A stretch of 64,000 nucleotides of DNA from Candidatus Aquidulcis sp. (GCA_020723345.1 DYJA01000005.1:1-64000), one strand, 5' to 3'. Counted from the stretch's first letter, positions 1 through 64,000 are shown. Numbers and translations: made by a program. The notes: generated from the letters alone by a model not told the origin.

Positions 1-68
1 GTGTGCTTTGCAATACAAATTCGATTCAAGTTCGGTCATGGCTGAGTAGTAACCAGGTTTTTTGAATT

Positions 69-98
69 ATCTGTGTTCATCTGCGTCGATCTGTGTCC
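69..98. repeat. three tandem 10-bp words (ATCTGTGTTC-like)
   Basis: Three consecutive decamers, ATCTGTGTTC, ATCTGCGTCG and ATCTGTGTCC, lie 42 bp beyond the stop codon of the minus-strand M20 gene. They belong in style to the short-word repeats found throughout this window. Bases 1-68 show no recognisable gene. Confidence 0.7.
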
Positions 99-139
99 TA
101 TTTCTGAAACGGTCCGATAGCCAGTTTCGATTTTACCCT

Positions 140-1321
140 TCATTTCGCCGCCGCAACGAATTCGCGCTTGGCTTCCCGCATCAAATTCGCGTCGCACAGC
201 AAATCAATCGTCGTCATGGCGAGACCTTTCGCCGCGTTCAACAATCCCGCGTGCCCGACCGGCGAATTCGACGCCGCGCGCATCTCGACCGAGTGCCCCG
301 GCGTGCCGTCGGGCACGATCTCGATGTACGGATGCAGCGCGGGGAGCGCGTGGCTCACGTCGCCCATGTCGGTCGAACCCATCCGTTCGTTCGGGCGCGG
401 CTCGTGTACCTCGACGCCAAGCGCGCGCCAGTTTTCCGCGAACGCGCGCGCGATCGCGCGATTGGGAATGATCTCGGCAAGTCCGTCGTCCACAGTGTAC
501 TTGAATTGCGCTCCGGTGGCAACTGCGCCGGCTTGCGCGCATTGAATCACGCGTTCTGTGATCTGGGTGACGTACGCGCGCGTCGCGCCGCGCACGCTGA
601 ACTTGCCCGCCGCGTATTCCGGCACGATGTTGATCGCGACGCCGCCGTGCGTGATGATGCCGTGCACGCGCGCATCCGCCTTCAAGTGCAAGCGCATCGC
701 GTTGACGTTGTGAAACGCGGCGAGCAGCGCTTCGAGCGCGTTGATGCCATCTTCCGGCGAAGACGCCGCGTGCGACGCCTTGCCGAAAAATTCGAGCGTG
801 ACGCGCGATGTGGCGAGCGAGCCGCGCGTCACCATCGTGCGCGCGGCGGGATGCACCATCATCGCCGCGTCCACACCTTCGAACGCGCCGTTCTTCAGCA
901 AGATGATTTTGCCGCCGCCACCTTCTTCCGCCGGAGTGCCGATGACGAGCACACGTCCCGGTAGATCGTTCGCCAGCGCGCGCAGCGCGATCCCCGCACC
1001 AATCGCCGCGGTGCCGATGATGTTGTGCCCGCACGCGTGCCCGATTTCCGGCAGCGCGTCGTACTCCGCGAGCAGCGCGACTGTTGCGCCGTCACCCGTA
1101 CCGCGCGCCTCGGCGCGAAACGCGGTCTCCAATCCGCCGATGCCGCGTTCGACTTTCAATCCATGTCGTTCGAGCGCGTCGCACAACATCGCCGCCGACT
1201 TGAATTCTTGGAACGCGAGTTCGGGGTTCGCGTGAATCGTCGCGCTGAGTTGGATCAGTTCGTCGCGCGCGTCGTCGATGTTTTTGATCGCGCGTTGTTT
1301 TAACTCGAAAATATTCGTCAT
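140..1321 (-). CDS. M20D-family amidohydrolase (AbgB / N-acyl-amino-acid hydrolase type)
   Basis: A 393-residue binuclear metal hydrolase predicted to cleave an amide bond of an N-acylated amino acid or aminobenzoyl-glutamate-like substrate. The metal-site motif GHACGHN is at residues 94-100, the Glu pair of AEEGGGG at about 132-133, and a further His in the HP pair near 156. The MGSTDMGDVSH segment near 320 is typical of the AbgB-like M20D branch. The length is normal for the family and no signal peptide is seen, so it is probably cytoplasmic. It ends a minus-strand run of hydrolases, which suggests a role in breaking down imported peptides or amides. The exact substrate is unknown. Confidence 0.87.
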   Translation of the reverse strand: MTNIFELKQRAIKNIDDARDELIQLSATIHANPELAFQEFKSAAMLCDALERHGLKVERGIGGLETAFRAEARGTGDGATVALLAEYDALPEIGHACGHNIIGTAAIGAGIALRALANDLPGRVLVIGTPAEEGGGGKIILLKNGAFEGVDAAMMVHPAARTMVTRGSLATSRVTLEFFGKASHAASSPEDGINALEALLAAFHNVNAMRLHLKADARVHGIITHGGVAINIVPEYAAGKFSVRGATRAYVTQITERVIQCAQAGAVATGAQFKYTVDDGLAEIIPNRAIARAFAENWRALGVEVHEPRPNERMGSTDMGDVSHALPALHPYIEIVPDGTPGHSVEMRAASNSPVGHAGLLNAAKGLAMTTIDLLCDANLMREAKREFVAAAK

Positions 1322-1339
1322 CCCCTCTTATCCCTTTTC

Positions 1340-1521
1340 GGCATGGTTCAAGTTAGCTTGACACTTTTCCAGGACAGAAGACTTGGCGAACTGGACATAA
1401 GAGTCAAGAATCCACAGTTTTATGCTCAAAATAGCCACTTCGAGGCACTTGGTTGCCGAAAAATTTCCGAACCGTTGTGCAAAAGTGTCAATCTAACTTT
1501 TCAGAGTTTTTGAACCATGCC
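1340..1521. mobile_element. small inverted-repeat element (MITE-like), about 182 bp
   Basis: The ends are imperfect inverted repeats. The left end is GGCATGGTTCAA followed by GTTAGCTTGACACTTTT (1340-1368). The right end, read in reverse complement, has the same GGCATGGTTCAA, then a 12-bp insertion, then GTTAGATTGACACTTTT (1481-1521). The interior has no open reading frame. It fills the gap between the creatininase stop and the M20 start. It could be a non-autonomous transposon remnant or a two-sided regulatory dyad; no target duplication was identified. Confidence 0.55.
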
Positions 1522-1527
1522 CCCTTT

Positions 1528-2343
1528 TCAGTCTTGTATTTGCGACAAATCGCCGACGCGTTTCGGTCCGCGCCCGTTCGCCTTGTTCTTGTCCATGAAA
1601 TCGATGAGAAACTCGACCGCCTTGTTCAGCGCTTCGTCGATGATCGCCTTGCCGCGCTCTTCGGTCGCGAGCGTCGCGTCGCCGAGCGCGCCGTTGTCGG
1701 TGATCTCGTCGAACGTGTACGGCACGACGATACTGCTGTTGTTGCCTTTGCCGAGGAATTTGTACGGATAGCCCTTGGTCGCGCCGCGCGCGATCCGTTT
1801 GCGCTTGACGACGTGCGGCGCAAGAAACAGCGCCTGCGACGTTTCGCCTTCGCATGCGTGCCCCGTCATTTCCGATTTGACGAACGACTTGCGCGCGTCG
1901 GTCGAGAGCAAAGTGAAACTCGAACACGCGACGCTGACGCCGAGTTCGTGCCGCAAGCGCACCGTCATAATGTCGAGCGACGATTTGTTGCCGCCGTGTC
2001 CGTTCACCAGAAAGAATTGTTCGATCCCGTGCTCGCGCAGACTCGTCACGATGTCGTAAATGATCGCCATGAACGTTTCGTGGCGCAGCGTGATCGTGCC
2101 GGGAAATTTCAAGTGATGAAACGACACGCCGAAAGCAATCGGCGGCGCGAGAATGACACGCGGGTGCAATCGCTCTGCGAGCAACTTGCCGAACGCGTAC
2201 GCGCGCGCGGTGTCGACCTCAAACGTCATGTGCGGACCGTGCTGCTCGAACGAGCCGGTCGGGATGATTGCAAGTTCGGCGCGCGCGAGCGCGTCCTGCG
2301 CGTCTTGCCAGGTCATTTCGGAGAGAACAAGCGCGTTGGACAT
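1528..2343 (-). CDS. creatininase-family amidohydrolase
   Basis: A 271-residue member of the creatininase family, metal-dependent enzymes that hydrolyse small cyclic or linear amides. Metal ligands expected for the fold are visible: E33 and H35 in SFEQHGPHM, D44 in FEVDTARAY, H116 in NGHGGN, and E165/E167 in HACEGETSQ. It is a paralogue of the tandem pair at 18816-20363 but has a longer C-terminal tail. It follows the ferredoxin gene in the same direction; a 20-bp hairpin lies between the two genes. Creatinine itself need not be the substrate, since this family also includes mycofactocin and formamide-type hydrolases. Confidence 0.88.
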   Translation of the reverse strand: MSNALVLSEMTWQDAQDALARAELAIIPTGSFEQHGPHMTFEVDTARAYAFGKLLAERLHPRVILAPPIAFGVSFHHLKFPGTITLRHETFMAIIYDIVTSLREHGIEQFFLVNGHGGNKSSLDIMTVRLRHELGVSVACSSFTLLSTDARKSFVKSEMTGHACEGETSQALFLAPHVVKRKRIARGATKGYPYKFLGKGNNSSIVVPYTFDEITDNGALGDATLATEERGKAIIDEALNKAVEFLIDFMDKNKANGRGPKRVGDLSQIQD

Positions 2344-2357
2344 TAAGACTCCTCAAG

Positions 2358-2400
2358 ACGTGATGCGTGATACGTGAAGGTCACGTATCACACATCACGT
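2358..2400. repeat. hairpin built from GTGATGC-type 7-bp words (site A)
   Basis: The left arm at 2358-2377 and the right arm at 2381-2400 are 20 bp each and pair at 19 of 20 positions around a 3-nt loop. Each arm is itself a near-tandem of CGTGATG and CGTGATA. The right arm contains the TGA stop of the ferredoxin gene (2395-2397), and the last residues of that protein (RET) are encoded by the repeat. The same word occurs at 9545 and 53045. Confidence 0.85.
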
Positions 2401-3288
2401 TTCACGTTTCAGCCAGATGTTTGCCGCGTCCGGGTGTGCTTGGCGCGCGAGCAGCGTGATCGCGTCGTGCTGGCACGCGGCGCGGCAGACTCCGCAGCCG
2501 AAACAACGCGTTGGATCGATGTACACTTTGCCGAGCGCGGACGAGTAGAACTGCGCGCCGAATTGGCATTGGCTCATACAATTTTTGCAGCCGGTGCACA
2601 CATCGTCATTCACCTGGCAAATGTATTCCGCGCGGAAGAACGCGGCGGGACCGCCGCGCTCGATGTAACCGCGATACGCCATACAATCATGATCGCAGTT
2701 GCACAAGCCCCACACGTACGGCGTGCCGTGCGTCCAAACGCTGTGAATCAAACCCTCGTCGTCGTACGCGCGAAAGATTTTCTTCGCTGCGTCCTTCGTC
2801 AGCGTTTCGAGCGACGATGCGGCATCGGGATATTTTCCGAGCACGCCCCAGCGGTCGACGCCGAAACCGAAGCAGTACCGCTGATCGGTCTTGCCGGTCG
2901 TTTCAAACCGACACGCGCACGGCATGCGCGTAATCGAATCCGCGAGATCGATCACCTGCTCGACATCTTCGATCGGCAGCACCTGCCCAAAATCGCGCGA
3001 CTGGCGGCGCGCGACGATTTCGGCTTCGCCGAGTTGCGGACGCGCAGGCGCGTTTTCATTCTCCGGTTTGGCGACGCCCGTAATCGCCGGCATGACGACC
3101 GCGCCGAACATGCGAACAATCGCTTCAGCGCGCGTCGGCGCGTCAAACATTTCTTTTTGCCCGGCGGAAAACTCTTGGCGCAAGAGTTCATCGGAATAGT
3201 TTCTCATCAAGAGGTACCACTTTTTCCCTTCGCCGTGTTGGATGCAGAATTGGCACATTGCAATCTCCCGTCTCAAACCCAGGTACAC
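2395..3288 (-). CDS. 4Fe-4S dicluster ferredoxin-domain protein
   Basis: A 297-residue protein. Its C-terminal third carries two ferredoxin-type cluster motifs, CTGCKNCMSQC and CFGCGVCRAAC, each with the four-Cys spacing of a 4Fe-4S site. Further Cys residues occur in an MPCACRFE segment near residue 120 and in CNCDHDC near 190. The N-terminal two thirds are not recognised. It probably transfers electrons to or from a partner enzyme that is not in the window. Its start overlaps the end of the alkaline-phosphatase-like gene by 16 bp, indicating co-transcription. The last codons run into a repeat hairpin. Confidence 0.8.
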   Translation of the reverse strand: MYLGLRREIAMCQFCIQHGEGKKWYLLMRNYSDELLRQEFSAGQKEMFDAPTRAEAIVRMFGAVVMPAITGVAKPENENAPARPQLGEAEIVARRQSRDFGQVLPIEDVEQVIDLADSITRMPCACRFETTGKTDQRYCFGFGVDRWGVLGKYPDAASSLETLTKDAAKKIFRAYDDEGLIHSVWTHGTPYVWGLCNCDHDCMAYRGYIERGGPAAFFRAEYICQVNDDVCTGCKNCMSQCQFGAQFYSSALGKVYIDPTRCFGCGVCRAACQHDAITLLARQAHPDAANIWLKRET

Positions 3289-4055
3289 GGAACTAAACAG
3301 TCTTCGGGCGAATCTGTTCCATGCGTCCCTTTGTGCTCTCCTGGCGCAGGGTCGATCGCGTCATGCTGACCGTGATCGGCGAGAATGATGACGCCATAGT
3401 CCAGGGGTGTCAAGTGATCGACCAATCGCTTCAATCGTGTGTCCGTCGCCTTCAACATCGGTACGACCTCCGGCGACGATGGTCCATATTTGTGAAAGTA
3501 AAAATCCACTTTGCCGAATTGGGCGATCAGGAATTTCGGCTGATCTTTGTCGGCGATTTCGATGATCTTGTCCGCCACGCCGTCATCTGATTCAAGTCCT
3601 GCGCTGCCGCAAATGTCCGCGAAACGTCCCAGTAATTTGCAGCCGGTGCAATCGTCCAATCCGACGCCCGCGCTTTTTCCGTTCGCTTTACGCACGACAT
3701 CGAAAAGTGTTTCGCAAGCAAAATTGTCGTTGAACGTGTGAATGCCATGCCCACCCTGATCCGTGCCGGTGATCATCGTGGCGAAGTTGACGGGTGTGAT
3801 CGACGGCATGACCGAGCGCAGAACCAAACTATTTCGAGTATGCAACGAGGATAGATATGGCATCTCGCTTTTCCAAAGATTCCATGCAAACATCCCAAAC
3901 GCGTCCGGCGCAATAATCGCGACCTTGTTGATATTCGCGAAACTCGCGCAAATTTCTTGCATCGGACTTGCCTGCGCTTGAGCAGGCGCGGGAATCCGCA
4001 AGATGGCACTGACGGTTGGAGCGATATGGATCATCGAGTATTCTTTATTGGGCAT
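3273..4055 (-). CDS. alkaline-phosphatase-superfamily / nucleotide pyrophosphatase-like hydrolase
   Basis: A 260-residue protein of the alkaline phosphatase / type I phosphodiesterase superfamily. Visible signatures are the PSITPVNFATMITG segment that holds the nucleophilic Thr or Ser, a late ADHGQHD metal motif, and KGTHGTD, which supplies another metal-binding His. It is shorter than full ENPP proteins but all core metal motifs appear present. No signal peptide is clear. It sits in a run with M28, creatininase and M20 hydrolases and overlaps the ferredoxin gene downstream. The substrate is unknown; a phosphodiester or phosphonate is most likely. Confidence 0.78.
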   Translation of the reverse strand: MPNKEYSMIHIAPTVSAILRIPAPAQAQASPMQEICASFANINKVAIIAPDAFGMFAWNLWKSEMPYLSSLHTRNSLVLRSVMPSITPVNFATMITGTDQGGHGIHTFNDNFACETLFDVVRKANGKSAGVGLDDCTGCKLLGRFADICGSAGLESDDGVADKIIEIADKDQPKFLIAQFGKVDFYFHKYGPSSPEVVPMLKATDTRLKRLVDHLTPLDYGVIILADHGQHDAIDPAPGEHKGTHGTDSPEDCLVPCTWV

Positions 4056-4092
4056 TGTGATTTTCTTTTTGTGCGATCTCCATGCGATATTA

Positions 4093-4608
4093 TCACGCGG
4101 CGCGCGATTGGCTAAACAATTTTTCCGCCGGGCATCCGATTTCGCGCTGCTTGCAATTTTTACACGCGAACGAGCCGCGCACGAGCGCGTTGCCGCCGAA
4201 AGAGAGTGTGACGAGAATTATCATCGCGCCCACGACGCCCCAGGAAAATTCTTTGATCATCAGCGCGATTCCACCCAGTAGTGGAACGAGCGCGACCAGC
4301 ATGTCGGGCAGAATTTCTTTCCACGACACTTGGCGCTGGAGGAAATTTTGCGGATCACCTTTCTTGAAAAACAGCGCGCACAGTTTGCCTCTGCCCAAGG
4401 CGCAAACCTTGCCGTAATAGTAGCAGTGAACGCAACTCCCTTTGAGAATCGCAATTTCAATTCCGAGACAATACAACACATACAGCGCCGCGACGAGGAC
4501 GCCGAACCCACTCAAGATGAATGTTCCAATCGCGTAGATCGAGATGGCGACGGCGACGGATAGAACGACGATCCGAATTGGATAATTCTCGTAACTTGAC
4601 GTTGTCAT
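4093..4608 (-). CDS. Cys-rich integral membrane protein of unknown function
   Basis: A 171-residue protein with four hydrophobic segments, two near residues 10-50 and two near 105-140. Two Cys clusters, CVHCYYYGKVC followed by a further Cys, and CKNCKQREIGC, flank the central and C-terminal parts and could bind a metal or form disulphides. I do not recognise a named family. It lies between the M28 peptidase and the alkaline-phosphatase-like gene in the same orientation. The spacing of Cys residues suggests a redox or metal-handling role, but this is inference. Confidence 0.65.
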   Translation of the reverse strand: MTTSSYENYPIRIVVLSVAVAISIYAIGTFILSGFGVLVAALYVLYCLGIEIAILKGSCVHCYYYGKVCALGRGKLCALFFKKGDPQNFLQRQVSWKEILPDMLVALVPLLGGIALMIKEFSWGVVGAMIILVTLSFGGNALVRGSFACKNCKQREIGCPAEKLFSQSRAA

Positions 4609-4635
4609 TTTCCACCTCCCGCGCGCTTGCTCCCC

Positions 4636-4677
4636 ATTCGTTTATTCGTTTGTGATTCGTTGATGCGTTGACGCCTA
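4636..4677. repeat. near-tandem ATTCGTTT-type words at a stop codon (site M)
   Basis: Read on the minus strand, the TAG stop of the M28 gene (4675-4677) is followed by AACGCATC, AACGAATC, then two ACGAATAA-like units. The same ACGAAT word recurs in the opposite orientation near 12117-12155. No inverted partner is close by, so this is a tandem-only version of the intergenic word repeats. Confidence 0.6.
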
Positions 4678-6042
4678 CGCAAACGGCCACTTGTTTTGCG
4701 CGCGCAGCGCTTCTTCGAGTTCTTGCGCGATCAAGATTTCCTTGATCTCCTCCGGTTCGCGATGCCGTCCAATCGAATCCGGGCTGGCGGCGAGACGCAG
4801 CAGCGCGCGCGCGGCGACCATCGCGCATTCTTTCAGGTCGCGCTCGTTCACCTTGTCAAGTGTGTCCATCGCGGTGTGACCGAAACCGCGCCCGAGCGCG
4901 CGATCATTGTCTTTTGCCGTCATCATGATCGCCGGGACGCCTTCCATGAAAAATGGAAAGTTGTCCGACGCGGTGACGACTCTTTCGCTCAGTTTCAGCG
5001 CATAGCCGGTTTCTCTCGCGATTTTTTTGAGCAGCGTTTCGACATCTTCCAAGCCGCTGTACGTGAAACCCTTGCGCCCACCGCCGACCGCGCCATCGAG
5101 ATTGATCATCAGCGCGATGTTTTTCATTTCGCCGCGACGCGCTTTTACGTACTCCGTCGAACCGAGCACGCCCAACTCTTCGCACGCGAACGCCATCAAG
5201 CGAATCGTCCGGCGCAGTTGACCTTTGAGCGGCGCGAACAGGCGCGCGAGTTCGAGCACGAGACACGTGCCGGTCGCGTCGTCGCTCGCGCCTTGCGCGA
5301 TGTCGTGCCCGTCGTAATGCGCGCCGACGACGATCAACTCACTCGTCTGTCCCGGCACTTCGCCGACGACGTGCCACGCGGTTGTCGGACGCGCTTCGTT
5401 CTGCACGTCGAGCGCGACAACCGTCTCGCCCCGCTGTGCGTCCGCGAGACGTTTGAGCGCGGCGCCGGTTTCGTACGACACCGCGACTGCCGGGATTTCG
5501 CCGAGGCGTCCGGCGCGTAGCGAGCCGGTCTCCGGCAAGCCGCCCGGCAAATGTCGCGTGTACACAAAACCGACTGCGCCCGCGTCGACTGCCCAGCCGT
5601 ACTTTTCGCGACGATGCGGCGCGCGACCGTCTTCCGGGTTCGCGCTGGAACACAAAACGATTTTGCCTTTCAGCGCGCCTCTTTTGCGCGCGTACTCTTT
5701 CTCCGTGCCCATGCCGACGTCGACGATGGGCGCGCGCAAGCCGCCCGCCGGAGTGGACGGCGAATAGACGAGCGCGATCGCGTCGAAGGTTTGCGCGCGC
5801 GGCGCGACGACGTTGAGCGCGCATTTGCCGCGCCACCAGCCCAGGTATTCGAACGGATCGAAGCGCACGTCGCTCAAGCCGTAGGCGCGGAACTTTTCCG
5901 CGATGAAATCGCGCGCCTGCGCCTCGCTCGGCGTTCCGGCGAACCGACTGCCAAAGTCGCAGAGGGTTTCCAAGTTGGCGTACAGATCGGCGGAAGTCCA
6001 GGACTCCGCGATGAGGGTTTTGTCGAGAGAGGTGAGGCCCAT
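4675..6042 (-). CDS. M28-family metallopeptidase (aminopeptidase)
   Basis: A 455-residue zinc aminopeptidase or carboxypeptidase-like M28 enzyme. The dizinc ligands of the family are visible: HYDGHD, then SDDATGT, then the ACEELG Glu pair, then NLDGAVGG, and a C-terminal FGHTAMDTLD His. An inserted PA-like domain (about residues 90-210) precedes the peptidase core. There is no obvious signal peptide, so it is probably intracellular and fits processing of imported oligopeptides. It is the first gene of the 6.0-0.1 kb minus-strand run. Confidence 0.87.
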   Translation of the reverse strand: MGLTSLDKTLIAESWTSADLYANLETLCDFGSRFAGTPSEAQARDFIAEKFRAYGLSDVRFDPFEYLGWWRGKCALNVVAPRAQTFDAIALVYSPSTPAGGLRAPIVDVGMGTEKEYARKRGALKGKIVLCSSANPEDGRAPHRREKYGWAVDAGAVGFVYTRHLPGGLPETGSLRAGRLGEIPAVAVSYETGAALKRLADAQRGETVVALDVQNEARPTTAWHVVGEVPGQTSELIVVGAHYDGHDIAQGASDDATGTCLVLELARLFAPLKGQLRRTIRLMAFACEELGVLGSTEYVKARRGEMKNIALMINLDGAVGGGRKGFTYSGLEDVETLLKKIARETGYALKLSERVVTASDNFPFFMEGVPAIMMTAKDNDRALGRGFGHTAMDTLDKVNERDLKECAMVAARALLRLAASPDSIGRHREPEEIKEILIAQELEEALRAQNKWPFA

Positions 6043-6064
6043 TGGTTACTCCGTCAATGAGTGA

Positions 6065-7009
6065 TTATCGTATTTCTATCTGCAGGGATAGGTCTGTTTC
6101 GACTTCCGCGAGTCTTTTGTTGTAGATTTCGATTATCTCTTTCAGCACTCCAAAGAATTCCCTGTTCTCCTCAATTGCCATCTCGATTATATTCACCGAG
6201 ACGAATTCTTCGAGTGAAACGATTGTCAGCAATTTGCCGATTCCTGTTTCGTACGCCAGTTCTCGCGCGCGATCTTCTTGTTTGCGTGGAACCAAAAGTA
6301 TCGGATGGAACCCCGCTTTCAAGTTGTCGGCGCATTTTTGCATCACGCCCCTTGACGGCGTCGCGGTGACGTGATAAATGAACTTGGACAATGCAAAGTC
6401 GCCGGTTCTTCCTGTTTGGCGATCTGCGGCGTGCGCCGGGAAATTTGGGACAGCGACGTTCTTGAAACGTCTCGCCAGCTTTGCGCCGACAAGGTGTTGT
6501 TCGACGACTCCGCCCGAATACTGTCTGGCTTTCTCCATAATCATTCGCACCCAAACGGCGGGCGTTTGGCTTGGATCAACATCTACCGCCAAGTTCTGTC
6601 GCTTGACCCAATCGCGCGCGTGACCTGCCAGCATCTCAATCAAACCCAGCAACACGCGGTCGCGTTCTCGCGCGGTTAGCCCGGAAAATTTTCTGCCCCA
6701 ATCGAGTCGCTCGAAAAGGCGTTGCCCATCTTGATGCACTTGGCGCGTGGTCGCTTCCTTCAAGTACGTGCTTGGGATTTTGTAGGTTTCGAGAATTTTC
6801 TTCAAACCTGAGCGCGCGCCTTTGAGTTCACCTGCTGCGGAAATAACGTCGCGCTTTAGAACAGGGCATTGCCGTCGCAAGTGGTCAAGAACGACAATGC
6901 CGCCAGCGATAGTATTTCTGGAGATTGTTCCGCGCCGCGTGCAGGATGATAGCCAATCCTCAAGAATTTGGCGACTTGCGGCTCGAACCTTTTCTGCTTT
7001 TGCGCTCAT
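6065..7009 (-). CDS. DUF4928-like protein, probable restriction endonuclease partner
   Basis: A 314-residue protein that resembles the DUF4928 family, often found beside C5 cytosine methylases. Its N-terminal half is helical and Arg/Lys-rich. The C-terminal half includes a GDFALSKFIYHVT segment that could form a nuclease-like core, but I cannot assign catalytic residues with certainty. A Shine-Dalgarno GGAGA lies a few bases before the chosen ATG. Its start overlaps the end of vsr by 50 bp, so the genes are translationally linked. The context of C5 methylase and Vsr argues that it is the restriction subunit. Confidence 0.62.
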   Translation of the reverse strand: MSAKAEKVRAASRQILEDWLSSCTRRGTISRNTIAGGIVVLDHLRRQCPVLKRDVISAAGELKGARSGLKKILETYKIPSTYLKEATTRQVHQDGQRLFERLDWGRKFSGLTARERDRVLLGLIEMLAGHARDWVKRQNLAVDVDPSQTPAVWVRMIMEKARQYSGGVVEQHLVGAKLARRFKNVAVPNFPAHAADRQTGRTGDFALSKFIYHVTATPSRGVMQKCADNLKAGFHPILLVPRKQEDRARELAYETGIGKLLTIVSLEEFVSVNIIEMAIEENREFFGVLKEIIEIYNKRLAEVETDLSLQIEIR

Positions 7010-7436
7010 TGCGTTCGCTCTCCTTCACAACAGCGTCAAGTCTTGTTTTGATTCGTACCGAGTCTTTGGGGTTTTGCAACGCGTGTTCCCAAATCCGGAT
7101 CACAGTCCATCCATCGTCGCGCAATTTGCGGTTGGTTGACCGGGCAAGCGCGATATTGCGTTCGATTTTTCGTCGCCAATATTTTCGGTTCGTCGCAGGC
7201 AACTTGCGACGACAATGCGGACAACCGTGCCAGAAACAACCATCAACAAAAATAGCCAACCGGCGGATCGGAAAGACCACATCGGGCTTGCCAACAACAT
7301 CAGCGGCGTTCTTTTTCCATCCTTTCAAGCGCATTGCCGCGAGGATCGAAAATAGCCGTCGTTCAAGGCGCGTGTCTTTTCCCTTGACGGCTTGCATCGT
7401 CTTTCGGCGGTCGGCAGGTTTCAGGTTGTCAACCAT
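6960..7436 (-). CDS. vsr: very short patch repair endonuclease (Vsr)
   Basis: A 158-residue Vsr endonuclease, which nicks at T:G mismatches arising from deamination of 5-methylcytosine. Family signatures seen are AVKGKDTRLERRL near the N-terminus, GKPDVVF with the catalytic Asp, FVDGCFWHGCPHC with zinc-site residues, and the GWTVIRIWEH motif. The length is typical. It lies 6 bp after the C5 methylase stop, as expected for a companion that repairs damage at the methylated site. Confidence 0.93.
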   Translation of the reverse strand: MVDNLKPADRRKTMQAVKGKDTRLERRLFSILAAMRLKGWKKNAADVVGKPDVVFPIRRLAIFVDGCFWHGCPHCRRKLPATNRKYWRRKIERNIALARSTNRKLRDDGWTVIRIWEHALQNPKDSVRIKTRLDAVVKESERNERKSRKGSSRKSPNS

Positions 7437-7442
7437 TTTCGA

Positions 7443-8585
7443 TCAAGCCAACGCGAATTGACGCGAGTACTTTTCAACCAATGGGTTTAGCGCGTGCGCG
7501 GCAATCCACGTAATGGCAGGCACGCATACAGCGTCGCCGAAACCCGTGAGCGCTTGCACGCCGTTTACAGTGATTAGGTAATCATCGGGGACGCCTTGAA
7601 GGCGCGCGTATTCTCGCGGTGTCATCGCGCGCATTTTGATGTTCCCCATCCCCGCTTGAATCAGGAATTGCTTTCCGCTTCCGCCAACCGCGGTGCGAAG
7701 GCATCCCGACAAGTCATCGTCGCGCACTTCGGCTCTTTGCGCTTCTACGCGGCGGCGACGGAAAAAAGTACGGTAGGTGATTTTGTTCTCGTGGATGAGT
7801 TGCTCCACGCGTTCGCGGTGAGAAGAATCCATCATTTGCAAATGACGTTTGACTTCTTCTTCCGACCACCATCTATCATCCGCGTCGTCCAACCGTTCAA
7901 CGATTTCAGATAAGCCGCTGACACGCAACGGCGGCGGCTTGGGCAATTCAACGTAGAGCCAATTCAAGTCAGTGTTGACTAACAGACTTGTTCGAAGATG
8001 ATCTGATAACAACGATTTTGGACGGCTCAGTATGGATGGCAGACTTTGCTTAGAATCTCCAAATCTGGAACCGACAAGAAAAACTCGCGGGCGACTTTGC
8101 GGCGTGAAACTCTGCGCGTTCAGCGTAAAAACATCGCAAGCATACCCGAGTTCGTTGAGTGCTTGAACCGTAAGCCGAAAGTCTGCGCCTTTGTTTGAAT
8201 ATAGCCATCCGGGCACATTTTCGACGAGGATAAGCGGCGGCATAGATTCGCTTTGCGTCTTGAGGATTCTGACAAATCCCCAGAATGCGCTAGAGTGCTT
8301 TCCGCTGATGCCATTCATATTGCCCGCGAGAGACAAATCAATGCATGGGAAGGAACAAGTAGCCAAAGTGGTTGTTGGCACAGAGCCGGGCTCTAATTCA
8401 AAAATATCTCGGACCAGATAGTGCGTGCCCGCGTCAGGAAAGAACGCGCGGTACATTTCAAATTTCTTTTCGGAGATGTCGTTGGCAAATGCGACGCGCC
8501 AACCGCGCGGTTCTAACCCCATCCGAACCAAGCCAATTCCTGCAAAGTATTCTGCTACCGTCAAGGGTAATTGGGAATCTATCAT
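7443..8585 (-). CDS. DNA (cytosine-5-)-methyltransferase
   Basis: A 380-residue type II C5 methylase. Motif I is at the N-terminus (EYFAGIGLVRMGLE), motif IV is CSFPCIDLS with the catalytic Cys, motif VI is LVENVPGWL, and motif VIII is SFTPQSRPRVFLVG. Motifs IX-X (ARLQGVPDDY and GFGDAVCVPAI) close the protein. The PC-I-D variant of motif IV, where Q is more usual, is worth noting. It opens a vsr/DUF4928 cluster and is preceded by another methylase. Confidence 0.93.
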   Translation of the reverse strand: MIDSQLPLTVAEYFAGIGLVRMGLEPRGWRVAFANDISEKKFEMYRAFFPDAGTHYLVRDIFELEPGSVPTTTLATCSFPCIDLSLAGNMNGISGKHSSAFWGFVRILKTQSESMPPLILVENVPGWLYSNKGADFRLTVQALNELGYACDVFTLNAQSFTPQSRPRVFLVGSRFGDSKQSLPSILSRPKSLLSDHLRTSLLVNTDLNWLYVELPKPPPLRVSGLSEIVERLDDADDRWWSEEEVKRHLQMMDSSHRERVEQLIHENKITYRTFFRRRRVEAQRAEVRDDDLSGCLRTAVGGSGKQFLIQAGMGNIKMRAMTPREYARLQGVPDDYLITVNGVQALTGFGDAVCVPAITWIAAHALNPLVEKYSRQFALA

Positions 8586-8631
8586 CGTAAGACCATTTCC
8601 AATCTCAAGTGTCTTTCGATTGTACTATACT

Positions 8632-9513
8632 TCAATCGCGTGTCCTCGGTTTCTGAAAAATCGAAATATACTCGTGCGCCTTGTTGATCCGAAACACGTA
8701 CGGATAACCAAGCGGGCGCATGTTGTTGTACTCGTGGCGGCGATCCCAAATAATCAGATCGTCAAAGATGAAACCAATCTCCTCCATCTTGCGCGCGAGA
8801 TCAGAATGGAATGGATAGAACTTGTCTTTTTTCCGCAAGTCCATCACGACGACGGCGCAGTATTTGCGCGGCTTGAGCGCGTGCAGTACGGGACGGAAAA
8901 TCTCTGCCAGCGCGTTCAAGAATTCGTCATAATCCGCGATTTTCCCTAGATCGAGTTTGGCGTCTCCATAATGCCGAATCTCTTTGTAATCGGCGGTGCG
9001 TTTTTGCAGCAACACATCCCAGTACGGCGGCGACGTGATAACCAAGTCTACCGAATTGGGCGACACGTACTTGAGCAAGTTGCGCGCGTCGTCGCAGTAA
9101 ACCTTGCTCGTGCGCGCTTGCGTACTGAACAACTCGCGCTGCCCCAATCGCGTTTCGGCAACCGTCACGAAATCTGGCGCAACATCAATTCCGATTCCCG
9201 TTTTGTTGAGGCGATCCGCCGCGATAACCGTCGTCCCCACGCCGACGAACGGATCGAGAATTGTGGAATCTCCCGGCGCGGTGAAACATTCGATCAACCG
9301 TTGCGCGAGTTGAAGTGGGAACATCGCGGGATGTCCCAACTCCATTTCCTCTTTTGACTTTTTGATGTCGCTCCAAATACTGATCGAATATTTCGTCCAC
9401 GTTTTGCCGTCGAGTTGATTCGCCCGCCGTTCGCTTCGTTTTGTTGCGACGGTGGCAGGTATAGCAACCGGCGCGACTAGCAACTCCGCTTTGGTTTCTT
9501 TTACACGTCTCAC
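8632..9513 (-). CDS. site-specific DNA methyltransferase (N4-cytosine or N6-adenine)
   Basis: A 293-residue exocyclic-amino methylase. DPFVGVGTT (SAM-binding motif I) comes first at about residue 87, followed by the catalytic TSPPYW at about 160. A GTG start at 9511-9513 is preceded by a purine-rich AGGGGGC ribosome site. It lies 46 bp before the C5 methylase gene, so this island codes for two methylases with different chemistries, perhaps one per strand of an asymmetric site or two overlapping systems. Confidence 0.85.
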   Translation of the reverse strand: MRRVKETKAELLVAPVAIPATVATKRSERRANQLDGKTWTKYSISIWSDIKKSKEEMELGHPAMFPLQLAQRLIECFTAPGDSTILDPFVGVGTTVIAADRLNKTGIGIDVAPDFVTVAETRLGQRELFSTQARTSKVYCDDARNLLKYVSPNSVDLVITSPPYWDVLLQKRTADYKEIRHYGDAKLDLGKIADYDEFLNALAEIFRPVLHALKPRKYCAVVVMDLRKKDKFYPFHSDLARKMEEIGFIFDDLIIWDRRHEYNNMRPLGYPYVFRINKAHEYISIFQKPRTRD

Positions 9514-9544
9514 TTGCGCCCCCTATCTCATCAAGCACAAACAA

Positions 9545-9587
9545 TGATCCGTGAACTGGCGATTCACGCATCACGCATCACGTTTCA
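9545..9587. repeat. GTGATGC-word hairpin at a stop codon (site B)
   Basis: A short hairpin (arms 9545-9555 and 9563-9573, 10 of 11 paired) is followed by further copies of ATCACGC and the TGA stop of the M20 peptidase (9585-9587). It uses the same word as the elements at 2358 and 53045. Confidence 0.75.
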
Positions 9588-10922
9588 CGCTTTCCCACAA
9601 AACCGCGTCACCACGTCGTACAACACGCGCGTCCCAAATTCCAAATTCGCGACGCTGACGCGCTCGTTGTGATTGTGTCCCAGCCCGGTCATCGCCGGAC
9701 CTTCGTAGCGCATCGGCACGAAACCCAGAACCTTGGTGCCCAACTGGGTCACGCTTTTCGCGTCCGTGCCGCCGGTGATCAAACCGGGCACGAGCCGCGC
9801 GCCTTTTTCGTGTTCCTCGACCGCGTGACGGATCGTCTCAAACAGCGGCGAGTTGGGATCAGATTCGAGCGCGGGATAGATTGGACCGAATTCAATGTCG
9901 ACGTTGTTGCCGATGCCCGCGCGCAACTCTTGTTCCAGCGATTCGCGCGTCGTGCCGGGCAAGATGCGGCAATCCACCTGACATTCGGCTTCGCCGGGAA
10001 TGACGTTGATCTTACTCCCGGCTTTGAGGATCGTCGGCACGGCGGTGTTGTGCAGCGCGGCGGAGAGGCGGCGCTTTTGCGCGTCGGCGAGCGGCAGCGC
10101 GGCGAGCGCGCGTTCGTGCTGCGCCGGATCGAGCAAGCCTAAAACGTGCGCGCGCAGTTCGCCGTCCACACCGCGTGCCATCGCTTCGATGTGCGCTTGC
10201 GCGGATTTGCAAACGCGCAGCGGCAGCGGCGTTTCGATCAAATTCGCGACCGCGCGCGAAAGTGGCAGCAGCGCGTTGTTCTTGTTCGGCTGCGACGCGT
10301 GCCCGGGTTCGCCGTGGGAACGGAGCGTAAAACGCGCGCTCCCTTTTTCGGCAGTCGAACAAACGTAAAAGACTTGATCGCCCAGCACGATGCTCGTCGC
10401 GCCGCCTTCGTTGATCGCGTACTCGGCGCGGATCAGGTCGGGATGATTTTTCACCATCCACGCCGCGCCCATGCGTCCGCCGGTCTCTTCATCGGCGTTC
10501 GCCATGAAAATCAAATCGCGTTTGAGCGGAATGCGCGAAGCGTCGCGCTTGACGAGCAGAAAAGTCAGTAACGCCATCGTGACCATTTGCTTCATATCAA
10601 TCGCGCCGCGTCCCCAGACGATACCGTCGACGAGATCGCCGGAGAAGGGCGCGCGCTGCCATTTGTCCGCTTCCGCCGGAACGACATCGACGTGTCCCAT
10701 CAGCAAAAGCGGCGGCAGCGATCCATCGCCTTTCAAGCGCGCGACCACGTTGCCGCGTCCGGGCGCAGATTCCAGCACGACCGACTCGATTCCGTCGCGT
10801 TTCAATTTACGCGCGATGTATTCGATACACGGCGTTTCATTGCCCGGCGGATTCGTCGTATCGAAGCGCAGGAGATCTTGCAAAGTGGTTGTGACTTCTC
10901 GGATAGTGTGATCCCAATTCAT
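9585..10922 (-). CDS. M20/M25/M40-family metallopeptidase
   Basis: A 445-residue dinuclear zinc peptidase, related to ArgE/DapE and carboxypeptidase-Ss1-like enzymes. GHVDVVP near residue 80 holds the first metal ligands, GRGAIDMK near 110 the bridging Asp, and NADEETGG near 150 the Glu pair. I start at the internal Met (MNWDHT) because GGAG precedes it at proper spacing; 11 more upstream codons are open but look like leader DNA. It probably hydrolyses dipeptides or acylated amino acids from the neighbouring transport systems. Confidence 0.87.
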   Translation of the reverse strand: MNWDHTIREVTTTLQDLLRFDTTNPPGNETPCIEYIARKLKRDGIESVVLESAPGRGNVVARLKGDGSLPPLLLMGHVDVVPAEADKWQRAPFSGDLVDGIVWGRGAIDMKQMVTMALLTFLLVKRDASRIPLKRDLIFMANADEETGGRMGAAWMVKNHPDLIRAEYAINEGGATSIVLGDQVFYVCSTAEKGSARFTLRSHGEPGHASQPNKNNALLPLSRAVANLIETPLPLRVCKSAQAHIEAMARGVDGELRAHVLGLLDPAQHERALAALPLADAQKRRLSAALHNTAVPTILKAGSKINVIPGEAECQVDCRILPGTTRESLEQELRAGIGNNVDIEFGPIYPALESDPNSPLFETIRHAVEEHEKGARLVPGLITGGTDAKSVTQLGTKVLGFVPMRYEGPAMTGLGHNHNERVSVANLEFGTRVLYDVVTRFCGKA

Positions 10923-10942
10923 AAGACTCCGTTTCGCGAGCG

Positions 10943-10971
10943 AGTATACAAGCAAACGAACAAGTAGACAA
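10943..10971 (-). promoter_or_regulatory. sigma-A-type promoter of the M20 peptidase
   Basis: On the minus strand TTGTCT (10966-10971), a 17-bp spacer and TATACT (10943-10948) precede the M20 start. The -35 box lies within the tandem GTAGACAA words, so the repeat appears to provide part of the promoter. Confidence 0.55.
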
Positions 10972-11006
10972 GTAGACAGGTGAACAAGAAATTCACCTGT
11001 CTACTT
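10970..11006. repeat. perfect 15-bp hairpin with GTAGACA words (site D)
   Basis: Arms 10970-10984 and 10992-11006 are fully complementary around a 7-nt loop. Tandem AAGTAGACAA units extend to the left. It lies between the secreted-protein gene end (11041) and the M20 gene. There is no T-tract on the minus side, so a rho-independent terminator is not clear. Confidence 0.85.
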
Positions 11007-11040
11007 ATCGACATGTTGCATTGTCTACGCGTTGGCTGGG

Positions 11041-12096
11041 TTAGGGCCAAACGGTGTTGATCGCCGGAATCCAATCGCTCGCGGTGCGATAGTTTGGATC
11101 TTGTTCGATGTGGATGAAATAGCCGGTGTTGTTCGTCGCCGCGGTGTTGCACGCGTTCGTGATCGACACGCCGTTGACGATACGACCGGTCGTGCTCGTC
11201 GTCGCGTTGAGCGAGCACGATCCCTGACCGGCGAGATCGATCGACCAGGTTGGATGGTTGGCGTGCATCGCGTCGTGCAACTGCCAAATCTTGGTGCCCG
11301 CCGGCGGCAGCGCGCTAAAGCCGTTCGACATGTAGACGTGCGTCGAACAACTGTCCGCCGCCATTCCGTGAAATTGGATCGTCCAATAGGGATTGCTCCC
11401 AAAGTACGACTTGATTTGGACGGTCGTGGGATTGAACACGTCGCGGACATCGTGCGCCGGATCAGAAATGTAGTACCCACTCTGGCACGCCGAGACGCTG
11501 GACGCGTTGCGATGATCGCCCATCAAAAGAAACGCGCGCGCGCTGGTTCCTTTGAAGACGCCGATCGCTTCGTTCTCGGTCGTCATGTCGTAAACCGGAT
11601 GCGGGCTATGAATGATCAGCGCCTTGGTCGACGCGTTGTACGTGATGAAGGTGCCCCAGCCCTTGTCGACTTTGCCGTTGGCGTTGACATCGGCAGTTTC
11701 GTAAAGCACGCAATAGTTCCGACCGTTGCCGCTGTCGGTGAATGTTTTGATCGTCATCACCGGCGCGAGACTGGCGGGCAGCGCGAAATCGCAATTGCCG
11801 TTCATCATCGAGTTGACGACGGTTTGCCAATCGGATTTTTGCTGCGTGGTGGGTTCGACGTAACCCGCGCCGTCGCTGTACGGACCTTGGTTGATGATGC
11901 AGGTGACGAGTTGCTCCAATATCGTCGCGGTCGGACACAATAACCGTTGCGGAACCGGAGTCAGGGTGGGCGTCTTGGTCGGCTTGCGGGCGGCGTCGAC
12001 GACCGTTGGCGTTGACACAAGCGTCGCCGCCAACCACAACCCGATCAGCAACACGAGCGCAACAAGCCCAATTGATTTCAAGTGAACGGTCTTCAT
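11041..12096 (-). CDS. secreted protein of unknown function
   Basis: A 351-residue protein with an N-terminal signal segment (hydrophobic run at residues 8-27, then VVDAARK) and a short Thr/Pro-rich linker. The mature part has a HSPHPVYDMTTENEA segment and a GDHRNAS motif, reminiscent of metal-dependent amidohydrolases that bind via His and Glu, plus several Cys pairs that could be disulphides. I cannot name the family. A strong AAGGAGGAG site precedes the ATG. It lies 114 bp beyond the first ABC module in the same direction and could be co-transcribed. Confidence 0.65.
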   Translation of the reverse strand: MKTVHLKSIGLVALVLLIGLWLAATLVSTPTVVDAARKPTKTPTLTPVPQRLLCPTATILEQLVTCIINQGPYSDGAGYVEPTTQQKSDWQTVVNSMMNGNCDFALPASLAPVMTIKTFTDSGNGRNYCVLYETADVNANGKVDKGWGTFITYNASTKALIIHSPHPVYDMTTENEAIGVFKGTSARAFLLMGDHRNASSVSACQSGYYISDPAHDVRDVFNPTTVQIKSYFGSNPYWTIQFHGMAADSCSTHVYMSNGFSALPPAGTKIWQLHDAMHANHPTWSIDLAGQGSCSLNATTSTTGRIVNGVSITNACNTAATNNTGYFIHIEQDPNYRTASDWIPAINTVWP

Positions 12097-12116
12097 TGCT
12101 CCTCCTTGAGTGCGTC

Positions 12117-12155
12117 AACGAATCCGTAACGAATAAACGAATCTATGACGAATCT
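12117..12155. repeat. near-tandem ACGAATC/ACGAATA words (site L)
   Basis: Four copies of ACGAAT with variable 1-5 bp joints lie between the DppC-like permease and the secreted-protein gene. This is the same word as at 4636-4677 in reverse orientation. The rest of the gap holds only a ribosome-binding site. Confidence 0.55.
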
Positions 12156-12210
12156 GGTTGTAGTGTCGGTTTCCAGTCGCCTCCTTGCGCAGCGGAGCAA
12201 CGTCCGTTGA

Positions 12211-13095
12211 CTACTCGACGTGGCGCGGATCGAGCGCGTCGCGCAAGCCATCGCCGAGATAATTGATCGCGACGACGGTGATGAAGATGAACAAGCCGGG
12301 AAAAATCGCGATCCACGGCGCGATGACCATTTGCGATTGCGCGTTCTTGAGCATGTTGCCCCAGGTCGGCATCGGCGGCTGAATCCCAAAGCCGAGAAAG
12401 CTGAGCGTGGATTCGGTGAGAATCGCGTTGCCCACGCGCAATGTCGCGGAGACGATGATCGGACTCGCGGCGTTCGGCAGAATGTGCCGCCACATAATCC
12501 GATTGTTTTTCGCTCCGGCGATGCGCGCGGCATCCACAAATTCTTTTGCTTTGAGCGACAAGAATTGCCCGCGCACCAAGCGCGCCGCGCCCATCCACGA
12601 GAGCGCGCCGATGATGACGATGATCGGCACGGGACCGCCGCTGATCTCCGGCAAGTTGAGCGACCGCAAGAGTTGCGCGACGATCAGCAGGATGAACAGG
12701 TTGGGAATGGAAAGCATAAAATCGTTAAAGCGCATCAGCACGTTATCAATCTTGCCGCCGTAGAATCCGGCGACCGCGCCGACGAGCGTCCCAATCGTGA
12801 TCGCGATGAACACAGCGGCGACGCCGATGACGAGCGAGACGCGTCCACCGACCCAGATTCGCATCATCAAATCGCGCCCCAGTTCATCCGTCCCGAAAAG
12901 GTGCGTGAGCGCGGGCGGCTGGCGGCGCAGCTCCACTGGCGCGTTGTATGGATCGTAACCGAGAACCAGCGGGACGAAGACGCAACCGATGACGATGAGC
13001 GCGAGAACTGCCGCGCTGAACATCGCGGGCTTGTGTTTGCGAAAGCGCCGCCAGACCAGCGCGCGCATTGTTTCTTGGCGATTGAGTGTAGCCAT
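12211..13095 (-). CDS. dipeptide/oligopeptide ABC transporter permease, DppC-like (module 1)
   Basis: A 294-residue inner-membrane permease with a conserved N-terminal TM, a FGTDELGRD segment typical of DppC/OppC, and an EAA-type loop GAKNNRIMWRHILPNA that docks the ATPase. Several further hydrophobic segments follow. It begins directly after the DppB-like gene (13095/13096). It is closely related to the module 2 and 3 copies at 16848 and 23222. No ATPase gene follows it. Confidence 0.92.
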   Translation of the reverse strand: MATLNRQETMRALVWRRFRKHKPAMFSAAVLALIVIGCVFVPLVLGYDPYNAPVELRRQPPALTHLFGTDELGRDLMMRIWVGGRVSLVIGVAAVFIAITIGTLVGAVAGFYGGKIDNVLMRFNDFMLSIPNLFILLIVAQLLRSLNLPEISGGPVPIIVIIGALSWMGAARLVRGQFLSLKAKEFVDAARIAGAKNNRIMWRHILPNAASPIIVSATLRVGNAILTESTLSFLGFGIQPPMPTWGNMLKNAQSQMVIAPWIAIFPGLFIFITVVAINYLGDGLRDALDPRHVE

Positions 13096-14070
13096 CTATT
13101 CAAACCGAATCCGCGGATCGAGGAACGCGTACACAACGTCGGTGATCAAGCCAAACGCGATGATCAGCGTCGCGCTCATCATCAGCACGCCCATCATCAC
13201 CGCATAGTCGGCGCGCTCGATGGAGTTGAAAAACAGCCGCCCCATTCCGGGCCACGAGAAAATAACTTCGGTCAACAACGCGCCGTTGAACAAGCCGGGA
13301 ATTTCCAAGCCGATGATCGTGACGAGCGGCAAGACCGCGTTCTTGAGCGCGTGCTTGAGGATCACCGCGCGCTCTTTCAGTCCTTTGGCGTGCGCGGTGC
13401 GGATGTAATCTTGCAACAGCACGTCCAACATTCCGGCGCGCATATACCGGACGTGTCCGCTGAGATTGTGGATCACCAGCAGACTCGCCGGGAGAATCAG
13501 ATGCGTCAAGCGATCTTCCAGCGACGCGGTCGCGCCAATCGTGTACATTCCGCCGCCGGGCAAAAGCGGTCCGCCGGTGAACGGGTTCTTGATCGTCACA
13601 TTGAAAATGATGATCAGGATCAAGCCGAACCAAAAGACCGGGATCGAATGACCCATAAACGCGATCGTCGTCATCACGTGATCGAACCACGAGTACTGCC
13701 GCACGGCGGAGATGATACCGATCGGAATCGAAATCGCGAGCGCGATGACGAACGCGATGATGGACAGGTACAGCGTGTTCGGCAAGCGTTCGCCGATCTC
13801 GACGAGCGTGGGGCGTTGCGTGACGAGGGAGGTGCCCCAGTCGCCGCGCAAGAGGGCGGTGAGCCAGTTGAAGTACTGTAGATGCACCGGCACGTTCAAT
13901 CCTAATTCATCTTTCAAGCGCTCCAAATCTTCGGGCATGATGTTGGGATTGTTTTCGTACGCGGCGAGCGGTCCGCCGGGAATCGCTTGCATCAGCGCGA
14001 ACACGGCGATACTGATCGCGAGCAACAGCGGAATCGCTTGGAGCAACCGTCGGAGAATGTAGCGCGTCAT
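13096..14070 (-). CDS. dipeptide/oligopeptide ABC transporter permease, DppB-like (module 1)
   Basis: A 324-residue permease with an N-terminal RRLLQAIPLLLAISIAVF segment, a family GLNVPVHLQYFNWL periplasmic region and an EAA loop (RAVILKHALKNAVLPLVT). Six hydrophobic segments are present. It pairs with the adjacent DppC-like subunit. A nested hairpin element separates it from the upstream substrate-binding protein gene, leaving no clear Shine-Dalgarno in front of its ATG. Confidence 0.92.
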   Translation of the reverse strand: MTRYILRRLLQAIPLLLAISIAVFALMQAIPGGPLAAYENNPNIMPEDLERLKDELGLNVPVHLQYFNWLTALLRGDWGTSLVTQRPTLVEIGERLPNTLYLSIIAFVIALAISIPIGIISAVRQYSWFDHVMTTIAFMGHSIPVFWFGLILIIIFNVTIKNPFTGGPLLPGGGMYTIGATASLEDRLTHLILPASLLVIHNLSGHVRYMRAGMLDVLLQDYIRTAHAKGLKERAVILKHALKNAVLPLVTIIGLEIPGLFNGALLTEVIFSWPGMGRLFFNSIERADYAVMMGVLMMSATLIIAFGLITDVVYAFLDPRIRFE

Positions 14071-14080
14071 AATTCGAGTA

Positions 14081-14222
14081 TGAAGGCGGAAGTATGAAGG
14101 AGGAATGTCATTGCGAGCGGTTTTTGCAAAGCCGCCATAGGCGTCCAGCCCGCTATTTGGGGATTGCTTCAGACGAAAACCGTCCTCGCAATGACAATCT
14201 TGTTTTCATCCTTCCGCCTTCA
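14081..14222. repeat. nested hairpin element with AGGATGA words (site J)
   Basis: The outer arms (14081-14097 and 14206-14222) pair at 15 of 17 positions; the inner arms TGTCATTGCGAG (14106-14117 and 14185-14196) pair perfectly. Read on the minus strand, the TAA stop of the substrate-binding protein (14234-14236) is followed at once by AGGATGA, AGGATGA, AGGCGGA, AGGATGA. The inner motif resembles dispersed TGTCATTGCGAG repeats known from other bacteria. Confidence 0.85.
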
Positions 14223-14233
14223 TCCTTCATCCT

Positions 14234-15994
14234 TTATTTGAGCCACCAATTCTGCGCGTTCCAGCCCATACTGTTATTGCCGTTCGCGATCCAACCCTGC
14301 AAGCGGTCGCGGTAGGCATACGCGTTCCCCGCTTGGTAGAGATAGATCGCCGGGTAGGCGTTGTGGACGCTTTGAGCGACCTGGCAATACATCGTCTTGC
14401 GCTTGGCAGGATCCGGCTCCGTCTGAGCTTGTTTGAGCAATTCATCCACTTTGGGATCGGAAAAGCGCGAGACATTCTGTCCGCCCTTGTTCTTTTCCGA
14501 CGGAAGCGATGAAGTGGCAAACGTGTTGATCAGCCCGCCGATGGGTTCCAACGAGTCCACGCTGGTGCTGTACTCGACGAGATCAAAGTTGCCGTGCCGA
14601 CGCGGCGAGTTGGCTTCCCAGGTTCCGATGACGACGGACGAGGGCGCGTTTTCGACGTACGCTTCGACGCCGACCGCTTTGAAATCTTGCATCACCAACG
14701 TCTGCGCGTCTTCACGCAGTTTGTTGCCGGAGGTCGTGGAATATTTCAGACGCAGGCGCGTGCCATCGGGCGCGTACTTGGCGCCTTTGGAGACGCGGAT
14801 GCCATCGGCGCCGGCAATCCAGCCCGCCTCATCGAGCAACTTCTTGGCTTGGGCAACATCGTACGGAACCGGTTTGATGTCGGTGCAGGCAAAGTAGCCA
14901 TTGTTCAATTCGCCCGGCAGCGGCGCGACCTTGCCGGACAGCAGTTGGTCAATGATGCGTTGCTTGTTGATCGCGAGCGCGAGCGCTTGGCGCACTTTGA
15001 CATCGCCGAGAATCAGATGCGGCTTGGTCGGATCGGCGGGGTCTTTGTTCTCCGCCATATTCATAAAGATCCGTTCGCCCCCATCACGCGGCGGCGCGCT
15101 GTACTTGACGCCCGGCATTTTGTCCAATTGCGGCGTCGTGTCCAGCGTGATGCTCCACAGCATGTCAATCTCGCCGCTCGCGATCAATTGCAAGCCGACA
15201 TCTACGTTCGGCACGATGCGGACGACGATCTGATCGAGATAGGGTTTGTCCTTCTCGCGATAGTTTTCGTTGCGGACGAGCGTGATGTGATCGTCTGCGA
15301 TCCATTCTTGGACTTTGAAAGGTCCCGTGCCAATCGGCTTGCGATTGTACGCCCAAGTCTTCATATTCTTGGGATCGCCGGCGCTCTTGGGAATGATCGT
15401 GCCAAAGAGATTCAGATATCCTGCGTAGAAATTCTTGTACTTGATGATCGCCGTCGTCGGATTGGGACACTCGACCGTTTCTACGTCGGAAAACCCAGCG
15501 GTTGACGCAACGCCAACGCCCGGAGTCATTCTGGCTTGCCAGGTGAATTGGACATCTTCGCACGTGAACGGCGCGCCATCCGACCAGAGAACGCCTTCCT
15601 TGAGTTTGTACGTGATCGTCTTGCCGTCCGCGCTCACGCCGCCGTTTTGGATCGTGGGAACTTCTTTTGCCAGGTTAGGCGCGCGCGAGCCGTCGGGTTG
15701 GTCACGCAACATTCCATCGAGGATGTAGATCAACACTTCGTTCATCACCGTTTGCGTGCCAAGCAACGGGTTGAGCGTGGTTGGCGATTGCCAGATCGCC
15801 ATCGTGAGTTTGCCGCCGCGTTTGGGCGCGTCGGCAGCAGGCGCGGTGGTGGGCTGCGGCGCGGCAGCCGTTGGCTTGGGGACTTCGGTCGCTTTGGGGG
15901 CGGCGACCGGCGCTTTGGTCGGTTCCGGCGCGGCACAAGCCACCAGAACCAACAACGCGACGAGCGCGAGCAAAAACAGAATCGGTTTGCGCAT
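14234..15994 (-). CDS. peptide ABC transporter substrate-binding lipoprotein (module 1)
   Basis: A 586-residue SBP_bac_5 family protein that would capture a peptide or amide outside the membrane. The N-terminal signal ends in a lipobox LVACA, followed by a Pro/Thr/Ala linker. Family motifs include RVSKGAKYAPDGTRLRL and TYKLKEGVLWSDGAPF. A Shine-Dalgarno GGAGGAGAG precedes the ATG. It follows the GntR gene and precedes both permeases, and is a close paralogue of the proteins at 20476 and 25214. Confidence 0.92.
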   Translation of the reverse strand: MRKPILFLLALVALLVLVACAAPEPTKAPVAAPKATEVPKPTAAAPQPTTAPAADAPKRGGKLTMAIWQSPTTLNPLLGTQTVMNEVLIYILDGMLRDQPDGSRAPNLAKEVPTIQNGGVSADGKTITYKLKEGVLWSDGAPFTCEDVQFTWQARMTPGVGVASTAGFSDVETVECPNPTTAIIKYKNFYAGYLNLFGTIIPKSAGDPKNMKTWAYNRKPIGTGPFKVQEWIADDHITLVRNENYREKDKPYLDQIVVRIVPNVDVGLQLIASGEIDMLWSITLDTTPQLDKMPGVKYSAPPRDGGERIFMNMAENKDPADPTKPHLILGDVKVRQALALAINKQRIIDQLLSGKVAPLPGELNNGYFACTDIKPVPYDVAQAKKLLDEAGWIAGADGIRVSKGAKYAPDGTRLRLKYSTTSGNKLREDAQTLVMQDFKAVGVEAYVENAPSSVVIGTWEANSPRRHGNFDLVEYSTSVDSLEPIGGLINTFATSSLPSEKNKGGQNVSRFSDPKVDELLKQAQTEPDPAKRKTMYCQVAQSVHNAYPAIYLYQAGNAYAYRDRLQGWIANGNNSMGWNAQNWWLK

Positions 15995-16036
15995 GTTCTC
16001 TCCTCCTTGAGTAAATTTGGACAGAATCGACAGAAA

Positions 16037-16720
16037 CTATTTTTCCGCTTTCAGGACCGCGACAATGCGGCGTCCACTTTCTTCGACGTGCGCGCGCATG
16101 AGGCGTTCGGCGCGTTCGCAATCGTGGGCTTGCAGCGCGCCGATGATCCCCAGGTGCTCTTGTTTGTCCGATGCGCCGCGTTGCGGGATGGGCTTGCCGG
16201 CGGTCGCCGGGAAATTTCCCAGCATCATCGTCGGGAAGGCGTTCCACATCTGATCCAACGTTCGGATCAAATAGGCGTGCCCGCTGGCGGTATAGATCAT
16301 TTGATGAAACCGCCGATTGAGCGCGCGGTATTCCATCCAATCCTTCTGAACGCGCCGCCGCTCGATGTCGTCGCTCAGGCGTTTCAGTTCCGCTAACTGT
16401 TCGGGGGTGATATTTCGCGCGGCGTAACGCGCCGCCAAACCTTCCTGAAAGGCGCGACTGGCGTAGAGGTCCAACAGATCGGTGACGCCGAACTCGATGA
16501 CACGGATGCCGCGATAGGGCACGTGCTCGACCAGCCCTTCGCTGACGAGATCTTGGAGCGCTTCGCGCACCGGCATCTGGCTCACGCCGAACTTTTGCGC
16601 CAATTGCTCTTGACGCAGCCATTCGCCGGGTTTGAGTTCACCGGCGTGAATCTCGGCGCGCAATCGTTCAGCGACGACACGCCGGAGTTGGGTTTGAGCA
16701 AGCGCATTGGTTTGAGGCAT
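16037..16720 (-). CDS. GntR-family regulator, FCD (FadR-like) type
   Basis: A 227-residue regulator with an N-terminal winged helix (AQKFGVSQMPVREALQDL) and an all-helical C-terminal FCD-like domain with a RRFHQMIY His motif. I start at the internal ATG (MPQTNA) because 50 upstream codons run through an AT-rich promoter region. It heads module 1 and probably controls it in response to a small acid. It is a paralogue of the regulator at 22381. Confidence 0.9.
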   Translation of the reverse strand: MPQTNALAQTQLRRVVAERLRAEIHAGELKPGEWLRQEQLAQKFGVSQMPVREALQDLVSEGLVEHVPYRGIRVIEFGVTDLLDLYASRAFQEGLAARYAARNITPEQLAELKRLSDDIERRRVQKDWMEYRALNRRFHQMIYTASGHAYLIRTLDQMWNAFPTMMLGNFPATAGKPIPQRGASDKQEHLGIIGALQAHDCERAERLMRAHVEESGRRIVAVLKAEK

Positions 16721-16741
16721 TCGCGGGATATTCTTAGATAT

Positions 16742-16769
16742 AATATATTCTATCAGGATAATACCACAA
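16742..16769 (-). promoter_or_regulatory. probable promoter of module 1 (GntR-led)
   Basis: On the minus strand TTGTGG (16764-16769), a 16-bp spacer and TATATT (16742-16747) lie just upstream of the GntR ATG. The surrounding DNA is strongly AT-rich, including TAGA and TCTA half-sites 10 bp apart, which could be an operator for the GntR protein. The -35 match is weak. Confidence 0.4.
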
Positions 16770-16794
16770 GCCGAGGCAAAAGTCAATGGGTTGG

Positions 16795-16832
16795 AAAAAC
16801 AAAAAACGGGTGGCACCGATAGCGCCACCCGT
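16795..16832 (-). terminator. rho-independent terminator of module 2
   Basis: A 9-bp perfect stem (ACGGGTGGC at 16806-16814 with 16824-16832, 9-nt loop) is followed on the minus strand by a T-rich tract. It lies just past the end of the module 2 DppC-like gene and separates the operon from the GntR gene of module 1. Confidence 0.9.
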
Positions 16833-16847
16833 AACCAAAAATTGAAA

Positions 16848-17771
16848 TTATCCGACGTGACGCGGGTCAAGCGCGTCGCGCAAGCCGTCGCCGATGTAGT
16901 TGATCGAAATGACGGTGAGCAGAATCATCAAGCCGGGAAAGATCGCGACCCAGGGCGCATACGTCATTTGCGATTGCGCGGTCTTGAGCATATTCCCCCA
17001 CGACGGCATTGGCGGTTGCACGCCAAACCCCAGAAAGCTCAGCGTTGATTCGGTGATGATCGCGTTGCCGATGTGCAGAGTTGCCGAGACGATGATGGGA
17101 CTGACCGCGTTTGGCAAGATGTGGCGAAACATGATGCGCGAATTTCTTGCGCCCGACACTCGCGCGGCGTCAATAAATTCCTTGACCTTGAGCGCGAGAA
17201 ATTGTCCGCGCACCATGCGCGACGCACCCATCCAGGACAGTATGCCGATGATGATGATAATCGGCAAAGGACCGCCGCTGAGTTCAGGAATGTTCATCGT
17301 GCGCACAATTTGCGCAGCGAGCAACAGCGCGAACAGATGTGGAATCGAAAGCAGGAAATCGCTGAACCGCATCAAGATATTATCAGTCCAGCCGCCGTAA
17401 AATCCTGCCGTCGAACCGACGATGGTTCCGATCAGAATCGAAACCAGCATTGCCGAAACGCCAATCGAGAGCGACACGCGCCCGCCAACCCAGATGCGCA
17501 TCAGCAAATCACGTCCCAGTTCATCCGTGCCGAAAGGATGCTCTAGCGACGGTGGCTGACGACGGACGGCGAGCGGAAGATTGTATTGATCAAATCCCAA
17601 AATTAACGGCGCGAAAACGCAACCCAGGATGATGATCGAAATGATGCCCAGACCCATCATCGCGGGTTTGTGCCGCCGAAAACGCCGCCACGTCATCGCG
17701 AGCATGGATTCTTGTTTGCCGCGGCGCGCTTCCCAGTCAACTTGTCCAATCGTAGTAGCAGTAGTGGTCAT
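16848..17771 (-). CDS. dipeptide/oligopeptide ABC transporter permease, DppC-like (module 2)
   Basis: A 307-residue permease with the DppC signature FGTDELGRDLLMR and an EAA loop GARNSRIMFRHILPNA. An extra cytoplasmic N-terminus (about 20 residues, rich in Thr) precedes the first TM segment. It is the last gene of module 2 and is followed by a clear rho-independent terminator. Very similar to the copies at 12211 and 23222. Confidence 0.92.
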   Translation of the reverse strand: MTTTATTIGQVDWEARRGKQESMLAMTWRRFRRHKPAMMGLGIISIIILGCVFAPLILGFDQYNLPLAVRRQPPSLEHPFGTDELGRDLLMRIWVGGRVSLSIGVSAMLVSILIGTIVGSTAGFYGGWTDNILMRFSDFLLSIPHLFALLLAAQIVRTMNIPELSGGPLPIIIIIGILSWMGASRMVRGQFLALKVKEFIDAARVSGARNSRIMFRHILPNAVSPIIVSATLHIGNAIITESTLSFLGFGVQPPMPSWGNMLKTAQSQMTYAPWVAIFPGLMILLTVISINYIGDGLRDALDPRHVG

Positions 17772-17780
17772 ATGTTCTCT

Positions 17781-18755
17781 CTAGTCGAACCGAATGCGTG
17801 GATCGAGAAAAGCGTAGACAATGTCGGTGACCAAGCCGAAGATGAGCACGAGGGTTGCGCACATCATAAACACGCCCATCATCACCGAATAATCCGCGCG
17901 TTCGATGGAGGTAAAGAAAAGGCGTCCCATCCCGGGCCAGGAGAAAACGGTTTCAGTCAAGAGCGCGCCGTTGAACAAACCGGGAATTTCTAGACCAATG
18001 AGTGTTACCAGCGGTAGGATGCCGTTCTTCACCGCGTGGCGCAGGATCACACTTGGTTCGTTCAAACCCTTGGCGCGCGCCGTGCGCACATAGTCTTGAT
18101 GCAGAACGTCGAGCATCCCCGCGCGCGTGTATCGCACTTGCGCGCTCAGGCGATTCAAGATCAGTACGCTGGCGGGCATAATCAAATGCACCAGACGATC
18201 CTGGATGGAAAAATCCTCGCCGATGGTATACATCCCGCCGCCGGGCAACAGCGGTCCGCCGGTGAATGGGTTCTTGATCGTGACGTTGAAGACGATGATG
18301 AGAATCAAGCCAAACCAAAAGACGGGAACGGAATGTCCCAGGAACGCAATTGTCGTCATGAGGTGATCGAACCAGGAGTATTGCTTGACAGCCGAAATGA
18401 TTCCAATTGGAATCGAGATACAGAGCGCGATGAAAAAGGCCGTCAGCGAAAGATACAGCGTGTTGGGCAGACGCTCGGTGATCTCGGTAAGCGCGGGGCG
18501 GCGTGACACCAGGGACAAGCCCCAATCGCCGCGCAAGACCGCAGCGAGCCAGTTCAGGTACTGTTGATACTTGGGCACGTTGAGTCCGAGCTCTTCCTGT
18601 AAACGCTCTAGGTCTTCGGCACTCACATCGGGATTGTCGGAGTAGACGGCAAGCGGACCACCGGGGATGAACTGCATCAACGCAAAAACGGCGATGCTGA
18701 TCAACAAGAGTAGCGGAATCGCTTGTAAAAGTCGTCGTAAAATGTAGCGGCTCAT
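17781..18755 (-). CDS. dipeptide/oligopeptide ABC transporter permease, DppB-like (module 2)
   Basis: A 324-residue DppB-like permease beginning MSRYILRRLLQ, in line with the module 1 and 3 copies. An upstream in-frame ATG would add 20 residues of atypical sequence, so I prefer the internal start. It shows the family periplasmic region and the EAA loop (PSVILRHAVKNGILPLVT). It lies 9 bp before the DppC-like gene and 60 bp after a creatininase gene. Confidence 0.92.
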   Translation of the reverse strand: MSRYILRRLLQAIPLLLLISIAVFALMQFIPGGPLAVYSDNPDVSAEDLERLQEELGLNVPKYQQYLNWLAAVLRGDWGLSLVSRRPALTEITERLPNTLYLSLTAFFIALCISIPIGIISAVKQYSWFDHLMTTIAFLGHSVPVFWFGLILIIVFNVTIKNPFTGGPLLPGGGMYTIGEDFSIQDRLVHLIMPASVLILNRLSAQVRYTRAGMLDVLHQDYVRTARAKGLNEPSVILRHAVKNGILPLVTLIGLEIPGLFNGALLTETVFSWPGMGRLFFTSIERADYSVMMGVFMMCATLVLIFGLVTDIVYAFLDPRIRFD

Positions 18756-18815
18756 AACTTTTCGCTCACCTGATTGTCTGGGCGGATGCGTGTATGACTT
18801 GCCACCAATCCGCAA

Positions 18816-19583
18816 CTATTTGCATGCATTCTTGTCCATAAAATCTACCAGGAACTCGGATGTTTTGATCTGCGCGGCGTCAATGACTTGCTTGCCGAGT
18901 TCGGCGCTAGCTGCGGTTGCATCGCCCAGCGCGCCATTTTCCGTGAGTTCTTCCCAGTTCGATGGGTAGGCAATACCGGTCGATCTGCCGAGGTGCTTGT
19001 AGGGATAACCCTTGACTGTGCCGGGCACGATTCGTTCTGGGCGAACGACGTGCGGTGCGAGATACATCGCTTGCGATGTTTCCCCTTCGCCGCAATGCCC
19101 GTCTACGGATACTGTCTTTGAACGATTCCGGGTGACCTCACCGCCCGTTGCCGAAATAAAAGCATAGGCAACCTTGATTCCCAGTTCGTGGCGCAAGCGC
19201 ACGATCATCACTTCGAGTGATGGATTGTTGCCACCGTGGCCGTTCGTCAAGAAGAATTGCTTGATGCCGTGTTTCATCAGACTGCGGACGACATCGCGGA
19301 TGACAGCAAAGAACGTGTCGTGTTCCAGTGTGATCGTTCCGGGAAATTTCATGTGATGATGCGAAATGCCAAACGTAATCGGCGGAGCAACAATCACGCG
19401 TGGGTAAAGTTTTTCGCCGAGCAATTTGGCAAAGCCGTACGCACGCGCTGAATCAACTTCAAACGTCATATATGGCGCGTGTTGCTCAAACGAACCAACG
19501 GGAATGACGGCGAGTTCAGCTTTGACGAATGCCTCTTTGGCTTCGAGCCAGGTCATATCGGAAAGAATGTAGGCGTTGGACAT
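18816..19583 (-). CDS. creatininase-family amidohydrolase (tandem copy 2)
   Basis: A 255-residue creatininase-type enzyme. The metal-site motifs GSFEQHAPYM, FEVDSARAY, NGHGGNN and GEGETSQAM are intact. It is highly similar to the gene just upstream, from which it is separated by 15 bp, indicating a tandem duplication. It lies inside the transporter operon between the binding protein and the permeases, so its substrate is probably the imported ligand or a derivative of it. Confidence 0.9.
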   Translation of the reverse strand: MSNAYILSDMTWLEAKEAFVKAELAVIPVGSFEQHAPYMTFEVDSARAYGFAKLLGEKLYPRVIVAPPITFGISHHHMKFPGTITLEHDTFFAVIRDVVRSLMKHGIKQFFLTNGHGGNNPSLEVMIVRLRHELGIKVAYAFISATGGEVTRNRSKTVSVDGHCGEGETSQAMYLAPHVVRPERIVPGTVKGYPYKHLGRSTGIAYPSNWEELTENGALGDATAASAELGKQVIDAAQIKTSEFLVDFMDKNACK

Positions 19584-19598
19584 TGTGTTCTTTCGTGG

Positions 19599-20363
19599 CT
19601 AGGTTTTCGCGTTCTTGTCCATGAAATCGACGAGAAATTCGCTCGCTTTGAGGAGTGCGGCGTCGATGATTTGCTTTCCCAGTTCGGCGCTCGCTTCGGT
19701 CGCATCGCCGAGTGCGCCGTTCTCCGTGAGTTCATCCCAAGTTGATGGGTAGACGATGCCGCTGGATTTGCTGAGATTTTTGTACGGATAGCCGCGCACT
19801 GCACCGGGAACGATGCGTTCCGGGTGGACGACGTGCGGCGCGAGATACATCGCTTGCGATGTTTCGCCTTCGCCGCAGTGAATTCCCAGCGCCGCCTTGG
19901 GGCGATTCTTCGTGACTTCATTTCCCATCGTCGTCGGATGTGACACGGCAATCTTGATTCCCAGTTCGTGGCGCAAGCGCACGATCATCTCCTCGAGCGC
20001 AGGGTTGTTGCCACCATGACCGTTGACCAAGAAAAATTGATTCATCCCATGCGCCATCAGACTGCGGACGATATCGCGGATGACGGCGTGAAAAGTGTCG
20101 TGTTCGAGCGTGATCGTTCCGGGAAATTTCATGTGATGATGCGAAATGCCGAACGTGATCGGCGGGGCAAGAATGACACGTGGATAAAGCCGTTCGGCGA
20201 GGAGTTTGCCGAAGCCGTACGCGCGCACGGTGTCCACTTCAAAAGTCATAAAAGGACCGTGCTGTTCAAACGCGCCAATCGGTACGATGGCGAGTTCGGC
20301 TTTGGCAAAAGCATCTTTGGCTTCGAGCCAGGTCATATCGGAAAGAATGTAAGCGTTGGACAT
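19599..20363 (-). CDS. creatininase-family amidohydrolase (tandem copy 1)
   Basis: A 254-residue creatininase-type enzyme with intact motifs GAFEQHGPFM, FEVDTVRAY, NGHGGNN and GEGETSQAM. It differs from its tandem neighbour mainly in the segment around residues 145-160, next to the active-site Glu, which might alter substrate choice. A run of GGATAGTT words lies between the substrate-binding protein gene and this start, so its Shine-Dalgarno is not evident. Confidence 0.9.
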   Translation of the reverse strand: MSNAYILSDMTWLEAKDAFAKAELAIVPIGAFEQHGPFMTFEVDTVRAYGFGKLLAERLYPRVILAPPITFGISHHHMKFPGTITLEHDTFHAVIRDIVRSLMAHGMNQFFLVNGHGGNNPALEEMIVRLRHELGIKIAVSHPTTMGNEVTKNRPKAALGIHCGEGETSQAMYLAPHVVHPERIVPGAVRGYPYKNLSKSSGIVYPSTWDELTENGALGDATEASAELGKQIIDAALLKASEFLVDFMDKNAKT

Positions 20364-20372
20364 ATCTTTTCC

Positions 20373-20478
20373 GTTGGATAGTTGGATAGTTGGATAGTTG
20401 GATAGTTTGTTAGTTTGTTAGTTGGATAGTTGCAACGATGCAACTATCCAACGATGCAACTACCAAACTATCGAACTA
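20373..20478. repeat. GGATAGTT-word tandem and hairpin (site F)
   Basis: Four to five 8-bp GGATAGTT units (20375-20405) are followed by TTTGTTAG units, then a perfect 14-bp hairpin (20421-20434 with 20439-20452, loop ACGA), then more inverted words. The TAG stop of the substrate-binding protein (20476-20478) is the first TAG of the series as read on the minus strand. Confidence 0.88.
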
Positions 20479-22302
20479 CTTTGCAACCCACCAATCGGCG
20501 GAGTTGTATCCGAGGTTTTCCCACGCGTTGCCGGGACCCCAACCCTGGATGCGGTCGCGGTAGGCAAAGAGGCGCAGGGCTTGGTACGTGTAGACCATCG
20601 GAACTTGGTCGTGCAAGATTTGCGCTAATTCGCAGAAAATTGCCTTGCGTTTCGATTGGTCAATTTCGGATGCGGCTTGCTTCAGCATCGCGTCGTACTT
20701 GGGATCGGTAAAGCGGGGCTCGTTCAAGCCGCCCTTGTTGTTCGGTGAGGCAATTTGCCACGACGCCCAAAAGCGTTCCATATAACCCTGAGGATCGCTG
20801 GAGGTGTACGCGCTGTGCATCAGAATATCAAAGTTGCCCCGCACGCGCGGCGAACCGGCATCCCAATTTCCAATGACATACGCCGAGGGACCGTTTTGGA
20901 CATAGATTTCCATTCCCGCTTTGCGCATATCCTCGATGACCATCAGTTGCGTCTTTTCGCGCGGATCGTCGCCGGTGGTCGTGCTGAATTGCAGGCGCAG
21001 GCGCGTGCCATCCGGCGCGACTTTGGCCCCCTTGGCGACCCGAATCCCATCCGGTCCGGGCACCCAGCCCGCGTCAGTCAACAATTGTTTGGCTTTTTCT
21101 GGATTGTATTCGTACTCGGGAATGGTGGGGCTGCATTTCCATTCACCTTCCAGCGCGCTGGTGCTCACTTTGGCTTTGCCAAAGTACAATTCATCGGTAA
21201 TGCGGCGCCAGTTGACGCCCACGGCGATTGCCATGCGAACGCGCTGATCGCTGAGGATCAGATGTGGTTTGGTGGGATCGGCAGGGTCTTTGTTTTCTGA
21301 AATGTTGAAGAAGACGGTTTCGCCGCCGCCGCGGGGAGGCGCGGTGTACTTGACCCCCGGCGTTTTGTCAAAGATAGGCATCTGGTCGAGTTTGGGATTC
21401 CACAGCACATCCACCTCGCCGCTCAAGAGCAACTGGGTTGCCACATCAGCGGAGGGGACCATGCGAACCACAATTTGATCCAAATAGGGCTTGCCCGCTT
21501 CGTGATAATATTCGTTGCGAGATAGTGTGATGTGAGCATCCGCGACAAATTCGGTTAGTTTGAAAGGACCAGTGCCGATCGGCTTGCGGTTATATGCCCA
21601 TTTCTGAATATCTTTTGGATCGCCTGCGGAGCGAGGTAGGAGCTCTCCAAAGAGCGTATAGTACGCCGCATAGTATTCTTTGTACTTGACGACGACGGTG
21701 AGCGGGTCAGGACATTCGACGGTATCAATCAGCGAATAGCCGGTGGTGCTGCCGATTCCCACGCCTTTGGTCATGCGAACTTGAAAAGTATATTTGACAT
21801 CTTCGCAGTTGAAGGGACTGCCATCCGAAAACTTGACGTTCGGTTTGAGTTTGTAGGTGATCGTTTTGCCGTCAGCCGAAACGCCGCCATTTTTGGTTGT
21901 CGGCGGTTCAATGGCGAGCGAGCCGACGCGGGTGCCATCCGGCAAAACTTGAGTCAATCCTTCGATAATGAACGAGTTGACGTCGTTTCCCACGGTTTGG
22001 GTGTTGAGCAGAGGATTGAGCGTGGTCGGCGCTTGCCACACGGCGATAGTGATCTTGCCGCCACGTTTGGGCGTGCCAGCGGCAGAAGTTGGCGCGGTGG
22101 TTGGAGCACCGGCTTTGGTTGGTTCAGGTGCCTTGGCCGCGGCGGGTTGCGTTGCCGCCGGGGCTGTGGTGGCTGGCGCTTTGGTCGCCGCAGGCTGAGT
22201 GGGCTGAGCAGGCGCGGCGGTTGGGGTAGCGCCGGCACAACCAGCCAGAATCATCGTCGCCATGACGACAAGTAATATCCAAGTGAAAAACTTGGCGTTC
22301 AT
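20476..22302 (-). CDS. peptide ABC transporter substrate-binding lipoprotein (module 2)
   Basis: A 608-residue SBP_bac_5 protein. A signal sequence ends in the lipobox ILAGC and is followed by a long Pro/Ala/Thr linker up to about residue 80. The mature domain carries the family YKLKPNVKFSDGSPFNC and RVAKGAKVAPDGTRLRLQ segments. A GGGAGGAAAG ribosome site precedes ATG. It lies between the GntR gene and two creatininases in one operon. Confidence 0.92.
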   Translation of the reverse strand: MNAKFFTWILLVVMATMILAGCAGATPTAAPAQPTQPAATKAPATTAPAATQPAAAKAPEPTKAGAPTTAPTSAAGTPKRGGKITIAVWQAPTTLNPLLNTQTVGNDVNSFIIEGLTQVLPDGTRVGSLAIEPPTTKNGGVSADGKTITYKLKPNVKFSDGSPFNCEDVKYTFQVRMTKGVGIGSTTGYSLIDTVECPDPLTVVVKYKEYYAAYYTLFGELLPRSAGDPKDIQKWAYNRKPIGTGPFKLTEFVADAHITLSRNEYYHEAGKPYLDQIVVRMVPSADVATQLLLSGEVDVLWNPKLDQMPIFDKTPGVKYTAPPRGGGETVFFNISENKDPADPTKPHLILSDQRVRMAIAVGVNWRRITDELYFGKAKVSTSALEGEWKCSPTIPEYEYNPEKAKQLLTDAGWVPGPDGIRVAKGAKVAPDGTRLRLQFSTTTGDDPREKTQLMVIEDMRKAGMEIYVQNGPSAYVIGNWDAGSPRVRGNFDILMHSAYTSSDPQGYMERFWASWQIASPNNKGGLNEPRFTDPKYDAMLKQAASEIDQSKRKAIFCELAQILHDQVPMVYTYQALRLFAYRDRIQGWGPGNAWENLGYNSADWWVAK

Positions 22303-22380
22303 CTTCTTTCCTCCCTGGAATTGGTTTTTGACTCTCGTATCAAAACGAGATTGGCGGATCCAGAATAATCGTTGCTCGGT

Positions 22381-23076
22381 TCAGTCCTCCTTCCTTCTGT
22401 TGTGTTCAACGACAGCGGCAATGCTCTGTGCAGTGGCTTGGATGTGTTGTTGCATCGAACGTTCAGCCGCTTCACCGTCGTGCGCTTTGATCGCGTCCAC
22501 AATCGCGCGATGTTCCGCGACGGCGACATCGCCACGTCCAATCGGTCGATTAGCCGTCTGCTCAAAGTTGGAGAGCATCAGCGTTGGAAACGTATTCCAC
22601 ATTTGATTAAGCGAACGGATGAGATAGGCGTGACGGCTGAACGAGTGGATCAGTTGATGAAACTGGCGATGCAATTTGCGGTGTTCGTCAACATTGACGT
22701 TAATCGGAGTGTTCTTCAATTGCTGGAAGGCGTGCTCCAGTTCCTGCAATTCTTCAGGGGTAACATTTCGCGCCGCGTAGCGCGCGGCAAGCCCTTCGGC
22801 GACGGCGCGGACGGTGTAGAGATCGAGGAGATCGGCAAGCGTGAACTCGACGACGCGGGTGCCGCGATAGGGGACATGCTCAACCAGACCGTCACCGACG
22901 AGGTCTTGGAGTGCCTCGCGCACCGGAGTATGGCTCACGCCATATTTTTGCGCCAGTTGCTCTTGCCGCAACCACTCGCCCGGTTTGAGCGTATTCGCCA
23001 GAATTTCGGCGCGGATACGCCGGGCAATCAAGTGCCGGAGCTGGTTTGGCGATAGTGTTTCTGTTCCGTTTTCCAT
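22381..23076 (-). CDS. GntR-family regulator, FCD type (module 2)
   Basis: A 231-residue regulator with an N-terminal winged helix (AQKYGVSHTPVREALQDL) and a helical ligand-binding domain with a HRQFHQLIH segment. It is a paralogue of the regulator at 16037. A consensus-like promoter and a perfect dyad lie directly upstream, implying autoregulation together with the module 2 operon it leads. C-terminal tail RRKED is highly charged. Confidence 0.9.
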   Translation of the reverse strand: MENGTETLSPNQLRHLIARRIRAEILANTLKPGEWLRQEQLAQKYGVSHTPVREALQDLVGDGLVEHVPYRGTRVVEFTLADLLDLYTVRAVAEGLAARYAARNVTPEELQELEHAFQQLKNTPINVNVDEHRKLHRQFHQLIHSFSRHAYLIRSLNQMWNTFPTLMLSNFEQTANRPIGRGDVAVAEHRAIVDAIKAHDGEAAERSMQQHIQATAQSIAAVVEHNRRKED

Positions 23077-23090
23077 CTTATCTCCGAAAT

Positions 23091-23112
23091 TAAATATTAA
23101 ACTTAATATTTA
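23091..23112. promoter_or_regulatory. perfect dyad, probable GntR operator
   Basis: TAAATATTAA (23091-23100) and its exact reverse complement (23103-23112) are separated by 2 bp. The dyad lies between the predicted transcription start and the GntR start codon, where a bound protein would block transcription. Confidence 0.7.
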
Positions 23113-23119
23113 CTTTGAA

Positions 23120-23148
23120 AATATACACCAAAATTTCAGATTTGTCAA
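23120..23148 (-). promoter_or_regulatory. promoter of the module 2 operon
   Basis: On the minus strand TTGACA (23143-23148), a 17-bp spacer and TATATT (23120-23125). The predicted start near 23113 abuts the dyad operator. Confidence 0.8.
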
Positions 23149-23156
23149 TTGTTTTT

Positions 23157-23200
23157 GCGAAAAAAAAACAGGTAGACAAGAGAAAACCTGTCTACCTGTT
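23157..23200 (-). terminator. rho-independent terminator of module 3, using GTAGACA words (site E)
   Basis: A perfect 12-bp stem (23167-23178 with 23189-23200) is followed on the minus strand by about ten T residues. It lies just after the module 3 DppC-like gene. The stem contains the same GTAGACA word as the hairpin at 10970, showing that at least one such element serves as a terminator. Confidence 0.9.
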
Positions 23201-23221
23201 GAATTTATGTATAGTTATGTG

Positions 23222-24151
23222 TCATTCCACGTGATGCGGGTCGAGCGCGTCGCGCAACCCGTCGCCGATGTAGTTGAGTGAGAGGACCGTAAAAAGGATC
23301 GCGAGTCCGGGAAAAATCGCCGTCCACGGCGCGTAGGTCATTTGCGCCTGCGCGTTTTTCAGCATGTTGCCCCACGTCGCCGTCGGCGGTTGGACGCCGA
23401 AACCCAGGAATGAAAGCGTGGATTCGGTGATGATTGCCGCGCCGACGCGCAACGTCGCCGCGACGATGATCGGACTTGCCGCGTTCGGCAAGACGTGGCG
23501 GAGGATGATGCGATAGTTGCGCGTGCCGGACATCCGCGCGGCTTCGACGAATTCCTTTGCCTTGAGCGACAAGAACTGTCCGCGCACCAAACGCGCGATG
23601 GGGGGCCAAACCAGAACGCCGATGATAATGATGATCGGCATCGGTCCGCCGCTGAGCGTGGGGTTGTTCGTGCTGCGGAGCAATTGCGCGAAAATCAGGA
23701 GCAGGAACAATTGCGGGATCGCGAGCATATAATCGGTGAAGCGCATCAAGAGATTGTCCACGCGCCCGCCGTAAAAACCCGCCACCGCGCCGATGGTCGT
23801 GCCAATCGTGATCGCCATCAACATCGTCGCCACGCCGATCAGAATCGAAACGCGTCCGCCGTCCCACAAGCGCACGAACAGATCGCGCCCCAGTTCGTCG
23901 GTGCCGAAGATATGCGCCAGCGAGGGTTCTTCCCGCATAATATCGAGATTGGTTTTCCCCGCGTCGTAGTTGGCGATCCAGGGAACGCCGATGCACAAGG
24001 CAACAAAAACGGTAATGACGCCTAGTCCGGCGAGCGCGAGTCTGTGCTTGCGAAACCGGCGCCAGACTTTGGCGCGCATAGATTCCTGCGGGCGCATGCG
24101 CGTCGACCAGTCCAAGGCGAGAGCGGGTGAGGTGAGTGTGGTTTGAGACAT
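23222..24151 (-). CDS. dipeptide/oligopeptide ABC transporter permease, DppC-like (module 3)
   Basis: A 309-residue DppC-like permease with FGTDELGRDLFVR and an EAA loop GTRNYRIILRHVLPNA. A Met-rich start region is followed by the first TM at about residue 38. It begins 2 bp after the DppB-like gene. It differs from module 1 and 2 copies in the first periplasmic region (NYDAGKTNLDIMREEPS), consistent with a distinct binding-protein partner. Confidence 0.92.
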   Translation of the reverse strand: MSQTTLTSPALALDWSTRMRPQESMRAKVWRRFRKHRLALAGLGVITVFVALCIGVPWIANYDAGKTNLDIMREEPSLAHIFGTDELGRDLFVRLWDGGRVSILIGVATMLMAITIGTTIGAVAGFYGGRVDNLLMRFTDYMLAIPQLFLLLIFAQLLRSTNNPTLSGGPMPIIIIIGVLVWPPIARLVRGQFLSLKAKEFVEAARMSGTRNYRIILRHVLPNAASPIIVAATLRVGAAIITESTLSFLGFGVQPPTATWGNMLKNAQAQMTYAPWTAIFPGLAILFTVLSLNYIGDGLRDALDPHHVE

Positions 24152-24153
24152 GA

Positions 24154-25128
24154 CTAATCAAACCTGATACGCGGATCCAAAAACGCGTACACGATGTCAG
24201 TAATGAGTCCAAACAGAACGATCAGCGTCGCGCTCATCATCAACGTGCCCATCATCACCGCGTAATCGCCGCGCTCGATCGAGTTGAAGAACAAGCGCCC
24301 CATCCCGGGCCAAGAAAAGATCGTTTCGGTGATGACCGCGCCGGCGAACAAGCCGGGAATCTCCAAGCCGATGATCGTGACGAGCGGCTGCACCGCGTTT
24401 TTGAATGCGTGCTTCGCCAGCACCGCGCGCTCGCGCAGACCTTTGGCGAATGCAGTGCGGATGTAATCTTGATGCAGCACGTCGAGCATACCCGCGCGCA
24501 TGTAGCGAATGTGATTGCCGAGACTGAAAAAGATCAGCGCGGTGGCGGGCAAGATCAAGTGCCGGATCCGATCTTCAATCGCAAAGGGCGCGCCGATAGT
24601 GAACATGCCGCCCCCCGGCAGGAGCGGTCCGCCGGTAATTGGGCTTTTGATCATCACGTTGAAAATGATGATGAGGATCAAGCCGAACCAAAAAATCGGC
24701 ATGGCTTGACCGACGAACGCGATCGTCGTCATCGCGTGATCGAACCAGGAGTATTGCCGCACCGCCGATAAGATGCCGATGGGAACCGAAATCAGCAGCG
24801 CGAAAAAGAATGCGGTGAGCGAAAGGTACAGCGTGTTCGGCAATTTCTCCGTGATCTCGACGAGCGCAGGGCGGCGGGTGATCTCCGAGATGCCCCAATC
24901 GCCGCGGACGACCGCAAACAACCAATTGACGTAGCGCTCGTGAATCGGCGCGTCCAGACCCAATTCCTTTTTCAGCCGCGCCAAATCCTCCGGCGAAATA
25001 TTGGGATTGTTTTCGTATGCCGCCATCGGTCCGCCAGGGATAAGATTCATCAGCACGAAAACGGTCAGACTGATGATCAGCAGGAGCGGAATCGCCTGGA
25101 TGATGCGGCGGATAATGTAATTCGTCAT
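24154..25128 (-). CDS. dipeptide/oligopeptide ABC transporter permease, DppB-like (module 3)
   Basis: A 324-residue DppB-like permease with six hydrophobic segments and an EAA loop (RAVLAKHAFKNAVQPLVT). Length and segment layout match the other two copies. A word-repeat hairpin lies between the binding-protein gene and this start, and no Shine-Dalgarno can be seen in the 10 bp before its ATG. Confidence 0.92.
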   Translation of the reverse strand: MTNYIIRRIIQAIPLLLIISLTVFVLMNLIPGGPMAAYENNPNISPEDLARLKKELGLDAPIHERYVNWLFAVVRGDWGISEITRRPALVEITEKLPNTLYLSLTAFFFALLISVPIGILSAVRQYSWFDHAMTTIAFVGQAMPIFWFGLILIIIFNVMIKSPITGGPLLPGGGMFTIGAPFAIEDRIRHLILPATALIFFSLGNHIRYMRAGMLDVLHQDYIRTAFAKGLRERAVLAKHAFKNAVQPLVTIIGLEIPGLFAGAVITETIFSWPGMGRLFFNSIERGDYAVMMGTLMMSATLIVLFGLITDIVYAFLDPRIRFD

Positions 25129-25130
25129 AT

Positions 25131-25216
25131 AGTCACATGGTCAAATAGTCGGATAGTCTTGTAGTCTTTGCTCAGGCGCGACTACGTGACTATCCGACTA
25201 AACGACTAGCAGACTA
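25131..25216. repeat. TAGTCGGA-word hairpin (site G)
   Basis: Arms 25146-25166 and 25180-25200 pair at 19 of 21 positions around a 13-nt loop. Each arm is a near-tandem of 8-bp TAGTCGGA / TAGTCTTG words, and further words flank both sides. The TAG stop of the substrate-binding protein (25214-25216) is part of the series. Confidence 0.85.
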
Positions 25217-26899
25217 CTTGAGTGACCACTCTTCCGCGTTCCAGCCGTTGTTGTCCCACGCGTTCGGGACCCAGCCGAGCAAGCGATCGCGATACGAATC
25301 GAGGTCGAGGCGTTGATAGAGGTAGATCATGTTGGTTGCCTCTTGACCGATCTTCGCGATCTGACAGTACAGGTCGCGCCGCTTGCTCATATCGGGTTCC
25401 TTGGCGGCGGACTGCAACAGTTCATCCACCTTGGGATCAGCAAAGCGCGTGTAGTTCAACCCGCCTTTGTTCCCTTCGTGCGGAATCATCCACGAGGCGA
25501 ACAGGTTCGTCATCTGGCTGTGCGGATCAATGCCGGCATTCGTCGTGTACATGATGATGTCGAAATTTCCGTGGCGGCGCGGCGAGTTGGCGTCCCACGT
25601 GCCGATGACGACTGACGACGGCGCGTTCTCGATGTACAACTCGACGCCAATCGCCTTCATATCCTCGACGATCAGCACCTGCGAATCTTCGCGCAATTTG
25701 TTGCCGGAGGTCGTCGAGTATTTCAAGCGGAGGCGCGTGCCGTCGGGCGCGACCTTCGCGCCTTTCGCGACGCGGATGCCGTCGGGACCAGGCACCCAGC
25801 CCGCTTCATCCAAGAGTTTCTTGGCTTGCGCGACGTCATAGCCGCGCGGCTTGAAATCGGCGCACTGGAAAAAGCCCGCATTGATTTCGTTGGTGCCGGG
25901 CTTGGCTTTGCCGAAGAGCAATTTGTCAATGATGCGCTGCTTGTTGATGCCGTACTCGATGGCTTGGCGCACTTTGACATCGTTCAAGATGAGATGCGGC
26001 TTCTTTGGATCGGAGGGATCTTTGTTCTCCGCCATGTTCAAGAACAACCGCTCGCCGCCGATCTGCATCGGGTCGGAGATTTTCACCCCCGCCATCTTCT
26101 CCAACTGTGGCATGTCCGCTTCGGTGTTGTTCCAAACGATATCCACTTCGCCGCTGGCGAGCAATTGCATCGCGACTTCGGATGATGGGACGATGCGGAT
26201 CACGACCTGATCGAGGTACGGCTTGTCCTTTTCGCGGAAATTGGGATTGCGCGAGAGGGTAATGTACGAATCGGCAACCCATTCGTCCAACTTGAAGGGG
26301 CCGGTGCCGATGGGTTTGCGATTGTACGCCCAGTTCTTCATATCCTTGGGGTCACCGGTCGCGTGCTTGGGCAGAATAAAGTTGTCGAACATGGTGAGGT
26401 ACGGCGCGTAGAATTCTTTGAACTTGAGGACAACCGTATTGGGATCGGGACAATCCACCGAAGCAAGCTTGTCGTAACCGGTCGTCGAGACCACGCCGAC
26501 ACCGGGCGTCATGATCGCTTGCAAGGTGAATTGGAAATCGGCGCAGGTCAGTGGTTGACCATCCGACCACTTGATGCCTTCCTTCAGTTTGTAAGTGATC
26601 GTTTTGCCGTCATCCTTGACGCCGCCATTCTGAACGGTGGGCACTTCTTTGGCAAGGTTCGGGACGCGCGCGCCGTCGGGCATCACTTTGGTGAAACCCT
26701 CGACGATGAAGACGTTCACTTCGTCCATCACCGTTTGGGTGCCGAGGTTGGAATTGAGAGTGATGGGCGATTGCCACACTGCCATCGTGACTTTGCCGCC
26801 TTTTTTGGCAGCCGGCGCAGGGGTTGGCGCAGGAGCGCAAGCGATGAGGACAGCCAGCAGAACGAGCAGAGCAAACACAATCAGTTTGCGTGCGTACAT
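25214..26899 (-). CDS. peptide ABC transporter substrate-binding lipoprotein (module 3)
   Basis: A 561-residue SBP_bac_5 protein; the start is set at MYARKL because AGGAGGAG precedes it and the upstream codons lack a signal. The signal ends in the lipobox LIACA with a short Pro/Ala linker. Mature motifs TYKLKEGIKWSDGQPL and RVAKGAKVAPDGTRLRLK align with the other copies. It leads module 3 with its own promoter and a 145-nt leader; no GntR gene accompanies this module. Confidence 0.92.
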   Translation of the reverse strand: MYARKLIVFALLVLLAVLIACAPAPTPAPAAKKGGKVTMAVWQSPITLNSNLGTQTVMDEVNVFIVEGFTKVMPDGARVPNLAKEVPTVQNGGVKDDGKTITYKLKEGIKWSDGQPLTCADFQFTLQAIMTPGVGVVSTTGYDKLASVDCPDPNTVVLKFKEFYAPYLTMFDNFILPKHATGDPKDMKNWAYNRKPIGTGPFKLDEWVADSYITLSRNPNFREKDKPYLDQVVIRIVPSSEVAMQLLASGEVDIVWNNTEADMPQLEKMAGVKISDPMQIGGERLFLNMAENKDPSDPKKPHLILNDVKVRQAIEYGINKQRIIDKLLFGKAKPGTNEINAGFFQCADFKPRGYDVAQAKKLLDEAGWVPGPDGIRVAKGAKVAPDGTRLRLKYSTTSGNKLREDSQVLIVEDMKAIGVELYIENAPSSVVIGTWDANSPRRHGNFDIIMYTTNAGIDPHSQMTNLFASWMIPHEGNKGGLNYTRFADPKVDELLQSAAKEPDMSKRRDLYCQIAKIGQEATNMIYLYQRLDLDSYRDRLLGWVPNAWDNNGWNAEEWSLK

Positions 26900-26963
26900 A
26901 CTTCTCCTCCTTTGAATTTGATCGCACAAGTACGTCAAAGCATAACGATACTCAACGCGATAA

Positions 26964-26975
26964 CATCACCTCCTT
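26964..26975 (-). promoter_or_regulatory. orphan consensus Shine-Dalgarno / possible leader peptide
   Basis: In the leader of the module 3 transcript AAGGAGGTG (26967-26975) is directly followed by ATG and only three sense codons (Leu, Ser, Arg) before TGA. The spacing is shorter than usual. This may be a ribosome standby or leader-peptide signal. Confidence 0.35.
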
Positions 26976-27050
26976 GCTGGGGAAATAGCAAAAGGTTGCG
27001 AGGATTTTAGGGTGACGCGAATCGGAGTGGTGCGGCTTCTCAGTGAAGCG

Positions 27051-27079
27051 ATTGTATCACGAATGAGACGGTTCGTCAA
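27051..27079 (-). promoter_or_regulatory. promoter of module 3
   Basis: On the minus strand TTGACG (27074-27079), a 17-bp spacer and TACAAT (27051-27056). Transcription would start near 27044, giving a leader of about 145 nt before the substrate-binding protein ATG. Confidence 0.8.
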
Positions 27080-27134
27080 GAAATTTCGTGGAATGCGGAA
27101 TCTTCGACCGGCGCGCGTCGAGGTGCGTTCAAGT

Positions 27135-27162
27135 TTGACATTTGCGTGGGTCACGGTACAAT
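27135..27162 (+). promoter_or_regulatory. promoter placing the start site at the ATG (leaderless)
   Basis: TTGACA (27135-27140), a 16-bp spacer and TACAAT (27157-27162). Seven bases lie between the -10 box and the ATG at 27170, so the transcript should begin at or next to the start codon. Confidence 0.75.
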
Positions 27163-27169
27163 ATCATTG

Positions 27170-28666
27170 ATGGCATCGAACCATACCGCTCCGCTGCCAA
27201 CTTCTCCTCCAGAGCCCTTCCAGACCGGAACGGGCAAATGCTTGACGGTCGCCTGCATTGTCGTCACCTTCACCTTGCTCGTTTGCGCGTGTCTTGCGTT
27301 GGTCTTGGCGGGCGCGCTCGGTTCGGGCTATGTGCGAATCACTTTGGGCGCAACCGCGACCCCGCCTCTCACTGCTACGCCCACGTCAACAGACACTCCA
27401 ACCCCAACCGTAACTGCGCCCCCCACTGCAACTTTGCCTCCGACCACAATCCCTACCCGGACCATCACCCGCTTTCCGACGACGCTCCCAACGCGCGCGC
27501 CAACCCCATCGCCAACGCCGACCTTTTTGCTGACACCCACCGGCGTGACTTTTAAATTCGACGACAGCGTGGCGCAGAGTGAGCGCGACCTGATTCAAAA
27601 TGGCGTCGCGCTCGGGCGGCGGAGTTTCGGCGATGTGGGCCCTGTCACCGTTTTTGCGTACACCGATCTGAATACACTGATTACAGAGATGGCACGCAAC
27701 AACCGCCTATCGATAGAAAGCGATCGATCCAAAGACCTGCGGCGACGCTTTGAAAATTATACCTGGAGCGCCGCCGCCAGTTCAGGCGCGATCTGGCTCT
27801 GGGTTTCTGATCGCTGGAAAACCAGACCGCGCGAAGCCAAGACCCGCGCGCTGATTCACGAATATTTTCATTTGGCGCAAGATGCGCGCGCCGGGCGCGT
27901 CGGCAGCAAAGGTCCCCTCTGGCTCATCGAAGGCGCGGCTGAATTCGAATCGTACCGCGTCATGGCAAACCTGGGGCAAGCCCATCTGTCCCAAGCCCGT
28001 TCCGACAAGATCATTCAGACCAGAGGATTACTCAACTCACTCAGTTCGATGGAACAGTTGACGACCGCCGAAGTGGAGGATACCGGCGCGCCTTATTCGT
28101 TGGGTTATCTCGCGGTCGAGAGGTTGATCGCGGACTATGGCGGCGAGCGCGCCTTGCTCCAATTCTGGGATGAGCAAAGCAAGGGCGCAACGTGGCAGTC
28201 TGCATTTCAATCCGCCTTTGGAATTTCGCTCAGCAATTTCTACGCCAAGTTCGAAGCATATCGGCGCGAGCAGTTTCCACCCTACTGCGGCGCAGTCCAA
28301 ACCGCGCGCGCCACCGTATCGCCAACGCCGACGGCTCCGTCAATCCGCTTTGATCGCCGCCATCCACCCGGCGCGCTGGCTCTTTCGGGAGATCCGCTCA
28401 GCGCGTCTCCCAATATTCCGTACACATTCTGCGTGAGTGGATTCCCGCTCACCGCGCTGACGGAGGATCAAAAGAGGACTAGTTACAAGACTCCGACCGG
28501 CGTGCAGACGTGGCACTCGTGCGGGGGAAATTGTATCATTCTCTACATGCATCCCAGCGCTTCACCCGGCGAGTACACTTTTTCAATCGAGTTGTCCGAC
28601 GGACGACGCGCTGAAACCGTGTTCCAACACGGAAACAATTCCTCCACGGTAACACCGCGCCCCTAG
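27170..28666 (+). CDS. membrane-anchored gluzincin-like metallopeptidase (peptidase MA-like)
   Basis: A 498-residue protein. A TM segment at about residues 26-52 is followed by a Thr/Pro-rich linker (about 60-125) and an extracytoplasmic domain. HEYFH at 230-234 fits the zinc motif HExxH, and the later LIEGAAEFES supplies the third ligand Glu, as in peptidase MA-like proteins. A C-terminal domain after 320 with a short Cys pair is unrecognised. The start is set by a promoter whose -10 box ends seven bases before the ATG, giving a leaderless mRNA. Its stop overlaps the end of the convergent dus gene by 4 bp. Confidence 0.78.
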   Translation: MASNHTAPLPTSPPEPFQTGTGKCLTVACIVVTFTLLVCACLALVLAGALGSGYVRITLGATATPPLTATPTSTDTPTPTVTAPPTATLPPTTIPTRTITRFPTTLPTRAPTPSPTPTFLLTPTGVTFKFDDSVAQSERDLIQNGVALGRRSFGDVGPVTVFAYTDLNTLITEMARNNRLSIESDRSKDLRRRFENYTWSAAASSGAIWLWVSDRWKTRPREAKTRALIHEYFHLAQDARAGRVGSKGPLWLIEGAAEFESYRVMANLGQAHLSQARSDKIIQTRGLLNSLSSMEQLTTAEVEDTGAPYSLGYLAVERLIADYGGERALLQFWDEQSKGATWQSAFQSAFGISLSNFYAKFEAYRREQFPPYCGAVQTARATVSPTPTAPSIRFDRRHPPGALALSGDPLSASPNIPYTFCVSGFPLTALTEDQKRTSYKTPTGVQTWHSCGGNCIILYMHPSASPGEYTFSIELSDGRRAETVFQHGNNSSTVTPRP

Positions 28667-29679
28667 CCAGAAATCTCCAACGACGCGGCGTACTCATCCA
28701 ACATTCGCTCAAACTCGCGCACCTCATCGCACCGCATCAACGCGTGCCGGAGCGCCGCCGCGCCATGCCCGCCTTGCACGTACCGGTACGCGTGTTTGCG
28801 AAAGAGAATCAAGCCATTGTGCGCGCCGTAAAACTCTAAATGCCGCGCGAGGTGTCGCCGCAGCAGCGCGATTTTTTCCGCAGGCGCGATCCGATCGCGA
28901 TCTTGGCGCGCGAAAATCCACGGATTGCCGACCGCCGCGCGTCCGATCATCACGCCGTCGCAGCCGGTTTGCGCTTTGATGCGCGCGATGTCCGCGACCG
29001 TTTTCACGTCCCCGTTGCCGACGACCGGAATCTTGACTGCCTGCTTCACTTCGACGATCGCGTTCCAATCCGCGATGCCGGTGTATCCTTGCGACTTTGT
29101 TCGTGCGTGGACGGCGATCAAACTCGCGCCGCTCTCCTCCAGAATCCGCGCGACCTCCAAGTAATTGCGCGTCCGTTCGTCCCAACCCAGCCGAATCTTC
29201 GCCGTGACCGGCACGCGCAGCGCGCGCGTCAACCGCGCGATCAACCGCGCGATTTTCGCCGGATCGCGCAGCATCCCGGACCCCGCGCCGCGCTCGGCGA
29301 TCTTGCGGACGTAGCAGCCCAAATTCAAGTCGATAATATCGGGACCCAAATCCTGCAATCGCCGCGCGCTTTCGACGAGCAGGTCTTCGTCGTGACCGTA
29401 AATCTGGAAAACCATCGGACGTTCGCGCGGATCGAATTGGAGTTTGCGCCGGGTGATTTCGTCGTGCTCGCCGCGCCGGGACAGCCCATCCACGCTGACG
29501 AACTCGGTGTACGACATCGCCGCGCCGAGTTCGCGGCAGAGCGCGCGAAACGGCAGATCCGAATAGCCGTCCATCGGCGCGAGAATGAGATCGCCGTAGA
29601 CCGGAACATCGCGAACAAAGAAAGTTGGTTGCAGACTTGAAAGATTTCGGCGACTTGGGTCTTTTGTCATTACTTCCAT
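28663..29679 (-). CDS. tRNA-dihydrouridine synthase (Dus family)
   Basis: A 338-residue flavoenzyme that reduces uridines in the tRNA D-loop. Visible are APMDGYSDLPFR at the N-terminus, DLNLGCYVRK with the catalytic Cys, KIRLGWDE, the HARTKSQGYTG segment with the active-site His, and GNGDV followed by MIGRAAVGNPW for FMN-phosphate binding. The start MEVMTK is nine bases after a TATAAT box, implying a leaderless transcript. Its 3' end converges with the metallopeptidase gene. Confidence 0.92.
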   Translation of the reverse strand: MEVMTKDPSRRNLSSLQPTFFVRDVPVYGDLILAPMDGYSDLPFRALCRELGAAMSYTEFVSVDGLSRRGEHDEITRRKLQFDPRERPMVFQIYGHDEDLLVESARRLQDLGPDIIDLNLGCYVRKIAERGAGSGMLRDPAKIARLIARLTRALRVPVTAKIRLGWDERTRNYLEVARILEESGASLIAVHARTKSQGYTGIADWNAIVEVKQAVKIPVVGNGDVKTVADIARIKAQTGCDGVMIGRAAVGNPWIFARQDRDRIAPAEKIALLRRHLARHLEFYGAHNGLILFRKHAYRYVQGGHGAAALRHALMRCDEVREFERMLDEYAASLEISG

Positions 29680-29688
29680 CGTGCGTTG

Positions 29689-29694
29689 ATTATA
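29689..29694 (-). promoter_or_regulatory. extended -10 box of dus, leaderless arrangement
   Basis: On the minus strand TGGTATAAT, a TG-extended -10 box, ends nine bases before the ATG at 29679. A start 7-9 bases after the box would leave almost no 5' leader. The -35 region is not conserved, as is common for extended -10 promoters. Confidence 0.65.
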
Positions 29695-29715
29695 CCACGC
29701 CCCACCGCGTTCCGC

Positions 29716-29829
29716 TAATTCGTTTATCCATTTCCTCAATTTTCCTATTGACCATATTTTATCGAAGGTTTGCAAGTTTTGCCAAGCCATTATCCGTTTA
29801 TCCGTTTCCAGTCCGTATCCTTGTCCGTG
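29716..29829. repeat. scattered TATCCGTTT-type 8-bp words between dus and the RRM gene
   Basis: ATTCGTTTATCCATTT near 29716 and ATCCGTTTATCCGTTTCC near 29792 followed by TCCGTATCC and TCCGTG give several near-tandem 8-bp words. They lie between the divergent dus and RNA-binding protein promoters. No inverted partner is present. Confidence 0.45.
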
Positions 29830-29835
29830 TCATGT

Positions 29836-29864
29836 TTGACGAACCTGGGAAATCGTGATAAACT
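29836..29864 (+). promoter_or_regulatory. promoter of the RNA-binding protein gene
   Basis: TTGACG (29836-29841), a 17-bp spacer and TAAACT (29859-29864). The predicted leader is about 78 nt and ends in AAGGAGAAG before the ATG. A long leader is common for cold-inducible RNA-binding protein genes. Confidence 0.7.
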
Positions 29865-29948
29865 ACTAGTCGTCGGAACACTGTTTTCGGAACAAATCGC
29901 CCCCCTCACCGGTGCGGGCATTTTTCCGCCTTCAAGGAGAAGAAGAGA

Positions 29949-30293
29949 ATGGAATCGAAACTGTACGTCGGCAATCTTCCTTACAACGTTACCGAAGATG
30001 ACCTGCGCGGTTTGTTCGCCCAAGCCGGTGAAGTCAAAGAGGTTGCGTTGATTACGGACCGCGCGACGGGGCGGTCAAAGGGATTTGGCTTTGTGGAAAT
30101 GACCTCCCAAGCTGACGCCGAAAAAGCAATTCAGATGCTGAACAATCACGACATGGGCGGGCGTCCGCTCAAAGTCAGTATCGCGCGCCCGCGTGAAGAT
30201 CGCGGACCCGGCGGCGGAGGTGGCGGCGGCTTTCGCGGCGGCGGTCGACGCGGCGGCGGTCGCGGTGGCGAACGACGCGGCGGACAGTACTAA
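29949..30293 (+). CDS. glycine-rich RRM RNA-binding protein
   Basis: A 114-residue RNA-binding protein. One RRM spans residues 1-80, with RNP2 as KLYVGNLPY and RNP1 as SKGFGFVEM. The tail after residue 85 is almost entirely Gly and Arg. Such small RRM proteins in cyanobacteria and Chloroflexota are often cold-induced RNA chaperones. It has its own promoter, a 78-nt leader and a strong terminator, so it is a single-gene unit. Confidence 0.93.
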   Translation: MESKLYVGNLPYNVTEDDLRGLFAQAGEVKEVALITDRATGRSKGFGFVEMTSQADAEKAIQMLNNHDMGGRPLKVSIARPREDRGPGGGGGGGFRGGGRRGGGRGGERRGGQY

Positions 30294-30300
30294 ACCTTTT

Positions 30301-30338
30301 AGACTTGCAAAGTTTCCGACAACTTTGCAAGTCTTTTT
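30301..30338 (+). terminator. rho-independent terminator of the RRM gene
   Basis: A perfect 14-bp stem (30301-30314 with 30321-30334, 6-nt loop) is followed by a run of five T. Confidence 0.95.
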
Positions 30339-30373
30339 CGATTTACAAATCCCCTCGCAGCAGAGGAATGTAC

Positions 30374-32008
30374 ATGAATCGTCGTTTATCGCTAGTTGCG
30401 ACTCTGGTTCTTTTCGGATTTATCCTCGTCGCGTGCGCGTCGCCCGGAACGCCCACGCCGATCATCGTTCGGGAAACAGTCGCGGTGACTGTCCGAGAAA
30501 CCGTCCAAGTCCCGGCGACAGTTGTCGTCACCGCGACACCCGTACCGACCCCGACGCCCAAACGCGGCAGCACATTGATCATCGCGCGCGCAGAAGATGT
30601 GAACGGATTGGATCCGCACAAACAAAACACGCCTGCTTCCCTGCGCGCCATCGAATTGCTGTACGACCCGCTCTTCACGTTCGACAAAGATCTGAAAATC
30701 GCGCCGAACCTTGCCGAGGCGTGGAAATGGTCGGACGACGGCAAGACATTGACGATCACGCTTCGCAAAAATGTCCGCTTTCACAACGGCGAAACGCTCA
30801 CCGCCGACGACGTGAAATATTCATTCGAGCGAATCTTGGACGACAAGACACTCGCCGCGCTGCGCGTCTTTTTCGCCGACATTGACAAGATCGAAGCGAC
30901 CGACGCGAACACCGTCACCCTCCGGCTCAAGCGCGCAAACGCGGCGCTCCTCGCGGCGATGGCGCAGCCGAACGCGGCAATCGTTTCCAAAAAATTTGTG
31001 ACGGGCGGCGGCGCGTTCAACAAAGAATCCGGTGGCACCGGCATGTTCAAACTCGTCCGCTGGGATCCGGGACGCGCGCTGACGCTTGCCGCGAACAAAG
31101 ATTTCTGGATGCCCGGCTTGCCGCGTCTCGACGGCGTCGAGTTTCGTACGGTCGCGGACGATACCGCAGTGCTCGCGGGCTTGCGCGCCAAGCAGTTCGA
31201 TCTTGGTTTGATCAGCGATCTGCGCGTCGCCGTGCGCGCGGGCGCGGGCAACAGCCCCTTGACGATTGCGCGCGCGTCCGCGCTTGGCTACCACGCCTTG
31301 ATGTTGAATTCCAGTCGCCGCGCGTTCAGCGATGCGCGCGTGCGCCAGGCAATCGCGTGCGCGATCGATCGCCAAGAAGTTTTGGACCTTGCCGCGCTCG
31401 GCGAAGGCGAGATAACGGGTCCTGTCACCGCGCCGTACTATCGCGCGAACGCGAGCGATCTATTTTGCTATCAAAAAGATTGGGCGAAGGCAAGGCAGTT
31501 GTTGACCGAAGCCGGGCGCGCGACCGGTCTCCGTTTCAAATTGACGCTTCCAAACGACGATCCAATTCTCGCGGCGGAGGCGCAAAATATCCAAGCCCAA
31601 TTGCGTAAAGCCGGAGTCGAAACCGATCTCGAAATCTTAGAACCCGGCGTGTACGGCGACCGCTGGTACAAAGCCGATTTCGACGCCGCGCTCGCGTCGC
31701 CCGGCGGCTATCCCGATCCGGATGTGATGCTCGCGCCGTACTGGCAAAGCACCGGCGACAAGAATCGCATCGCCAACTTTCGCGACGCCGAACTCGACCG
31801 CTTGTTCGAGCAAGGTCGCGCGACGACCGATCCGGAAAAGCGCAAACCGATTTACGATCAAATTCAAAAGCGGCTTACCGATGCCGCGCCCTGGGTCTGG
31901 TTGTACTCCGGCTTTGAGTACCGCGTGATGCAGCCGTACGTCAAGGATTTTGCGCCTTCCTCAACTGGCTCGCTCCTCTCATTGCGCCAGGTCTGGCTCG
32001 ACAAATAG
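30374..32008 (+). CDS. peptide ABC transporter substrate-binding lipoprotein (lone copy)
   Basis: A 544-residue SBP_bac_5 protein. The start at 30374 is chosen because AGAGGA lies 6 bp before it. The signal ends in a lipobox VACAS, then a Thr/Val-rich linker. The mature segment RGSTLIIARAEDVNGLDPHKQN is the domain entry. It differs from the three module copies, being closer to generic DppA/OppA-type proteins. No permease or ATPase is adjacent; mutM follows 9 bp later. Confidence 0.9.
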   Translation: MNRRLSLVATLVLFGFILVACASPGTPTPIIVRETVAVTVRETVQVPATVVVTATPVPTPTPKRGSTLIIARAEDVNGLDPHKQNTPASLRAIELLYDPLFTFDKDLKIAPNLAEAWKWSDDGKTLTITLRKNVRFHNGETLTADDVKYSFERILDDKTLAALRVFFADIDKIEATDANTVTLRLKRANAALLAAMAQPNAAIVSKKFVTGGGAFNKESGGTGMFKLVRWDPGRALTLAANKDFWMPGLPRLDGVEFRTVADDTAVLAGLRAKQFDLGLISDLRVAVRAGAGNSPLTIARASALGYHALMLNSSRRAFSDARVRQAIACAIDRQEVLDLAALGEGEITGPVTAPYYRANASDLFCYQKDWAKARQLLTEAGRATGLRFKLTLPNDDPILAAEAQNIQAQLRKAGVETDLEILEPGVYGDRWYKADFDAALASPGGYPDPDVMLAPYWQSTGDKNRIANFRDAELDRLFEQGRATTDPEKRKPIYDQIQKRLTDAAPWVWLYSGFEYRVMQPYVKDFAPSSTGSLLSLRQVWLDK

Positions 32009-32017
32009 AGCAAGCCG

Positions 32018-32881
32018 ATGCCCGAACTCCCCGAAGTCGAAACCGTCGTGCGCGATTTGCGTCCGCTTTTGGTCGGTCGCGCGATTGTCGGCGCGACCGT
32101 GCGCTGGAAACGGACTATCGCCACACCCGACGCGCGCAAATTCGCGCGCGAGATTCGCGCGCACAAAATCGCCGCGATCACGCGGCGCGGCAAGTTTCTG
32201 ATTTTTCGTTTGCGCGGTAGGGGCGCTCAATTGAACATCCCTACAACGCGCTACCTCCTCGTTCACCTCCGTATGACCGGCGGCTTTCATCTCGATCCGC
32301 GCGCCGCGTCGCGCGACAAACACATGCACGTCTGCTTGCAACTCGACGACGGGTACGAATTGCGCTTTCGCGACACGCGCAAATTCGGACGGATGTGGCT
32401 AGTCGATGATCCGGAGCAGGTCATCGCGAAACTGGGTCCCGAACCGCTGGAGATTTCCACGCGCGAATTTCACGCGCGCATCGCAAAACGGCGCGGCAAT
32501 TTGAAACCCTTGCTCCTCGATCAAACGTTTCTCGCCGGCATCGGCAACATTTACGCGGACGAATCGTTGTGGTACGCGCGCCTGCACCCGCTCCACCAAA
32601 CCGAAATGCTGACGCGCGCGGAACGCGGACGTTTGTATCGCGCGATCCGGCAGGTGCTGACGCGCGCGATTGCTGTCGGCGGGACGAGCATCGACGTGAT
32701 GTACAAACGCGTGAACGGCGCGAGCGGCGGCTTTACAAACAGTTTGCGCGCGTTCGATCAGGAAGAACGCCCGTGTCGTCGCTGCGGTACGCCGATCCAA
32801 AAAATTGTCGTCGGTCAACGCGGCACACATTTTTGCCCGACGTGCCAGCCGCGGCGGCGACCCAGGACCGCCGGGGGATAA
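32018..32881 (+). CDS. mutM: formamidopyrimidine-DNA glycosylase
   Basis: A 287-residue DNA repair glycosylase that removes oxidised purines such as 8-oxoG and cleaves the abasic site. The N-terminal PELPEVET provides the catalytic Pro after Met removal and the nearby Glu. The helix-two-turn-helix region FLAGIGNIYADE and the C-terminal zinc finger CRRCGTPI with CPTC are intact. A loop around residues 65-75 (GAQLNIPTTR) seems longer than usual. It is co-directional with the binding protein 9 bp upstream. Confidence 0.95.
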   Translation: MPELPEVETVVRDLRPLLVGRAIVGATVRWKRTIATPDARKFAREIRAHKIAAITRRGKFLIFRLRGRGAQLNIPTTRYLLVHLRMTGGFHLDPRAASRDKHMHVCLQLDDGYELRFRDTRKFGRMWLVDDPEQVIAKLGPEPLEISTREFHARIAKRRGNLKPLLLDQTFLAGIGNIYADESLWYARLHPLHQTEMLTRAERGRLYRAIRQVLTRAIAVGGTSIDVMYKRVNGASGGFTNSLRAFDQEERPCRRCGTPIQKIVVGQRGTHFCPTCQPRRRPRTAGG

Positions 32882-32919
32882 GTAGGAAGCACATCCCATT
32901 CGCCGGTACTATTGTACTA

Positions 32920-32948
32920 TTGAGGTACTATAGTACCTATGTTAGGAT
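32920..32948 (+). promoter_or_regulatory. promoter with 16-bp palindrome between -35 and -10
   Basis: TTGAGG (32920-32925), a 17-bp spacer and TAGGAT (32943-32948). The perfect palindrome AGGTACTATAGTACCT (32923-32938) fills the spacer and overlaps the -35 box. Upstream GGTACTATTGTAC (32904-32916) is a near copy of it. The arrangement suggests a repressor or spacer-binding activator site. Confidence 0.6.
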
Positions 32949-32985
32949 GGCAGCGGAAATCAAAAGTACAACTTTGGACCACCCG

Positions 32986-33072
32986 ACAAAGGCAAACCCT
33001 CCGAAAGAAGGCGACGCAAAGCTAAGGGTCTAAAGCGCAAGTCGATTGCGCCATGATCGCCCAGCCGCCGAA
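32986..33072 (+). ncRNA. cyclic-di-GMP-I (GEMM) riboswitch
   Basis: The RNA has the order of GEMM-I conserved elements: AAAGGCAAACC, then CGAAAG in a tetraloop, then GCGACGCAAAGC, then GGGTCTAAAG, a GC-rich second stem (GCGCAAGTCGATTGCGC), then CATGATCGCC and CCGCCGAAG closing P1. The match to the family consensus is extensive. It lies between a promoter and a terminator/antiterminator in the leader of the small secreted-protein gene. Confidence 0.88.
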
Positions 33073-33074
33073 GT

Positions 33075-33131
33075 GGAATAGATGTTTCCAAGCCCGTCTA
33101 TTCCGCCATGCGGACGTGAAGACGGGTTTTT
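33075..33131 (+). terminator. riboswitch expression platform: terminator with competing antiterminator
   Basis: CCCGTC (33093-33098) pairs with GACGGG (33121-33126), with inner CCGC/GCGG pairing, followed by TTTTT (terminator). Alternatively GGAATAGA (33075-33082) pairs perfectly with TCTATTCC (33097-33104), which takes up part of the terminator's left arm. The two folds are mutually exclusive. Confidence 0.75.
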
Positions 33132-33192
33132 GATTTCCCCGTGTTATCATTATGGCTTGGGACACAACTCCAAATCGGAGCAAGAGGTCAAG

Positions 33193-33585
33193 ATGAAAAA
33201 ACTATTAGTTGTGCTCCCACTCGCCGTGTTGCTTTTCGCGTCGATGCTCACCATCGTCGGCGCCGCGATGGATGACGAAGATCCGAAACTCTGCGTCGAG
33301 GGCAAATGGTTACTCGTGAATGCCGCTCCCGTTTCGAGCATCCGTGTAACCGTGCCTGAAGATGCGCGGTACGGCAATCAGCAACAAGGTGGCTGCACGA
33401 CGCCGGGACCTAACGTGCCGCTGATCACCGCCGTCAGAGAACGTGGCGAAAGACACGTGATGCGCGTCTGGGTCGACGGCGCGCAAGCCAGCAAACCAAC
33501 GGTCACGGCTGCGTACGGCGCACAGACCCAGGTCAAACGCAACAACGGTCGCGGCAATCTCAACTTTATCTTCTTCGTCAAGTAA
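33193..33585 (+). CDS. small secreted protein under c-di-GMP riboswitch control
   Basis: A 130-residue protein with a clear signal peptide (MKKLLVVLPLAVLLFASML, cleavage near the GAA-MDD junction). The mature part is about 105 residues with two Cys and no recognised domain. AGAGGTC precedes the ATG, and upstream in-frame codons lie in the riboswitch terminator, which excludes an earlier start. Control by c-di-GMP suggests a role in matrix, adhesion or surface change, by analogy with other riboswitch targets; the function itself is unknown. Confidence 0.75.
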   Translation: MKKLLVVLPLAVLLFASMLTIVGAAMDDEDPKLCVEGKWLLVNAAPVSSIRVTVPEDARYGNQQQGGCTTPGPNVPLITAVRERGERHVMRVWVDGAQASKPTVTAAYGAQTQVKRNNGRGNLNFIFFVK

Positions 33586-33616
33586 CCACAAACCGTGGGA
33601 ACAACTCATCGCAGCG

Positions 33617-33646
33617 AAAGGCAACCCCCCATTCGGGTTGCCTTTT
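33617..33646 (+). terminator. rho-independent terminator
   Basis: AAAGGCAACCC (33617-33627) pairs perfectly with 33635-33645, followed by a short T-tract. It ends the riboswitch-controlled unit. Confidence 0.88.
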
Positions 33647-33726
33647 CGTGTTTCCGCTTACCTGTAGTATAATCGAATCGAAATCGAGAAACCCGATTCC
33701 CCGACCCATTCCGATTTCAGGACACC

Positions 33727-36700
33727 ATGAGCCCAATGCCCAATCGATGTCCCAAATGTGGTCACGCCAATCCTCCCAACGTGAACGTGTGCGGTCAGTG
33801 CGCCGCGCCGCTCGTCCCCGTCTGTCCGCAGTGCGGATTTGAAAATCCGGCGAATTTCAAATTCTGCGGCAACTGCGGCGCAAAACTGGACGCGACGGCG
33901 GCGCGCATCGCGCCAACTGATTCGCGCGCTCACACCGCCGCGCCGATCCCTGACGCGCTCGCGCAAAAAATCTCCAGCGTCGGCAAACAGATCGAAGGCG
34001 AGCGCCGCAATGTCACCGTCCTTTTCTCCGACATCACCGGCTTTACCACCATCGCCGAAAAACTCGACCCGGAACAAGTCTACGATTTCATCGATAGCAC
34101 GCTCAAAGCATTCACCGCCGAAATCTACAAACACGAAGGAACGATCGACAAAGTTCTGGGCGACGGGATTATGGCACTCTTTGGCGCGCCGATCGCGCAC
34201 GAAGACGATCCGGCGCGCGCGGTGCGCGCCGCGTTGGGCATGCAAGATGCGCTCAAACGGATCAACGCCGATCTCGAACCGCGCTTGGGCATCGCGCTGC
34301 GCGTCCGGATCGGTTTGCACACCGGGACCGTCGTCGTCGGTAACGTCGGTTCCGATCTACACATGGAGTACACCGCGCTTGGCGACACGGTGAACGTCGC
34401 GTCGCGGTTGCAAAGCGCCGCCGAACCCGGCACCATCCTCGTCAGCCGCGCGGTGTACGAACCGACCAAGCCGCTCTTCGAGTTCCGCGATCTCGGCGCG
34501 CTGCGCGTCAAGAATCGCGTCGAGCCGGTGGAGATCTTTGAAGCGCTTGCGCCGCGCCAAGTCGCCGGACGCGTGCGCGGTGTGCCCGGCTTGAGCGCGC
34601 CGATGATCGGTCGCGAGGAAGAATTCGCGCGCGTGCGCCGCGCCGTGGACGATCTCGCCACGCATCGACGCGGGCGCATCGTGCTGGTGACCGGCAACGC
34701 GGGCATCGGCAAATCGCGTCTGACGAGCGAACTCAAAGGGTACCTCGCCAACAAATGGGCAACCGTGCTCGAAGGCGCGTGCCTTGCCTACGGTCAACCG
34801 GCGTACGGCGCATTTCTGCAAATTATCAAAACGTTGTTCGGGATCGCGGACGACGATTCGGAAGAAATCGCACGCGAAAAAGTCGAGCGCGTCGTCCAGG
34901 ATCTGCTCCCTGCCGGAGAATCGCTCCAAGTCATTCCGTATCTCGAACATCTTCTTTCGATACGGATCTTTGAAAAAGAAATGGCGACGCGCATTCGCCA
35001 TCTTGCGCCGCCGCAATTGCAGCAACAAACCTTCATCGCGATTCGCCAAGTGCTCACCGCGCTGGCGCAGGGCAAGCCGCTCGTTTTGATTCTCGAAGAC
35101 GCGCATTGGATCGATCACATTTCGCTCGATTTGCTGACATTCCTCTTGAGCAGCGTCGAGGACGTGCCGCTGCTGATTTACTGCATCTCGCGTCCGGCGG
35201 AAGGCACCGCCGCGCCCAAACTCTTGAAACTCGGCGGCGAAATGTACGCGTCGCATTTTCTGCACGTTCCACTGTCGCCGCTCTCGCACGCGGACAGTAT
35301 CGCGCTCGTCGATCTTTTGCTGACGATTCACGAATTGCCCGAAACGCTGCGCCATACGATTCCGCAGCGCGCCGAAGGCAACCCGTTTTATCTCGAAGAG
35401 ATCATTCGCATGTTGATCGACCGCGGGATCATCCGGCGCGGCGCAGCGCGCTGGGAAATGACTCCCGACGCCGACATCGATAATCTGCAAGTGCCGACGA
35501 CGCTGCAAGGATTGATCATGACACGCGTCGATCACTTGGGCGAAAGCGCGCGGCAAGCGATTCAATGCGCGGCGGTCGTCGGACGCGATTTTGGGTATCG
35601 GCTGCTCGAGCAAGTCGTCGAAGGCGTGCGCGATCTGCCGGAGGACGTGCAGGAATTGGAAGAACGCCAACTCGTCACCCGGCTCGCGCCGAACGGCGAC
35701 GCGCATTTTCAGTTCAATCACATTTTGATTCAAGAAACGGTGTACCACAGTTTGCTCGTGCGGCGTCGCGAATATCTCCATCACAAGATCGCGGCGAGCA
35801 TCGAAACGCTCTTCCGCGACCGGCTGGAAGATCAACTCGAAGCGCTGGCGTTTCACTACGCCGCGAGTCAAGATTTGGATCGCGCGCTGCCGTACGCGAT
35901 TCGCGCGGGGAAACACGCGGCGGCGCATTTCGCGAACGCGCAAGCGCTGCAACACTATCAACGCGCCGCCGAATTTTTGACCAAGACGCATCCCACCGCG
36001 CAGCAAAAGATCGAAACGTACACCGGCTTGGGTTCGGTGCAGACGTTTTCCGGCGATTACGCCGGCGCGACGACGTCGTATCTCATCGCGCTCGAAATGG
36101 TGCGCGCCGCCGGCAAGTCGCTGGAAACGACGCGCGCAAGCGCGGAGGCGATGCGCTGCATCGGGCGCGTGGGCGAACGGCGCGGCGATTACGCGGAGGC
36201 GCTGCGCTGGCTGGAGAACGCGTTGAAAGAAATCGAACCCGACCCGGATCTAAAATCGGTGGAACGGATTCGCATTTTCAACGACATCGGCTGGGTACGT
36301 TATCGCTTGGGCGAATTCGATCAAGCATTCGATTGGGCGATGCGAACGCTGCAAATCGTCGAGGGCACGGAGCATTACAACGAGATGGCTTCGGTGTACA
36401 ATCGCTTGGTCGCGCTCTTCCGTCGCAAAGACGATTGGGATCGCGCACGCGCGTACGCCGAAAGAGGACTGCGCCTGCGCGAACGCATCGGCGATCTTCA
36501 GGGGATGGGACAATCGTATAACAACATGGCAACGATGGAGTGGGAGCAAGGCGAATGGGAAAACGCGCGCTTGCACCTGGAGCGTTCACTTGACATCAAA
36601 CAAAAAATAGGCGATATTGAGGGCATCGCGCGGCTCAACAACAACCTCTGCGAACTCTACCGGGAGAAAGGCGATTTTGCGCGCGCCATCGAGCCGGGCG

Positions 36701-37263
36701 AACGCGCGTTGCGGATCGCCGAAAAAATCAAGCACAACAATATCGTCTGCTTGGCTTTGGCAAATCTGGCGCACGTCAGAATTTTGCAGAACGAAGATGC
36801 GACGGCGGTTTCGCTTTTGACGCGCTGCCGCGATCTTGCCACCGAAACCGGCTCGAAAGAGCGAATCGCCGAAGCGCAGTGGCTCCTCGGCGAAGCGTAC
36901 CTGGGTCTCGCCGAGTTGGATGCCGCGCAAGCCGCCGCGGAACAGGCGCTGGCAATCGCGACGGAAATGGGGCGGCGGCTCTACGAAGGCAACGCGTTGC
37001 GAACGCTGGGCAAGATCGCGCATCGACGCGCGGAGCGCGCGACGGCGGAAGAATATCTACAACGCAGCATCGCGGTGTTAGGCGCGTCAAAAAATCGATT
37101 TGAACTGGCAAAGTCGCAATATCAACTCGCGTTGATTCACCGCGACGAAGGCAAGCCCGATCATGCCCGCGCAACTTTGGAGCAAGCATTGAGCGTGTTC
37201 ACGCAACTCGGCGCGGAATTCGAACGCGCGCGCACGCGCGCGGAATTGGATCGGTTGGGATAA
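33727..37263 (+). CDS. class III adenylate cyclase fused to AAA ATPase and TPR domains
   Basis: A 1178-residue signalling protein. Two zinc ribbons (CPKC...CGQC and CPQC...CGNC, residues 8-50) precede a class III cyclase domain (95-275). Metal Asp residues D102 (FSDITGF) and D146 (LGDGIM), substrate-binding K142 and D220, and transition-state N223 and R227 are all present, so an active adenylate cyclase is predicted. Walker A GNAGIGKS (323-330) and Walker B LVLILEDAHW follow, then an AAA winged region and about ten TPR-like repeats to the C-terminus. A TATAAT box lies at 33668-33673. The next gene, 7 bp away, encodes a cyclic-nucleotide-binding phospholipase. Confidence 0.92.
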   Translation: MSPMPNRCPKCGHANPPNVNVCGQCAAPLVPVCPQCGFENPANFKFCGNCGAKLDATAARIAPTDSRAHTAAPIPDALAQKISSVGKQIEGERRNVTVLFSDITGFTTIAEKLDPEQVYDFIDSTLKAFTAEIYKHEGTIDKVLGDGIMALFGAPIAHEDDPARAVRAALGMQDALKRINADLEPRLGIALRVRIGLHTGTVVVGNVGSDLHMEYTALGDTVNVASRLQSAAEPGTILVSRAVYEPTKPLFEFRDLGALRVKNRVEPVEIFEALAPRQVAGRVRGVPGLSAPMIGREEEFARVRRAVDDLATHRRGRIVLVTGNAGIGKSRLTSELKGYLANKWATVLEGACLAYGQPAYGAFLQIIKTLFGIADDDSEEIAREKVERVVQDLLPAGESLQVIPYLEHLLSIRIFEKEMATRIRHLAPPQLQQQTFIAIRQVLTALAQGKPLVLILEDAHWIDHISLDLLTFLLSSVEDVPLLIYCISRPAEGTAAPKLLKLGGEMYASHFLHVPLSPLSHADSIALVDLLLTIHELPETLRHTIPQRAEGNPFYLEEIIRMLIDRGIIRRGAARWEMTPDADIDNLQVPTTLQGLIMTRVDHLGESARQAIQCAAVVGRDFGYRLLEQVVEGVRDLPEDVQELEERQLVTRLAPNGDAHFQFNHILIQETVYHSLLVRRREYLHHKIAASIETLFRDRLEDQLEALAFHYAASQDLDRALPYAIRAGKHAAAHFANAQALQHYQRAAEFLTKTHPTAQQKIETYTGLGSVQTFSGDYAGATTSYLIALEMVRAAGKSLETTRASAEAMRCIGRVGERRGDYAEALRWLENALKEIEPDPDLKSVERIRIFNDIGWVRYRLGEFDQAFDWAMRTLQIVEGTEHYNEMASVYNRLVALFRRKDDWDRARAYAERGLRLRERIGDLQGMGQSYNNMATMEWEQGEWENARLHLERSLDIKQKIGDIEGIARLNNNLCELYREKGDFARAIEPGERALRIAEKIKHNNIVCLALANLAHVRILQNEDATAVSLLTRCRDLATETGSKERIAEAQWLLGEAYLGLAELDAAQAAAEQALAIATEMGRRLYEGNALRTLGKIAHRRAERATAEEYLQRSIAVLGASKNRFELAKSQYQLALIHRDEGKPDHARATLEQALSVFTQLGAEFERARTRAELDRLG

Positions 37264-37270
37264 CGACGGC

Positions 37271-38947
37271 ATGAAACACGGTCTACGCAATATTCCATTT
37301 TTCGCCGGACTGGACGACAACGTCCTGGAGGCGATCTCGCGGCGTTTGCAACGCGAGCATTACCACAAAAGCGCGGCGGTCTTTTTGGAAGACGAGCCGG
37401 GCGATTGCATGTACATCATCGAAAGCGGACAAGTCAAAGTCGTCGCCGAGCGCGGCAATCAGGAAAAGATTTTCGGCTATCTGGGTCCCGGCAACTTTTT
37501 CGGCGAAATGGCGCTGCTGTTGGGCGAACGGCGTTCCGCCACCGCGCGCGTCGTGATTGACGCCGATCTGTTGGTGCTGCGGAAAAATGATTTCGACGAG
37601 TTGCTGGAGATTCATCCGCAGATCGCGCTGATGATGTCGCAGGAACTGGGTCGCCGCTTGACGCGCTCGAATACGTCGCCGATCCTGCGCGAAGAGTTCA
37701 ACATCGTGACCGCGCTGGGCGCGGCGACGCCGACGCTCGCGCGCAACCTGGCGCAAGTGACCGGCGAAGCGGTCAGTATCCTCGATCTCGGTGGCTTGGC
37801 AAACATCAGTCTCGATCCCGCCTCGCTGCGCCAAGGCAACGTGACGCTCGTGCGCGGCGCAGATATTTTGGAACCGGAGACGCTCGCCGACCGGCTCAGT
37901 CAATTGGTGCAGCAATATTATTGGGTGCTTCTCGCGGTCGCGCCGTACGAAACGCCGTTGACGCTCAAAGCGATCGAACTCGCGGACGTGACTGTCCAAG
38001 TCGGTGGAAGAGAACCACCGTGGATCAAGACGGTTGCGCCGAAAGGTTTTTGGCGCGTCGACGCGCAGGCGCAATCGATTCAGCGGCTCGCGCGGCGCAT
38101 TTCGCAACGCTTGGTCGGCTTGGCGCTCTCGTCGGGCAACGCGCGCGGCATGGCGCACATCGGCGTGCTCAAAGTGTTGGAAGCGGAAGGCATTCCGATT
38201 GACATGCTCGCGGGGACGAGCGCGGGCTCGGTCTTTGGCGCGATGTACGCCGCGGGCAGATCGATCAACGAAATGATCGAATTCGCCGTGAATGTGCAAA
38301 AGCAGTATAATTTTGTCAGCGGCTTTCAATACTGGGATTTTCGTCTGCCGCCGCGCACCGGCTTGATCAAAGGCAACGTCGTTTTGAACTATTTGCGCCA
38401 TTGGACGTTGGACAAGACGTTTGACCAATTGAACATCCCGTTGTATATTATCGCTGCCGACCTGATTTCCGGCGAAGAGATTGTGTTCGATCACGGACCC
38501 GTCGCCGAGGCGGTGCGCGCGAGTATGAGCGTGATCGGCGTCTTTGAACCCGCGCCAATTGCCGGGCGTTTCCTGATCGACGGCGGGTCGGTCAATCCGG
38601 TGCCGACGCAACTTTTGGCGGACAAAGGCATCAGCATCATTTTGGCGAGCAACGTGATTCCGAGTTTGGAAGATCGTCTCCATCGCCGCGAACTCAAGCG
38701 CGAAGGCAAACTGCCGAACATGATCGGCATCGTCAGCGGCGCGATGGAAATCATGGAGAGCGAGATCATCAAATCGCGCATGGGACCCGTCGATATATTG
38801 ATTCAGCCGGATATCGCGCGTTATGGAACAATGGAGTACGACAAGGCGCTGGAGATCATCAAGCGCGGCGAGGAAGCCGCACACGCCCAGATTCAGGCAA
38901 TCCGGCAGCGTCTTGCGCCCAATCCACGCAAAAGACCGCAAGTCTAG
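37271..38947 (+). CDS. cyclic-nucleotide-binding patatin-like phospholipase (NTE type), copy 1
   Basis: A 558-residue protein. A cNMP-binding domain (about 1-125) has a phosphate-binding cassette with E79 and R88 (FFGEMALL...RRSAT), the residues that usually hold cAMP or cGMP. A linker with Rossmann-like pattern follows, then a patatin domain: oxyanion segment GNARGMAHIG (289-298), nucleophile S317 in GTSAG, and D437 in DGG. Such proteins resemble neuropathy-target-esterase lysophospholipases. It starts 7 bp after the cyclase gene, implying that the cyclase product may control it. Confidence 0.92.
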   Translation: MKHGLRNIPFFAGLDDNVLEAISRRLQREHYHKSAAVFLEDEPGDCMYIIESGQVKVVAERGNQEKIFGYLGPGNFFGEMALLLGERRSATARVVIDADLLVLRKNDFDELLEIHPQIALMMSQELGRRLTRSNTSPILREEFNIVTALGAATPTLARNLAQVTGEAVSILDLGGLANISLDPASLRQGNVTLVRGADILEPETLADRLSQLVQQYYWVLLAVAPYETPLTLKAIELADVTVQVGGREPPWIKTVAPKGFWRVDAQAQSIQRLARRISQRLVGLALSSGNARGMAHIGVLKVLEAEGIPIDMLAGTSAGSVFGAMYAAGRSINEMIEFAVNVQKQYNFVSGFQYWDFRLPPRTGLIKGNVVLNYLRHWTLDKTFDQLNIPLYIIAADLISGEEIVFDHGPVAEAVRASMSVIGVFEPAPIAGRFLIDGGSVNPVPTQLLADKGISIILASNVIPSLEDRLHRRELKREGKLPNMIGIVSGAMEIMESEIIKSRMGPVDILIQPDIARYGTMEYDKALEIIKRGEEAAHAQIQAIRQRLAPNPRKRPQV

Positions 38948-38953
38948 TCGCGG

Positions 38954-39006
38954 GTTCGTAGTAATCGCTTCCAGCGGTCAATGCGCTTGAAGCGCATACT
39001 ACGAAC
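38954..39006. repeat. REP-like hairpin between the two patatin genes
   Basis: GTTCGTAGTA (38954-38963) pairs perfectly with 38997-39006. Inside, ATGCGCTT (38981-38988) pairs with AAGCGCAT (38990-38997) around one base, and CGCT/AGCG forms a second small stem. It begins seven bases after the stop of copy 1. The GCGCTTGAAGCGC style resembles palindromic repeats of other genomes. Confidence 0.75.
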
Positions 39007-39060
39007 GACACAGGATTTCGAATGAACTACCAGTCCACCCTTCCGGGAGACACATCGTAG

Positions 39061-40731
39061 ATGAGAGAGCATCTCCGTTCGATTCCCTTTTTCAGCAGTC
39101 TGGATGATCAAGCATTAGACGTTCTCGCGGGACGCCTGCAACGCAAGCACGTTCATAAAGGCGCCTCCGTTTTCCTGGCGGGCGAGCCGGGCAACGAAAT
39201 GTACATCATCCGCAGCGGGTTGGTCAAAATCATCTCGCAGTATGAAGAAGAAGAACGCTTTATCCTCTATTTAGGTCCGGGCGATTTTTTCGGCGAGGGC
39301 GCGGCGCTGTTCGGCGGGAATCACTCGGCGAGCGTGTACGTCGTCATCGACGCGGAACTGCTCATGTTGTCCCACGACGATCTGACGCCGTTGATGGCGC
39401 GCTATCCCGAAATGGCGCGCACGATCATCCGCGAACTCCACCAACGTCTGCGGCTCTCGCTGCGTTCGCCGATTCAAACCAAGCAACTGACCGTGATCGC
39501 CTCCATCGGCGATGCGACGCCGCTGCTCGCGCAACATCTCGCGCAGGTCTCCGGCGAGGACGTGCTGTTGCTCGATCTGAACGATCAGAGTCACGAACTC
39601 GACCGCGCGGCGCTGCGCGACGGTCACGTCTATCTCACCCACACCGAGCGCGCGCTGAATGCCGAAGAGCTGCCGGAACACATCAGCCAACTGATCAAAC
39701 AATACTACTGGGTCGTCCTCTGGGCGGTGCCTGACGAAGTTCCCCTGACGCGCAAGGCGCTCGACCAAGCCGATCTGCGCGTGGCATTGGGCGCGGCGTT
39801 CGCGCAGCCCGCGCACCGGCTTGTGCCCAACCATCTGTACGCCGACGACGACGTGACGGCAATCCACCAATTGGCGCGGCGGCTGGCGCGCCGCCAAGTG
39901 GGCTTGGCGCTCTCCAGCGGCAACGCGCGCGGCATGGCGCACATCGGCGTGCTCAAAGTGCTGCGCGAGGAAAACATTCCGGTGGATATGATCGCCGGCA
40001 CCAGCGCGGGCGCGCTCTTCGGCGCGCTGCACGCCGCCGGACGCTCCGTCGAGGAAATGGCAGAGTTCGCGCGCCGCGTGCAGAATGAATACAACTTTTT
40101 CACCGGCTTTCGCAATTGGGATTTTTCTTTTCCGCCGCGCTGGGGATTGATCAAGGGCAATATGTTTTTGAAACAACTCCAGCAATTGCTGCCGGGCTTG
40201 ACCTTCGAGGAACTTGAAACGCCCCTCGCCGTCGTCGCGGCGGATCTGGTTTCCGGCGAAGAAATCGTCCTCGAACGCGGTCCGCTGCCCGAAGCGCTGC
40301 GCGCGACGATGAGTATGGGCGGATTTCTCGAACCCGCGCGCCACGATGGTCGTCTGCTGATCGATGGCGGCGCGGTCAACCCTGTCCCAGGTCAAATCTT
40401 GGCGGATCGCGGCATGAACATTATCATCACGTCGAACGTGATCCCAACTCTGCAAGAGCGCATGCGCTGGCAGCGTGGTCAGATCGCCAAAGACAAATCC
40501 TCCCTCGTCGACATTATGCTGAACGAGCGCGAAATTATGGAGGGCGCAATCATTCGCTCGCGCATGCGCCCCGTGGACGTCGTGATCCAACCGGACGTCG
40601 CGCGCTATCACGTTCGCCAGTACGACAAAGCGCATGAGATCATTCAAGCCGGAGAAAACGCGACGCGGCTCCAAATTCCTTACATTCGCAAACTGCTCGC
40701 GCCGCGTCCGCGCAAGATTCCGAGCGCGTAA
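39061..40731 (+). CDS. cyclic-nucleotide-domain patatin-like phospholipase, copy 2
   Basis: A 556-residue paralogue of the preceding gene. The patatin dyad is intact (S315 in GTSAG, D435 in DGG) with the oxyanion segment GNARGMAHIG. In the cNMP domain E79 is kept, but the cassette reads GGNHSAS, so the Arg expected at position 88 is His. Binding of cyclic nucleotide is probably weakened or altered. A GGGAG site precedes the ATG. The two copies probably arose by tandem duplication and then diverged in sensing. Confidence 0.92.
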   Translation: MREHLRSIPFFSSLDDQALDVLAGRLQRKHVHKGASVFLAGEPGNEMYIIRSGLVKIISQYEEEERFILYLGPGDFFGEGAALFGGNHSASVYVVIDAELLMLSHDDLTPLMARYPEMARTIIRELHQRLRLSLRSPIQTKQLTVIASIGDATPLLAQHLAQVSGEDVLLLDLNDQSHELDRAALRDGHVYLTHTERALNAEELPEHISQLIKQYYWVVLWAVPDEVPLTRKALDQADLRVALGAAFAQPAHRLVPNHLYADDDVTAIHQLARRLARRQVGLALSSGNARGMAHIGVLKVLREENIPVDMIAGTSAGALFGALHAAGRSVEEMAEFARRVQNEYNFFTGFRNWDFSFPPRWGLIKGNMFLKQLQQLLPGLTFEELETPLAVVAADLVSGEEIVLERGPLPEALRATMSMGGFLEPARHDGRLLIDGGAVNPVPGQILADRGMNIIITSNVIPTLQERMRWQRGQIAKDKSSLVDIMLNEREIMEGAIIRSRMRPVDVVIQPDVARYHVRQYDKAHEIIQAGENATRLQIPYIRKLLAPRPRKIPSA

Positions 40732-40768
40732 TCCCGTCGCCCAAATCTGTTTGCCGAGTTTGCGTCCC

Positions 40769-42028
40769 ATGTCTCCAGCCACGCGCGTCCAATCGAATCC
40801 AAGCGATGAATCCCAGTCCCAGGTGGCATACCTGGAACAACGGATCGCCGCGCTCGAAGCGCTGCAAGAAGTCGCGCTGATCTTTTCCTCCGAGTTGCAA
40901 CTCAATCGCCTGCTCGCGCTGATTCTGTCCAGCGCGGTGGACGTGATGAAGGCATCCGCCGGTTCGCTCCTCTTGTACGACGACGCGACGAAAGAATTGG
41001 TCTTTCAAGTCGTGCAGGGCGGCGGCGGCAAAGCCCTGCGGCAAAAACGGATCAGGAGCGACGAAGGAATCGCCGGCTGGGTTTTTTCGCGCGGACAGCC
41101 GGTCATCGTTCACGATACCAGCATGGATCCGCGCCACTTGATTCGGATTGACGAGGCGCTGCGTTTTCACACCGCCGCGATGGTCGCCGCGCCGCTGATG
41201 TACAAAAGCAAACCGATTGGCGTCATCGAGATCATCAACAAAAAATCACGCGAACAATTCAACGAGCAAGATCAAGATTTGCTGATGGCGTTCGCCGCGC
41301 AAGCCGCCGTCGTGATCGAAAACGCGCGGTTGTACCAGCAAGTCGTCGCCGAACGCGACCGCCTGCTCGCCGTCGAAGAACAAGTGCGCCGCGAACTCGC
41401 GCGCGAACTGCACGACGGACCTTCACAACTTTTGTCGGCGATCATCATGGGCTTGAAATTCCTCAAGCAAGTGATCGCGCGGCAGCCCGACCGCATCGAA
41501 ACCGAACTCGGCGAACTCGAACGCTTGTCGACGCAAGCGCTCCACCAAGTCCGCAATATGCTGTTCGATCTGCGTCCGGTCGCGCTGGAGACGCAAGGGC
41601 TGCGCGTCGCGCTCGAAATCTACGTCGATCGGCAGAGCGAGACCGACGGTTTGCAACTCCACCTGGATATTGACGCGCTGACCATGCGTTTCCAACCCAA
41701 GGTCGAAGCCGCGCTCTTCTCCATCGTTCAGGAAGCCGTCGGCAACGCCAAGAAACACGCGCAACCGAAAAATATTTGGATCACGGCGCAGAGGCAGGAA
41801 GACGCGCTGACCTTGAGCGTGCGCGATGATGGACGCGGTTTCGATCTAGCAAACGTCGAAGAATCGTTCGCGCAGCGCGGCAACCTGGGTTTGCTGAATA
41901 TGAAAGAACGCGCCGAGATCGCCAACGCGACGCTCACGATCAATTCCAAGCCGGGCAAAGGCACGCTCGTCACTCTCGTCATCCCCGTCGGCAAAGCGGC
42001 GCAACATTCGACGCGCTTGTTCAGTTGA
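40769..42028 (+). CDS. GAF-domain sensor histidine kinase (NarL-partner type)
   Basis: A 419-residue cytoplasmic kinase with a GAF domain (about 45-185), a HisKA_3 dimerisation helix with H215 in ARELHDGPSQ, and an HATPase_c domain with GRGFDL and GLLNMKERA. No TM segment is present, so it may sense a soluble signal. I start at MSPATRV, after the end of the patatin gene; an upstream ATG at 40634 overlaps that gene and is unlikely. No response regulator is adjacent. Confidence 0.88.
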   Translation: MSPATRVQSNPSDESQSQVAYLEQRIAALEALQEVALIFSSELQLNRLLALILSSAVDVMKASAGSLLLYDDATKELVFQVVQGGGGKALRQKRIRSDEGIAGWVFSRGQPVIVHDTSMDPRHLIRIDEALRFHTAAMVAAPLMYKSKPIGVIEIINKKSREQFNEQDQDLLMAFAAQAAVVIENARLYQQVVAERDRLLAVEEQVRRELARELHDGPSQLLSAIIMGLKFLKQVIARQPDRIETELGELERLSTQALHQVRNMLFDLRPVALETQGLRVALEIYVDRQSETDGLQLHLDIDALTMRFQPKVEAALFSIVQEAVGNAKKHAQPKNIWITAQRQEDALTLSVRDDGRGFDLANVEESFAQRGNLGLLNMKERAEIANATLTINSKPGKGTLVTLVIPVGKAAQHSTRLFS

Positions 42029-42076
42029 ATATGGCGAAACCCGTTTTCCGCCGAAGGCGCGAAAACGAGTTTCTGA

Positions 42077-44104
42077 ATGTTGATGAAATTTTCTCCAACC
42101 CGTCCACGCGTTTTGCTCTGCGGCACATTTCTCCTCGCGCTCGCACTCTTTTTCTTCTTAACCTCCGCCACGGACGCCCAAGCACCCACGCCCATCAACG
42201 TTCCCATCGCGCTCGCGCCGCTCCAGCGCGACACGCCGATTGAACTGACCGCGCTCACGCTCGACGCGGACATTAGCGAAATTCAAGGGCGCACGATCAT
42301 CAGCGGCAACTCGACCTTCAAACTTCACAACACAGATCGAATGAACGATTTGCAGGTCGCCGTCGGCTTTCCAACCTGGTCAGGCGATCCGTACGCGTTC
42401 GAGCCCGCGCGGTTCGACCCGTTCGTCGTCAGCGTCGACGGCGTCAAAGTGAAAACGCTCAATCCCGGTCGCGCCGATCTAAAAATCGGCAGCACGACGC
42501 GCGCGGTGGATTGGTACACCTTCACGCTGACAATTGCGGGCGACGAAAAGAAAACCGTGCGCTACGATTTTCAGCAAGACCTGGGCGATGGCGCGCTGCC
42601 GCGATTCACGTACGGGCTTTTTCCCGCGTTGAGTTGGAAAGGCAGCATCGGCAGCGCGCGTCTGACGCTGAATTTTCCCGGCGCAACCGCGCTCGAACAA
42701 ATCGTCGCGTACGATCCGCCGAATCCAAATTTCGACGGGCAGAGTTTGACCTGGCTCTTTGCGACGAAAGAACCCGCCGCGAATCCGACGCTCACTTTTC
42801 TGCGGATGTCGCTCTGGAACGATCTGCTGACGAAACGCCGCGACGCGCAAACCAACCCGAACAACGCGAACGCGCGGCTCGCGCTCGGCAATCTCCTGCG
42901 GCAACTCGCGCAACTGGATTCGCCGCGCCGCGACAGTTTTTACGGGCAAGCCGTCGCCGAACTCGAAACCGCCGTGCGTCTCGATCCGAACAATCGCGCG
43001 GCGCGGAGCGCGCTCGCCGCGCTGTACGAAGCGCGCGCGGGCGCGGCAACCGGTCCGCGCAACGTCGCGTACGTGCAACTCGCCGTCGCGCAGTGGGAAA
43101 TGCTGCAGAACGACGCGAACGCGCGCAAGCAACTCGCGGAAGATTACTTTTATCTCGGACTCGACGCGCAGACACGCAACGCGTTCGCCGATGCCGCGAC
43201 GTACTACGACAAAGCGTCCGCGCTCGCGCCGAACGGCGCGGGACCTTTATTTACATCGGAGCGACTGACCGCGCAGCGCCGCGCGCTGAACCTCGCGTGG
43301 GCAAACGCGTTGCTCGATCAGACCGACACGAGTACGGCGATTACCAAAGCGCGCGCCGCGCTCGGCGACAAATTCATGGCGATGTTCACGCCGCCGTTGT
43401 TCTACGTCACGCGCGTCCAAGTCACGACCGCCGCGCAAACGCGAACGCTGACGTTCGCGCTCGCGCCGCTTTTGCGCGACGAGACGCAGAACGAATTGAG
43501 CGGCGTCGTCTCGACGCTGCGCGCGGCAGGCGCGGACGCGAATATCGCCAACGACGGCGCGAATATTTTGCTCACGCTGGCGGTGCCGCACCAGTCGCCG
43601 CTGCAACTGCGCGATCAAATGCGCGCGCTCGCGCAGACCCTGCCCGACCGCGCCGAGTGGTCGCTCGTGCGCGCCGCGCTTTCGCCAACCGACATTGATT
43701 GGGACGAAGCCGACGAATGGCTCACGCGCACGACGCATTATCGCGAAGGCGTCGACTTGTCTCCGGCGTGCCGCGCGTTCACCGCGCAACTCGATCCGCT
43801 CGCGCAAAATCTGAAACCGCTGGAAACCGCGTCCGCGAACGACGACGAAGCGCAACTCAAACGCGCGCTGCTGAAATACGCGCAGCGCGGTTGGCAATCG
43901 GCGTTGGCAAACGGACGCGCGACGTATCGCGCGGGCGCAGAGGAAGACCGCGTCGAACCGTGCGCGGCGAAAATGCTCGCCTGGTCGTCGTCGGCGTGGC
44001 GACCGGAGCGCGTCGCGGTGATGGTCGGCGTGATCGAATTAGTGGGGATTGTGGTTTTGGCGGCGCGGTGGATGAGGAGAAAAAGGAAAACGCCAGACCT
44101 GTGA
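42077..44104 (+). CDS. exported TPR-repeat membrane protein, 3' end provided by the IS
   Basis: A 675-residue protein. A signal/TM at residues 11-30, a beta-rich domain to about 230, TPR-like repeats (about 255-420), and a C-terminal TM (about 645-665) with an RRKRK anchor are seen. The last residues PDL and the stop codon fall in the left inverted repeat of the IS that begins at 44095. Function unknown; it may be a surface scaffold. It is possible that a few native residues were lost. Confidence 0.75.
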   Translation: MLMKFSPTRPRVLLCGTFLLALALFFFLTSATDAQAPTPINVPIALAPLQRDTPIELTALTLDADISEIQGRTIISGNSTFKLHNTDRMNDLQVAVGFPTWSGDPYAFEPARFDPFVVSVDGVKVKTLNPGRADLKIGSTTRAVDWYTFTLTIAGDEKKTVRYDFQQDLGDGALPRFTYGLFPALSWKGSIGSARLTLNFPGATALEQIVAYDPPNPNFDGQSLTWLFATKEPAANPTLTFLRMSLWNDLLTKRRDAQTNPNNANARLALGNLLRQLAQLDSPRRDSFYGQAVAELETAVRLDPNNRAARSALAALYEARAGAATGPRNVAYVQLAVAQWEMLQNDANARKQLAEDYFYLGLDAQTRNAFADAATYYDKASALAPNGAGPLFTSERLTAQRRALNLAWANALLDQTDTSTAITKARAALGDKFMAMFTPPLFYVTRVQVTTAAQTRTLTFALAPLLRDETQNELSGVVSTLRAAGADANIANDGANILLTLAVPHQSPLQLRDQMRALAQTLPDRAEWSLVRAALSPTDIDWDEADEWLTRTTHYREGVDLSPACRAFTAQLDPLAQNLKPLETASANDDEAQLKRALLKYAQRGWQSALANGRATYRAGAEEDRVEPCAAKMLAWSSSAWRPERVAVMVGVIELVGIVVLAARWMRRKRKTPDL

Positions 44105-45414
44105 GGTCGACTTTTGCAGCACTTTCCCAAGTGAATAATTCCAAGTAGCTCACTGCCGCACCAGCGGAAAACGGTGTACAATCAGAGTGCCGATGTTCAG
44201 GCAGGAGGTGTCCGATGATTCCGCTGGTCGAATTTCCCGAGTTGGTGCAACACTACGCGCCGTACTTTCAGCAAGTCTTTTCCCCGGAGGCGTTCGTTGA
44301 ATTTGAACGATACATCAGTGGTTTGATTGTGTCCGAGAACAAGACGGTCGACGGCATCAATCGTCTCTTCGTGAACGAGAGTCGCAACCAGAGCAGTCTC
44401 AATCGCCTGCTCACCCAGAGTCCCTTCTCGCTCGCAGACTTGAATCAAGCGCGGTTAGCGGTGTTGCGCGATTTACCGGGCACGCAGATCAAGCGCAAAG
44501 GCGTGCTCAGCGTCGATGATACCTTGCTGGCGCATAGCGGCGAGCACTTTGACCAGATTGCGAATCTGAAAGACCCCGACAGTGGTCACTATGTCTGGGC
44601 GCACGATCTGGTCACGTTGCACTCTAGCGATGATGACACGGATTATCCGATGCGCTTTCAACTCTGGAAGCCCACGGATGTCGACGCGTTGGAAAAGGGT
44701 CTCCGCGCCGCTGGCTTCCCGCTGAAGGAGAGCAAACAGACGCTCAAGACCACCGCCCCGCACAAATGGCGCAACTACTTGCAAGGGATCTGGCGACGGC
44801 ATCAGGCCCAACCTGAAGTGGCGACGCTCTACCAAAGCAAACTTCTCATCGCCGAGCAACTGCTCCAGAACTGGGTTCAGACCAAACCGGCTCACCCACT
44901 CCCCGTCACGTTTGACAACTGGTATACGCAACCGGGGTTCTGCCAGTACCTGGACGAGACCTTGCACCTGGACTCTGTGGGCACGTTGGCGAGTAACGAC
45001 CAAGTCCTGCGGCGCAACGGGTTACAACGCTTGGATGAATTTGCCGAACATCTGAAAGCCGAACATCAGGCGGCGGTGAAGCACGGTAAACCTTTGGTCT
45101 TTCAACCCATCACGATTCACTACAAGGGTGAGAAAGAACAGTACTATAGTTACTGTGCGCCCCATCGCATCGAAACCTTTGGTCGGCAACGCCTCGTCAT
45201 CAACTACCGCGAGGCCGACCTGAGCGATAGGTGGACGCGCTCTGCGCATCCTAACTTTTGGAAACTCTGAGCAGTGACTCATCCGACTCACGCCCCTGTG
45301 AGTGCGGAATGATTTCGTATTGCCCGCGAACGGAGATTTTCGAGCGTCGCAGGTTCGTTTTTCGGCTACTGGGGTATTCACTTGGAAAGGTGCAAAAGTC
45401 GACCTGACAGGTCT
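44095..45414. mobile_element. insertion sequence, about 1320 bp, IS701-like
   Basis: The ends are inverted repeats: 24 bp beginning AGACCTGT on each side match at 23 positions, then a 10/7-nt variable block, then AAGTGAATA on both sides. One transposase gene fills the interior. The bases outside the ends show no clear target duplication. Confidence 0.82.
44215..45270 (+). CDS. DDE transposase
   Basis: A 351-residue transposase, of IS701 / DDE_5-like type. The first catalytic Asp is probably in VLSVDDTLLAHSG and the second in VTFDNWYTQPG; a later Glu cannot be fixed by eye. An AGGAGGTG ribosome site lies just before the ATG. The length is within the range for this group, so the gene may be functional. 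Confidence 0.82.
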   Translation: MIPLVEFPELVQHYAPYFQQVFSPEAFVEFERYISGLIVSENKTVDGINRLFVNESRNQSSLNRLLTQSPFSLADLNQARLAVLRDLPGTQIKRKGVLSVDDTLLAHSGEHFDQIANLKDPDSGHYVWAHDLVTLHSSDDDTDYPMRFQLWKPTDVDALEKGLRAAGFPLKESKQTLKTTAPHKWRNYLQGIWRRHQAQPEVATLYQSKLLIAEQLLQNWVQTKPAHPLPVTFDNWYTQPGFCQYLDETLHLDSVGTLASNDQVLRRNGLQRLDEFAEHLKAEHQAAVKHGKPLVFQPITIHYKGEKEQYYSYCAPHRIETFGRQRLVINYREADLSDRWTRSAHPNFWKL

Positions 45415-46058
45415 CGCGCGACGCGCGCGCGATTCTCGCGCTGATCTAAATAGAATCCGGTCTTGTGCCCGCGTTTCACGTCAACCAGGAAACGCAACTG
45501 GTTTTCGCGAATTTCGATCAAGTCCGGCGGTTCCTCGCCGCGCAGAACGCCGACGAACGACGCGAGTCCCTCTTTCTCGCGCACATCCACATCGCTCCGC
45601 TCGTAGATGCCGCGCGGCGCCAACAATTCCGCGACGAGTTCCACGAGTTCTACTTTTCTCTGCTCGACTCCCAGCGTCAAGAACTGCATCACGCTAAAAT
45701 CGGCGTAACGATCTATGATCAAGCCGGGCAGAAAATCGCTTTCCGCGTTCACGACGCGGTACGCGTTCGTCGTCGCCGGATCGATCAGCGGCGCGCGCGC
45801 GGTCAGCGCGCGTTGCAGTCGCGCTTGCAGAAACGCGCGGTCAATCGGCTCGTCGTCAAACGTCCACACGCGCGCGGCGATTTGCGATTTGGAATTGTAA
45901 TAGCCGCGCGCGATGAATCGTCCGGCGGAATCGCAAATGTCAACTGTGTCGCCGTCGCTCGCGTTTTCGACGCGCGCAATCGCGCCGGAGAAAATCCAGG
46001 GATGGCGCGCGAGGAGCGGTTTGTCTTTGCCGGACTTGAGAATAATTCGAGGCAACAT
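45378..46058 (-). pseudogene. truncated RlmI-type 23S rRNA methyltransferase
   Basis: The 226 residues left include the PUA domain (LPRIILKSGKDKPLLARHPWIFSGAI onward) and the GHKTGFYLDQREN segment, which in RlmI-type enzymes leads straight into the SAM-binding Rossmann fold. That fold (about 170 residues) is absent. The last codons SGRLLHLSK and the stop are from the right inverted repeat of the IS. The missing part is not on the other side of the IS, so the enzyme is lost by deletion, not just disrupted. Confidence 0.88.
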
Positions 46059-46077
46059 TGGAAATCTGAAAGAGGTG

Positions 46078-46207
46078 AGAGGGGATAAGAAGGCATAAGA
46101 GGGCTTGAGAGAGCGAAGAAGGAACAGAAGGCATAAAGGGCATAGAGGGCGGACGCGTCTTCGCCTTCTCTGCCTTCGCATGCCTTCTACGCCTTCTTAT
46201 CCCCTCT
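46078..46207. repeat. inverted repeat with AAGAAGGCATAAG-type words (site K)
   Basis: A 17-bp sequence starting AGAGGGGATAAG (46078-46094) is exactly inverted at 46191-46207. Between them are degenerate purine-rich words (GAAGGCATAA, AGGGCATAGAGG) and then pyrimidine-rich complements (CCTTCTACG). It fills most of the gap between the truncated methyltransferase and the lipid-kinase-like gene. Confidence 0.75.
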
Positions 46208-46232
46208 GTCCGCCTTCTTCACCCCTCTGCTC

Positions 46233-47150
46233 TCACACGCGCAACCGCAGCGCGCCGGGATGGATGCGAAACGTCGCGGGTCCGGGCCCGATAAATTCGC
46301 CGTCTGCTTCGATCAACATTCTTTGCTTTGGCTCGACGGCGACGATTTTCGCGCGATACTCGGACACTTTGGGATGTTCGAGGATCGTGCCGTTGTACAG
46401 GCGCGGCGTGTTCATCACAACTTCAAATCGCCCCAGATCGCCGAGAATGATCACGTGGAACAAGCCGTCGTCCAATGAAGAGTTCGGACTGATCTGCATT
46501 CCGCCGCCAAAATATTTTCCGTTGCACACGACGACCGCGTTCAGCATACCCGCGACGCGCTGATCGTCCATCTGCACCGCGACTTGTTTATTCCGATATT
46601 TCCAAATCGTCGTGACGAGCGCGCTGTAGTACGGAATCGTGCCACCGCCGCGCTTGCCGCCGGACTCGGTGCGCTCGATCACCTCGGCGTCAAAACCCAT
46701 CCCGGCAACATTCACGAAAAATCGGCGCGTCGGTTTGCCGTCGCGCGCGTACGCGAGTTCGCCGACGTCGAGCGGGCGCGTTTGCGTCGCGCGCGCGAGC
46801 CGTTGCGCCGCCGCGATTGGATCGCGCGGGATACCGGCGGTGCGCGCAAAATCGCCGCCCGTGCCGCTGGTGATCAGACCGAGCGCGGCGTTCGGATTGA
46901 CCGCCGCGCCGTCTTGTGTAACCATCCCGTTGACGACTTCGTTCAGCGTTCCATCGCCGCCGACGGCGACGATGAGATCGCATCGCGCGGCGAGCGCGGC
47001 GCGCGTCAATTCAACCGCGTGCAACGGGCGTTCCGTGAACGCGCAATCGAACGCGAAATTTTCCGCGCGCAGCGTCGCTTGAATCGCTTGCCAGCGTTCG
47101 CGCATTTTGCCGGAGGCGGATGCCGGGTTGATGATGAGGTAGGGTTTCAT
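46233..47150 (-). CDS. diacylglycerol/lipid kinase family protein (DagK/YegS-like)
   Basis: A 305-residue kinase of the DAGK catalytic-domain group, which phosphorylates diacylglycerol or a related lipid with ATP. The nucleotide motif GGDGTLNEVVNGM is at about 65-77, and the downstream GTGGDFARTAGIPRD matches the second family motif. The protein is soluble in outlook. Together with the patatins nearby it hints at a lipid-turnover theme, though it lies beyond the IS. Confidence 0.9.
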   Translation of the reverse strand: MKPYLIINPASASGKMRERWQAIQATLRAENFAFDCAFTERPLHAVELTRAALAARCDLIVAVGGDGTLNEVVNGMVTQDGAAVNPNAALGLITSGTGGDFARTAGIPRDPIAAAQRLARATQTRPLDVGELAYARDGKPTRRFFVNVAGMGFDAEVIERTESGGKRGGGTIPYYSALVTTIWKYRNKQVAVQMDDQRVAGMLNAVVVCNGKYFGGGMQISPNSSLDDGLFHVIILGDLGRFEVVMNTPRLYNGTILEHPKVSEYRAKIVAVEPKQRMLIEADGEFIGPGPATFRIHPGALRLRV

Positions 47151-47172
47151 GGTGATGCTCGCTAAATCGAAT

Positions 47173-47205
47173 AGATCCTCCGGGCTTGTGAGACGCGAAG
47201 GATCT
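47173..47205. repeat. short hairpin between lipid-kinase and DUF4926 genes
   Basis: AGATCCT (47173-47179) and AGGATCT (47199-47205) are complementary, with an imperfect GC-rich interior. It may act as a weak terminator for the DUF4926 gene on the minus strand. Confidence 0.5.
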
Positions 47206-47211
47206 TGTCAT

Positions 47212-47451
47212 TTATGCGGTGGCATACGCTTCAAGCGCGCGGGCGTGCGCCACTTCGCGATGGCGAATTGGACGAACTTGAGATGCCTCCAACGTCACAA
47301 CGGCAATCGTTTCTCCGTCTAGCGCGACAAATTCCACTTCATAGCCCTCTCCGCCGCGATGAATCAAAACGACGGTTCCAACATCGTCGCGCTTGAGGTT
47401 GTATTCAGGCACATCCTGGGTCAGGACGATACTTTCGAGTTCACGAATCAT
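47212..47451 (-). CDS. DUF4926-like small protein
   Basis: A 79-residue protein with the DUF4926 pattern: LTQDVPEYNLKRDDVGTVV, then YEVEFVALDGETIAVVTLEA. It starts at an ATG that overlaps the stop of the DUF6883-like gene by 4 bp. Such pairs occur in tandem in other genomes and may form a toxin-antitoxin-like unit; the role is not established. Confidence 0.75.
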   Translation of the reverse strand: MIRELESIVLTQDVPEYNLKRDDVGTVVLIHRGGEGYEVEFVALDGETIAVVTLEASQVRPIRHREVAHARALEAYATA

Positions 47452-47708
47452 CGGTTCCTCCTGGGCAGCGGATAAGCAGTCACGAATCTTGGAATCGGCT
47501 CTCCCTGCTCGATAAACCACACCGAGCGAACGTTCGGTGTTCTGCCGTCAGGCGCGTGTATTATACCATCGATTACGTATCGCGTGCCAAATCGAACTTG
47601 CTCACTTTTGGCGACCTCATTTTCTGCGGCGTGACGCGCGAGGGCATCGGCAAACTGCGTAACTTTCGCTTGTGGGACGATCGCGTTTTCATAGTTCGGC
47701 AGTTTCAC
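47448..47708 (-). CDS. DUF6883-like small protein
   Basis: An 86-residue protein matching the DUF6883 pattern: MKLPNYENAIVPQAKV at the N-terminus, then GTRYVIDGIIHAPDGR and VRSVWFIEQGE, ending in PRFVTAYPL. It overlaps the DUF4926-like gene by an ATGA joint, so translation is coupled. The two genes lie beside a restriction-modification system, in a defence-like context. Confidence 0.75.
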   Translation of the reverse strand: MKLPNYENAIVPQAKVTQFADALARHAAENEVAKSEQVRFGTRYVIDGIIHAPDGRTPNVRSVWFIEQGEPIPRFVTAYPLPRRNR

Positions 47709-47728
47709 GTGGGGACCTCTCTCAGGTG

Positions 47729-48895
47729 TCAGATGAGATATTCCTGTTTTGACTCAGCGAGCCGCCGCGATACCTGAACACTTTTCGATTCAATAAATTT
47801 TCCAAGAGGCACTGCGTTTAACTTGCGCTTGAGATAATTCTCAATGGCACCATGTTCCATGTCAAGCAATTCGTGCTTGAAACCGAGTGTACGATTCAGT
47901 TCACGAACGACTTGTTGGGGCCAATAGCCCGCACTCATCTGAACGATGGTACCATTCACATCCCGCGCCGATTCTTCAATCCGACTTTTGACGCCAATAC
48001 GATCTACGATGACAATCGTCGCCATAAACCATTGTGAACGTCCCATTGATATTTCGCGCTCGAACCGAGTTACCTTATCCAAAGAGATTTCGGGATTACC
48101 TCTCCCGATGAAACCAATATCGAATCTTACACCCTTGCCTGCTTCATACAACAAGGTCGCATCGCTTTCTCGTTTTTCATTGCGCGATGCAAGCCAGAAG
48201 ACACGATTCGGTTGTTCTGGTTGCTCGGATGTTACAAATTTGAATCCCAAGATATGCAATAACGACCCCAGAATTAATTTCTCAAAGAGTTTCCCGTATG
48301 CCGATTTTTCCGAACCACGCACAGCGAGCGTTTCCGCGCCAACTGCATTGAGCAAATAAGTCAGAAACAACCAGTTGATTTCCGCCCTAACTCCGGAATC
48401 CATTTTCAGCGTACCCGACAACTCTCCATGGTTACGCTTGTGATTAGCAATAACATCACGACATGCTTCAACGTACCGGTCACGGTATTCAGCGAGAGCG
48501 TTCGGATTATCGCGCAGCACGTTTTGAAACGCTTTGTCCGTTAGACCGAGCGCCCATTGCGCGATCCACCGTTCCGTTTTGGTCAAATGTTTGCGTGTAA
48601 GAATCTCCGTTGCAAAACCAGGCAAACGATTGACAAAATCATCAGAGGCGGTTGAACCTTGCAGAAACAAATTGACCAACGCGAGATTTAGCGCGGCAAT
48701 TCGACGTCGCGTCAGAACCTCGGTTGAGTCGCGGAGATTCCGCCCGGTCAACACATCCAACACCACGCCCCGCACGACATCCATACCGATTTGCTGAACG
48801 AAATCACTGCCGCTGGCAGAAAGCAATTTCAGCGTTGCAGGTGACATCAATTGGCTGAGATTCGTAACCTCGGACGGCTTTGTCTTTTTGGGCAT
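47729..48895 (-). CDS. probable type II restriction endonuclease (CfrBI-like)
   Basis: A 388-residue protein following a DNA methylase by 13 bp. A helical N-terminal two thirds leads to YGKLFEKLILGSLLHILG, then ESDATLLYEAGKGVRFDIGFIGRGNPEISLDKVTRFE, which could hold a PD-(D/E)xK-like core with Asp and Glu. The overall look is that of the CfrBI-type family, but I assign this from memory of the family pattern. Its position supports the endonuclease role. Confidence 0.6.
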   Translation of the reverse strand: MPKKTKPSEVTNLSQLMSPATLKLLSASGSDFVQQIGMDVVRGVVLDVLTGRNLRDSTEVLTRRRIAALNLALVNLFLQGSTASDDFVNRLPGFATEILTRKHLTKTERWIAQWALGLTDKAFQNVLRDNPNALAEYRDRYVEACRDVIANHKRNHGELSGTLKMDSGVRAEINWLFLTYLLNAVGAETLAVRGSEKSAYGKLFEKLILGSLLHILGFKFVTSEQPEQPNRVFWLASRNEKRESDATLLYEAGKGVRFDIGFIGRGNPEISLDKVTRFEREISMGRSQWFMATIVIVDRIGVKSRIEESARDVNGTIVQMSAGYWPQQVVRELNRTLGFKHELLDMEHGAIENYLKRKLNAVPLGKFIESKSVQVSRRLAESKQEYLI

Positions 48896-48908
48896 GGTGT
48901 CTCCTTAT

Positions 48909-50117
48909 TCACAAGAGAATATCTTGGACTTGAATCGGCGCGCAGTTGATTGTGAACACCTGAGCCGCATTTTCCCCAAGCCACGTCTTGGCTTCGGTCC
49001 GAATGATATCAACATAGTTGGAGTCTTGCTCAATGAGAACAAAACGGCGCTTGAGTTTTGTCGCCGCCTTTCCAACAGTTCCGATACCTGCGAACGGATC
49101 CAAGACGACGTCTCCCTCGAATGAATAGTACGCAATTACTTTTTCAGCCAATTCCAACGGGAAGATCGCGGGATGACGCTTGTCGTGCGCGGGCTTGATT
49201 CGCCAAATGTTAGTGTGCTCATAACCATCGCCAATCCGCGAGGACTTGACGCATTCTGGCTTGGGATGTGCGCGAATATTCCAGTCAATCAATTTGTCGG
49301 TATGTTTGCGATAGACTAGGATGTATTCGGTAACAGGCACCGGCTTGTATTGCAGCGCATTCCGATCAGCCGCAAACCGTCGGCCGCGTCCGGTTGCCCA
49401 GCCCGCGCCTTCGGGCTTGACCCAGATGATGTCGTCAATAAAATCATAACCTTCTTCGACAAAGAGACGGTGTACGTCAAATGGCACCGCAATTCGTTGC
49501 GACGCTTCATTTCGATTTGCGCGCCGTACGAGCACAGGCGAAATGTTCATTACGAAGAATCGTCCTTCGGCAAGAACGCGATGAACATTCTGGATGATTT
49601 TGCGGAGTTTGAGCAGATATTCCTCGTAGGTCACATAATCGGTGTACTCGGGTCGCGCATTGTAGTACGGCGGTGAAGTGAAAACCAAATCAACGCTACC
49701 AGCGGGCAACTCTTGCAGAATTTCCTCCGAGTCTCCAAGCGCGATCGTATTGCGTAGCGCCGAAAGCGAATAACTGCCATTGCGCGGCGAATATTTCTTT
49801 TCGGCTGTACCATTCCGTCCGAGCAAGCGGGCCTCCAGGACAGCGGGCGCAGTGGATTTGTTCTCGGAAATAAGTGATGTGCGCGCGTCAATCACGACTT
49901 CGCCGATCCGCTCGTGATTGGATTTGTTCAACAAAGGCACGCGCCAGACATGATAGCGGTCATCCACCTCAGGCAAACCAAACCCAACCGCTTTCTGCAA
50001 TTGCGCTTGCTCAAGCCAAGCAAGCGCAGCGCGTTTCGCGGATTGTACGTCGAGAACGGAATAATTTCGTTGCGTTGCTACAGTCGGTGTTTTACGCGCC
50101 ATCATTCCCTCGCACAT
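48909..50117 (-). CDS. DNA methyltransferase (N4-cytosine or N6-adenine), modification partner
   Basis: A 402-residue methylase with catalytic TSPPYY at about residue 130 followed much later by the SAM motif [12 protein letters not shown] near 345, the reverse of the gene at 8632. An N-terminal region of 100 residues is family-specific. Of several in-frame ATGs near the start none has a well-placed ribosome site; the second pair (MMARKT) is also possible. It precedes the probable endonuclease. Confidence 0.85.
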
Positions 50118-50137
50118 TACTATTCACCGTTCACTAC

Positions 50138-51070
50138 TCACTTATGTTCATGCTCCCACTCCGCGAGCCACTTTTCCGCTTCCAACTCCGCCATCGTCCC
50201 GTAGCCCGCGCTGACGACCGCCTGCCGGAAAACGCGATCGTGCGCTTCGCCCGCGGCGAATACGCCGGGGACGTTTGTGCGCAAACGCGCGTCCACGTTG
50301 AGATAACCCTCTTCGTCCATGTCCAACTGCCCCTTGAACAAACCCGTGTTCGGAATGTGACCGACGTAAACGAAAATACCTTGCACCGGCAGTCCCGAGG
50401 TCGCGCGCGTCTGCGTGTTCTCCAGCACGAGCGTATCGACTTTGCCGTTCCCCTTGATTTCTTTGACGACCGAATTCCAAACGAAATTGATCTTGCCATT
50501 TTCGCGCGCGCGGTCTTGTAGGATTTTCTGCGCGCGCAGTTGATCGCGGCGATGGATGACGTGAACCTTGCTCGCAAACTTGGTCAGGAACAAACCTTCC
50601 TGCAGCGCGCTGTCGCCGCCGCCGACGACGGCGATCTCTTTGTTGCGAAAGAAAAAGCCATCGCACGTCGCGCAGTACGAGACGCCGCGCCCGGTCAATT
50701 CGCGCTCGCCCGGCACATTCAGTCGACGCGGCGACGCGCCGGTCGCGATAATCAGCGCGTTGGCGGCGTACTCCGCGCCGTTCTGCGTTTTGAGTTGAAA
50801 CGGGTGTGTCTTTAGATTTACTTCGGTCACCGTGTCCATCTCAACGCGCGCGCCAAATTTTTCGGCTTGCTTTTGCATCAACTGCACGAGTTCGGGACCG
50901 GTGATCCCATCGGGAAAGCCCGGATAGTTTTCCACTTCGTTCGTCAACGCGATTTGCCCGCCGATTTCTTGCCCGGTGAACACGAGTGGTTTCAGATTGC
51001 CGCGCGCCGCGTAGGTCGCCGCGCTCAGCCCCGCCGGACCCGAGCCGATGATGATAAGATTTTCAGTCAT
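50138..51070 (-). CDS. trxB: thioredoxin-disulfide reductase
   Basis: A 310-residue flavoprotein that transfers electrons from NADPH to thioredoxin. The FAD motif is GSGPAGLSAATYAARG, the redox CATC motif at about 134-137 is intact, and GGGDSALQEG provides the NADPH site. The C-terminal GEAHDRVFRQ segment completes the FAD site. Standard length. Confidence 0.95.
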   Translation of the reverse strand: MTENLIIIGSGPAGLSAATYAARGNLKPLVFTGQEIGGQIALTNEVENYPGFPDGITGPELVQLMQKQAEKFGARVEMDTVTEVNLKTHPFQLKTQNGAEYAANALIIATGASPRRLNVPGERELTGRGVSYCATCDGFFFRNKEIAVVGGGDSALQEGLFLTKFASKVHVIHRRDQLRAQKILQDRARENGKINFVWNSVVKEIKGNGKVDTLVLENTQTRATSGLPVQGIFVYVGHIPNTGLFKGQLDMDEEGYLNVDARLRTNVPGVFAAGEAHDRVFRQAVVSAGYGTMAELEAEKWLAEWEHEHK

Positions 51071-51115
51071 GGTCTCACCTCGATGAAATAAGCGCAGAGC
51101 GCCACGTTCGACATG

Positions 51116-51346
51116 TTATTTCTTTTCACGGTTGGCGCCCACTTTTTTTGACGCGATGCACGCCTCCACCCACCATTTGGGCGCGCGCGTCACCAAATTG
51201 CCGCGTGCATCGAACAGCGGCTGGCTGCGCTCGTCACCCGGCGCGCCGGCATCGCATTGCACCAACGCGTCGGGATGACACGTCAAAGGACGCTGATCGA
51301 CGCGATGGCACTCGCGGCAAACGTATATCGTCCGACCTTGTGGCAT
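51116..51346 (-). CDS. small Cys-containing protein of unknown function
   Basis: A 76-residue protein. CRECHR and a later TCHPDALVQC provide four Cys or His residues that could bind zinc. The C-terminus is Lys-rich. It lies between trxB and rsmE in the same direction with short gaps. I do not recognise the family. Confidence 0.55.
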   Translation of the reverse strand: MPQGRTIYVCRECHRVDQRPLTCHPDALVQCDAGAPGDERSQPLFDARGNLVTRAPKWWVEACIASKKVGANREKK

Positions 51347-51361
51347 TTGTCCCTCCTCACT

Positions 51362-52102
51362 TTACCCCAAATCTCCTAACTCGTACAAAATCGCCGCGGC
51401 GGCAGCCAAGCCCGCCGTCTCCGCGCGCAAAATGCGCGGACCCAGCGATACCGGAACAACGGTGTGATCGCGCGCAGTCGCGATCTCTTCTTCCGCAAAA
51501 CCGCCTTCGGGTCCGATGAACAAGTTGATCTCTTTCGATTTGGGAATATCTTGCAGCGCGTCGCGCAAACCGCGCGCGCGTTCACCTTCCCAGGGAATCA
51601 GCGACAAGCCGCCGCGCGCGGCGTACTCGCACGCGTTCGCAAACAGCATCGCCGCGCCGATGTGCGGCAGCGCGGCGCGCCCGGCTTGCTCCGCCGCTTC
51701 GACGACGATGCGCTGCCAGCGTTCCATCCGCGCCGCGCTCACGTCGTCCAGACTGCCGACGAGGCAGCGCGCGGCGAGCACCGGCACGAACGCGGCAATC
51801 CCGATTTCGGTGCCCTTTTGCAGCACCCAATCGAATTTCTGCCCCTTGAGCAGACCTTGATACAACGTGACGCGCGTGGTCGGCTCGGTTTCCAATTTCC
51901 ATTTTTCGACGACGCGTCCGCGCAACACATCGCGATCGATCGTGACGATTTCGGCGCGATAGGCAAAACCGGAATTGTCGAGCAGGACGAACTCGTCGCC
52001 GGGATTCATCCGCAGCACGTCACGAATCTGATGAACGACGGTGCCGCGCATCACGACGCGGTTGTCGCGAATGGCTTGGGGGGAAACGAAAAATCTATGC
52101 AT
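51362..52102 (-). CDS. rsmE: 16S rRNA (uracil1498-N3)-methyltransferase
   Basis: A 246-residue SPOUT methyltransferase that modifies U1498 of 16S rRNA. The N-terminal MHRFFV and GTVVHQIRDVLRM segment is typical. The knot region includes LFIGPEGGFAEEEI and SLGPRILRAETA. The ATG at 52102 lies five bases past the prmA stop, and the last part of prmA is made of GATCCC words. Confidence 0.93.
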   Translation of the reverse strand: MHRFFVSPQAIRDNRVVMRGTVVHQIRDVLRMNPGDEFVLLDNSGFAYRAEIVTIDRDVLRGRVVEKWKLETEPTTRVTLYQGLLKGQKFDWVLQKGTEIGIAAFVPVLAARCLVGSLDDVSAARMERWQRIVVEAAEQAGRAALPHIGAAMLFANACEYAARGGLSLIPWEGERARGLRDALQDIPKSKEINLFIGPEGGFAEEEIATARDHTVVPVSLGPRILRAETAGLAAAAAILYELGDLG

Positions 52103-52136
52103 AGGGATCAGGGATCGGGGATCAGGGATCGGGTGT
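52103..52136. repeat. near-tandem GATCAGG/GATCGGG 7-bp words (site I)
   Basis: Four 7-bp words (GGGATCA and GGGATCG) abut the rsmE start and lie within the 3' end of prmA. They encode its last residues (RSLIPDP) and its TGA stop. There is no inverted partner, so this site is tandem-only. Confidence 0.8.
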
Positions 52137-53031
52137 TAGGTTCCCTTTCATCTTTCATCGTCCCAATCAGCGCGACCCAATCCTCTTCTTGCTTTTTTTC
52201 GACGATGGCGATCCCCACCGCGTTCAGCGCGTCGGCAACATCGTCGGACTTGAAATCCAGAATGCCGGACGCGATGACGATGCCGCCGGGACGCAGCGCC
52301 ATCGCGAGCGCGGGCGCAAGTTCGACGATCACTTCGGCAAGGATATTGATGCAGATCAGATCGAATTGGTTACACGACGCGTCAAGCGAGCCGCGCTCGA
52401 CGCGTACGATATTTTCCGCGCGATTGATCGCGACGTTGCGCGTTGCGGTCTCGACGGCGACCGGATCCGTATCGCGCGCGAGAATTTCACGCGCGCCCAG
52501 TTTCGCGGAGGTGATCGCGAGAATGCCGGAGCCAGTGCCGACGTCGAGCGCGCGCGGCGCGCCGGTTTGATATTGCTCCAGCGCGAGCATACACAAACGC
52601 GTCGTCGGATGCAGTCCGGTGCCGAACGCCATGCCCGGATCGAGTTCGATCACAATATCGTCGGCGCGCGGCGCGTACTCCAGCCAGGAGGGTTTGATGA
52701 CGAGATGCTTGCCGAGGTGGAGAATCGTGTAATATTTTTTCCACGCCTCCGCCCAATCCTCTTCGGCGAGTTCGCGCACGCGCGGCTCAGCCATCGGACG
52801 AAGTTGCGCGAGGTGCCACAAACTTTCCTGCGCGCGCTGCAACTGCTCGCGCTGATCGGATGAAAAAAAAGCGCGAACGCTATACGCCCGCGCCGGATCG
52901 AATTTTTCGCCTGGCTCTGGTAAAATTGTTTGTTCAATCGCCGCGCCAGTTTCGACCATTTCGTTCAACAACGCGGCGGCGGCTTCCGCGCCTTCGGCGT
53001 CGGTTTGGACGCTCAGTTCTATCCAATTCAT
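52108..53031 (-). CDS. prmA: ribosomal protein L11 methyltransferase
   Basis: A 307-residue protein lysine methylase acting on L11. The N-terminal MNWIELSVQTDAEGAEAAA fits the family start; upstream in-frame codons come from a repeat hairpin. The SAM motif LDVGTGSGILAI, then ARDTDPVAVETA and INILAEVI, are intact. The last residues are encoded by tandem GATCCC words. Confidence 0.93.
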   Translation of the reverse strand: MNWIELSVQTDAEGAEAAAALLNEMVETGAAIEQTILPEPGEKFDPARAYSVRAFFSSDQREQLQRAQESLWHLAQLRPMAEPRVRELAEEDWAEAWKKYYTILHLGKHLVIKPSWLEYAPRADDIVIELDPGMAFGTGLHPTTRLCMLALEQYQTGAPRALDVGTGSGILAITSAKLGAREILARDTDPVAVETATRNVAINRAENIVRVERGSLDASCNQFDLICINILAEVIVELAPALAMALRPGGIVIASGILDFKSDDVADALNAVGIAIVEKKQEEDWVALIGTMKDEREPNTRSLIPDP

Positions 53032-53044
53032 AGCAAAAATGATG

Positions 53045-53097
53045 CGTGATGCGTGATACGTGAACTTTCTTTCACGTCTCACGCATCACGTCTCACG
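53045..53097. repeat. GTGATGC-word hairpin between dnaJ and prmA (site C)
   Basis: Arms 53045-53064 and 53071-53090 pair at 19 of 20 positions with a 6-nt loop. TCTCACG (53091-53097) adds another word. The TAA stop of dnaJ (53098-53100) directly adjoins the series. The same word is used at 2358 and 9545. Confidence 0.85.
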
Positions 53098-54204
53098 TTA
53101 TTTGAACGCATCCTTCATTTTATCGAGCACGCCTTTGGGCGCAATCGGTTCTTTGCCCAACGAACGCGCGAGTTCGCGCAACAACGCTTTTTGCGGCTCG
53201 GTCAATTTTTTCGGCACGACGACTTGAATCGTGACGATCAAATCACCGCGCCCGTTGCGGCGCAAGTACGGCACGCCCGCGTCTTTGATCCGAAACGTTT
53301 GTCCGTGCTGCGTGCCCGGTGGCACCGTGAACGACACGTCGCCGTTCAGCGTCGGCACCTCGATCTTGTCGCCGAGCGCGGCTTGCGTAATGTTGATCGG
53401 CAAATCCATCAGCAAATCGTTGCTATCGCGCTGAAAGAGCGGGTGCTTTTTGATACTGACGACGACGTAGAGGTTGCCGGGTGGTCCACCGCGCAGACCG
53501 TGTTCACCTTCGCCCGCGAGACGGATTTGCATCCCCTCGTCGATACCGGCTGGCACGCTGACGCGCAATTTGCGCGTGACTTGGATTCGCTTTTGCCCTT
53601 TGCACATCGCGCACGGCGTCGAGACAACTTCGCCTTCGCCTTCGCAGCGCGGGCACGTCGTCACGTTGACGAACGAACCAAAAATCGATTGCGTCGCGCG
53701 GCGTACTTCGCCGGCGCCGCCGCACTGCGGACAACGAATCGGCGTGGTGCCGGGTTCCGCGCCGCTGCCGCGACAATGCGAACACGTTTCGAGACGCGGA
53801 ATCTCTAAATCTTTTTCGACGCCAAAGACCGCTTCTTCGAACGAAATCGCCAAACTGTATTTGAGGTGCGCGCCGGGCTGCGGACCGCGCCGCGCCGCCG
53901 CGCGCGCGCCGCCCATCCCGAAAAATTCTTCAAAGATGTCGGCAAAGCCGCCAAAGCCGGTGAAATCGCCAAAACCCTGCGGCGGGTTGTGACCGTAGCG
54001 ATCGTACAGCTGCCGTTTTTCCGGATCGGACAGCACCTGGTACGCTTCGCCGATCTCTTTGAATTTTTCGGCGGCGTTCGGATCGTCGGGGTTGGCGTCG
54101 GGATGATACTGCTTGGCAAGGCGGCGAAACGATTTCTTGATGTCGTCTTCGCTCGCGTTGCGATTCACGCCGAGCAATTCATAATAGTCACGTTTCTGAG
54201 GCAC
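53098..54204 (-). CDS. dnaJ: chaperone protein DnaJ
   Basis: A 368-residue DnaJ that stimulates DnaK. The J domain (1-70) has the HPD motif in [10 protein letters not shown] Gly/Phe-rich region follows, then four CxxCxGxG-type zinc repeats ([32 protein letters not shown]), then the C-terminal substrate-binding domains. It has a GTG start placed seven bases after a TATAAT box. Confidence 0.95.
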
Positions 54205-54210
54205 GGCGGT

Positions 54211-54239
54211 ATTATACGCAAAAGCCCAAGTTTAGTAAA
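54211..54239 (-). promoter_or_regulatory. dnaJ promoter with leaderless arrangement
   Basis: On the minus strand TTTACT (54234-54239), a 17-bp spacer and TATAAT (54211-54216), then six bases and the GTG start at 54204. Transcription would begin at or next to the start codon. The bases between 54240 and 54368 hold only weak stems. Confidence 0.75.
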
Positions 54240-54368
54240 GAGACGCCCTCGATTGAAAATCGACGGCTACCGCGCAGAAAACCTGCTTCGCCGGTTGGTT
54301 CCGTCCTCAAATTGAAATGCCCCCAGTTTAATGACAATGACAAAGCCCGACCCCACGTCGGACACCCC

Positions 54369-54397
54369 TTGACAAAGTGCGGACAAGGATTTATAAT
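54369..54397 (+). promoter_or_regulatory. consensus promoter of the metal regulator
   Basis: TTGACA (54369-54374), a 17-bp spacer and TATAAT (54392-54397), both boxes at full consensus. The start site near 54404 lies in the operator dyad. Confidence 0.9.
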
Positions 54398-54414
54398 TTA
54401 GCCATCACTAAATT
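54395..54414. promoter_or_regulatory. DtxR/MntR-type operator
   Basis: AATTTAG (54395-54401) and CTAAATT (54408-54414) are exact inverted repeats 6 bp apart. They overlap the -10 box and the start site of the DtxR-family gene, a placement expected for metal-dependent autorepression. Confidence 0.75.
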
Positions 54415-54425
54415 ACGGTTTCGGT

Positions 54426-55160
54426 ATGAAAAACAAAAACGCCCCGCTCAGTTCAGCCGTTCAGGATTATTTGAAAGCGATCTACCAAATTCGCTGCGCG
54501 GCGGGCGTCGTCACGACGACCGCGCTCGCGGCGGAAATGGGCGTCGCCGCGGCGTCCGCGACGAACATGATCAAGAAACTCGCCGCGCTCAAACTCGCGC
54601 GCCACTCGCCGTACCGCGGCGTCGAACTCTCTCCGGCGGGCGAAAAAATCGCGCTGGAGATCGTGCGCCACCATCGCCTCGTCGAAGCGTTCCTGCACGA
54701 GGCGCTCGGCATGTCGTGGGACGAGGTGCATGACGAAGCGCACAAACTGGAGCACGTCTTGTCCGACAATCTCGAAGACCACATCGCCGATTTTTTGGGC
54801 GATCCAACCGAAGACCCGCACGGCGATCCGATCCCGACAAAGGCAGGCATTTTGGGTGCGACCTCGCACACCGCGCTTGCCGATGTGCCAATCGGCAATT
54901 CAGTCGTCGTGCGCCGCATCACCGAACAAAACCCGGAACACCTCCGCCATTTCTCCGACCTGGGTCTCGTGCCGAACGCGCGCGTGACCGTGCTCGAACG
55001 CGAACCCTTCGAGGGTCCTTTGCGCGTGCGCTTGGAAAATGGCGCGGCGCGCATTTTGGATGGCAAATTGGCGCGGCACATTTGGGTTGCTCGACATTTG
55101 ACCGCGCCAAAGCAAATTCAGAAAAAGAAAACGCGCAAGATCAAAACAACAAGCGCCTGA
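54426..55160 (+). CDS. DtxR/MntR-family metal-dependent regulator
   Basis: A 244-residue three-domain regulator: winged helix (TTALAAEMGVAAASATNMIKKL), dimerisation domain with metal-ligand candidates in EIVRHHRLVEAFLHEALG and DEVHDEAHKLEHV, and a C-terminal FeoA-like SH3 domain. Full-length and with strong promoter and dyad operator. It heads a run with multicopper oxidase, ZIP and Nramp genes, fitting control of Mn or Fe supply. Confidence 0.92.
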   Translation: MKNKNAPLSSAVQDYLKAIYQIRCAAGVVTTTALAAEMGVAAASATNMIKKLAALKLARHSPYRGVELSPAGEKIALEIVRHHRLVEAFLHEALGMSWDEVHDEAHKLEHVLSDNLEDHIADFLGDPTEDPHGDPIPTKAGILGATSHTALADVPIGNSVVVRRITEQNPEHLRHFSDLGLVPNARVTVLEREPFEGPLRVRLENGAARILDGKLARHIWVARHLTAPKQIQKKKTRKIKTTSA

Positions 55161-55194
55161 CGTTGGGCGCAAACTCTGATGACTGGAGCCAACT

Positions 55195-56277
55195 ATGGAA
55201 AACAAAGACAAGAACATACTGTCTGGAAAGCCAAATAATCTCTCCCGGCGAGATTTCATCAAATTCGGATTAGGCGGCGCGCTCGCCGTCGCAGGTACCA
55301 GCGCGCTGGCGGCGTGCAGTCCAACGACTACGCCTACTCCGTACGCCGCGGATCAGTCGCACGCGCAACCCGCGCCGCAAACCCAACACGGCTACATGGA
55401 AGGACTGATCATGCCGGGGTACGTCGGCGACGTGGATCACGCCGCGAACGGTTTCAATCCGACCGCCCTCCTCACCGATTTCGACTACGGCAAAGTCAGC
55501 ACGCTGCCGAACGGGCAAACTTTGCGCGAGTACGACGTGCTTGCATCGGAAAAAAGCATCGAAGTGATGCCGGGCATTCGGTACGACGCGTGGACGTACA
55601 ACGGTCGCATACCGGGTCCAACTTTTCGCTGCACGGAAGGCGATCGCATCCGGATCAATTTTACGAACGCGACGCGTCATCCGCACACGATCCACTTTCA
55701 CGGCATCCATCCGGGCGACATGGATGGCGTGTACGAGTTGATTCAGCCGGGCGGCAAGTTCGTTTATGAATTCGATGCCGAGCCATTCGGTTTGCATCTC
55801 TATCACTGCCACGCGTTTCCGCTGGCTGAACACATCGCGCGCGGACTGTACGGCGCGTTCATCATCGATCCACAAGCCGGTCGCCCTCAAGCCGATCGCG
55901 AATTCGTGATGGTGATGACCGGCACCGATCTCGATTTCGACGGCGAGAACGATGTCTACGCGGTCAATTTTATCCCGTTCCACTACGACAAGCATCCGAT
56001 CAAAATCAAGGTCGGCGAGTTGGCGCGCGTCTATCTCGTCAATCTGCTCGAGTTCGATCAGATCAATTCGTTCCATCTCCATGCCAACTTTTTCAACTAC
56101 TATCCCACCGGCACGAGTTTGACGCCCGCCGAGTTCACGGACACGGTCGCGCAAATGCAGGCGCAGCGCGGCATCCTGGAATTTCGCTACAAATTTCCCG
56201 GCAAGTACATGTTTCACGCGCACAAAACCGAGTTTGCCGAACTGGGTTGGACGGGCGTGTTTGAGGTAGTGCAATAG
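55195..56277 (+). CDS. exported two-domain multicopper oxidase
   Basis: A 360-residue cupredoxin enzyme. SRRDFIKFG is a Tat signal and LAAC a lipobox. Copper-site motifs HTIHFHG, HLYHCHAFPLAEHIARGLYG, HLHANFF and FHAHKTEFAELGWTG are present; Leu stands at the usual axial position. The two-domain size is between NirK and laccase. In this locus it may oxidise Mn(II) or Fe(II), or handle copper; that is inference. Confidence 0.85.
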   Translation: MENKDKNILSGKPNNLSRRDFIKFGLGGALAVAGTSALAACSPTTTPTPYAADQSHAQPAPQTQHGYMEGLIMPGYVGDVDHAANGFNPTALLTDFDYGKVSTLPNGQTLREYDVLASEKSIEVMPGIRYDAWTYNGRIPGPTFRCTEGDRIRINFTNATRHPHTIHFHGIHPGDMDGVYELIQPGGKFVYEFDAEPFGLHLYHCHAFPLAEHIARGLYGAFIIDPQAGRPQADREFVMVMTGTDLDFDGENDVYAVNFIPFHYDKHPIKIKVGELARVYLVNLLEFDQINSFHLHANFFNYYPTGTSLTPAEFTDTVAQMQAQRGILEFRYKFPGKYMFHAHKTEFAELGWTGVFEVVQ

Positions 56278-56299
56278 TGCAATAGTTGAGGAGTACACA

Positions 56300-57487
56300 A
56301 TGGAAACGATAATTCAAACTCAAACAGCTGGCAATAAGACATGGTTGTGGTTGGGCGTACCGATCATCTTGCTGATCGGTGTGATCGCGCTCTTTCTGTT
56401 CACGAACGGCGCGGGACTGCACGTCGAGCCAGCCGCGCCGGTCGAGGCGTTGCAATTCGAGCGGACGATCTTGCGCCCCGGCGTGATCGAGTTGCGCGTG
56501 CGGAACACGAGTCCGCAAGAAATCACCATCGCGCAAGTCGTCATCAACGACGCAGTGTGGCAGTTCAGCGCGTCGCCAAGCAACGTGATGCCGCGCCTCG
56601 GCGAAGCCGTCGTCACTTTGAAATATCCTTGGACGCACGCCGCCGCGTACAACATCGCGCTCCTTTCGTCCAACGCAATCGCGTTTCGGACCGAAATTCC
56701 GGTCGCGGCGGAAACCGCGACGCCGACCGGCGGTACGCTCTTGAGTTTCACGCTGATCGGTTTGTACGTGGGCGTGATCCCGGTACTCCTGGGTATGTTA
56801 TGGCTCCCCGCGCTCAAACGATTGGGCGCGCGCGCGCTGATGTTTCTGATGGCGCTCACTGCGGGTCTCTTGATCTATCTCGGCATCGACGCGACGAGCG
56901 AGGCGTTGGAAATCGCCGGGGAATTGGGCGGCGCGTTCCAGGGCGTCGGACTTGTCGGCATCGGCGTCGTCGCGACGTTCATGCTGCTCGACGCGATCAC
57001 GCGCCGTCAAATCGGCGTCGGGCGCGGCGAAAGCGCGCAGCGTTTGACGCTCGCGCTGATGATCGCGATCGGGATCGGTTTGCACAACCTGGGTGAAGGG
57101 TTGGCGATTGGCGCGGCGTACAGCGTCGGCGCGGCGGCACTCGGCACGTTTCTCGTGATCGGCTTTATCATCCAAAACATCACGGAAGGATTGGGGATCA
57201 TCGCGCCGGTCTTGCGCGACAAGCCCGCGCTCTCCTATCTCGCCGGGCTGGGACTCATCGGCGGCGTCCCGGCGATTGTCGGCGCGTGGGTCGGCGGCTT
57301 GAGTTTTTCGCAGCCGCTCGCGGTCGTCTTTTTGGCGATTGGCGCGGGCGCGGTCTTTGAGGTCGCGTACGAAATCGCGAAATTGATCCAGAAGGAAACC
57401 GCTAAACATCCGCTGCCGCTCACGCTTTTTGCCGGGGTGACGACCGGGATGTTGATGCTCTATGTCACAGGATTGCTGATCAAGTAG
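56300..57487 (+). CDS. ZIP metal transporter with fused extracytoplasmic cupredoxin-like domain
   Basis: A 395-residue protein. An N-terminal TM (about 14-35) leads to a beta-rich domain (about 40-140, FERTILRPGVIELRVRNTS) resembling cupredoxins, then eight TM segments with the ZIP motifs HNLGEGLAIG and NITEGLGI. The added domain is unusual for ZIP proteins and could deliver metal. Its TAG stop is the first TAG of a palindromic repeat. Confidence 0.85.
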   Translation: METIIQTQTAGNKTWLWLGVPIILLIGVIALFLFTNGAGLHVEPAAPVEALQFERTILRPGVIELRVRNTSPQEITIAQVVINDAVWQFSASPSNVMPRLGEAVVTLKYPWTHAAAYNIALLSSNAIAFRTEIPVAAETATPTGGTLLSFTLIGLYVGVIPVLLGMLWLPALKRLGARALMFLMALTAGLLIYLGIDATSEALEIAGELGGAFQGVGLVGIGVVATFMLLDAITRRQIGVGRGESAQRLTLALMIAIGIGLHNLGEGLAIGAAYSVGAAALGTFLVIGFIIQNITEGLGIIAPVLRDKPALSYLAGLGLIGGVPAIVGAWVGGLSFSQPLAVVFLAIGAGAVFEVAYEIAKLIQKETAKHPLPLTLFAGVTTGMLMLYVTGLLIK

Positions 57488-57584
57488 GACAATTTTCAAA
57501 ATTGTCCTACGCGGCGCGCTGACACAAATCGCTCGACGGTGCAACCGCGATCAAGTAGGACAATTTTCAAAATTGTCCTACGCG
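57478..57584. repeat. two 36-bp direct repeats, each with a 27-bp palindrome
   Basis: Copies at 57478-57513 and 57549-57584 are identical. Each contains GTAGGACAATTTT and its reverse complement around one base (57484-57510 and 57555-57581). The first copy includes the ZIP gene stop codon. They lie between the ZIP and Nramp genes. Confidence 0.92.
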
Positions 57585-57614
57585 TGTTACAATATCGCCG
57601 TGAGGATGCTGATG

Positions 57615-57651
57615 ATTGGCTCGCCTCAAAATCGAGGTGAGCCAATTTTTT
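57615..57651 (+). terminator. leader terminator or attenuator before mntH
   Basis: A 13-bp stem (57615-57627 with 57634-57646, one wobble) is followed by six T. It lies between a TACAAT box (57588-57593) and the mntH ATG, so it could end ZIP transcription or attenuate mntH. Confidence 0.65.
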
Positions 57652-57678
57652 CAGAGTTCGCGTGAGGAAGCAAAGCAC

Positions 57679-59016
57679 ATGGCAGAACCAATCGAAATCG
57701 CCGCGCAATCTTTCTCCAGTCCAAGTCCCGCACAACCCACGCGCGCGGATACCGCCGCGATCGCGATAGAGGTTTTGGAGGGCAAAAGCAAAAAAGGGAT
57801 CGTCGCGCGCGTCTTGCCGTTTTTGGGTCCCGCGTTCGTCGCGTCAGTCGCGTACATGGATCCGGGCAATTTCGCGACGAACATTTCCGGCGGCGCGCAG
57901 TTCGGCTACATGCTGCTGTGGGTCATCCTCGCCAGCAACTTGATGGCGATGTTGATCCAGGCACTCTCGGCGAAATTGGGCATCGCGACCGGGCTGAATC
58001 TCGCCGAACAATGCCGCGAACATTTTCCAAAATGGGTTGTGATCGCGATGTGGGTGTTGATGGAACTCGTCGCGATGGCGACCGACCTCGCAGAATTTCT
58101 CGGCGCGGCGCTCGGGTTTTATCTGCTGTTCAACATTCCGCTCCTCGCCGCCGGTATTCTCACCGCGATTCTCACGTTCGTCATCCTGGGTCTGGAACGC
58201 TACGGCTTTCGCCCGCTCGAAGCGGTCATCACCGCGTTCGTCGGCGTGATCGCGGTCTGTTACGTCGCCGAAATTTTTCTCGTCAAGCCGGACTGGGGAC
58301 AAATCGCGTACCATGCCGTCGTTCCACAGTTTCGCGGCGTCGAAAGTGTTTTGCTCGCCAGCGGCATCTTGGGCGCGACGGTAATGCCGCACGTCATTTT
58401 TCTGCACTCGTCGCTCACACAAGGACGCATCGTCACGCGCGATCCGAAATTGCTGCGCCGCCTCTTTCGCTTTGAACGACTCGACGTCGCGATCGCGATG
58501 GGCTCGGCGGGTTTCATCAACATGGCGATGTTGATCATGGCGGCGGCGACTTTTTACGCGCAAGGGCTGACCGATGTCGGCACAATCGAAGAAGCGCATC
58601 GTACGCTCGCGCCGCTGCTGGGCGGCGCGTCGAGTTGGATCTTTGCAATTTCGCTGCTCGCGTCCGGCTTGTCGTCGTCCACCGTCGGCACGATGGCGGG
58701 ACAGGTGATCATGCAGGGATTTTTGCGGCGACACATCGCGCCGTGGATTCGGCGATTGGTCACGATGCTGCCGTCACTCGTCGTCATCGCAATCGGACTC
58801 GATCCGACGCGCACGCTCGTGATTAGCCAAGTCGTCTTGAGTTTCGGTTTGCCGTTCGCGGTGATCCCGCTCGTCTATTTCACCTCGCGCAAAGAAATCA
58901 TGGGCGTGCTCGTCAATCATCGCATCACGACGATCATTGCGAGCATCGTCGCCGCGCTGATCGTCGCGCTGAATTTGTTTTTGTTGTACCAGACGATTTT
59001 CGGCGGAGGCAATTGA
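57679..59016 (+). CDS. mntH: Nramp-family divalent metal transporter
   Basis: A 445-residue proton-coupled Mn/Fe importer. The TM1 motif DPGNFATNI and the TM6 motif MPHVIFLHSSL supply the metal-site residues. Eleven or more TM segments are present. I start at MAEPIE after GAGGAA; the earlier TTG lies in the terminator stem. A hydrophilic N-terminus of 50 residues is longer than usual. UspA follows within 2 bp. Confidence 0.93.
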   Translation: MAEPIEIAAQSFSSPSPAQPTRADTAAIAIEVLEGKSKKGIVARVLPFLGPAFVASVAYMDPGNFATNISGGAQFGYMLLWVILASNLMAMLIQALSAKLGIATGLNLAEQCREHFPKWVVIAMWVLMELVAMATDLAEFLGAALGFYLLFNIPLLAAGILTAILTFVILGLERYGFRPLEAVITAFVGVIAVCYVAEIFLVKPDWGQIAYHAVVPQFRGVESVLLASGILGATVMPHVIFLHSSLTQGRIVTRDPKLLRRLFRFERLDVAIAMGSAGFINMAMLIMAAATFYAQGLTDVGTIEEAHRTLAPLLGGASSWIFAISLLASGLSSSTVGTMAGQVIMQGFLRRHIAPWIRRLVTMLPSLVVIAIGLDPTRTLVISQVVLSFGLPFAVIPLVYFTSRKEIMGVLVNHRITTIIASIVAALIVALNLFLLYQTIFGGGN

Positions 59017-59017
59017 T

Positions 59018-59935
59018 ATGTTCAAACGATTCCTCGTCCCGCTCGATGGGTCGCACCTTGCCGAATCCGTTTTGCCGATGACACGTTTCTTTGCGGAAAA
59101 GTTTGGCGCGGCGATCATGCTCTTGCACGCAATCGAACAGGACGCGCCCGCGACGATTCACGGCGAACGACACCTCGCCGACCCGCGCGAAGCCGAAGTG
59201 TACCTGAGCGAAATCGCCGCGCGGCTCGCGCGCCCGAATGTGCGCGTGACGACGCACGTTCACACCGTCAAACAAGCCGACGTCGCGCACACGATCACGG
59301 ATCACGCCGTCGAATACGAAAACGATTTGGTCGTGCTGTGCGCGCACGGCAGCGGCGGCTGGCGCGAGCGCTTGATCAGCAACATCGCGCAGCAAGTCGT
59401 CGCGGGCGGCACGACGCCGGTGCTGTTCATCAAGCCGGAGAAAATCGCGCGGACGGATGATTACGTCTGCCGAAAGATTTTGCTGCCGCTCGACGGCACG
59501 CCGCATCACGAACCCGCGCTGCCGGTCGCAACCCAAGTCGCGCGCGCGACGGGCGCGGCACTGCACCTCGTCACCGTCGTTCCGACGACCGGCACGCTTT
59601 CCGCCGAACGCGCGGGCGCGGGCGCGCTCTTGCCGAACGCGATGGCGGAGATTTTGGAACTCGCGCAGCGCGGCGCGGTCGAGTATTTGCAAAACGCGGC
59701 GCGCAAGTTGTCGGCGGAAAATGTGCAGACGACCGCGGAAGTCGCGCGCGGCGAAATCGCACCGGCGATTCTGGACGCGGAAAAGCGCGTGGCGGCGGAC
59801 TTGGTCGTGCTCGCGACGCACGGGCGCACCGCGGTCAACGCGTTCTGGTCGGGCAGCGTCACGCCGAAAGTGCTCGCGCAATCGCGCGCGCCGGTGTTGT
59901 TGGTGCGCGTCACGACGGAAGAGGCAAAACGATAG
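59018..59935 (+). CDS. tandem universal stress protein (UspA)
   Basis: A 305-residue protein with two UspA domains (about 1-145 and 150-303). FLVPLDGSHLAES and KILLPLDGTPHHEP open the domains; GSGGWRERLISNI and ATHGRTAVNAFWSGSV are ATP-binding-type segments. It starts 2 bp after mntH, so the two are co-translated, possibly linking metal import to stress response. Confidence 0.9.
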   Translation: MFKRFLVPLDGSHLAESVLPMTRFFAEKFGAAIMLLHAIEQDAPATIHGERHLADPREAEVYLSEIAARLARPNVRVTTHVHTVKQADVAHTITDHAVEYENDLVVLCAHGSGGWRERLISNIAQQVVAGGTTPVLFIKPEKIARTDDYVCRKILLPLDGTPHHEPALPVATQVARATGAALHLVTVVPTTGTLSAERAGAGALLPNAMAEILELAQRGAVEYLQNAARKLSAENVQTTAEVARGEIAPAILDAEKRVAADLVVLATHGRTAVNAFWSGSVTPKVLAQSRAPVLLVRVTTEEAKR

Positions 59936-59972
59936 TCGGTTGGGCGGTTGGATAAACGAGGTTCGACACCAA

Positions 59973-61595
59973 CTATTGCGCGATCGAACTAATCGGCACA
60001 AACGCCACCACCTTCGTCCCCTTGCCGTGTTCCGATTTCACGTACACATTCCCGCCGAACAACTGCGCGCGTTCTTGCATTCCCATCAATCCAAAATGCC
60101 CCGCGCGCGCGTACGCGGTCGGCGCATCGGGCGCGGCAAAACCCACGCCGTCGTCCTCGACGGTTGCGGTGACGGTGTCCGCATCGAACGCGAGCGTGAC
60201 CGCGCTGTGCTGCGCGTGCGCGTGCTTGGCGACGTTTCGCAACGCCTCTTGTACGATCCGAAAGAGCGCCAGTTCGCGTTCCCCGTCGAGCCGCGCTGCC
60301 GTGCCCTGCGTCTGAAATTGCGCGTTCGATTCGCGCGCCAACATTTCGAGTGCGGGAATCAAACCCAGGTCTTCCAAATAAGTGGGGCGTAGGTCGCGCA
60401 CAAATTGTCGCACCGAGCCGAGCGTAGTTCCCACGAGTTCCCTGAGTTCCCTGAGTTTTCCCGCTGCGCTCGACGGTTCTTTCGCGAATGCCTTTTCCAC
60501 CATTTCGATTCGCTGTTGCAACGCGATCAGGGATTGGATCGTGTCGTCGTGCAGTTCGCGCGCGAGCCGCATCCGCTCGTCCTCTTGTCCGCGTGTCATC
60601 GCGGTGATGTAATTCTGCATCGCGTTTTGCGCCGCGCTCACCTGCCGCGCCATACTGTCCAGCGTCGCGCGCAGTTCCTCGATCTCGCCGACGCCGCCCA
60701 CGCTTTGTTCCGCCGCGTGATAGTCGCCGAACGCGATGCGATTCGCGGCTTGCGCGAGATTCTGCAATGGGCGAACGATATTGCGGACGCCGAAATAGAC
60801 CGCGCCGAGCGCGACAATCGCCGCGAGCAACAGCACCAGCGGCAGCAAGATCGAGTACTGAAACATCGGCGCGACGATCTCCGCCCACGGCTCTTCGACC
60901 AGCAAGCCCCAGCCCGTCGGCGCAATCGGCGCGTAACCGACGACGAGTTCCGCGCCGTCCGCCGCGTGATGAAACGTCGCGCCGCTTTCGCCGCGCATCA
61001 CTTCGAGGATACCGGCGTGCTTGGACATGTCAACGCCCACGCGCGCCGCGTCCGGGTGCGCGATGATTTCGCCGCGCGCGTCGACGAGATACGCGACGCC
61101 GTGTCCGCCGAAACCCAGGTTCGCGAGTGGCGGCGGCGCGAATGCGCCGATCAGCGCGCCGCGCTGCGTCGACGCGGCGACGAGGACGCGCGTTATGCCG
61201 TTTTCGACGAATGGGAGCGAAAAGGAAATATTTTTCGAGGAGAGTAGCGGAACAATTTGGGCGCGGCGAGTTTGCCAAATCTCCCTTGTCGGCTGCGCGC
61301 TGACCAGGTTGCCCGTGGAATCGAAGAGCGCGATTCCACCGTCGAACGCGGCGCAACTCGTATCGCATTGCGCGGGGACGGTTGGATCGAGCGTGGGCAG
61401 CAAGCGCGCGCGCATCGTCAACGCGTCCGCCCACTGCGCGGCTGCCACGCGCGCAACCGCGCCGTCGCGCTCGGCGACCATTTCGCGCATCGCGTTTTGA
61501 TGACTCGTCACGCCCAGCCACGCCACGCCGATCAAGATGATCGCCAGCGGCAGAATGATCCAGAGGAGGAGTTGAGTACGGAGATCGCGGAACAT
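59973..61595 (-). CDS. membrane sensor histidine kinase (Cache, HAMP, HisKA_3)
   Basis: A 540-residue kinase. TM1 (10-30), an extracytoplasmic Cache-like domain (about 35-255), TM2 (270-290), HAMP, then HisKA_3 with the phospho-His in ARELHDDTIQSL and a HATPase_c domain (VEDDGVGF, GLMGMQERA). Its partner regulator is directly upstream. The ATG is next to a hairpin formed by 7-bp words, and no ribosome site is visible. Confidence 0.92.
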   Translation of the reverse strand: MFRDLRTQLLLWIILPLAIILIGVAWLGVTSHQNAMREMVAERDGAVARVAAAQWADALTMRARLLPTLDPTVPAQCDTSCAAFDGGIALFDSTGNLVSAQPTREIWQTRRAQIVPLLSSKNISFSLPFVENGITRVLVAASTQRGALIGAFAPPPLANLGFGGHGVAYLVDARGEIIAHPDAARVGVDMSKHAGILEVMRGESGATFHHAADGAELVVGYAPIAPTGWGLLVEEPWAEIVAPMFQYSILLPLVLLLAAIVALGAVYFGVRNIVRPLQNLAQAANRIAFGDYHAAEQSVGGVGEIEELRATLDSMARQVSAAQNAMQNYITAMTRGQEDERMRLARELHDDTIQSLIALQQRIEMVEKAFAKEPSSAAGKLRELRELVGTTLGSVRQFVRDLRPTYLEDLGLIPALEMLARESNAQFQTQGTAARLDGERELALFRIVQEALRNVAKHAHAQHSAVTLAFDADTVTATVEDDGVGFAAPDAPTAYARAGHFGLMGMQERAQLFGGNVYVKSEHGKGTKVVAFVPISSIAQ

Positions 61596-61663
61596 AGTGT
61601 TCAGTGTTCAGTGTTCAGTGTTCAGTTGGGCAATATCTGAATACTGAACACTGAATACTGTTA
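61596..61663. repeat. AGTGTTC-word hairpin between response regulator and kinase (site H)
   Basis: Left arm 61602-61625 and right arm 61637-61660 pair at 22 of 24 positions; each arm is a tandem of CAGTGTT/CAGTATT words. On the minus strand the regulator's TAA stop (61661-61663) adjoins the first word and the kinase ATG adjoins the last, so the element fills the gap completely. Confidence 0.9.
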
Positions 61664-62323
61664 CTCCAGCACAATCCATTTTTGTCTCACCGCGTACAAT
61701 ACCGCTTCGGTGCGCGTGGTCATATTCAACTTGGAATAGATATTCGCAAGATGACCTTGCACGGTGCGGTCGCTGATGTTCAGTTCGACGCCGATTTGTT
61801 TGTTACCCATCCCTTTTGCCGCGAGACGTAACACTTCGAGTTCGCGTTCGGTCAACGGCTCGACAATTTCATCGCGCGCCGTTTCACCTCCCGCCGCGCG
61901 CTGCACTAATTTTTTCGCGACCGACGGCGACAAAGCGGATTCGCCCGCCGCGATCGCGCGCACCGCGCGGCAGATTTCGTCGGAACTCGCGGTTTTCAAA
62001 AGATAGCCGCTCGCGCCTGCCTGCAACGCGGCGAAGATGTACGGCTCGTCTTCGTACGCGGTGAGCATCAACACGCGCGTGTTTGGAAATTCTTTTTTCA
62101 CGCGGCGCGCGGCGTCCAGTCCATTCATGCGCGGCATCTGAATATCGAGCACCGCGACTTCGGGCTGCTCGCGCGCGATGAGCGCGAGCGCTTGTTCGCC
62201 GTCGTTCGCCTCCGCGACGACGCGAATCGCGGCGTCCTCCTCCAAGAACTCGCGGATCCCTTTGCGGACAACGGCGTGATCGTCGGCGAGAACGACACGG
62301 ATGAGTGGCTCGGTATTTTTCAT
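61661..62323 (-). CDS. NarL/LuxR-family response regulator
   Basis: A 220-residue regulator with a receiver domain (phospho-Asp in VAVLDIQMPRM) and a C-terminal LuxR helix-turn-helix (ELEVLRLAAKGMGNKQIGVEL). I start at MKNTEP because GGTGAT lies before it; 33 upstream codons cover a hairpin. It precedes its kinase in the same direction. Confidence 0.93.
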   Translation of the reverse strand: MKNTEPLIRVVLADDHAVVRKGIREFLEEDAAIRVVAEANDGEQALALIAREQPEVAVLDIQMPRMNGLDAARRVKKEFPNTRVLMLTAYEDEPYIFAALQAGASGYLLKTASSDEICRAVRAIAAGESALSPSVAKKLVQRAAGGETARDEIVEPLTERELEVLRLAAKGMGNKQIGVELNISDRTVQGHLANIYSKLNMTTRTEAVLYAVRQKWIVLE

Positions 62324-62365
62324 CGGATCACCTTTGGCGCAAATCTTAACACACTCGTCAACGAA

Positions 62366-62408
62366 ACGCAAACTCGCCGCGTTCGGACTGAACGCGGCGA
62401 GTTTGCGT
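62366..62408 (-). terminator. perfect 19-bp hairpin, probable terminator of the SHOCT genes
   Basis: Arms 62366-62384 and 62390-62408 are fully complementary with a 5-nt loop. On the minus strand the stem is followed by GTTTCGTT, a modest U-tract. It separates the SHOCT genes from the two-component pair. Confidence 0.72.
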
Positions 62409-62422
62409 GCAGCATATTCCAT

Positions 62423-62662
62423 TTACGCGCCCAGATCGCGACGCGCTTGCTCGAATTGCTCTTTGGTGACTTCGCCCTTGGCATAGCGCGTCTGCAAAAT
62501 CGCCAAGGGCGTTTGCCCTGGCGTTGGCGTTGCCGCCGCGCCCTGATTATTGCGCGCGGCGGTGGCGACCAGCCACACCGCGCCGCCGATGATCAAAACC
62601 CAGAACGCGATCATCAGCAATCCGCCGAACGCCATACCACCGAAACCGAATCCGCCCATCAT
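62423..62662 (-). CDS. small membrane protein with SHOCT domain
   Basis: A 79-residue protein with one TM (about 15-38) and a C-terminal SHOCT motif (ILQTRYAKGEVTKEQFEQ). SHOCT segments are short and often end membrane proteins, probably aiding oligomerisation. It follows the larger SHOCT gene by 1 bp. Confidence 0.8.
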   Translation of the reverse strand: MMGGFGFGGMAFGGLLMIAFWVLIIGGAVWLVATAARNNQGAAATPTPGQTPLAILQTRYAKGEVTKEQFEQARRDLGA

Positions 62663-62663
62663 T

Positions 62664-63029
62664 TTACACCTCCAAAACTTTTTTCATTTCGTCGAATTGC
62701 TCTTTCGTGATTTCGCCGCGCGCGTACCGCGTTTTCAAGATCTCGATTGCCGAATCGGGACGCGTCGCGCTGGTTACGCCGCCCGCGTCGCGCGCGACCC
62801 AGACGACGAGCAGCGCGATGCCGCCGAGGACGAGCGCCCAGGTGACGAGCGAGGCAATCGCGCCGATGGGATTGTAACTCCAGCCGCCCATCATTCCGCC
62901 ATAGCCGCTCATCATTCCAGGTCCCATCATACCAAATCCGCCCAATCCCATCATTCCCACACCGCCGAGCAGCGCAACCGCCAGCACGACGATGAGGACG
63001 ATGCCGAGCACCCAATTTGTGTTTTTCAT
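62664..63029 (-). CDS. membrane protein with SHOCT domain
   Basis: A 121-residue protein starting MKNTNW after GGGAGG. TM1 (8-28) leads to a Gly/Met-rich segment (GMMGPGMMSGYGGMMGG) and TM2, then a SHOCT motif (ILKTRYARGEITKEQFDE). The Met-rich stretch may bind copper, consistent with the copper-type ATPase upstream; that is inference. Confidence 0.8.
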   Translation of the reverse strand: MKNTNWVLGIVLIVVLAVALLGGVGMMGLGGFGMMGPGMMSGYGGMMGGWSYNPIGAIASLVTWALVLGGIALLVVWVARDAGGVTSATRPDSAIEILKTRYARGEITKEQFDEMKKVLEV

Positions 63030-63061
63030 TTTCGCCTCCCGCATTCTCGATTTCTGCGAAC

Positions 63062-63094
63062 ATTCTAACGCGTCGTTGTGAAGATTGAATGAAG
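63062..63094 (-). promoter_or_regulatory. candidate activator site and -10 box of the SHOCT operon
   Basis: On the minus strand TTCATTCAATCTTCAC (63079-63094) has two TTCA half-sites 11 bp apart, as bound by OmpR/PhoB-type regulators, and TAGAAT (63062-63067) follows as a -10 box. No consensus -35 box is present. Confidence 0.4.
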
Positions 63095-63190
63095 ATCGCG
63101 TGTCACTGTTTTGTGATTCAGTATAATCTGCATCGTCGCGTCGCGCCACCGCCATTGGACGCGATTGCGCCGCGCCATTTGGCGCGGCGA

Positions 63191-64000
<810 letters not shown>

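Follow-up and report, generated by a model that had tools for sequence, protein, structure and literature searches.

A predicted STAND-like adenylate cyclase beside an NTE-like, cyclic-nucleotide-binding patatin: a conserved gene run in Candidatus Aquidulcis and its order

That cyclic-nucleotide domains regulate NTE-type phospholipases is so far no more than a suggestion, made for PNPLA6 (PMC9025805), and a locus of Candidatus Aquidulcis sp., where a predicted adenylate cyclase lies 7 nt from an NTE-like phospholipase, raises the question of whether a bacterial cyclase gates such an enzyme and, if so, in the service of defence or of ordinary lipid signalling. The window, by which we mean the whole 64,000-nt stretch that we analysed (GCA_020723345.1, DYJA01000005.1:1-64000), is part of a 6.34-Mb draft genome (G000, contig C111) that is 95.5% complete. 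Our analysis favours, with moderate confidence, a signalling operon that is passed on vertically, is coupled to a sensor kinase and uses cAMP from a STAND-like adenylate cyclase to gate an NTE-like phospholipase. The phospholipase is small, with one clean cyclic-nucleotide-binding (CNB) domain, and the locus has built-in controls in the form of a natural Arg-to-His paralogue (patatin B) and a relative lacking the cyclase (G019). This combination of a small one-CNB enzyme, an adjoining cyclase and natural controls allows a direct test of whether nucleotides gate an NTE-like lipase.

A previous reading of the sequence alone had singled out three genes at this locus, and their coordinates, plus-strand orientation and domain content were all borne out by Pfam. 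The cyclase gene (33727..37263, +) is separated from the start of patatin A (37271..38947, +) by the 7-nt gap that had been claimed, and the second copy downstream, patatin B (39061..40731, +), is a real paralogue with 51% identity to the first. The conserved gene run is longer than this trio, since a GAF-HisKA_3-HATPase_c sensor histidine kinase (40769..42028, +, start read as ATG 40769) and a TPR protein of 675 aa (42077..44104, +) come next in the same direction and belong to it. The kinase is an orphan, with no response regulator adjacent to it in the window. The TPR protein, the last of the run, has a weak TPR match and a position that is conserved in the window's family; a signal-like N terminus and a hydrophobic C-terminal segment, read from its sequence, suggest that it is secreted or membrane-anchored. 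The five genes are presumably cotranscribed. Directly past them lies a DDE-type transposase-like ORF (44215-45267, +), beyond which the window's PUA/diacylglycerol kinase flank starts. The window also contains, on the minus strand, a set of type II restriction-modification genes (6065-9513; DUF4928/REase_II, a C5 methylase and one more methyltransferase) and a CfrBI-like restriction endonuclease with an N6/N4 methyltransferase (47729-50117), the latter not kept beside the operon in relatives.

The cyclase protein (1178 aa) combines an N-terminal double zinc ribbon, a class III nucleotide cyclase domain (Guanylate_cyc, residues 94-264, scoring 103 bits in Pfam against a cut-off of 21.9), an AAA_16 ATPase (residues 294-484, 94.3 bits) and seven TPR_12 stretches. 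Its motifs FSD102, DK142xxGD146G and GD220TVN223xxxR227 supply the complete class III adenylate cyclase residue set, namely two metal Asp residues, the Lys/Asp adenine pair and the Asn and Arg transition-state residues. We take this set (Asp102, Lys142, Asp146, Asp220, Asn223 and Arg227) to be the classical adenylate pattern; all six residues, and the Walker motifs, are invariant in the linked relatives that are long enough to read. The presence of every catalytic and base-selecting residue, and their retention in these relatives, is what would be expected of the active class III cyclase that had been predicted. The Walker A (GNAGIGKS) and Walker B (VLILEDAHW) motifs, together with the TPR stretches, are STAND-type features and suggest that the protein is a STAND-type sensor ATPase.

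Patatin A consists of a cNMP-binding domain (residues 1-133), a ParA/MinD-like pseudo-ATPase domain (about 145-263) and a patatin domain (282-548), as judged from Pfam, models and fold matches. Its cassette, GEMALLLGERRSA, has the normal GE...RSA form, and the cassette Gly-Glu and Arg are kept in all patatin A homologues, whether or not a cyclase gene lies beside them; the normal cyclic-nucleotide cassette ascribed to this protein is thus apparent both in the window and in all its homologues. An NTE-like motif set, in which the CNB GE...R(S/T)A is followed by the patatin GxSxG and DG(G/A), is found in the window protein and nearly all homologues, and the catalytic Ser and Asp are conserved in the homologues. 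A model of the protein (pLDDT 85, pTM 0.79) has a CNB domain, an alpha/beta middle domain and a patatin domain. The CNB domain is predicted to be close to cAMP-bound CRP-type proteins (Z about 20, rmsd 1.6-1.8), and the best fold match of the lipase domain is PlpD (Z 32.7, rmsd 2.3, 34% identity), with lower matches to CapV/CapE (Z 22-25). The middle domain (37688-38116, +), modelled alone (pLDDT 90.6), matched ParA/MinD-type ATPases with modest TM-scores of 0.5-0.6, and a Pfam search, even at E 10, returned no family beyond a weak BcsQ match. Fold and sequence together suggest that it is ParA-like, and we read it as a pseudo-ATPase because Walker A is absent from its sequence. The position that we aligned by eye with CRP Ser128 and PycTIR Asn143 is occupied by Asn134 in the window protein and varies among homologues; its equivalence to CRP Ser128 is our assumption. 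A reading of this Asn as a sign of cUMP specificity was dropped, since it is not conserved in relatives, and the sequence of patatin A does not fix the identity of its ligand.

Residue comparisons tell a different story for patatin B, whose cassette is FGEGAALFGGNHSASV: in all six orthologues, His takes the place of the Arg in contact with the cyclic phosphate. It keeps the catalytic GTSAG and DGG motifs, and with them the Ser and Asp of the dyad, and sequence divergence in its CNB and middle domains exceeds that seen in patatin A (mean identities of 67.7 and 49.6%, respectively, against 80.2 and 68.3%). The proposal of two cyclic-nucleotide-gated patatins therefore fits patatin A, with its normal cassette, but not patatin B, which, having lost the phosphate-binding Arg, probably does not respond to the ligand that gates patatin A and may act as a partner or constitutive subunit.

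Upstream of the cyclase lie a c-di-GMP-I riboswitch (RF01051, 67.5 bits; 32981..33072, +) and, between the two, a gene for a small predicted secreted protein (33193..33585, +), homologues of which are placed alike in relatives. The riboswitch is upstream of the cyclase in seven genomes (the window, G008, G013, G014, G015, G018 and G030), in G008 ahead of the N-terminal part of the cyclase. The order riboswitch, small gene, cyclase is found in the window, G013, G014, G015, G018 and G030; the last belongs to another family and has the three together although its cyclase and patatin are apart, and G019 lacks all three at once. The riboswitch, small gene and cyclase thus look like a cassette. Between the small gene and the cyclase, however, there is a terminator-like hairpin with a T run (33616..33646, +; -22 kcal/mol over a 55-nt stretch, z -4.0), with equivalents just ahead of the cyclase in G007, G009, G013, G014, G015 and G018 and a different strong hairpin with a T run in G030. 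It is followed by a putative -10 element of the operon promoter, TATAAT (33668..33673, +), recognised by its match to the consensus, and CCTGTAGTATAAT or a close form occurs at this position in most family members. Since these elements are found in the window and most of its f1 relatives, the cyclase operon is probably transcribed from a promoter of its own, and the riboswitch is probably a separate neighbouring unit; c-di-GMP was dropped as a candidate for the main control of the cyclase because they separate the two, although some transcripts may read through.

We followed the gene neighbourhood across an order sample of 20 genomes from 13 genera and a class sample of 199 genomes. Adjacency was counted by tblastn on extracted contigs, because greedy gene calling missed genes lying under antisense ORFs, such as the patatin in G012. 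Full-length patatin A is present in 19 of the 20 order genomes, the exception being a 70%-complete genome. The kinase lies directly downstream of the patatins in all 19 and the cyclase directly upstream of them in 18, a count that includes two draft genomes in which the contig ends within the cyclase gene (G010 and G011) and one with cyclase parts on two contigs (G008), and that does not represent 18 independent events given shared ancestry. The neighbourhood, a check that the sequence-only reading had proposed, is thus conserved within the order. The nineteenth genome is G019, of the same genus as the window, where Fpg and patatin A lie within about 40 nt of each other with no cyclase between them; the patatins, kinase and TPR protein are retained, and the assembly, 87% complete, contains no close cyclase elsewhere. 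In family f1 the run is flanked by Fpg and diacylglycerol kinase/PUA genes, in f2 by HAD, DnaJ and TrxR genes. The linkage has thus persisted while the genes around it were rearranged, and this survival of gene order places the array far beyond chance.

Outside the order, 18 class genomes carry a full-length patatin. A sensor kinase adjoins it in 14 of them (the same GAF kinase in seven, an OmpR-type regulator with a HAMP kinase in six, and a HAMP kinase in one) and thus in 33 of 37 genomes overall. The cyclase adjoins it in only two (G164 and G179); its adjacency with patatin A is also seen in two further families, whose flanking genes differ. G030 and three f30 genomes encode cyclase orthologues that do not neighbour a CNB patatin of this kind, the f30 gene overlapping one for a MalT-like ATPase-TPR protein. 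When 36 cyclases were placed in a tree, the linked ones fell into a 21-row group (support 92/83, which is not strong) together with the unlinked proteins of G030 and f30, so the linkage has been lost or gained on more than one occasion. Among 400 genomes drawn from across the phylum, only three had a full-length patatin (the window's own genome, one class member and G219), limiting this patatin largely to the class.

The unlinked cyclases, the cyclase-less G019 and the 16 patatins outside the order without an adjacent cyclase all count against a cAMP-gated operon; the genome G000 moreover yields seven matches to class III cyclases and about a dozen to CNB-like domains, so any cAMP may be shared beyond these genes. 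The main rival is that patatin and histidine kinase form the functional pair, the cyclase having been placed upstream secondarily and feeding a cytosolic cAMP pool or CRP-type regulators. It draws on the steadier adjacency of the kinase (19/19 within and 14/18 outside the order, against 18/19 and 2/18 for the cyclase), and on the way the cyclase travels with the riboswitch and small ORF in G030 and is missing with them in G019. We nevertheless consider it rather unlikely, since within the order the cyclase is linked as tightly as the kinase and is only 7 nt away in the window, the full cassette is kept everywhere in patatin A, and the cyclase linkage reappears in G164 and G179.

In the cAMP-gated operon that we favour, the STAND-like zinc-ribbon/AAA/TPR part would sense a cue and switch on the class III cyclase domain, which would produce cAMP. 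Binding of cAMP to the CNB domain of patatin A would then relieve inhibition of its Ser-Asp phospholipase, allowing cleavage of membrane (lyso)phospholipids. Patatin B would be a duplicate that kept the catalytic dyad and lost the phosphate-binding Arg, and the co-transcribed GAF kinase and TPR protein would tie the module to transcriptional or envelope control. The message-and-effector logic that had been proposed for these genes is supported by the linkage, the invariant catalytic and binding residues and the cyclase pair of G197 described below, but would not extend to patatin B, which lacks a normal cNMP cassette. The role of the operon is probably a housekeeping one, in internal lipid remodelling or stress, which fits its core distribution; a function in signal transduction fits the frequent sensor kinases beside the patatin. 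More tentatively, the locus could be a dedicated non-defence relay, from a NOD-like (STAND) sensor cyclase through cAMP to an NTE-type phospholipase, with a duplicate devoid of a nucleotide site and a kinase that reads or tunes the same membrane change. If true, this relay would be a minimal cyclase-to-NTE signalling circuit.

A sensor-cyclase-effector layout is also what would be expected of anti-phage abortive infection, in which phage would trigger the STAND-like part and a cyclic nucleotide would activate the patatins, killing the cell by membrane breakdown. CBASS and Pycsar also use patatin and CNB effectors, PADLOC gave low-specificity matches to PycC (up to 109 bits), PycTIR and CBASS phospholipases, and two restriction-modification systems lie elsewhere in the window. 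We regard this explanation as improbable, and the ordinary lipid signalling that had been offered as the alternative as the better fit. The PADLOC matches to PycC show only the shared class III fold. The patatin is core to the order (19/20 genomes), whereas Pycsar and CBASS have a patchy distribution in mobile defence islands, and the operon is flanked in relatives by Fpg, diacylglycerol kinase, PUA protein, HAD, DnaJ and TrxR genes. The restriction genes, considered as a possible defence island, do not accompany the operon there. No full-length relative was found on 72,556 plasmids, in 50,697 phage records or on viral contigs, collections in which Anaerolineae are poorly represented, so that this absence is weak evidence by itself. 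As in CBASS with CapV or CapE, a nucleotide-activated patatin phospholipase would be the output, but the cyclase is of class III rather than a CD-NTase, a separate CNB domain would read the nucleotide, and the patatin is nearer PlpD than CapV/CapE; patatins A and B scored 16.6 and 17.6 bits against the CBASS_lipase model (NF041079, cut-off 200), and the patatin 22.9 bits against DS2_1 (cut-off 400). Pycsar likewise encodes a class III-type cyclase and a CNB-domain effector side by side, but its effectors are of the TM or TIR type and not NTE-type patatins. A class III cyclase would not in itself be a novelty for such a system, as had been suggested, since class III catalytic motifs also occur in Pycsar cyclases (PMC11224242). 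The cyclase described here conserves the adenylate-type Lys/Asp, which speaks against Pycsar-type pyrimidine specificity, but because PycC clades vary in their base-selecting residues (PMC11224242), such a pattern is not decisive. An adjacent cyclase and CNB effector are not, on their own, a defence signature.

Least probable is that another cyclic mononucleotide (cUMP, cCMP or cGMP) serves as messenger with the relay logic unchanged, for which the class III motifs of pyrimidine cyclases (PMC11224242) and the by-eye placement of Asn134 speak, and against which stand the invariance of Lys142 and Asp220, the adenylate signature, in readable linked relatives and the variability of Asn134.

Among known proteins, the closest parallel to patatin A is found in the bacterial cNMP-binding patatins and NTE (PNPLA6), which likewise have a CNB region N-terminal to a patatin lipase, with three CNB domains in NTE against one here. 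The mycobacterial Rv2565 lies a few genes from the predicted nucleotide cyclase-like gene Rv2561, so there is a precedent for a cyclase-like gene near CNB patatins (Rv2564/Rv2565; PMC4886424). Our literature search found nothing direct on a cAMP-gated bacterial patatin operon; what is new compared with these patatins is the tight, order-wide operon with an adjoining class III cyclase, the duplicate that has lost its cassette Arg and the downstream kinase partner. The cyclase protein has the cyclase, AAA_16, TPR order and adenylate residue set of class III adenylate cyclases with AAA/TPR regulatory parts, a group related to human soluble adenylyl cyclase, to which it adds the double zinc ribbon and the conserved linkage to a CNB patatin. 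It scores 312 bits against the TOMM kinase-cyclase model TIGR03903, below the 706-bit cut-off. A related DZR-cyclase-AAA-TPR gene (33%) in G197 (L147:5282-9968, -) is separated by 7 nt from a CNB-SpoIIE gene whose cassette is normal. The gene order is reversed relative to the window and the output is a PP2C-type phosphatase, so the theme of a cyclase with a CNB output recurs, there with a regulatory output.
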